From a virus, in the IMG/VR virus record IMGVR_UViG_3300034791_000510, positions 1-28,577 of that record: a DNA stretch of 28,577 bases; one strand, given 5' to 3'. The first letter of the stretch is position 1, and each line of letters starts with the position of its first letter. A model generated the notes under the pieces. It did not search any database. It had not been told where the DNA came from and worked only from the letters and a program-made list of their open reading frames with translations. The translations under genes were made by a program, and so were the position numbers. Positions 1 to 28,577 of this stretch are shown here, piece by piece.

Positions 1-1
1 T

Positions 2-286
2 AGGCTTAAGTATAACATACTCATTAGTAGGATTATTATTAGCATTAATAGGTATAACTTGCCATCTAGAAGTAGTCGCACCGGTTAAACCCTGAGGTCC
101 TATTTCACCCTGGTCTCCTTTTGCTCCGGTTTGTCCAACAGACCCTTGGTCTCCTGGACTCCCCTTTTTACCTGTAGGACCACCACCGTTAGCCAGTATC
201 TGATCGAAGTTATAGTTAACCTTCTCCCACTTGATCTGGTTAGAGTCACTAGGGTGTAGTATTTCTTGTATATTGAATATGGCCAT
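2..286 (-). CDS. Collagen-like (Gly-X-Y) phage tail protein, N-terminal part
   Basis: The first 95 codons of a gene that runs off the left edge. An ATG at 286 lies 3 nt after the stop of the 3221-aa gene, so the two are probably co-transcribed. Residues 1-33 are a short non-repetitive head (begins MAIFNIQEIL, then HPSDSNQIKW). Residues 36-70 are about twelve unbroken Gly-X-Y triplets (e.g. GSPGDQGSVGQTGAKGDQG), followed by a non-collagen segment starting TTSRWQVIPI. Collagen-like triplets are common in phage tail fibres and tail-tip proteins, where they form trimeric stalks between an attachment domain and a receptor-binding tip. The fibre role is inferred from the repeat and from its place at the end of the baseplate cluster. 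The C-terminal domain is outside the window, so receptor specificity cannot be judged. Confidence 0.8.
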   Translation of the reverse strand, partial: MAIFNIQEILHPSDSNQIKWEKVNYNFDQILANGGGPTGKKGSPGDQGSVGQTGAKGDQGEIGPQGLTGATTSRWQVIPINANNNPTNEYVILKP

Positions 287-289
287 GCC

Positions 290-3200
290 TTATGACGTTA
301 TTTTTACCATAGGTCTAATTCTATAAGAGTAACCTAATCTTTTATTATATATCAACCTAAAATTAAGGGGCTTTTGTTCGTGAGAAGAAAATGTGAAGTT
401 TTGATCGTAAATATAGTTATTATTATCTAAATCTCCAACTGAATCAACACTTTCTAAGTGAGATCCTGCGCCTTTGAGCCTTTGGGTGTATAGTTTAATT
501 TGACTAATTCCAAACACATTTACTAAGTTCTTCCCAATATAAAGTTGAGCATCGTCTTTTAAAGTTGTTTTATCATCAGCAGAATTTGCAGCTAGTACAT
601 ATTTTGTAATAGTATCTAACACACCGTCAGCACTTAATTTTTTATTTATTGTAAAATCTATATAGAAGTCTAATACAACTCTATTTTTATCCTCAAATTG
701 TACAACATCTGTTGTATTTGTCGAGTTAGCTAAAATATCGTCTAATTCTTCTTCTGTCCTTACACGAGCAACATCAAAGTTTAACATCGTGTAACTGTCC
801 TTAATCTTCATGATAGTTGAAGCTAAATAAGATCTTTCCTCTTTAGTTTCAAATGTTCCAGGTACTAGCTCTGTAAGGTCTCCCGATAAAGCCCTAGTAT
901 AATAGTTTTTATCCCATGATGATTTAAACACATGGACATCTTTCTTATCGATAGCAACCTCTCCAATTAATGGATATAAAGGCGGCTTATCAGAAGATGC
1001 CGATAATTTAATTACACCACTAGATTTAAATTCATTTACCTTTCTATAGAAATGGTTTTTAATATAACCCCATTTGCTATCATGTATACCACCGTCGTAA
1101 ATAAATCCTAAGTTAAATGCAACACCACATCTATTATACCTCTTGTAATAATCTTTCGCTAATTGAATATCTTCAGTGCTGGTTAATGAGTGCTTATACA
1201 TTTGCTCTTCTAATTCTAATTCAATAATATTTGAAGTATTTTGAAGAGTATTTGTTTTCATGTGTGCATATACATCTGTAAATGTTACAACCGGAGTTGT
1301 ATCAACAGTATACCCACCATTATGTCTAATTAAAAACGGATAATAAGTTCTAGTCAGTCCTAAGTTATAGCCAATATTACCAGAAGATAATTTAAACGAT
1401 TCCGGTTTGTCATCATCTACTTCAGTGTTAATTTCAGCCTTCTTAATAATTTCAATACCGTCTTCTAATAGGATGATAAATTTATTAAGAGCTGTTGTAC
1501 CATCTAGTTCTATAGTTGAATATTTAATATTATCAGGGTTTCTTAATAACATCGCTGCCATATCTTGAGCTCCTAGAGCTTCTAAAATATACTTGTATGC
1601 ATTAATACCTCCACCTTTGTAAACATATTCAGCGTTATATTGTAAATAGCCTGGTAGATTGTCTAGTGCCGTTGGAACTTCAGTTCCATCCGTAATATCT
1701 TGAGGAGGTCTTGCAAGTATCAATTCAGCTTGTCCACCTACATTAGAAATATCTAATAGAATTTTCTGAAGACCAAACGCTGTGTTTATATTTACAATAA
1801 TATTTCCATACTCATCGTCTTCGTTCTTGTTAATTTGTTCTAAGAATTGTGGTAAGCTTCCATCCGCATGTACTAAACCATTTACTACCAAATAATTATC
1901 ACCAGTTGGATCTGAGAAGTTAGCCCCTGTTAAATCTAAGTGTCCATCAACTTTAATATCGGAATACTTAAACGTACCTTCTTCGTTGTTCCATATTAAT
2001 GAGTGGTTTAGTTCATACAATAACTTTCTAGTTAAAGTTTGATCTGCCCATAAATCATCAAGGTTTAAAGAGATAAAGAACACAACATACTTGAATTTCT
2101 TATTTTGTATTACTTCATACTCAATACCATTCGAGTCTTGTGACGTTTTTACATTCAATACTGTACTAAATCTATATCCATTAAATTCAGAAGACTTAAC
2201 AAAATCAACTGGACTTGCTGAAGTAAATTCTTTTCTAGATTTAAATATTACCTTTAGGCCTTTAAATATAGAATCAGCAAATGCACTATCATTACCGCCA
2301 CTGACTAATGTGTATTTTTTCTGTCTATTAGTCTTAACAAATGTTTTGTATGAATTATTACCTTTAGTTTCAAAACCTTCAGTTACAAAGAATCTATCAA
2401 AGTAATCATAATTAATATCTTTAAACATAGAAGGTGTCATTTCAAATCCTTCCATAAAGTTAAGATAACTAAACGATTCGTTTAATTTATAGTCTGGGTC
2501 AGTTGAAGTACCGCCGTTTTCTTTAAGGTGTTTTGGTAAGTTATTAATATAGAACCACTCGTGAGTCATTCCAAGTCTATCTCGACCTGCAACAGAAAGA
2601 TCTGCCGAGAAGTTAGATCTACCAAACGCCTCGTTAGCGTTTAAGTAATATGGTTGTTCTCTAACAGTTAATGTATCTTTTAATACCCACTTGTTAATTG
2701 AAGGAACAACTCTACTCCTTATAGAGTTCTCTTTTAAATAGTTTTCTTTTAATCTGTCATATTCACTTTCAACAAAATCTTCATTAAAAGTATCTGTTAT
2801 TTCATCTTCCAATACTCCGGTTAATCCTGAGAAGTAACTCGCAGGTGTTGTTAGATAATCAGTGTTTTCTCTTTCTCCAAAAGGATATATGTCACTTTGA
2901 TTATCTAATTCCGGCTCGTAGTTAATATTAGCAGCGGTTTCGTATTTTAATTCTTTTAAATCTGAATTTGAAGTATCATAGAAATCAAAGTTCATATCGT
3001 GAATATCAAACGCAGAGAATAAACCTAATGTTACTAGGTTATCTGCAAAGACGCTTACTTCACCAGATTCTATTGTATTTTTCTTATCCAATACAAGTTT
3101 CTTATATTGTAAAGGCAGTCTTTCAATATCATCGACAATATCGATAACTTTATTGTAAACACCTTGCGAGCTAGTTTCTAAATAGTCGTTAATATTAATA

Positions 3201-6200
3201 TCAGCTACAGAATCTAATGTTACTAATACAGATTTACCAGCTGAGTTACCGCCATTAAAGAAATAGATCTTACTATTCTTAAATACTTCTGAAGTATTAT
3301 CAGTTAACTGTAATCTTAATACGTTTCTAAGCTCATACGAGAGCTCGTTATCTCCCCCAATAGTTACCCAGTCATTTGCATTATCGTTCGGTACGGCAAT
3401 CCCTGATTGCATTAGCCTATATCCAAGTACATCGTTCTTAATATAAAGATGATCCGCTCCATCGTATGTTAATGCTGTAAACCCATTATCTTTAGAGTTT
3501 ATAGATTTTGTAAGAGCAGCTGCAATTTCAGCATTAGTTCCATTTGAAGAAAATGCTGTTGTGTTAAAGTGTCCTGCTAATAGAGCATCTGACCCAAAGA
3601 ACATATTATTTGAAAGATCGTAAGGTATTTGTGTATAATCAATTCTAGCTAATGTTGTATTAGAACCAGACGTTGGAGATATAGAAGGTTTTAACGGTCT
3701 TAATGTGCATTTATTTTCGTAGAATATAATGTCATCACCATCCGCTTTCCAGTAAATGTTATCATCATTTACAAGTAATTCTAATGAATCAACAGTTTCT
3801 TGAACAGTATTTTTTAGTTCAAATGGAAATGTATCGTTACCGTTAGTTTCTACAAGAGTAAGTCCTAATATAAATTCATCTCCAGGGGTAAACCTTGTAA
3901 AATTAATTCTATAATCCTGTTCTTTAGAAGGGAATATTGCTATCCTATCGTTATTAGCAGGAGTTCCATTAATTGTAAGTTTAACAAAATCACTACCAGG
4001 AGCATCATGTATAATAGTATCAACAGATCTACCAACATTTGCCAGCTTAATTTCAGCAGGTATTTTATTAGAAGAATCTTCAACATATACTTCTAATTTT
4101 GAAGTATCATAGAATGCTGGAGATATCTTATAGAAGTTATCAGAAATATGTGCATACCCTAATGTCGGAGTAGATGTTATTAATTGCACCGGAGGTATTG
4201 CCGATGATATATCATCATTAATATATGAATTTAAAGTTTTAAACTTAATAAGCCCATTGTTAGATGATTCTAAAGATCCATATCCTGAATCAATATCATT
4301 TACATATAATCCGAAATATCTATTCACCGCGTAATCTTCAGTACTGTCATCATCAAATAAGAACTCTAAGTTAATAAGGTTCGCACATGCTAATTTGTTT
4401 CTTTCAAATCCTCCAGTAATTAAATCATTTTCGTTAATAATAGTTTGATCTTGTCTTACAAAATCATCAAATAAGTATTCACCTTTGTTTGTAAATCCAC
4501 CCTGTGTTAAATCAATACCATTAAAGTTTGTTCTTTCATTTTCACTAAAGTTTACATTAATTGGATTGCTTGGAAATAACTCGGACTTAACATGGTTTCT
4601 AATATAGGTACCAATGTTAGACTCTCTAGTTAAATCAAACGTTTTTATTAATTCACTATTTTTTAGAATCTCACCCATGTTATTAAAGTTACTTTGAGTA
4701 TCAAAGTCTAAAACAGCAGCAGGATCGCTAACCCTAAATATTACAAAATTATTAGGTATATTTTTATCTAGCCAAATAGGAGCTAACATTCTAAAATCTT
4801 CATCGTGTAATTTAGAATAATTATATGTAGTTCCGTAATGGTAGTCTTCTTCAATTTGTTTTTCAAAAGACTCCTGAACTGTAAGCTCTGAGAATCTAGA
4901 TTTAACATTGTATATTAGATCGGATGGTGTTTTATTAGCATTAAAAAACTTAGCTAAATCATAAGCCCATTTGCCATCCTTGTTAACAACCCATTTTTTA
5001 TATTCAACAGCTGCTAACTCTTTACTAGCATCAATAGACTCAATATACATATTGTCAAGGCTATTAACTACTAATTTAGCATTTGTAGATAGTTTTGGGT
5101 TTGTTCTTAATAAAGGCTTAGATATATTATCTAATTCGTAATTCTTTTCTAAGTTAAAGTTAGGAATAGATCTATTAATAATCTCTGCATCGTCAACTCC
5201 ATCTAAAATAAATTCTGTAAAGTTTTGTGTATCTAACAAACAACTTGTACAATCATCTCTATGTTCTATTACTGCTCCACTTGTAAACCCTAATTCAACT
5301 GGGTTTATTTCAACAACTCTAATATCATTACCATATTCTGGCTTAGATAATAAAATGTTAACAGCATCATCATAATTAACTGCAAATATTTTATGTTGAA
5401 GGGTAACACATTCTAACATGCTATCACCTCCTATGTTTATTGCAACGCCTCCATTCTCATCTGGCTCTATCTCATGTATTAATTTTTTAATATATGATGT
5501 TGAGTTTGTAGCAAATGTATGCAATCCATCTGTTACATATAAAGTCCAATATGGTTGGCCTGCCTCTACTTTAGCAGCACATGAATAAAATGCATAGAAT
5601 ACATTTACTCTAGACTGTAATGATTGTAGTTCTACATCTATTGCACAGGCGTCTCCCTCTAATCCAAGGCAATACGTTGGATTGCCTGTAGGTTTATTAA
5701 ATTGTGTATTACAATCTCCTAATGTATATTCTTGTAAATTGCCGTTGGCATCGTAAGTATCTCTTCTTGCATACGAAAGATCACCAGCTGGATCAATCAT
5801 TAGCCACGAGTATGTGAAATTAGCGTTTTCCGCACTTAAATAACCACTGTCATTTTCATTATCCCATATCGCAAATCGCCCGGGGCTACTAGGCGTATAA
5901 TTTCCTACTTGATCTGTTAAAGCTCCGGCGTTAGTATCAACTGCAATAAATACAGTATTATCCCATAGTCCATCATAATTAACTTCACTGGCGCTAGCCT
6001 CTGTAGTGTATATTAATATTTGATTTTGAACTACATATTTTAAAGCACTTTGATGTGTTGACAAATCAGCATAAAGGAGTCCATCACTTGGGGTGCTTCC
6101 AATTAGTCGCAGATCAAGTCTAATCCACAGGTCAGCCATGGTAAGTCCATCCACGCCCGCGAGACATGCAGCATCTACTGATAATCTATTGTCTTGGCTA

Positions 6201-9200
6201 TAATAAGCCTTAATACTAAATGTTACATATTCTATTGGCTCTGGGCATAAAAACACCTTTACCGGAGCATCCGGATCTAATAAATTATCTGCCCATCTAC
6301 CAGTACCATCATCACCGTCGGTTAAGAATTCATAATATATGAATCGCCCATCGTTATCTTTTCTAGTACCATCATTATAGAAACCTGGCGAGACACATAA
6401 AGATGCCGGAGCATAATATCCGTCGCCATTTCTATATTCCGGTAGGTTTGCATAATATTGACTAGTAAATAATTGACCACCAGCAGCAACCACATCAGCT
6501 AATGTAGCATTAGCATTATAGCCACTTGCGTTAGGATCAATAGTATTAATTACATTTTGATAAACAGTAGTCTGACTAACCGTGTATTCTAATTCTTCAG
6601 CACATATTTCATCAAGATTACTAGAGTAATTAATTTCAATCGGGAATGCATTATCTAAACTAGTTTCACAATCAACAACTTGTATAATTGCTCCGTCAGC
6701 AGCTAATTTTGCAGCTCTAATTATTACATCACCAGAAATATCTTGTTGGATTGAAACCCAGGGGTTAGAATCCGTTGTGTTTATGTCCGGGTTTTGCTTA
6801 ACCTCATCAGGACTTAATATATTAGAGGTGTATAATTTATCACCTGCACTTAAACCTGTAATATTTGTAGCTTCACTTGCTACTAAGTAAATATCATCAG
6901 GTCTTAAATCATCACATGCTAGTGCAGCAGTTGGTCTAAAATCATTAGATGCTGTTACGCCGCTGATATACGAGACTCCTGTTACACTTATTGTTACTAC
7001 ATAACTATCGCTGCCTTGAAATTGATCCGAGACTGTAATAGTATATACCTCATTTGCGTTCTGCCCAGGGTCAAGCGGCCATGCATCTGTGTTATATGTC
7101 CATACACCAGTAGTTGAATTTATATTAAGAGTACCTTGTTGTGTTTGAGTCCAACCAGAATCGACGCTAACTGAAGTCCATGCTGCAGTCCATGTTAATG
7201 TATCACCTACATCTCCATCACTTGCTGTGATGTTTAAGCTCTCAGAATTATATGAATCATATTGGTTGTTACTTACTCCTATGGTACTTTGATTGGTATT
7301 GCCGTTAATTGCAATAATAGGGTTAGTATTAGAAGCCGCAGTCATTGTAATAGTAATGGAATGCTGAGACGATTTTAACGGTTGAGCATCGTCATCTTCT
7401 GCTTTATACCAGAATGTGTCTACCTTATCCGGTTGCCCTGGAGTCATTGTATTACCAGTATATGTATAAGTTAATATACCATTACTAGCATATACGAATT
7501 CACCATGTGTCCCTGATTTAACGTCATCTACAACAAATAGAGTATCAGTAGTTCCGCCCGAATTTGACCAATAGTATGTTAAATCATTAGTTCCAGTATT
7601 AGTATCTGAAACATTAAGGCCTATGTTAAATAATGTTGTATCGTACTGTTGAGCTGAAGAAATACTTCCAATAATATCACTAGCGATTGGCGCTGTATTA
7701 CCAGGAGGGTTTATTGTTAATGTAACAGTATACTCTGGTGATAGGTTGCTAACAGAACTCCCATCGTCTAGTTTATATTTAAAACTAGCTGTTTGTATCG
7801 CAGAAGCACCAAGACTCTGTGCTGGTGTTAGTTGGATTGTCAATGGAGTAGCCGTCCCGTTTAATGTATCAGGAGCACTAGTAATACTAGCATTAGAGCT
7901 ACCCGATGTATCTACAAGTGTGCTTACATTATTTCCTAGCGTCAAACCACTAACATCTGTGATTATTACCTGTAATGTACTATTAGTAGCATCGTCTGGG
8001 TCGTTAACATTTGAGCCAGCCCATCCTCCTGTAGCGACATCATTAAAATCAATATTGTTTGCAGTTGGTGTTCCGCTATATGTTATGCTTTTAGTTAAAT
8101 CAGATCCAATTGGAGCCTGGTTTCCAGCAGATTGTGTTATTGTAAAAGTTTGAGATGTTTTAGTATTATCCTCTGGATGTACTAATGTTACATCAACTGA
8201 TCTTGCAGTGCTTCCTGAGTATGCACTACATGTGATATTAAGAGCACCTCCATTAACCGTAAAAGCATTTGGAACTACGTTTACCCAATCTACAGAAGAA
8301 CTGTACGTAATATCATTATCGACATCAAACGCCGTTGCATTACCGGTAATAGTTACCGCTTTCGATTGAATCGGTGTGCCCGATGATCCAAATGATAATG
8401 TTGCATTATCGGATATTGAAATACTTGCAGCACCTAAACCACCAGTTACTGAAACATCACAATTAATTGTACCAGAATTATTATACCCTGCAGGTATGTT
8501 AACAGTTAGTGTATAAATAAAGGTGCCATCTAAATATAAATCATTATTAGAGTTGGTAATGCTATTAAAAGTTGCAGCACCGTCAGTTGAAAAGTCGGCA
8601 GCTGTAATCTGATCACCAATAACACCATTAGTAATTGATAATGTCTCTGTGTCACATGTAAAGTCTGGTAATGTTGCATTAGTTGCAAGAGTAGTTGAAG
8701 TTGTCGTCGCAGCATGATTAGCGCCACCTGTTACAGTACAAGAAATATCTACATCTCCAGAATTTGAATAATTAGCCGTAGGTGGCGATATTCCAGTGAT
8801 TGTATAAGTTGTAGTTCCATCACCATTGCCGTCGTAAGTAAAAACGGAAGGTGTTATTACCCAATCCGTATTACTAGGCGGTACATTCCATGTTATAGCC
8901 GAGTTCGTGATAGTCTCACCCTCATTCCCATTATTAATTCCCGGGACTGCTTCAGCGCAATCATACAATGTTGGCGCTTGTGTCGTTGTAGTCGTCGGAT
9001 CAAGACTACGTGCTAGCGGCCATTCATTCCGGTTTAAATCTGCTAATGTTATATCATTATTTAAACTATCTTGAGCATCTAATGTAACTCTAAAAATTTC
9101 TGAGCCTGCAAGTCCAGGGTCGCCTTCAGCTACCTGATCGTCTATTAGGGTAAATGTAAGTTCGCCCTCGTTACTTTGCATTGTAATAACCCCAGTTAAC

Positions 9201-9955
9201 GAGGTTAATGAAATATCGGCAGCATCAAAACCACTCCCGGAGGCATATCCAGATATTGTATATCCAACTTCAGTACCATCTGGTATGTTGGTACCTTTTA
9301 ATGTAAATGTTGGGAAGTATGTTAAATGGCCCTCAGTATAAGCTTGCACTGCATTACCGTGGTGTTCAAACTCATAGTAGTTCGCCACCGGGGCAAGTGT
9401 CGTTGTTGTAGTAACTGTAACGCTTTGAATTACACAGTTTATTGGTGAATCTCCAGAATTATTATACCCTGCTGGTATTGCAATGAATGCACCGTAAGTA
9501 CTATTTCCGAATGTATAATTTGTTGGAGCATAAGAAGTAATTGTAATTCCGGAATTTACAGTACCTGCTACCAGTTCACCATCTTCACCGCCTGGAATAG
9601 TAAGGCCTACATCAGTACAAGTAAACGTATCCATCCCGTTGTTTATTGTGCTTACAGCATCTGAACCTATCTGTAGAACATAAGGGTATGGATTTCCATG
9701 TGTAGAGGAATTACCTCCATCAAATATCCAATGATTGCCCTGCCCATTAAATGCAGTCGTAAGTCCGGGATCTGTAAACACATCTACTCCTGGGCCTGGT
9801 TGTCCCTGAGAAGGGCCTGGGCCTGAACCATTATCACTATAATATATAGTTTGAGGAGTTCCGGTGAAAGTGGGATTAGTTTGAATCTCAGCTTTTGCCA
9901 ACGCCAGAGTAGCGTAACTAGGTGTTCTTAAATTTACTGTTATAGTAGTAGCCAT
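290..9955 (-). CDS. Giant 3221-aa virion protein with Calx-beta-, BACON- and cadherin-like domains
   Basis: One uninterrupted 3221-aa frame, about a third of the window. Residues 1-100 are a Gly/Pro-containing head. Three related Ig-like modules ending in YNNSG...C or YSNSG...C motifs lie near 108-180, 330-412 and 431-506. A Calx-beta-like segment spans about 195-300 (GTEVGYTISGYASGSGFDAA, then EGELTFTLIDDQVAEGD). Thr-rich linkers sit at 181-187, 320-325 and 417-422. Residues 511-611 resemble a BACON domain: a Trp at 557 in SSVDWVNV, then an R-x-V-D-V-T-L strand, ending FTITQSAG. Three cadherin/VCBS-like domains follow (about 612-750, 751-878, 879-992), each opening with an N-x-x-P-I motif. 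A Cys-containing region runs from about 1000 to 1577, and a long Cys-poor part to 3221 has no recognised fold. It is probably a tail- or baseplate-attached adhesin binding host or matrix glycans. BACON domains are known from Bacteroidota enzymes and from crAssphage; function here is inferred. Start ATG has no Shine-Dalgarno. Confidence 0.8.
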   Translation of the reverse strand: MATTITVNLRTPSYATLALAKAEIQTNPTFTGTPQTIYYSDNGSGPGPSQGQPGPGVDVFTDPGLTTAFNGQGNHWIFDGGNSSTHGNPYPYVLQIGSDAVSTINNGMDTFTCTDVGLTIPGGEDGELVAGTVNSGITITSYAPTNYTFGNSTYGAFIAIPAGYNNSGDSPINCVIQSVTVTTTTTLAPVANYYEFEHHGNAVQAYTEGHLTYFPTFTLKGTNIPDGTEVGYTISGYASGSGFDAADISLTSLTGVITMQSNEGELTFTLIDDQVAEGDPGLAGSEIFRVTLDAQDSLNNDITLADLNRNEWPLARSLDPTTTTTQAPTLYDCAEAVPGINNGNEGETITNSAITWNVPPSNTDWVITPSVFTYDGNGDGTTTYTITGISPPTANYSNSGDVDISCTVTGGANHAATTTSTTLATNATLPDFTCDTETLSITNGVIGDQITAADFSTDGAATFNSITNSNNDLYLDGTFIYTLTVNIPAGYNNSGTINCDVSVTGGLGAASISISDNATLSFGSSGTPIQSKAVTITGNATAFDVDNDITYSSSVDWVNVVPNAFTVNGGALNITCSAYSGSTARSVDVTLVHPEDNTKTSQTFTITQSAGNQAPIGSDLTKSITYSGTPTANNIDFNDVATGGWAGSNVNDPDDATNSTLQVIITDVSGLTLGNNVSTLVDTSGSSNASITSAPDTLNGTATPLTIQLTPAQSLGASAIQTASFKYKLDDGSSVSNLSPEYTVTLTINPPGNTAPIASDIIGSISSAQQYDTTLFNIGLNVSDTNTGTNDLTYYWSNSGGTTDTLFVVDDVKSGTHGEFVYASNGILTYTYTGNTMTPGQPDKVDTFWYKAEDDDAQPLKSSQHSITITMTAASNTNPIIAINGNTNQSTIGVSNNQYDSYNSESLNITASDGDVGDTLTWTAAWTSVSVDSGWTQTQQGTLNINSTTGVWTYNTDAWPLDPGQNANEVYTITVSDQFQGSDSYVVTISVTGVSYISGVTASNDFRPTAALACDDLRPDDIYLVASEATNITGLSAGDKLYTSNILSPDEVKQNPDINTTDSNPWVSIQQDISGDVIIRAAKLAADGAIIQVVDCETSLDNAFPIEINYSSNLDEICAEELEYTVSQTTVYQNVINTIDPNASGYNANATLADVVAAGGQLFTSQYYANLPEYRNGDGYYAPASLCVSPGFYNDGTRKDNDGRFIYYEFLTDGDDGTGRWADNLLDPDAPVKVFLCPEPIEYVTFSIKAYYSQDNRLSVDAACLAGVDGLTMADLWIRLDLRLIGSTPSDGLLYADLSTHQSALKYVVQNQILIYTTEASASEVNYDGLWDNTVFIAVDTNAGALTDQVGNYTPSSPGRFAIWDNENDSGYLSAENANFTYSWLMIDPAGDLSYARRDTYDANGNLQEYTLGDCNTQFNKPTGNPTYCLGLEGDACAIDVELQSLQSRVNVFYAFYSCAAKVEAGQPYWTLYVTDGLHTFATNSTSYIKKLIHEIEPDENGGVAINIGGDSMLECVTLQHKIFAVNYDDAVNILLSKPEYGNDIRVVEINPVELGFTSGAVIEHRDDCTSCLLDTQNFTEFILDGVDDAEIINRSIPNFNLEKNYELDNISKPLLRTNPKLSTNAKLVVNSLDNMYIESIDASKELAAVEYKKWVVNKDGKWAYDLAKFFNANKTPSDLIYNVKSRFSELTVQESFEKQIEEDYHYGTTYNYSKLHDEDFRMLAPIWLDKNIPNNFVIFRVSDPAAVLDFDTQSNFNNMGEILKNSELIKTFDLTRESNIGTYIRNHVKSELFPSNPINVNFSENERTNFNGIDLTQGGFTNKGEYLFDDFVRQDQTIINENDLITGGFERNKLACANLINLEFLFDDDSTEDYAVNRYFGLYVNDIDSGYGSLESSNNGLIKFKTLNSYINDDISSAIPPVQLITSTPTLGYAHISDNFYKISPAFYDTSKLEVYVEDSSNKIPAEIKLANVGRSVDTIIHDAPGSDFVKLTINGTPANNDRIAIFPSKEQDYRINFTRFTPGDEFILGLTLVETNGNDTFPFELKNTVQETVDSLELLVNDDNIYWKADGDDIIFYENKCTLRPLKPSISPTSGSNTTLARIDYTQIPYDLSNNMFFGSDALLAGHFNTTAFSSNGTNAEIAAALTKSINSKDNGFTALTYDGADHLYIKNDVLGYRLMQSGIAVPNDNANDWVTIGGDNELSYELRNVLRLQLTDNTSEVFKNSKIYFFNGGNSAGKSVLVTLDSVADININDYLETSSQGVYNKVIDIVDDIERLPLQYKKLVLDKKNTIESGEVSVFADNLVTLGLFSAFDIHDMNFDFYDTSNSDLKELKYETAANINYEPELDNQSDIYPFGERENTDYLTTPASYFSGLTGVLEDEITDTFNEDFVESEYDRLKENYLKENSIRSRVVPSINKWVLKDTLTVREQPYYLNANEAFGRSNFSADLSVAGRDRLGMTHEWFYINNLPKHLKENGGTSTDPDYKLNESFSYLNFMEGFEMTPSMFKDINYDYFDRFFVTEGFETKGNNSYKTFVKTNRQKKYTLVSGGNDSAFADSIFKGLKVIFKSRKEFTSASPVDFVKSSEFNGYRFSTVLNVKTSQDSNGIEYEVIQNKKFKYVVFFISLNLDDLWADQTLTRKLLYELNHSLIWNNEEGTFKYSDIKVDGHLDLTGANFSDPTGDNYLVVNGLVHADGSLPQFLEQINKNEDDEYGNIIVNINTAFGLQKILLDISNVGGQAELILARPPQDITDGTEVPTALDNLPGYLQYNAEYVYKGGGINAYKYILEALGAQDMAAMLLRNPDNIKYSTIELDGTTALNKFIILLEDGIEIIKKAEINTEVDDDKPESFKLSSGNIGYNLGLTRTYYPFLIRHNGGYTVDTTPVVTFTDVYAHMKTNTLQNTSNIIELELEEQMYKHSLTSTEDIQLAKDYYKRYNRCGVAFNLGFIYDGGIHDSKWGYIKNHFYRKVNEFKSSGVIKLSASSDKPPLYPLIGEVAIDKKDVHVFKSSWDKNYYTRALSGDLTELVPGTFETKEERSYLASTIMKIKDSYTMLNFDVARVRTEEELDDILANSTNTTDVVQFEDKNRVVLDFYIDFTINKKLSADGVLDTITKYVLAANSADDKTTLKDDAQLYIGKNLVNVFGISQIKLYTQRLKGAGSHLESVDSVGDLDNNNYIYDQNFTFSSHEQKPLNFRLIYNKRLGYSYRIRPMVKITS

Positions 9956-9976
9956 TAATTATTCATATCTATTTTC

Positions 9977-9994
9977 TAGAGGATGTCTCCTCTA
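9977..9994 (-). promoter_or_regulatory. Perfect 7-bp hairpin in the leader of the giant gene
   Basis: In the 68-nt gap between the 1213-aa gene and the 3221-aa gene, TAGAGGA and TCCTCTA form a perfect 7-bp stem around a 4-nt loop. On the minus-strand transcript it sits about 20 nt before the ATG of the giant gene. Neither side carries a convincing U-run, so it is not a typical intrinsic terminator. It may be an RNA-processing or stability element. The GAGGAG inside it is paired and too far from the ATG to act as a normal ribosome-binding site. Confidence 0.4.
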
Positions 9995-10023
9995 TTATAT
10001 ATTCACCTTATTCAGGCTATATA

Positions 10024-13000
10024 TTATCTAAATAACTTGGCTGCCTTAATAGAGTTTAAATTTCTACCTTTAGGACTGTACTTCGCGAAGACTTCTAAAT
10101 CAAATGAGAACTGCTCACCATACTTGTCGAAAATATCTAAACCGATTTTCTTAGTATATGTTAAGTTGTTATACGCAAGTCTAGCAAAACCACCAATTCT
10201 ACCGGTATCGATAGAATCTTCGTTACCAAAATAATCTGTCATTCTAAATTGAAATACGATATCTACAGAAATAGCGTTGGATTCATTATCCTTTTTAGCT
10301 TTAACTTCTCTAGAAGATCTTTTAGTTTCACCACCTACTTTTAACGTATCAGCATTTACCGGAGACATAAATAAGAATGCTCCACATGATTTACCACCTA
10401 GCATATATTGGTCATTTGCTTCAAACGACATTTTCATAGGTCGTTCTTCTCCTGCTCCTGCCCCTGATCCATATAGACCAGCACCTTGGTGATATGCTAA
10501 TTGTTGTTTAGCTTGAGTTTGATTATCTGTATCAGCAGCTGAACCGAAGATACTAAATAAAGTTGCTCCTGTTGCTAGCGTTGCTGTTTTAGGCATTGAG
10601 AATATCATAGAGTCTACTACAGTTCCTAAACTAAAGGCACTGCTTTCAACAGCCGCCGACCAAATATTAGCTAAATTAGGGTGATCTTTATGAACGAACA
10701 ACCCTGCATTGTATTGAGTAATATTTACAGAACTAATTGGAGATACATTAATTTGAGCTTTGCTCCATGTTTGATTTGAAGCAATACTACCAAATGATCC
10801 AGACCATATAAAGTTATTACTGTCTAATCCCTGGGTTGCGTCAGGCCATGCATTTCCACCGTTTGTTGCTAACCCATGTTCATAATCAGATATCGAAGCC
10901 GAAGCTACATTATCGCCAACTGGTTTAGTAATATAATGTGGGTTTTGATTTGCAATATCCATATATCTACTATAGATAAACTGACCTCTTCTCTGAGCCG
11001 ATTGATATGGAGCATCTGAAGTTAATTCAAAATTACCAGTATTTATATTCTGATACTGAATAGGTACTAAATCATAGTTACCTTCTTCTTGGTAATAAGT
11101 ATCTCTTTCAATTTTAGTATCTACATTAGTAGATCCATTTCCATCTTCATTCGCAATACCAAATCCTTTTGTATTTGCAGTACTATTTACGTTAATAGAT
11201 CTATATGCTGGTTTTTTTCTATCACCAATTAATCTAGAAACTAATTCTAATTTAGTAGATTTACTATTTTCTAATTGCAGTTTAAATGTCTTAGTAACAA
11301 TATGTCCTTTTCTTACAGTTAAATCAGCAACCTCATCAATATAATATCCTGCAAATAGTTGAGTTGTATTATCTTTAGTAATATTTGTAACCGATCCATC
11401 TTCTGAAACAATCTTAACCATAAGTTCTCCAACTTCAGCTTCAACAGTTCCTTTAAGTCCAGCAATCTGAGCTTCAAGTTCCGCTATTTTGTCATAGACA
11501 GAAATTGGCTTTTGTTCTGGAGATAAGAACCCTGATGCAATATTAGTTGCAACGTGAGCATAATAATTTTCATTAGCAGTAAATGAATCACTAACGTGAG
11601 TGAATACACCTTGACCTGTTAATTCTTCAGTAATTTGTACTTTTGCTAATTCAGCAGTATTTACTTGAACTACCGCAGCAACATCCGTTGTATCAATTTC
11701 TTCTTCCGGAAAGTTAATTGTAACCGGCTCTGACCAATCAGAGATTATTGGGTTAGCAGGGAATCCAGCCTCAGAAACAGATTTAGCTCTAATTTCTACT
11801 AGTTCTCCTTGATTAATTGCAATATCTAATTGATTAAAGTTAATCTCTTGACCATCTTCTATTTTACTAGCTTGCCATGTAAACTTCTTTTCGATAGTTC
11901 CATCGCTATTAATAGTTTTAGCTCTTTGTCTAACTTTACCTCTATATTCATTCCAGTTTGAGAAGATAGCAGATTGTTCTCTACCATCAACTGTAAACTT
12001 AAGTTGAGAAGCGTCAGCAGCTTTACCTGATGTTGATAAGTATCTATATTGAATAATAAACCTTACAACCTCTTGGTCTAATGTATCAGCAACCTGTTTT
12101 GCAGCAGGTACTTTCCAGAAACCTCTAACTCTATATTTAGGGTTAATGTTCTGTGCATTTGACGAAGATGATAAGGCTTGTATTTGAGTTACAATAGAGT
12201 TATATAATTTAGCTTCAGAAGATCTTTCTTCAATTAGCGCAATTAACTCATTCTTATCTTTGTCTTTTTGTACTTGAGATGCATATTTAGTACTAGCAAT
12301 AACAGATCTCTTTTTATTGATCGTGTCGTCTAATTTTTTAATAGCCTCTTGTACAGATATTTTATCAGCAGATAATTTCTTAATTTTATCAGCAGCATCA
12401 TTTTCAGTTAAATGTCTATTGATTTGAATTACTTTAAAGTTTTCACCATTTAACTCAGGAGCATCTGGCGTAACACCAACTGTCGCTGGAGGAATATTAT
12501 CCTCTTTAATAGATGTGATAAACTTACTAAAATCAGCTACATTATCTTTATAGAAATTTGATAGTAAAATAATACTACCATCTTCTTGTAATACTTCTAA
12601 ATCGTTTGAATAGAATCCAACACCTGGAGACCATTTCTCAGCTAAGATTTTTGATTCAGCATCAATTGCTTTTACAAACATTAATACTCTCTCGTCAAAT
12701 CCAACTGGAGTTTCAATACTTAAATTGTTATCTTCAGTCTTATAGATTGATAAAGCACTTCCACCAATTTTAATAGCTTCATAGCCCTCAATTAATCTAA
12801 GCTCAACCTGTCTAGTTGAAGAATCCAGCTTGTCAATTACATATCTAGTGTTTTTAGAACCGCCAGCGACCATCAATTGGTCCCCAACTCGTAATAATTC
12901 AGTAGAGTCTAAGTCTTTGTTATTATCTGAATAAGTTAAGCTATCTAATGTATATAATTTTATAGCTTGTTTTTTAGTTACACCAGCTTCAATAACTTCT

Positions 13001-13665
13001 CTCTTAGAATTTGAAATTGATAGAACATCAAACTTTCCAGTATATTGTGTAGTTCTATAAGGCATATCTCTCATTTCTTCGTCAAGAGTATATGCTATGT
13101 TGTTGTTGACAATATCTCTAATTGCCGTTAAGTAATCGATGGCATCCTGGTTTCTGTAATTCTCGTTAAAGAAATCTACAGCAACTTGATTTGTTCCATC
13201 GAATAAAATTCTTTTAACAAGAATCCTTTCAGTATCATTTGGTATTTGACCACTTACATCTATTGATGTAATTAACATTGGATTTAAAAAGTCTTCAGCA
13301 AAATAGTTTGCTTTAGATACAAATGAAGTTGGCCTAGCTAAGATAGTAATATCGTTAGCAGGAGTCTTTAATGAAGTTGTAATAATATTTTGAAAAGTAC
13401 CATCTGGTAATTTCACTTTAGTACTACCCTTTCCTAATCCAGCAAGAGCTTTAAGATTATTATCTAATCTTAGTAATTCTTGTTTCATATAACCAAACCC
13501 AGGAATTGATACTATTTTAGTACCTTCGTCAGTTAGTATTTCTAATGGAATAGATTTCGCATTAGTAGTTACTGCTTCGTTGATTCTTTCAAATGTTTTT
13601 AGAGAATTAGTATTAATTTCTAAAAGCTTCTTTAAGGAATTAGATATGGAATTGTTAGTGTTCAT
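10024..13665 (-). CDS. 1213-aa baseplate/tail structural protein with FN3-like region and coiled coils
   Basis: The ATG follows the stop of the 645-aa gene by one nucleotide (TAA-T-ATG), so translation is probably coupled. Residues 1-60 are helical (begins MNTNNSISNSLKKLLEINTN). A likely coiled coil spans about 417-500 (ADKIKKLSADKISVQEAIKK and the charged heptads after it). Residues about 512-655 resemble a fibronectin-III-like or baseplate beta-sandwich, ending in a block with VEIRAKSVSEAGFPANP and SDWSEPVTINFP; such a motif is frequent in large phage baseplate and tail-tip proteins. A second short coiled coil is near 720-750 (YDKIAELEAQIAGLKG). The C-terminal ~350 residues are Gly/Ser/Asn-rich and beta-prone, ending in a basic segment. 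There is no signal peptide or membrane segment. The sequence suggests an elongated, perhaps trimeric, structural protein at the baseplate periphery; its exact T4 counterpart is not recognised. Confidence 0.7.
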   Translation of the reverse strand: MNTNNSISNSLKKLLEINTNSLKTFERINEAVTTNAKSIPLEILTDEGTKIVSIPGFGYMKQELLRLDNNLKALAGLGKGSTKVKLPDGTFQNIITTSLKTPANDITILARPTSFVSKANYFAEDFLNPMLITSIDVSGQIPNDTERILVKRILFDGTNQVAVDFFNENYRNQDAIDYLTAIRDIVNNNIAYTLDEEMRDMPYRTTQYTGKFDVLSISNSKREVIEAGVTKKQAIKLYTLDSLTYSDNNKDLDSTELLRVGDQLMVAGGSKNTRYVIDKLDSSTRQVELRLIEGYEAIKIGGSALSIYKTEDNNLSIETPVGFDERVLMFVKAIDAESKILAEKWSPGVGFYSNDLEVLQEDGSIILLSNFYKDNVADFSKFITSIKEDNIPPATVGVTPDAPELNGENFKVIQINRHLTENDAADKIKKLSADKISVQEAIKKLDDTINKKRSVIASTKYASQVQKDKDKNELIALIEERSSEAKLYNSIVTQIQALSSSSNAQNINPKYRVRGFWKVPAAKQVADTLDQEVVRFIIQYRYLSTSGKAADASQLKFTVDGREQSAIFSNWNEYRGKVRQRAKTINSDGTIEKKFTWQASKIEDGQEINFNQLDIAINQGELVEIRAKSVSEAGFPANPIISDWSEPVTINFPEEEIDTTDVAAVVQVNTAELAKVQITEELTGQGVFTHVSDSFTANENYYAHVATNIASGFLSPEQKPISVYDKIAELEAQIAGLKGTVEAEVGELMVKIVSEDGSVTNITKDNTTQLFAGYYIDEVADLTVRKGHIVTKTFKLQLENSKSTKLELVSRLIGDRKKPAYRSINVNSTANTKGFGIANEDGNGSTNVDTKIERDTYYQEEGNYDLVPIQYQNINTGNFELTSDAPYQSAQRRGQFIYSRYMDIANQNPHYITKPVGDNVASASISDYEHGLATNGGNAWPDATQGLDSNNFIWSGSFGSIASNQTWSKAQINVSPISSVNITQYNAGLFVHKDHPNLANIWSAAVESSAFSLGTVVDSMIFSMPKTATLATGATLFSIFGSAADTDNQTQAKQQLAYHQGAGLYGSGAGAGEERPMKMSFEANDQYMLGGKSCGAFLFMSPVNADTLKVGGETKRSSREVKAKKDNESNAISVDIVFQFRMTDYFGNEDSIDTGRIGGFARLAYNNLTYTKKIGLDIFDKYGEQFSFDLEVFAKYSPKGRNLNSIKAAKLFR

Positions 13666-13666
13666 A

Positions 13667-15604
13667 TTATCTTAAAATATCTACTTCAAATACATAGTTT
13701 ATTGGATCTATACAAACCAATTCAATGTAAGGTTTAGTCGTTATTAACTGTGATGGGTCGATGTCTGCGATACTTGTCCAACCTCCAGATTTGTTAGTCA
13801 AAACCTTTATGTTGTTACCGTTTACATCAATAGTATCTATCGCTATTTTAAATACCTGACCTTTCTTCCATCCGTTAGTGGAATCATCAATGTATATATC
13901 TAAGCTACTATTTAGTGACTCGTTGTTTAATATGTTATTCAGACTTAATCTATTAGTGTAGAGGTTTAACTTTGTCCACACACCGTATTGATTAGCTGCT
14001 GAATTATCAAATAAGTTAGTTGATGTTAAAGCGCCAGTTACAATATTAGAAGCAATATCCCATTTGTATAAATCAGATACTACATAGCCTTCAACTTCAT
14101 TATTAACTTTAATTTTACCAGCTACTGATTTATCAACAGTAGTTCCTTTACCTGCAAATATTACATCTGTATTATATTGTAATTCTACTGGAATAGTTCC
14201 ATCTATTAATTGGTTAATCTTTCCATGTGCATTATTAATTAAAGTTAATAGTGCATCTGCGTCTTGTAGCTGTAGTGAAGATGCCGTAAAGTCATCTTCT
14301 AATTCTTTTATTCTTGTTTCTAGTTGAGCCGCTTGAGCTGTTCCTAAAATTATATTTTCTAAATTAGTAAATCTATCTGCAAGTGCGCCGTATCTGTTGT
14401 TAGCTTGTAACAGCAGGTCAGTGGCATTCTCGAGCGCTGTAGTAGTGTCCATGAATAAATCCATAGAGAATGTAGTAAAGTCATTTATACTAGTCTCAAC
14501 ACCTACATTATCTAAAGAAGAGTTAAACTTAAGATTTAACTTTAAAGAATATGCATTACCATTTAAGCCAGTTACTTCGTTAGGCTTAAATTTAATTTGT
14601 TCATGTATTTTTGAACCAGGTCCCGGAGAATCTGTAATATCATCTAATATTAAGATACCATATAAGTTTGTAGATCTATTCGCAGGTACAGAAGCGCTAT
14701 ATAAATCATAATATACTAAAACGGCATTAAATCTAAACTGTTGTCCAATTTTTGCATAATCCAATAGTGACTTAACGTCTGGATTGTTTTGGATCTGCTC
14801 ATAAGCAGCAGTGTCCCAATCAATTTGTACAGAATTTGTAGCATTTGTTTGTACATCATAATATGGTCCTGAGTTCAGGGTCCATTGATCTACAATAGGT
14901 AACAGATCAATATTAGGATCTGGGTGTGTTTGTCCCTCTCTACCTTCTACATTTACAGCTTCAGGATCACTAAGATACATTTTAGTTGCTGTTGTATTAT
15001 AGTCAGTGGGCTTAAACAATACTTGAGGTGTATAACCTACCGATGTCGGCACGTTAATATAAACTTCATGATAAGTATTACCCTGGTAAGCAACGTCATT
15101 CTCTGCGTCGATGCTACCTAGATACTTTACTACTCTGTCATAGTTTGCTCCTCCTAAAATTGCGTTATCATTCTCTGCATAATCACCAGTTGAAGATTCA
15201 TTAGAATCTGTTGGTCTAAAATCAATTGCTCCTACAGAGGATAACCATTTAAAAAAGATCTTCTCTGCATCTGATTGCATAAGGATTGGATCATAGTCAT
15301 CATCGTTTAAAAGAAGCTCTTCTAAATTTAATGCGTAATTTTGGAATGTTTGTGCGAAATCCACATTCGGCATACCAGCGACATAGGGTTGTCCCGACGC
15401 TTGCTTTAGATTTGCTGCGAAATCTATTGCGTTTGAGCCATTTGTAGACTGTGTGAAATCAGGTAGGTCTAGTAAAGCGTATCTACTAAATTCAAAATTG
15501 ATATCAGCACTATTAAATGCTCTAGTAATGTCTCTTGCCGATGAAGCAAATGCATACATCGTGCCGCCTTGCGGCTGTGGTATTCTAACTAACGGAGTTG
15601 CCAT
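13667..15604 (-). CDS. 645-aa structural protein with central coiled coil, function unknown
   Basis: A full-length frame lying just upstream of the 1213-aa gene, with the next ATG one nucleotide after its TAA. The N-terminal ~390 residues are acidic, aromatic- and Asn-rich and beta-prone, without a recognised domain. Residues about 400-465 form a helical, probably coiled-coil, stretch (NLENIILGTAQAAQLETRIK, then a second run through DADALLTLINNAHG). The last ~170 residues are again beta-rich (YVVSDLYKWDIASNIVTG and ending FEVDILR). The globular-coil-globular pattern, the absence of catalytic motifs and the position between small tail-fibre-like and large baseplate proteins point to a tail-fibre or baseplate appendage. 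It could be a fibre connector like T4 gp9/gp10, but no sequence motif supports that identity. The start has no Shine-Dalgarno; its leader is A-rich. Confidence 0.6.
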   Translation of the reverse strand: MATPLVRIPQPQGGTMYAFASSARDITRAFNSADINFEFSRYALLDLPDFTQSTNGSNAIDFAANLKQASGQPYVAGMPNVDFAQTFQNYALNLEELLLNDDDYDPILMQSDAEKIFFKWLSSVGAIDFRPTDSNESSTGDYAENDNAILGGANYDRVVKYLGSIDAENDVAYQGNTYHEVYINVPTSVGYTPQVLFKPTDYNTTATKMYLSDPEAVNVEGREGQTHPDPNIDLLPIVDQWTLNSGPYYDVQTNATNSVQIDWDTAAYEQIQNNPDVKSLLDYAKIGQQFRFNAVLVYYDLYSASVPANRSTNLYGILILDDITDSPGPGSKIHEQIKFKPNEVTGLNGNAYSLKLNLKFNSSLDNVGVETSINDFTTFSMDLFMDTTTALENATDLLLQANNRYGALADRFTNLENIILGTAQAAQLETRIKELEDDFTASSLQLQDADALLTLINNAHGKINQLIDGTIPVELQYNTDVIFAGKGTTVDKSVAGKIKVNNEVEGYVVSDLYKWDIASNIVTGALTSTNLFDNSAANQYGVWTKLNLYTNRLSLNNILNNESLNSSLDIYIDDSTNGWKKGQVFKIAIDTIDVNGNNIKVLTNKSGGWTSIADIDPSQLITTKPYIELVCIDPINYVFEVDILR

Positions 15605-15628
15605 CTACAGTTTCGGTTTTTGTTTAAT

Positions 15629-16192
15629 TTATAGTATCGTTGCTTTGTGAGAAGCTACTACATACCATTTAGTGTTAAAACATCTAAGTGTTACAGTTGA
15701 GTTAACTGCGTCTAATGCGACACTGGCTGCTTGTAAAGCGGCTCCAGTATTTGCAGCTAACGATACACTTGCTGATGCTACACTTATGAATGTTACTTCT
15801 TGTCCATCGACTCCAATAGGAACCACGAAGTTACCATCAATAAAGTATGTACCTTTATCTAAACTAGACGGTGCTAAATTGGATGTTGCACTAGTTGCAG
15901 TACCAACGACACCTGACTTGATAATTGAACCACCAAGGTTAATCGAGCTAGAGAAGGTTGCAGCAGTGTAAACATTTGCACCAGATGTATTTACAACAAA
16001 TAATGTTGATCCATCTACTATGCTTAGTTGTTGTGCTGTAGCAGATGTTAAACCGGTCATGACGCCAGTCACGGGGTTTAAAAGAGCTGTTACAGATGCT
16101 AATTCGTCATTCAATAATTCGAAATTACTATTGATAGTTGGTCTCGAAGATGATACCGAATCTGTACCTAAAATTTCAGTAATGTTTGCCAT
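15629..16192 (-). CDS. Small 187-aa virion/tail-fibre-like protein
   Basis: The N-terminus contains ITEILGTDSVSSSRPTINSN followed by FELLNDELASV. This S-R-P-x-I-N-x-N-F type of opening is seen at the head of several phage fibre and decoration-type proteins and probably forms a short trimerising helix. The rest, about residues 40-187, is Ala/Ser/Thr-rich and beta-prone, ending with a strand pair around TVTLRCFNTKWYVVASHKA, a typical end for small phage beta-sandwich or beta-prism domains. The gene lies 7 nt after the stop of the 932-aa gene and is preceded by an A-rich leader (AAATAAATACAAAATG). It is probably a small structural protein attached to the baseplate or a fibre. The assignment rests on composition and context, not on a recognised family. 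Confidence 0.55.
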   Translation of the reverse strand: MANITEILGTDSVSSSRPTINSNFELLNDELASVTALLNPVTGVMTGLTSATAQQLSIVDGSTLFVVNTSGANVYTAATFSSSINLGGSIIKSGVVGTATSATSNLAPSSLDKGTYFIDGNFVVPIGVDGQEVTFISVASASVSLAANTGAALQAASVALDAVNSTVTLRCFNTKWYVVASHKATIL

Positions 16193-16199
16193 TTTGTAT

Positions 16200-18998
16200 T
16201 TATTTTACTTTTAACATGTTGCGTTTTACAACGTTCTTATTTCCATACGTGTCTTCAGCTTCCAGTTGTATCGAGTATTCACCCGGCTCCTGGAAAATGT
16301 AAGTAAGCCACATATTATTATAGTATATATCATTAATTTCTGGGTTAGTTATATTGGTGATAGTCCATTTTGGCTTTCTAGCACCAGGAAACTTAGAAAT
16401 GTCAGTTGATATAGTTAGATGCGTTGATCTTTCGACCACAGCATAGTCTTTGAATACTTTTACGTTATCCCATGTAGGATTATAGTGAACCGCATGAACT
16501 TCTCCGCTTATCGCTGAAGTAGGAGATTCTGTGTCTATTGTAACGGATTCAAAATCATAAGTCTTTGAATACTCTTGTCCACTGCATATAATATAGTAAA
16601 ACTGATCATTAGTATCTATGTCATCATCAGAGTCTATATCTTTAAAAACAGGATTATAGTTAAATTTTGAAATTACAGGATCTATTGAAGCCTCTAATTC
16701 AGTTGCAATTAATTTCCAACCATTTATATCATTTGCACCAGTTGGTGTTGGAGACATAATAATATGAGAACCTACTCTTATCACGCTAGTTGATGGGTTT
16801 TTATGTGTAATTGTTAATATGTCGCCTTGTTCAATCCAGTCTATTTTAAATGAAGATGTTAAGTCCGGTCCGATTCTTAAGTTCTCCCACCAGTTATGTT
16901 CAGTATCTTTCCATCTAAATCCACATTCATCCCATTGGTATGGTCCAGTTGTTTCTGAATATCCAGTATCTGAAAACACATCACCGAATCTTCTGACTGT
17001 AGAAAACCTAATACCTTGGTCTTCTTCTAAATGTATATAGTTTGCTCTGTCTAGTGTTTGGTATAGGGTTGCTATATTATCCTCTACTAGTGCAGTATTG
17101 TCTTGTGGCATATCCCAATAGCCTCCAGACTTGTCCCAGTCTAAAGATTTAAGATTCCATGGAGTTATATTACCTTTAGCATCAGTTTCTAACCATTTGT
17201 AAACTCCGTATAATTCTAATTCTTTTAATTTTACTTCAAAAAGATCTGATTTCTTATAGTAAGACATGTGTCCAAATAAATCGTACATTCTCATTTCTAC
17301 TGTATAACTTCCAACATACGGTAATGTAATTGCCAATCTTTTATAGTCATCGACAACATTTGCGTCAGCATTTAAGTAATCAACAGGTCCTCTGTATTCT
17401 TTATGGAAACCATTCGGTCCATCAACAAGCCATTCTATTTCATAAACCCATCTTTTGTACCAGTTGTTCCAAGTTACTTTTAATTTATCATTTGCATCAA
17501 CCGCATCATCCCAAACAAATTTAGCTTCATCCCAAACATCATCCCAAGACTCAGTAGAATCTAAAATAACTGGACATCCTATTGGTATCTCCCTTTTTGA
17601 AAAGTTTGAGTTATATGATTCCATTGATCTATCATGGTAAGAACCGTAAAATTCTTCAAAGATTGTTTTTTGTTCAGATCTTTGTGTATTACTTAGAGTA
17701 GCCTCTTCTCCAACTCCTAATCTTAAAAAGTTATCATAATTACTAGTTAAATCATCTTGGTCTAATGTTGATTTTAAAACCATTGAGGTATCTTCAATAA
17801 AAAGATCTCTACCTTTTGGCCATATATCAAACTTAACCTTATGTCCCTCGGTGAAGAATCCAATTGGATTTTGAATCTTCCACATGTTTATATTCTTCTG
17901 AGTGAAATAGTCACCTTCTCCTGTAATATCTACTATCTTAGCTTCTAATGGTAAGAAATCTCTTTGTAATCTATTCTTTAAACCATATAACTTAATTAAG
18001 ACTTCTTCTGGAGTAAAATCAAACGTTTCAGTAACATTAGCAAAATCCCATACATCAAATGTTCCATTAGGTTCATTTAATCTGTATACTAAAGAGAATC
18101 TACTAGTTTTCTTTTGAGTTTTAGAAGGTACTTTAAATCTTAACTTCTTTCTAGTCATCTCACCTCTTACAGATGAGTTAGGTACTGGAATTGCATGTAG
18201 CTTGCCGAAAGTCTTCGAAGCATTATCTACATTAATCCAATACTCTTTAAGTGTAATCTTATCATAGCCAAAGAAATCAATAGCATTTAAGATTGCTTTA
18301 TATGTTCCAATAAAAGGCTTAATGTTATTAAGTTCTAATAACATCTCTTTTCTCTTTTGGTTTAAGAGTTTGTAATCCGGATGCATCTCAGAAATATCAT
18401 GAGACTTAAATATCATAAAGTCTTCTGATTCTAACGAGGCACCTAAGTTAGCTAATAGTATTTTAAATCTTTCATCCTCAGATTCAACTTCACCATAGAA
18501 TTCTATTCTTGCAACAACAGAGTCTCCGGCTGCAATTTGTAAAATCCTCTTATGAATACCTTCATGTTCAGAAGATACTGCAATATTAATTTGAAATGCC
18601 GAATTTAAGTTAACATTAATAGTCTTTAAGTAATTAGCATCTTGTGAAACAACAGTATCAGAGGGCCCAAATTCAAATGATTGATTCTTAAGCTCTTTTA
18701 CATAAGCCTTTCCACCATCCACACGAGTGCCATACATAATGACATCTTTAGATTGGTCAAGACGTAAGTTTTCCCAACTAAAATCTAATGAGGCAATCGT
18801 ACCATCTGGAGAAAGTGGTTTATTAATAACAGCATCGCCATTATACAAACACTCTTCTAAAATGAATAGGTTTACAGTTTCATATAGATTTGTAGATACC
18901 TCAGGAAGATATACTTTACCTTCCCATATACCATCTTCATCCTGAACTAATTGTAGCTCTGATTGTGTACCGTTAAAGAATCTTAAATTATTCCACAT
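16200..18998 (-). CDS. Large baseplate wedge protein in the gp7 position, with PKD/Ig-like domains
   Basis: A 932-aa protein two genes downstream of gp6, roughly the place and size of T4 gp7 (1032 aa), the wedge initiator that binds gp6. Residues 1-200 are beta-rich. Residues about 205-255 carry a helical block (KPFIGTYKAILNAIDFFGYD then KITLKEYW) like the segment of gp7 and tail-protein-I types that folds onto the wedge. Two PKD/Ig-like sandwiches follow: about 514-598 (VYEIEWLVDGPNG to YVGSYTVEMRMYDLFGHMSY) and about 855-932 (PKWTITNITNPEIND to EPGEYSIQLEAEDTYGNKN). Many Trp residues occur in the middle. The start codon lies one nucleotide after the stop of the 90-aa gene. The gp7 assignment is by position and the helical block only, so it should be read as gp7-like; the PKD domains may project to bind fibres or sugars. 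Confidence 0.6.
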   Translation of the reverse strand: MWNNLRFFNGTQSELQLVQDEDGIWEGKVYLPEVSTNLYETVNLFILEECLYNGDAVINKPLSPDGTIASLDFSWENLRLDQSKDVIMYGTRVDGGKAYVKELKNQSFEFGPSDTVVSQDANYLKTINVNLNSAFQINIAVSSEHEGIHKRILQIAAGDSVVARIEFYGEVESEDERFKILLANLGASLESEDFMIFKSHDISEMHPDYKLLNQKRKEMLLELNNIKPFIGTYKAILNAIDFFGYDKITLKEYWINVDNASKTFGKLHAIPVPNSSVRGEMTRKKLRFKVPSKTQKKTSRFSLVYRLNEPNGTFDVWDFANVTETFDFTPEEVLIKLYGLKNRLQRDFLPLEAKIVDITGEGDYFTQKNINMWKIQNPIGFFTEGHKVKFDIWPKGRDLFIEDTSMVLKSTLDQDDLTSNYDNFLRLGVGEEATLSNTQRSEQKTIFEEFYGSYHDRSMESYNSNFSKREIPIGCPVILDSTESWDDVWDEAKFVWDDAVDANDKLKVTWNNWYKRWVYEIEWLVDGPNGFHKEYRGPVDYLNADANVVDDYKRLAITLPYVGSYTVEMRMYDLFGHMSYYKKSDLFEVKLKELELYGVYKWLETDAKGNITPWNLKSLDWDKSGGYWDMPQDNTALVEDNIATLYQTLDRANYIHLEEDQGIRFSTVRRFGDVFSDTGYSETTGPYQWDECGFRWKDTEHNWWENLRIGPDLTSSFKIDWIEQGDILTITHKNPSTSVIRVGSHIIMSPTPTGANDINGWKLIATELEASIDPVISKFNYNPVFKDIDSDDDIDTNDQFYYIICSGQEYSKTYDFESVTIDTESPTSAISGEVHAVHYNPTWDNVKVFKDYAVVERSTHLTISTDISKFPGARKPKWTITNITNPEINDIYYNNMWLTYIFQEPGEYSIQLEAEDTYGNKNVVKRNMLKVK

Positions 18999-18999
18999 A

Positions 19000-19272
19000 T
19001 TATCTAGTTCGTTCGTCGTCTTTTTCTATCGTAAAGTTACCAAAATTCTTCAAGGATCTAACCTGGTCTAATAATGATAAAAAATAATCATTAACAAATA
19101 TAAGGAATTCTCTCATTGTTTGATTTCTTCTAATATGCGGAGACATTTGTTTATCAAGTAAGCCATTTTTCTTGTAATCATACCTAACATTAAGATTGAC
19201 ATCTTTTCTATGCTTGGTAATATTGTACAGCCTTTTACGTTTATATACTAATAGATCTTTAAATACTCCCAT
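19000..19272 (-). CDS. 90-aa basic protein between gp6 and the gp7-like gene, unknown
   Basis: A short gene whose ATG shares an adenine with the gp6 stop (TAATG), and whose own TAA lies one nucleotide before the next ATG. This tight double coupling strongly suggests it is real and is made in step with the wedge proteins. The protein is very basic at the N-terminus (FKDLLVYKRKRLYNITKHRK), becomes helical toward the end (NQTMREFLIFVNDYFLSLLD) and ends acidic then basic (EKDDERTR). No family is recognised. It might be a small wedge component or an assembly chaperone. T4 gp53 is a small wedge protein but no motif here confirms that. Confidence 0.6.
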   Translation of the reverse strand: MGVFKDLLVYKRKRLYNITKHRKDVNLNVRYDYKKNGLLDKQMSPHIRRNQTMREFLIFVNDYFLSLLDQVRSLKNFGNFTIEKDDERTR

Positions 19273-21101
19273 TACTTCATAGATTTTCTATTTCCAGCCT
19301 GCACTCTAGTGTAAATAGTTCTAGGTACTGGTGTTGCGTCAAAGTTAATTGAAAGTGCTGCTTCAGCATTCATTAATGCATCGTCAATAATTTCATCACC
19401 ATCTCTATCTTGCCAACCTCCTCTGAAAACTGCAACTTCTTCTTTCTCCATAATAATATCACCCCATTCATCTAGTCCGGCTTCAGTATATGGAATAACA
19501 GTTGTTTCATCAACATCCACAGTTTTAACTTCTTCTATTTGTTTAAAGAAAATATATTTTTGTTTACCATTACCTATCTCTTCTAAAACTACAGGCTCTT
19601 GAGGCACTACAGTCACAGTCTTAGACAAATAATATCCTAACCTTCTTGCAGTCTCTTCTGTTTCAGAAATAAATCTTATATTAACAGCATCAATACCTTC
19701 AATTGTTTCTAATATGTAAACAATATCCGACTTAGGTAACTTATCTCTTCTTGTAACGTTAAGCATATAATCACTTACTGCCTTTCTAACATTAACAAAT
19801 ATTTCTTGTTTTGTATGTCCTTCGAAAAACCTGATGTTAATATCCATACTGTATTTTCTAATCTTAGGTTTTACGAAAACAACTTCAGTTGTAACCATTT
19901 GCTGACCACTATCCTGAATCACTTGTGACATCTTGTCATACTCATTTTGATCAAAGAACATCTCGTTTATTGGAATTGAGAAGTAATCTTGATCTGCTAA
20001 TAACTTTCTTTTAGCATCTGGAATTGCAAAAATGTAAATTACATTATCATCATCTAAATACTGATCCTCAGTCGTGTTGTAAGCATCCACATACGAGAAC
20101 ATTCCATATCTTGATAGGAAATACTCATAGTTATCCGGTGTCGCTAGAACGTATGATTTAGACGCCAGGGGTGCCATTAACTTAGTAAACTCAACTGACT
20201 CTTTATCAGCTCCCATTTTAGGAGACGATGTTACTTTCATTTCTAAATACTCATTTAAATCAAACGAGTCGCCGTTTGAATCATCTCCTTCTGCGTCCCA
20301 TTTAAAAATAATATCCTGTGCATCATCTAAATTACCTATAAACCCAGAATGCTTAATGTATTCTACCTCTATTAAATTACCAGAACTTGGTATTGCACCA
20401 AAGTTACCAGTTCCAAAATAAACATCAAGACCACCAGAAATTCCAGTCTTAATAATATACCCTTTTTCTTGGTTTAATAAGTCATACATTGAGTCATGCT
20501 TCGTCCACTTTTCTCCGTTAACTGAAACGCTAACTTTAGAATGATCTGTTAAAGAACTTGTTTGTACATTATATGATTGCATTGATTCTCCAGTTCCAGT
20601 AAAGGTTTGAGATTCAAATTTACCTTGAACTATTGCACATTTTATAGCATACTTGTTTGCTTTTTCTAGTCTAAACTTATCTTGTGAAGTTAATAGAGTA
20701 TAAGTTAATCCATTTAATTCACATTTTAATTCTGATCTTGCATCAATATTTAATCCAGTCCCTGCAATTTTACCAAGATCTGATCCTACTGCCCATCTAA
20801 ATTCAATCTCTCCGGTTGCTGCAAAGCCTCTGGTTGCATCATGTCCTGTTAGTCTTGATATACCATAGATAGATTCTGGTTGTTGAGCTGTGTATATGTT
20901 TTGTTCTACTAAAGAGTCTTCTATATAGAACATAACCAATTCACCTAACTCAGCCATAACAGAAATAATCTGAGCAAATGGAGATGCTTCAGTAAATAGA
21001 GTGTTTGCACGTTTGTAAACCCTCGAGATATATGTTCGAGCATCTGTCTTAATTTGATTAGACGATGTTCTTAGTGCGCTTAAAAATTTTAGTTCTGCCA
21101 T
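19272..21101 (-). CDS. gp6: Baseplate wedge protein gp6 (baseplate J family)
   Basis: 609 aa, close to T4 gp6 (660 aa), a core wedge protein that forms the inner baseplate ring with gp25 and gp53. The N-terminal helical domain includes ASPFAQIISVMAELGELVMF and then PESIYGISRLTGHDATRG (about residues 39-92), the characteristic start of gp6/J-type wedge proteins. Mid-protein beta domains follow. The C-terminal J-like region is near 405-485, with VFVKPKIRKYSMDINIRF and, after a helical block, ETIEGIDAVNIRFISE. gp25 lies directly upstream with 7 nt between, the usual gp25-gp6 order of contractile systems. The stop overlaps the next gene by one base. A late, structural role in the tail baseplate is established for the family; no departures from the family pattern were noticed. 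Confidence 0.88.
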   Translation of the reverse strand: MAELKFLSALRTSSNQIKTDARTYISRVYKRANTLFTEASPFAQIISVMAELGELVMFYIEDSLVEQNIYTAQQPESIYGISRLTGHDATRGFAATGEIEFRWAVGSDLGKIAGTGLNIDARSELKCELNGLTYTLLTSQDKFRLEKANKYAIKCAIVQGKFESQTFTGTGESMQSYNVQTSSLTDHSKVSVSVNGEKWTKHDSMYDLLNQEKGYIIKTGISGGLDVYFGTGNFGAIPSSGNLIEVEYIKHSGFIGNLDDAQDIIFKWDAEGDDSNGDSFDLNEYLEMKVTSSPKMGADKESVEFTKLMAPLASKSYVLATPDNYEYFLSRYGMFSYVDAYNTTEDQYLDDDNVIYIFAIPDAKRKLLADQDYFSIPINEMFFDQNEYDKMSQVIQDSGQQMVTTEVVFVKPKIRKYSMDINIRFFEGHTKQEIFVNVRKAVSDYMLNVTRRDKLPKSDIVYILETIEGIDAVNIRFISETEETARRLGYYLSKTVTVVPQEPVVLEEIGNGKQKYIFFKQIEEVKTVDVDETTVIPYTEAGLDEWGDIIMEKEEVAVFRGGWQDRDGDEIIDDALMNAEAALSINFDATPVPRTIYTRVQAGNRKSMK

Positions 21102-21108
21102 TAGTTAT

Positions 21109-21465
21109 TTATCTTAAATTTACTTTGATTGTATACTCGTTGTTAACAGTAATATCAATAAACGCCATATCTCTAACTTCACCTTTCACAAACTTAACGC
21201 TTACGGTAGTTTTGTACTTTGCTGATAGAGGTACGAAATTAGCCAGTTGGCTCTGTATTTCATTTTTAATTTGAAATTCATTTTGACCCAAACTGTATAC
21301 AACATCTTCTAAGTTACAACCAAATGATGGAGCACCTAAAACATCCCTCTTTCTTGTGAAAAGAACGGTTTCTATCTGAGCTAGTAATTGTTCAACTTCA
21401 CTTACGTTTTGAACAACTCCCGCCTGATAATTAGGGTCTCCTATGTATTTTATATAAAAATCCAT
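21109..21465 (-). CDS. gp25: Baseplate wedge protein gp25
   Basis: 118 aa, compared with 132 in T4. The family core is visible: a helix (VSEVEQLLAQIETVLFTRKR), the R-x-x-x-x-G-x-P-x-F-G signature at about 40-49, then the segment with LEDVVYSLGQNEFQIKNEIQ, and two C-terminal strands (TTVSVKFVKGEVRDMAFIDI). gp25 clamps the wedge by binding gp6 and gp53 and connects the baseplate to the sheath. It is named lysozyme-like in databases, but the family's demonstrated role is structural, so no enzyme activity is claimed. The start ATG sits inside an A/T-rich ATATATAAATG context without a Shine-Dalgarno sequence. It is followed 7 nt later by gp6, which supports the call. Confidence 0.92.
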   Translation of the reverse strand: MDFYIKYIGDPNYQAGVVQNVSEVEQLLAQIETVLFTRKRDVLGAPSFGCNLEDVVYSLGQNEFQIKNEIQSQLANFVPLSAKYKTTVSVKFVKGEVRDMAFIDITVNNEYTIKVNLR

Positions 21466-21485
21466 TTATATATGTATTCTACTTT

Positions 21486-22328
21486 TTATGAGTGGAACAT
21501 CCAGTCCACTCCTTCGTCTCCTTTTATCTCTTCAATAATTGACTCTAATTCGGTGTCTCCCATGTCTTTTATTGCGTCGTAGTCGAATTCTACATTACCA
21601 GGTAATGCAAATTTAAAAATACCAAGCTTAGCGCCTAGTGATTGCTTAATCTTAGCAGAACAATATCTAAAAAAGATTTCGTCGTCAAATAATGCACAAT
21701 CCGGAATCGTCTCGTACACATCAAGTATTAGATCTCCCTTCGGAGTATCTCCCATTATCTTTAACTCTCCAGTAAGTCTAGAGTATTGAAAAGAAATTGG
21801 GTTTTCTAAAATCTGTCTAGCCATATCTGCTAAAGACTGATTTAGTACATAATATTCTAATTCTTCTGCAGATTCTGCTGCTCCAGATCCGTCGTACATT
21901 CCTCTGAATAACATCTTTTCTATTGCAAAGTCTCCACCACTTTGAAATCTAACATCTAATCCACCGCCAGTTGAATTCCAACCAGATGCAATATCGTGCA
22001 CTCCAAATACTGAGAATACAGATCCAGATCCATCCGCACTTGCTTTAGGTAAATTTAATGTTCTATTTGCTTTAAAATAATCAGTTTTAAATATTGCGTT
22101 TGGTATATGGTAATAATTTTCTAGAACAGAATCTTCATAACTCTTGTAGAACCATTTCTTAGCTCTCGTAATTATATTGACTATTTCTCTCTGTGGTAAA
22201 TTTACTGGTACCATACATGCCCCAGTTAGCTCATCACCAAGCTCTTGTAAAAATGCGTTTAAACAACTATCGCTGAAACTTCTTCCAACGTTTAGATTAT
22301 TTTCATTACCGCTTCTAATTTCACTCAT
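21486..22328 (-). CDS. Probable neck protein, gp13-like
   Basis: 280 aa, similar in size to T4 gp13 (309 aa), one of the neck proteins that joins the filled head to the tail. Three features fit that family: an N-terminal helical block (LPQREIVNIITRAKKWFYKS); a central segment where T4-like neck proteins read F-x-Y-x-R-x-x-x-x-L-x-I, seen here as FQYSRLTGELKI; and a C-terminal block FFRYCSAKIKQSLGAKLGIF ending in a LPGNVEFDYDAIKDMGDTEL helix. A Gly/Ser-rich loop lies near residues 118-130. It sits between the amidoligase-like gene (one nucleotide upstream) and gp25, so head-tail joining and baseplate genes are mixed in one operon. The identification is by motif pattern and could not be tested by search; gp14 or another neck protein is the main alternative. 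Confidence 0.6.
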   Translation of the reverse strand: MSEIRSGNENNLNVGRSFSDSCLNAFLQELGDELTGACMVPVNLPQREIVNIITRAKKWFYKSYEDSVLENYYHIPNAIFKTDYFKANRTLNLPKASADGSGSVFSVFGVHDIASGWNSTGGGLDVRFQSGGDFAIEKMLFRGMYDGSGAAESAEELEYYVLNQSLADMARQILENPISFQYSRLTGELKIMGDTPKGDLILDVYETIPDCALFDDEIFFRYCSAKIKQSLGAKLGIFKFALPGNVEFDYDAIKDMGDTELESIIEEIKGDEGVDWMFHS

Positions 22329-22329
22329 T

Positions 22330-23643
22330 TTATGATTTTATTTTTTTACTTACCACAACTTCAGTTTCATCAGAGAATCTAGCATTAGGTCCGACCCCGC
22401 CTTCTCTAAATATTCCACCTTCCATTTTACCTTTAAAAATACCATCTCGTCCGAAAACAAAAGAGTTTTTAACAGTTACACTACCATGTACAAAACAAGA
22501 TTCTACTTTAGAATCCATAATTTGGCACCCTTTATATATTTGCGATCTTAATATTTGTGCTCCGTTTACTTCACCACCATATATTTCACTATTCTCTATG
22601 TTACCTGATAGTTTACAATCAATAAATTCAAAACCATTTAACAAATATGATGTTTTAAACTTACCGTCTTTAACTTGGACTGTTGAATAGTCTGAGTCAT
22701 AGTTAATAATACCTTCTTCCATTGTGCCGTTTGATAACAATTCTAATACTTTATGTTTAAATCTATCCCATTGTACTCCAATTATGGCAGGATGATCTTG
22801 TAAATCCACTAGTATATCTATCTTAGGCCAATGTTTATTTACGGCGGTATAGTCCTTTAACATCTTCATTAAAGGTTCATTCTTTCTTAAAATACGTTGT
22901 AGCTCTATTTTATTAGCAGGACTAAACCTTGGATCTCTACAAGATCTCCAGATAGCTAAGATAAACCTATCCGCTAATGTTAAAATATCTTCTTGTCTCT
23001 TTTCGTAGTCTTTACCACCAATATATCTAAACTCTAAATAATTACTTTGAGCTTTTTCGAAATTAATACCATAGTATTTAGTATTCGCAAACGTAAAGTT
23101 ATCCTTATTGATTAAATCAGAGTTATAGTAGAATGCTTCATGTTTAGGCATAATCCATTTAACAGATTTTGCATAAGTAGAATCTTTTCTATCAGGAAAA
23201 TACTTATATACGCGATCTTCATCAAACTCAAGTATGAACTTCAACACATCCATGTGCTGAATCATATTAGGATCTTCTAAATATTCTGGTTTAAATGACA
23301 TGTTAAGGTGGATCGACGCTCGATCAGATGTGTACCCGTTTTCACGGATCCACGCTAACATTTTCACAATAACTAGCCTAGCGTTTCTGTAAGGCATTGG
23401 ACCTGTTACCAGTTCAATTAAACCTTTACCACCTGACATATCAGGTTCCATCTTAAATACCTTATCACATGGTACGAAATCTGAATGAGCCTTTTCTTCT
23501 AATTGAATCTTTCTGTCTAAGAGTTTAGATACAGACTTTACAGTCTCGTCCATCTCTAAATTAGAATAGAACTCAAATTCGATGCCCATTTGGCTGGCAG
23601 CTAGTACTTCTTGCCTTATTGAATTACTTTTTAACTTTTGCAT
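22330..23643 (-). CDS. Amidoligase-like (ATP-dependent carboxylate-amine ligase) with C-terminal beta-helix repeats
   Basis: Residues 1-300 match the pattern of the Amidoligase_2 family (glutamine-synthetase/GCS-type fold, peptide-bond-forming ligases that use ATP): GIEFEF at 20-25 with Glu22 and Glu24, the FKMEPDMS...GLIELVTGPMPY block at 63-85 with Glu77, IHLNMSF at 111-117 with His112, and EFRYIGG at 204-210 with Arg206. In the family these acidic, His and Arg positions bind metal, ATP and substrate. Residues about 336-412 change to a repeated pattern with a new short strand every 5-6 residues (e.g. GFEFIDCKLSGNIENSEIYG), suggesting a right-handed beta-helix or pentapeptide-like domain. 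The enzyme may ligate an amino compound or peptide to a virion or host protein; the substrate is unknown. The gene sits between the S1-domain protein and the neck gene in a structural operon. The role is inferred; the motifs look intact. Confidence 0.72.
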   Translation of the reverse strand: MQKLKSNSIRQEVLAASQMGIEFEFYSNLEMDETVKSVSKLLDRKIQLEEKAHSDFVPCDKVFKMEPDMSGGKGLIELVTGPMPYRNARLVIVKMLAWIRENGYTSDRASIHLNMSFKPEYLEDPNMIQHMDVLKFILEFDEDRVYKYFPDRKDSTYAKSVKWIMPKHEAFYYNSDLINKDNFTFANTKYYGINFEKAQSNYLEFRYIGGKDYEKRQEDILTLADRFILAIWRSCRDPRFSPANKIELQRILRKNEPLMKMLKDYTAVNKHWPKIDILVDLQDHPAIIGVQWDRFKHKVLELLSNGTMEEGIINYDSDYSTVQVKDGKFKTSYLLNGFEFIDCKLSGNIENSEIYGGEVNGAQILRSQIYKGCQIMDSKVESCFVHGSVTVKNSFVFGRDGIFKGKMEGGIFREGGVGPNARFSDETEVVVSKKIKS

Positions 23644-23649
23644 TAATTA

Positions 23650-23686
23650 AGAGTATGATATTACTTTTCAATATATATCAAACTCT
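23650..23686 (-). promoter_or_regulatory. Long imperfect hairpin between the S1-domain and amidoligase-like genes
   Basis: Two 12-nt arms (AGAGTATGATAT and ATATCAAACTCT on the plus strand) pair at 11 of 12 positions around a 13-nt loop. It fills most of the 53-nt gap after the S1-domain gene. On the minus-strand RNA the second arm ends about 6 nt before the ATG of the amidoligase-like gene, so folding could affect its initiation. There is no following U-run, so a plain intrinsic terminator is unlikely. A processing site, a binding site for the S1 protein, or a DNA operator are possibilities. Confidence 0.5.
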
Positions 23687-23696
23687 GTGGCAATAG

Positions 23697-24995
23697 TTAT
23701 TGGGGTAGTTTAAGAAACACCTTCATTGAGTCTTCATCGATCCTAGTAATTTGTACTTCGATCTCGTCCCCAACTCTATAGGTATCTAATATATCTCCCG
23801 GCAATTCACTAACATGTAGTAATCCTGTTACACCATCTTCGATGTTTACAAATACTCCATATTCTTTTTTGGTCTTGATTTTAGCCTTAACAATAGATGG
23901 TATTGAGTATCTAGTAGATATATTAATCCAAGGATTTACCGAAGTATTTTCTTTTTGAGTTAACGTAATCTTATTGTTAGTAATAATATCTTTTACAAAG
24001 AAGTTAATTGGTTCGCCTGGTTTAATATCCCTAGCTTTAAATTTAGCTGAAGTCTCTTCGTCAAGCTCATTTGTATGAATCATACCTGTTAAACACTTAT
24101 TGAATTCAACAAATACTCCGTATTTTGCAGTACCTGTTACTAAACCATGTTTAGGTTCATCAAGAGTTTCTTTTAATTCATTAATTGAACTTGGTATTAG
24201 TGCTTGTAAATATTTTCTATGTGAAACTACTAACGTGCCTCGATCTGGTGAGAAACTCACTGGAACTACATATAATTCTTCTCCAACGATAGAACTAAAG
24301 TCTGACAATTTATTAATACCTGCAAGTGATCCTGGCATAAAGCAATCTACACCTTGTACTTTTACAATATAACCACCATTTTCAATCATGTTATTCACAG
24401 TACCGATCCAAGCAGTATTGCCTTCGTCGATTGCATCTCTAAGATCCATGAATGTTTTATGCTTCACTCCACCAGTAATAGTACCAGTTAAAAGGCCTTT
24501 AGTTTCCGTAATTAAAACTGCAGTTTCTGCTCCGGGTAGAAGTTGTCTAACCTCATCAGATTCCTTGCTGGATTTAACATAAACCATTTCTCTATAGTTA
24601 ATGTCTATTGTAATCCATTCTTCAGTCACTCCATGTATTGTACCATCATGAATTTCACCTATAAACAATTCAGGTTTAATATTCTGACTAGCACCTTTCA
24701 TGAGGTCGTATAACTCTTGAGCATAAGGCTCGCGAGAGAATACTTGATCTCCGTCTTGGGTTTTAATATGTGGATTTGGTTTTCGGGTTGCAGTTACGCA
24801 AGTTGCTTCAAAAGCGTCCCATTTGAATTCTCCATCTTCGTCATAAAATTCTGAATAATCATCACCATTATCTTCTTTGGTTTCTTTAGTGATTTCTGTT
24901 GGAGTTTGAACTGCTGCCTGAGTTTCTGGAGCTAGCTCTACTGTGTTTGCCTCTGGGGCTGAAGAATTAATTCTTCTTCTTTTTTTGTCTGACAT
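23697..24995 (-). CDS. Ribosomal protein S1-like protein with four S1 (OB-fold) domains
   Basis: 432 aa. A basic start (MSDKKRRRIN) is followed by a Thr/Glu-rich and then acidic linker to about residue 60, and four S1 domains at about 109-165, 192-262, 282-348 and 364-431. The last two are canonical, with G-x-V-x-x-x-x-x-Y-G-V-F-V cores (KYGVFVEF at 291-298, EYGVFVNI at 378-385) and the GMIHTNEL and GLLHVSEL strands that face RNA. Bacterial S1 usually has four to six such domains and helps the small ribosomal subunit bind mRNA. A phage copy could guide phage mRNAs to host ribosomes, act in RNA turnover, or bind RNA in another way. Phage-encoded ribosomal-protein homologues are known, but S1 in a tail operon is uncommon to my knowledge. 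The leader is A-rich (AAAAAATAAATAATG) with no Shine-Dalgarno sequence. Confidence 0.85.
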   Translation of the reverse strand: MSDKKRRRINSSAPEANTVELAPETQAAVQTPTEITKETKEDNGDDYSEFYDEDGEFKWDAFEATCVTATRKPNPHIKTQDGDQVFSREPYAQELYDLMKGASQNIKPELFIGEIHDGTIHGVTEEWITIDINYREMVYVKSSKESDEVRQLLPGAETAVLITETKGLLTGTITGGVKHKTFMDLRDAIDEGNTAWIGTVNNMIENGGYIVKVQGVDCFMPGSLAGINKLSDFSSIVGEELYVVPVSFSPDRGTLVVSHRKYLQALIPSSINELKETLDEPKHGLVTGTAKYGVFVEFNKCLTGMIHTNELDEETSAKFKARDIKPGEPINFFVKDIITNNKITLTQKENTSVNPWINISTRYSIPSIVKAKIKTKKEYGVFVNIEDGVTGLLHVSELPGDILDTYRVGDEIEVQITRIDEDSMKVFLKLPQ

Positions 24996-25087
24996 TATTT
25001 ATTTTTTAAAGGTATTAACATATTATATATCTGCATAAGTACACGTTTTATCTGGATGTGCATATCGTTTTTATATAAGTTATCTAT

Positions 25088-25111
25088 CTAACTCAAAAGA
25101 GTTGGCTTTTT
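25088..25111 (+). terminator. Hairpin with T-tract in the divergent intergenic region
   Basis: CTAACTC and GAGTTGG pair as a 7-bp stem (one T-G wobble) around an AAAA loop, followed by CTTTTT. The T-run is on the plus strand, so if it terminates transcription it would stop plus-strand RNA coming from within the S1-domain gene and insulate the promoter that follows. On the other strand it would be part of the leader region of the S1-domain gene. The stem is short and A/T-rich, so this is only a candidate. Confidence 0.3.
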
Positions 25112-25115
25112 ATGC

Positions 25116-25178
25116 AAAATAAGTGCCGAAAAGTTTTTTAGTTTGGAATATTATTCGTATATTAGTACTGTAATTAAA
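25116..25178 (+). promoter_or_regulatory. Promoter-like element, copy 1, upstream of the 71-aa gene
   Basis: A 63-nt block that recurs at 25418-25480 with identical internal spacing. AAAATAAGT at its 5' end and the last 26 nt (25153-25178) are identical in the two copies, and a T-tract lies between. The element TATATTAG at 25158-25165 fits the Bacteroidota -7 consensus TAnnTTTG with one mismatch, and a TTTTTTA tract lies about 17 nt upstream near the expected -33 site. AGTACT inside the core is palindromic. A start site near 25170 would give a leader of about 20 nt before the ATG at 25191. Confidence 0.65.
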
Positions 25179-25190
25179 CACATACACATT

Positions 25191-25406
25191 ATGACAGTCG
25201 AACAAAAATTATCAAACTTAGAAACCGCGTACATTAATTGGTCAAACAAAGAAAACGGATTTGGAGATCCTGGCTACGTTTGGTGGGAAAGAGAAAAAGA
25301 TTGCCAAGAATGGTGTTCTAAAGAGAAGACCTATAAACCAATGAGTATTTCAAAGACTTTGCGTATAATGCGAGGTTGGGTAAAACAACAAAAATCATTT
25401 TGTTAA
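25191..25406 (+). CDS. Small 71-aa protein, unknown, first gene of the plus-strand island
   Basis: The start is set at the ATG at 25191, 12 nt after the shared promoter core, rather than at an in-frame TTG at 25143 that would lie inside the promoter. The second island gene has the same promoter-to-ATG arrangement, which supports this choice. The 71-aa product begins MTVEQKLSNLETAYINW and is rich in Trp and charged residues (PGYVWWEREKDCQEWCSKEK), with two Cys in a C-Q-E-W-C pattern and a basic tail (RGWVKQQKSFC). No family is recognised. It is soluble, with no signal or membrane segment. Small phage genes under their own strong promoter, on the strand opposite to virion genes, are often early host-takeover or regulatory proteins, but that is only an inference here. 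Confidence 0.7.
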   Translation: MTVEQKLSNLETAYINWSNKENGFGDPGYVWWEREKDCQEWCSKEKTYKPMSISKTLRIMRGWVKQQKSFC

Positions 25407-25417
25407 TAACTTTAATC

Positions 25418-25480
25418 AAAATAAGTCCACGAATACTTTTTTATATCAATTAAAATTCGTATATTAGTACTGTAATTAAA
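25418..25480 (+). promoter_or_regulatory. Promoter-like element, copy 2, upstream of the 132-aa gene
   Basis: The second copy of the element at 25116-25178. About 48 of 63 positions are identical in an ungapped alignment, with the 9-nt left end and 26-nt right end (25455-25480) exact. TATATTAG lies at 25460-25467 and a T-run at 25437-25442. It starts 12 nt after the first gene's stop, so each gene has its own promoter instead of one shared transcript start. The leader after the core (AACAAACAAAT before the ATG) is A-rich and lacks a Shine-Dalgarno sequence. Confidence 0.65.
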
Positions 25481-25491
25481 AACAAACAAAT

Positions 25492-25890
25492 ATGAGTAAA
25501 TTTAAAGTAAGCGAAGTTAAAAGTAATGGGATTGGTGGCGAAGGCTATCAAGCTGTTCTTATACACAAAGACGCAATAGTTGAAATTTGTCAAGAAGTTA
25601 GAGATTTATTAGGTCTAGATAAGATCTTTGAATTAATCACTGAAGATAGTACAAATGATTATCACCGAGGCCATCGATTTGAAGAGGTTGAAAATAATGC
25701 ATATAGACTTATCAGTGCACTTGCAAACCATTGTTCTACTTACCTTGACAGCGATGAGTTGATAGAGATGCACATACCAGCCGTTTTAAAGACCTTAACT
25801 ACTGAAGATAAGGTAACTATCGTGGTTGATGCATGTCGTGACTGTGCGGGTGCAGACCATTGGTACGCGTTCGAAAAAGATTGGGGTTAA
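25492..25890 (+). CDS. 132-aa acidic protein, unknown, second gene of the plus-strand island
   Basis: The ATG lies 11 nt after the second promoter core. The product begins MSKFKVSEVKSNGIGGEGYQ and is acidic overall, with predicted helices (IVEICQEVRDLLGLDKIFEL) and a late segment VVDACRDCAGADHWYAFEKD that holds a C-R-D-C pair. His and Asp residues around YHRGHRFEEVENN are present, but no metal-site or enzyme family can be assigned. There is no signal peptide or membrane helix. It ends tail-to-tail with the 625-aa minus-strand gene: the four bases TTAA at 25887-25890 supply the stop codon on both strands, so transcripts from the two directions overlap there. Confidence 0.72.
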   Translation: MSKFKVSEVKSNGIGGEGYQAVLIHKDAIVEICQEVRDLLGLDKIFELITEDSTNDYHRGHRFEEVENNAYRLISALANHCSTYLDSDELIEMHIPAVLKTLTTEDKVTIVVDACRDCAGADHWYAFEKDWG

Positions 25891-27764
25891 AATACAATTG
25901 GTACAAAACCAACCATCGGAATTGGTCCGACTGGCGTCGGTATTCCACCAAGATACAATAGCTTAAATTCTAATAAGTGTAATGCATAAGCCCCGGCAAC
26001 TGCAGCTGATGTTGCAAGCGCGGGTGGCTGAAGTGCAGGTATTACACTAAACGTCTTTCCTGTAGCCCATGCCTTTCTTAAATTGTTAGCAAGTCTATTT
26101 GCACTTCCATAATATATTGGAATATAAATTCCTGTTAAAGGTGCCGGAATCATTGCAGGCAGTGCAGATGGAGTTGGACCAAATGGTTTAACAATACAAG
26201 CATACCAATATGCTATTGTTACTTTTGCCATCATTTCATACGGATCTCCCTCAAATGATTTACCACCAGGAGTAGTTCCACTTCCTTCAAACGGGTGGTC
26301 GATTACCGCTGCATCTTCTTCGCAACCAGATGCTGCGTTTTTAGCACACACTGCTTTATGAAATTCAAACTTAAATAGAGTACCTTCTGGTTTAGGGTCG
26401 ATTTTAAAATATTCTGCTTGAGCATCCTCTTTTGTAGAGGCTGCTCTTAATTTTGCTTCCGGTACTTTAATCCAATGTTGTTTCCACTCAAAATCTTCAT
26501 ATTTGTTTTTAACCCAAGAAACAGTCTTTGTATACTTGACTAGAAAACTAGACCCACCATACCCATCATTCCCAAATAAACATGTTTTATTATCCGTGAC
26601 ATACGGAGTTCCTGTTCTCTTATTAGGATAATATGTAAAGTGCGCCACTACATTAGACTTTAGAATTTTAGGCCTTTGGCTATCTTGTTCAAAGTCATAA
26701 GCCACTTGTAATTTATATTGATTAATGGGACAGAATTCCGGAGTAACATCTACGCCTCGCGAATTCTGTAGAGTAGGATATTCAACTTCTTTTGTTGCAG
26801 TCCTATAAATCCTCTTCTTAATTACAGAATTTATTCCTAACTGACTTCCATCACCTCCTCTTTCAGGGTGCATTGCTAAAATAGAATCCTTTACAAACTT
26901 TGAAACATTGTCACATAAGCTTCCAGAATTATATCCGGCAGAAACGATACCATTTCGAGCCTTACCGCTAAGACTTAAATAATTATTCCCATAATTCTCT
27001 TTACCTAGGTGACATGCCCAGACAAAATAATCCCATCTAGATGCTTGTGTTTGCATAAACTTATACCCCATTAAAATTCTAGTAGCAAAAATAACCTCTA
27101 ATTCTTGTTGAGTCTCTGTACCTACTAGGCATGGAAATTGATAAAACTTAAATTTACGTAAATTATATCCAGTCTTATTCTCATCAGCGCTTGTGAATTT
27201 ATTAAATGCTATATCATTCTCTTTTTGCATTTCAGCCATTTCTTCTGGAGTTGGAGGTGCTGCAACATCTGGACAAAAATCAGCATAGGCAGGATGAGAC
27301 TCTTTGCCCATTTGAGTTAAATTACCATCTTCGTCATATTGGTCCATCATTGGAATATCGCCCTCTTTTAATAATCGTTCAAAGCAAATACCATAACCTT
27401 CTTTTAAAATTAGTTCTGCTAAACCATTATTAGTATGCATAGCACCAAACGGTGTCATTGCATTATTCTTTACTGCATCAATATAATGCTGTGCTACTGC
27501 TTTACCAAAATCATAACGCCCGCTTAATGGCGCGACATTAATTGCATTTATCATTGCAGCAGGATTCGTAGTTAATTGTGCATTAAGGGGATTTCCAGGG
27601 GTGATTGATTTAATTAAATCTCCACCTGGGGGAAAGATAGGCACTTGATCAGTTCCAACCGATGGTAGTGGATATGAAAGTATCGCACCTCCAGGTTTAG
27701 TAAACTGCTGGCTCGTTATTGTATCTGCCAGATCCGGAATAAATTTGGGCCACATTGCAGGCAT
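25887..27764 (-). CDS. 625-aa probable structural protein next to the spike, unknown
   Basis: A full frame 2 nt after the stop of the gp5-like gene. The N-terminus is Pro/Thr-rich (MPAMWPKFIPDLADTITSQQ). A helical part around residues 85-135 contains AVAQHYIDAVKNNAMTPFGA and a Glu/Gly-rich run. The middle has aromatic, Cys- and His-containing segments (SRWDYFVWACHLGKENYGNN, then LSLSGKARNGIVSAGYNSGS). The last ~110 residues are hydrophobic and Ala/Pro-rich (VIPALQPPALATSAAVAGAY to PVGPIPMVGFVPIVF). A segment near the end, YWYACIVKPFG, loosely echoes the earlier YIDAVKNNAMTPFG, hinting at an internal duplication. The position beside the hub suggests a tail-tip or hub-associated protein, possibly with a peptidoglycan-related role, but no catalytic signature was found. 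The C-terminal hydrophobic stretch could be membrane-active or buried in an oligomer. Confidence 0.6.
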   Translation of the reverse strand: MPAMWPKFIPDLADTITSQQFTKPGGAILSYPLPSVGTDQVPIFPPGGDLIKSITPGNPLNAQLTTNPAAMINAINVAPLSGRYDFGKAVAQHYIDAVKNNAMTPFGAMHTNNGLAELILKEGYGICFERLLKEGDIPMMDQYDEDGNLTQMGKESHPAYADFCPDVAAPPTPEEMAEMQKENDIAFNKFTSADENKTGYNLRKFKFYQFPCLVGTETQQELEVIFATRILMGYKFMQTQASRWDYFVWACHLGKENYGNNYLSLSGKARNGIVSAGYNSGSLCDNVSKFVKDSILAMHPERGGDGSQLGINSVIKKRIYRTATKEVEYPTLQNSRGVDVTPEFCPINQYKLQVAYDFEQDSQRPKILKSNVVAHFTYYPNKRTGTPYVTDNKTCLFGNDGYGGSSFLVKYTKTVSWVKNKYEDFEWKQHWIKVPEAKLRAASTKEDAQAEYFKIDPKPEGTLFKFEFHKAVCAKNAASGCEEDAAVIDHPFEGSGTTPGGKSFEGDPYEMMAKVTIAYWYACIVKPFGPTPSALPAMIPAPLTGIYIPIYYGSANRLANNLRKAWATGKTFSVIPALQPPALATSAAVAGAYALHLLEFKLLYLGGIPTPVGPIPMVGFVPIVF

Positions 27765-27766
27765 AA

Positions 27767-28483
27767 CTACTTATTCTTTTGTTGATATTTAATATGTGTG
27801 CTTGATAATTTTGCAACTGTTGCTGGGGTAGGAGGCATTGGAGGACCTGATGGTCCAACTCCTGTTGGATGGATATGTGCATTGTAATCATCTAATAGTG
27901 CTTGTAACCAATCTTGTAGGGATTGACCTCTTACCGCTGGCTCAGTTTCATCTGCTCCACCTTCTCCTGTATTAGATACGAATATATCTCCGCAATCCAT
28001 AAAGATCTTTGCGTCTGTAGAAATCTTAATAAAACCTTCTTCATCTATTTGAATCATAGGTCTTTCTTTTTTACCCTCTCCTCTTGTAATGACCAAGCCA
28101 TCTTCTGGTGAGTGGTAAATTCTTAGGTTACGTTCTGCATCGTATACTAAACTAATCACATCATGTGGTGCGTCAGACGCTTCTAAGATGTCTCCTTTTA
28201 GATCATCATTCTGATCTACTTGAAACCAATATTCTGGGTGATAAATGTTACCATTGTCAAAACGAACTGCAACAATATCTCCAACTCTAGGAACTGCGTG
28301 TGCACCGACTTGTGCTCTATTCATAGGAGTTGCCCATGGAATAGCGTCATCTGTTAATTTATCAAATTTACCGTAAACTTTTACGCGTACTCTACCTTGT
28401 AGCAGTGGATCTTCATTAATAACTACTTCTCCGAGCCAATGTGAGTCTCGTAAATTATCAGCAAAAAGTTCATTATTATTCAT
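27767..28483 (-). CDS. gp5: gp5-like baseplate hub/spike protein, OB-fold domain without lysozyme
   Basis: 238 aa. Residues about 13-92 match the OB-fold of T4 gp5 and VgrG/gpV proteins: WLGEVVINEDPLLQGRVRVK, then PWATPMNRAQVGAHAVPRVG and VAVRFDNGNIYHPEYWFQ. Residues about 95-165 are short beta segments (NLRIYHSPEDGLVITRGEG) that may extend the needle. The end carries the motif HIHPTGVGPSGPPMPP, common at the C-terminus of spike proteins of this class, preceded by the helix SLQDWLQALLDDYNA. T4 gp5 also holds a lysozyme domain and a long beta-helix; here no lysozyme region exists, and the protein is much shorter than T4 gp5 (575 aa). The upstream gene overlaps the start by 8 nt. The spike pierces the outer membrane when the sheath contracts. 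Confidence 0.85.
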   Translation of the reverse strand: MNNNELFADNLRDSHWLGEVVINEDPLLQGRVRVKVYGKFDKLTDDAIPWATPMNRAQVGAHAVPRVGDIVAVRFDNGNIYHPEYWFQVDQNDDLKGDILEASDAPHDVISLVYDAERNLRIYHSPEDGLVITRGEGKKERPMIQIDEEGFIKISTDAKIFMDCGDIFVSNTGEGGADETEPAVRGQSLQDWLQALLDDYNAHIHPTGVGPSGPPMPPTPATVAKLSSTHIKYQQKNK

Positions 28484-28577
28484 GTATGTTATTGTTTAAG
28501 TTTCCATCTGGTGTTGAGTCTACTCCTGTATTAACACCTCCGTGTACATTATCGTTCATTGGGCCTTGTTGTCCCGG
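28476..28577 (-). CDS. 3' end of an unidentified upstream gene
   Basis: The right edge holds the last 33 codons and stop of a minus-strand gene. It ends ...NIHE-stop, with the stop 5 nt inside the gp5-like gene, an 8-nt overlap. The visible part starts PGQQGPMNDNVHGGVNTGVD and is Gly/Asn-rich; the PGQQGP could be part of a Gly-X-Y or Pro/Gly-rich linker. A hub protein such as gp27 often precedes gp5, but the fragment is too short to support any identity. Confidence 0.6.
   Translation of the reverse strand, partial: PGQQGPMNDNVHGGVNTGVDSTPDGNLNNNIHE

Follow-up and report, generated by a model that had tools for sequence, protein, structure and literature searches.

Enzymes of the glutamine synthetase (GS)/gamma-glutamylcysteine synthetase (GCS) fold can act on proteins, the Pup ligase PafA being an example. 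In phages, amidoligases have been reported in modules together with a glutamine amidotransferase (GATase), ATP-grasp, GGCT and COOH-NH2 ligase partners, and modification of the cell wall has been proposed for these modules (PMC3890496, PMC10580990, PMC11945000). In UFV-P2 the amidoligase module is found among the early genes.

The ligase analysed here is encoded in a 28,577-nucleotide stretch of viral DNA (IMG/VR record IMGVR_UViG_3300034791_000510, positions 1 to 28,577), hereafter called the window. It represents a predicted enzyme, well conserved, strongly selected and hitherto unannotated, that large phages encode among their virion genes.

Gene organization of the window

The ligase gene and its assigned neighbours lie on a single strand, and the order hub-S1-ligase-neck-gp25-gp6 is kept in close relatives. 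The genes are as follows.

27767..28483, (-) strand: gp5-like hub/spike OB-domain protein, start of the conserved block (Phage_base_V 1.8e-8; PHROG 430)
23697..24995, (-) strand: ribosomal-protein-S1 homologue, 432 aa, 53 nt upstream of the ligase (NCBIfam rpsA 1.8e-37; Pfam S1)
22330..23643, (-) strand: amidoligase-solenoid protein, whole ORF, 437 aa, ATG start (full-length relatives, structural model, dN/dS)
21486..22328, (-) strand: neck/head-tail adaptor, 280 aa, 1 nt downstream of the ligase (PHROG 211, E 7.5e-10)
21109..21465, (-) strand: gp25-like baseplate wedge protein (Pfam GPW_gp25 0.0013, below cut-off; PHROG 43; synteny)
19272..21101, (-) strand: gp6/J-like baseplate wedge protein (PHROG 219, E 3.7e-30; Baseplate_J weak)

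The original prediction, an amidoligase-like enzyme fused to a beta-helix within a virion-protein operon, named the S1-domain and neck genes correctly as the flanking genes. A Pup-like tag gene beside the ligase was considered and rejected, the intervals of 53 nt (S1-ligase) and 1 nt (ligase-neck) leaving no room for one in the window. Between the hub and S1 genes lies a 625-aa ORF (25887-27764, (-)) for which Pfam, PHROGs and NCBIfam gave no match and which has 68 relatives in the fetched loci. Downstream of the baseplate genes lie a 3221-aa ORF (290-9955, (-)) and, upstream of it, ORFs of 1213 and 645 aa; none of these three had a relative at E 1e-4 in the fetched loci, most of which may end short, and they are possibly fast-evolving fibre or tail-tip proteins.

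Sequence classification

Pfam Amidoligase_2 (PF12224) matched residues 18-130 of the window ligase with E 7e-4 and 19.9 bits, just under the curated cut-off of 22 bits. This cut-off was exceeded in 1 of 16 large phage records and most members of the ligase family gave no match, the family having been left unannotated because its score falls under the Pfam threshold. The relative from Agrobacterium phage Atu_ph07, AUZ94978, scored 30.2 bits to PF12224, above the cut-off, and was matched to the window ligase by tblastn (E 3e-5), which provides a homology bridge to Amidoligase_2. PHROG 33777 (unknown function) matched the window ligase at 2.8e-8, and a PDB sequence search with the ligase returned no relative. 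Since the score lies below the PF12224 cut-off, membership in Amidoligase_2 rests on fold and on the Atu_ph07 bridge: by score the ligase is not a member, and by its predicted fold it belongs with the GS-fold carboxylate-amine ligases. The identity proposed at the outset was thus borne out for the GS/GCS-like fold (described below) and not for the Pfam threshold.

Predicted fold and active-site residues

An AlphaFold2 model of the window ligase was built with 33 IMG/VR homologues (pLDDT 90.7, pTM 0.85). The top Foldseek matches in the PDB were bifunctional glutathione synthetase and glutamine synthetases, and alignment to GS 4bax with VIA-align gave Z 11.9 and rmsd 3.4 over 183 residues (model range 8-239). 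The model therefore has the catalytic fold of GS/GCS-fold ligases, at ~12% identity to these enzymes; a profile comparison with one single GS sequence gave no alignment and was uninformative. Conservation was counted over 198 unique sequences of the ligase family, and the equivalence of its motifs to the GS E-x-E, E, H and E-x-R elements was drawn from motif order.

22927..23622, (-) strand: GS-like catalytic domain, residues 8-239 (VIA-align Z 11.9 to glutamine synthetase)
23569..23586, (-) strand: motif G20-x-E22-x-E24-x, proposed metal ligands, GS E-x-E equivalent (G20, E22 and E24 198/198)
23398..23418, (-) strand: motif IELVTGP with E77, proposed metal ligand (E77 198/198)
23296..23316, (-) strand: motif S-I-H112-L-N114-M-S116 (position 112 His 140, Gln 58; N114 141/198; S116 194/198)
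23014..23037, (-) strand: motif L-E204-F-R206-Y-I-G-G, GS E-x-R equivalent (E204, R206, Y207 and G209 198/198)

All four ordered motifs that had been read from the sequence (GIEFEF, IELVTGP, IHLNMSF and EFRYIGG) are present. Invariant in the 198 sequences were E22, E24, D68, S70, E77, E142, Y157, K189, N194, E204, R206, Y207, G209, N314 and R413. Among the five residues originally listed as catalytic, E22, E24, E77 and R206 are thus fixed and H112 is not, and Glu204, equally invariant, was missing from that list. Judged from these residues the active site appears intact, in agreement with the expectation of an undecayed enzyme, and ATP-dependent amide formation would be expected from the fold family.

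Position 112 is occupied by His or Gln only, Gln being characteristic of a large clade, and the tree needs three changes at this position. The 58 Gln-bearing sequences, the virion operon and the presence of a solenoid domain are the points in favour of a non-catalytic component of the virion (neck, collar or tail tip), in which the residues would be kept for binding or stability. This structural co-option is considered rather improbable, because the acidic/Arg site is unchanged down to ~30% identity and because position 112 changes to Gln only, in three tree changes, a pattern that fits a residue in contact with metal or phosphate.

C-terminal solenoid

The remainder of the protein carries a second domain, with the following features.

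22369..22728, (-) strand: beta-solenoid, pentapeptide-like, residues ~306-425 (two models; Foldseek/VIA; weak Pentapeptide_4)
22396..22416, (-) strand: solenoid motif G410-G-I-F-R413-E-G (R413 198/198, G410 188, G415 187)

Modelled alone, the C-terminal domain was again a beta-solenoid (pLDDT 89.3), so that structure prediction recovered both the GS-like fold and the anticipated beta-helix. Its closest Foldseek matches were pentapeptide-repeat and synthetic beta-solenoid proteins (best E 2.4e-3), with VIA Z of ~8-10 against solenoids. Pfam Pentapeptide_4, which has a cut-off of 38 bits, gave no match in the window ligase and matched 21 of 33 family members weakly, relatives scoring 19.3 to 24.3 bits. 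Across the family, the G410-R413 motif takes the form of an aliphatic and an aromatic residue followed by the invariant Arg; from this motif and from its position the solenoid is a putative docking arm. The net charge across residues 301-437 is -3, and this near-neutral value gives no sign of DNA mimicry. No free-standing copy of the domain was found among the phage records searched, where the matches were megaphage homologues only.

An extra match of the C-terminal domain, to a 1817-aa GGxF/W-repeat protein, was rejected as looking like repeat similarity. This protein, full of W/F-x-x-G-x-F repeats, is encoded at L352:6926-12379, on a phage contig with a related neck on which no ligase was found, and is possibly a large solenoid virion protein.

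Family distribution and selection

Metagenomic phages of 462-735 kb encode full-length relatives of the ligase, and Atu_ph07 and Salicola phage SCTP-2 encode partial ones. Searches of IMG/VR with two seeds returned at least 483 and at least 326 stretches with a relative; the larger count is far beyond chance. The family occurs in phages, mostly large ones of up to 735 kb, and almost exclusively there: among 84,980 bacterial and archaeal species genomes of GTDB a single match was obtained, on a 5.9-kb contig that looks like phage because it also carries S1, neck and gp25 genes. A BFVD entry from an uncultured Caudovirales phage (A0A6J5PQ40, unannotated) was a full-length structural match (TM 0.89, 21% identity) and, as far as can be seen, is of the same family.

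Median dN/dS among close relatives was 0.073 for the ligase, 0.082 for gp6, 0.092 for the neck, 0.161 for S1 and 0.164 for gp25. The ligase gene is under strong purifying selection and is not decaying.

In SCTP-2, gp125, a sequence relative of the ligase, and gp124 are adjacent genes (L043:13924-17684). BFVD A0A248SJ93 (647 aa, equal in length to gp124) matches the ligase fold, which suggests a tandem ligase pair, the accession being tied to gp124 by its length.

In Atu_ph07, AUZ94978 is two genes from the portal. From the published numbering, in which the portal is gp198 and the prohead core gp204, AUZ94978 corresponds to gp196, within CDS 170-215; this is one of three clusters to which most virion proteins detected by mass spectrometry belong (PMC6102473). 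The family is not described in the passages searched of a jumbo-phage survey (PMC7824862) and of the huge-phage paper (PMC7162821), no virion amidoligase was found in the literature searched for them, and within that literature the family is uncharacterised. The 'glutamine synthetase' AMG of the moraphage paper might be either a member of this family or a true GS.

Linkage to the neck gene

The neck protein was used as search seed in order to avoid selecting on the ligase. Of 80 neck loci, 79 had a ligase gene as the immediate upstream neighbour, in the same orientation, and at the sole exception the sequence ends 775 bases upstream; as the query necks were taken from ligase-bearing loci, the scan applies to relatives of those phages rather than to all phages. 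The placement in a virion operon is real and conserved. Gaps between ligase and neck did not exceed 20 nt in 105 of 110 loci and in 71 of 78. Ligase and neck distances correlated at 0.94 over 205 loci, a value that shows joint inheritance rather than contact, since phage relatedness alone gives much of it. The ligase is read as virion-linked because of the neck-seeded scan, the short gaps and the position of the Atu_ph07 relative within its virion cluster.

The same neighbourhood bears on a cell-wall modifier that would alter peptidoglycan peptides, blocking superinfection or helping lysis, as proposed for amidoligases of the phiEco32/LUZ24 type. The families are related and modules of this kind are those reported in phages; however, no GATase, ATP-grasp, GGCT or COOH-NH2 ligase gene, such as the known modules carry, was present in the conserved S1-ligase-neck-gp25-gp6 order, the ligase lies in a virion operon rather than among early genes as in UFV-P2, and GGACT was found in 4 of 13 large phages, in all of them unlinked to the ligase. 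The COOH-NH2_lig search matched nowhere at all and shows nothing either way. A cell-wall role is accordingly held to be very improbable. One GGACT-like match (G002:C1:57068-57391, (-)) has one TGA and one TAA in frame and is a decayed gene or an assembly error.

Looser linkage in megaphages

Gene order is rearranged in megaphages, and in most of their loci the ligase either adjoins a block of hub/tail-tip clusters (3-1-2-8/9-5) or lies ~2-7 kb from the neck. In phages of 600-735 kb the neck is often unlinked, and the S1 gene (~360-410 aa) lies about 50 to >400 kb from the ligase. The linkage is not universal: in a second scan, seeded with megaphage necks, 17 of 80 loci had a ligase no more than 10 kb away, and of the 51 loci with full flanks 15 did. 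Among 15 large neck-bearing contigs from that scan, possibly incomplete, 12 had no ligase. The association is thus strong in two clades and looser elsewhere, where the gene is still mostly among virion genes.

These arrangements also bear on a host take-over enzyme, which would either modify a protein of the host, perhaps one of the translation apparatus and in concert with the adjacent S1 homologue, or be packaged and injected. A parallel would be the ATP-grasp enzyme RimK, which extends ribosomal protein S6 by additional residues. The window ligase has a genuine rpS1 homologue 53 nt upstream of it, in an order kept in more than 180 loci, and S1 proteins of huge phages have been proposed to redirect translation (PMC7162821). 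Loss of the S1 linkage in megaphages weakens such a host-directed role, as do the faster evolution of S1 (dN/dS 0.161 against 0.073 for the ligase) and the lack of a capsid-targeting-like N-terminus on the ligase, and it is regarded as unlikely.

The megaphage ligase often has a DHH-type phosphoesterase-like neighbour (L045:16826-19102, L048:16811-18802 and ~43 further loci), assigned from weak Pfam/PHROG matches. Several of these proteins begin with a ...KY.QFINEE N-terminus that presumably resembles the T4 capsid-targeting sequence, and they could be packaged and injected; a capsid-targeting N-terminus looked for on the ligase was found on this neighbour instead.

Proposed function

The preferred reading, held tentatively and somewhat short of probable, is a carboxylate-amine ligase that acts in morphogenesis by covalent modification of a neck or tail protein of the virion, with the solenoid docking or oligomerizing. 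E22, E24, E77, His/Gln112 and E204/R206 would hold ATP and metal; a carboxylate would be activated by the ligase and coupled to an amine; and the solenoid, with its invariant R413/G-rich motif, would serve as docking or oligomerization arm. The ligase would be produced, presumably late, at the same time as the neck, baseplate and hub proteins, and its target during assembly would be one of them, a neck or tail-hub protein in the first place. The modification may be an added amino acid or peptide, or an isopeptide link that would reinforce the junction of head and tail in a very large particle. Modification of a virion protein, as raised in the original prediction, is suggested by the linkage, and crosslinking is one possibility among several amide-forming reactions. 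Against this reading stand the replacement of His112 by Gln throughout one clade, the unlinked S1 and often neck genes of 600-735 kb phages, the large neck-bearing contigs free of ligase, and the consideration that linkage could reflect shared expression time only.

A more far-reaching form is rather doubtful: that huge phages use a dedicated protein ligase, docked to the virion by its solenoid, to tag or crosslink their own neck or tail, as an enzyme-made counterpart of the self-catalysed HK97 capsid crosslinks. If the substrate is indeed a virion protein, phage assembly would include an amide modification made by an enzyme, and a phage amidoligase would, within the literature searched, have a firm function for the first time. 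Because of the pairing with the neck, mass spectrometry of a few proteins would be a direct test.

Comparison with known systems

The window ligase has the motif order and GS-like fold in common with the putative amidoligases of phages and bacteria in Amidoligase_2, and differs from them in its fixed C-terminal solenoid and in being encoded in a virion operon, not in an early metabolic module. The predicted fold is likewise that of GS and gamma-glutamylcysteine synthetase, with the solenoid as an addition at the C-terminus, and the order E-x-E, E, H (Gln in some members), E-x-R appears to correspond to theirs. Unlike the PafA system, it has no adjacent gene for a small tag protein. The solenoid itself is similar in shape to the pentapeptide-repeat/beta-solenoid proteins Qnr, MfpA and AlbG (Foldseek from E 2.4e-3 upward), but falls below the Pfam pentapeptide cut-offs and is near-neutral. 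The peptidoglycan-modification module of LUZ24/phiEco32-like phages contains an amidoligase of a related family, whereas the ligase described here sits with neck and baseplate genes.
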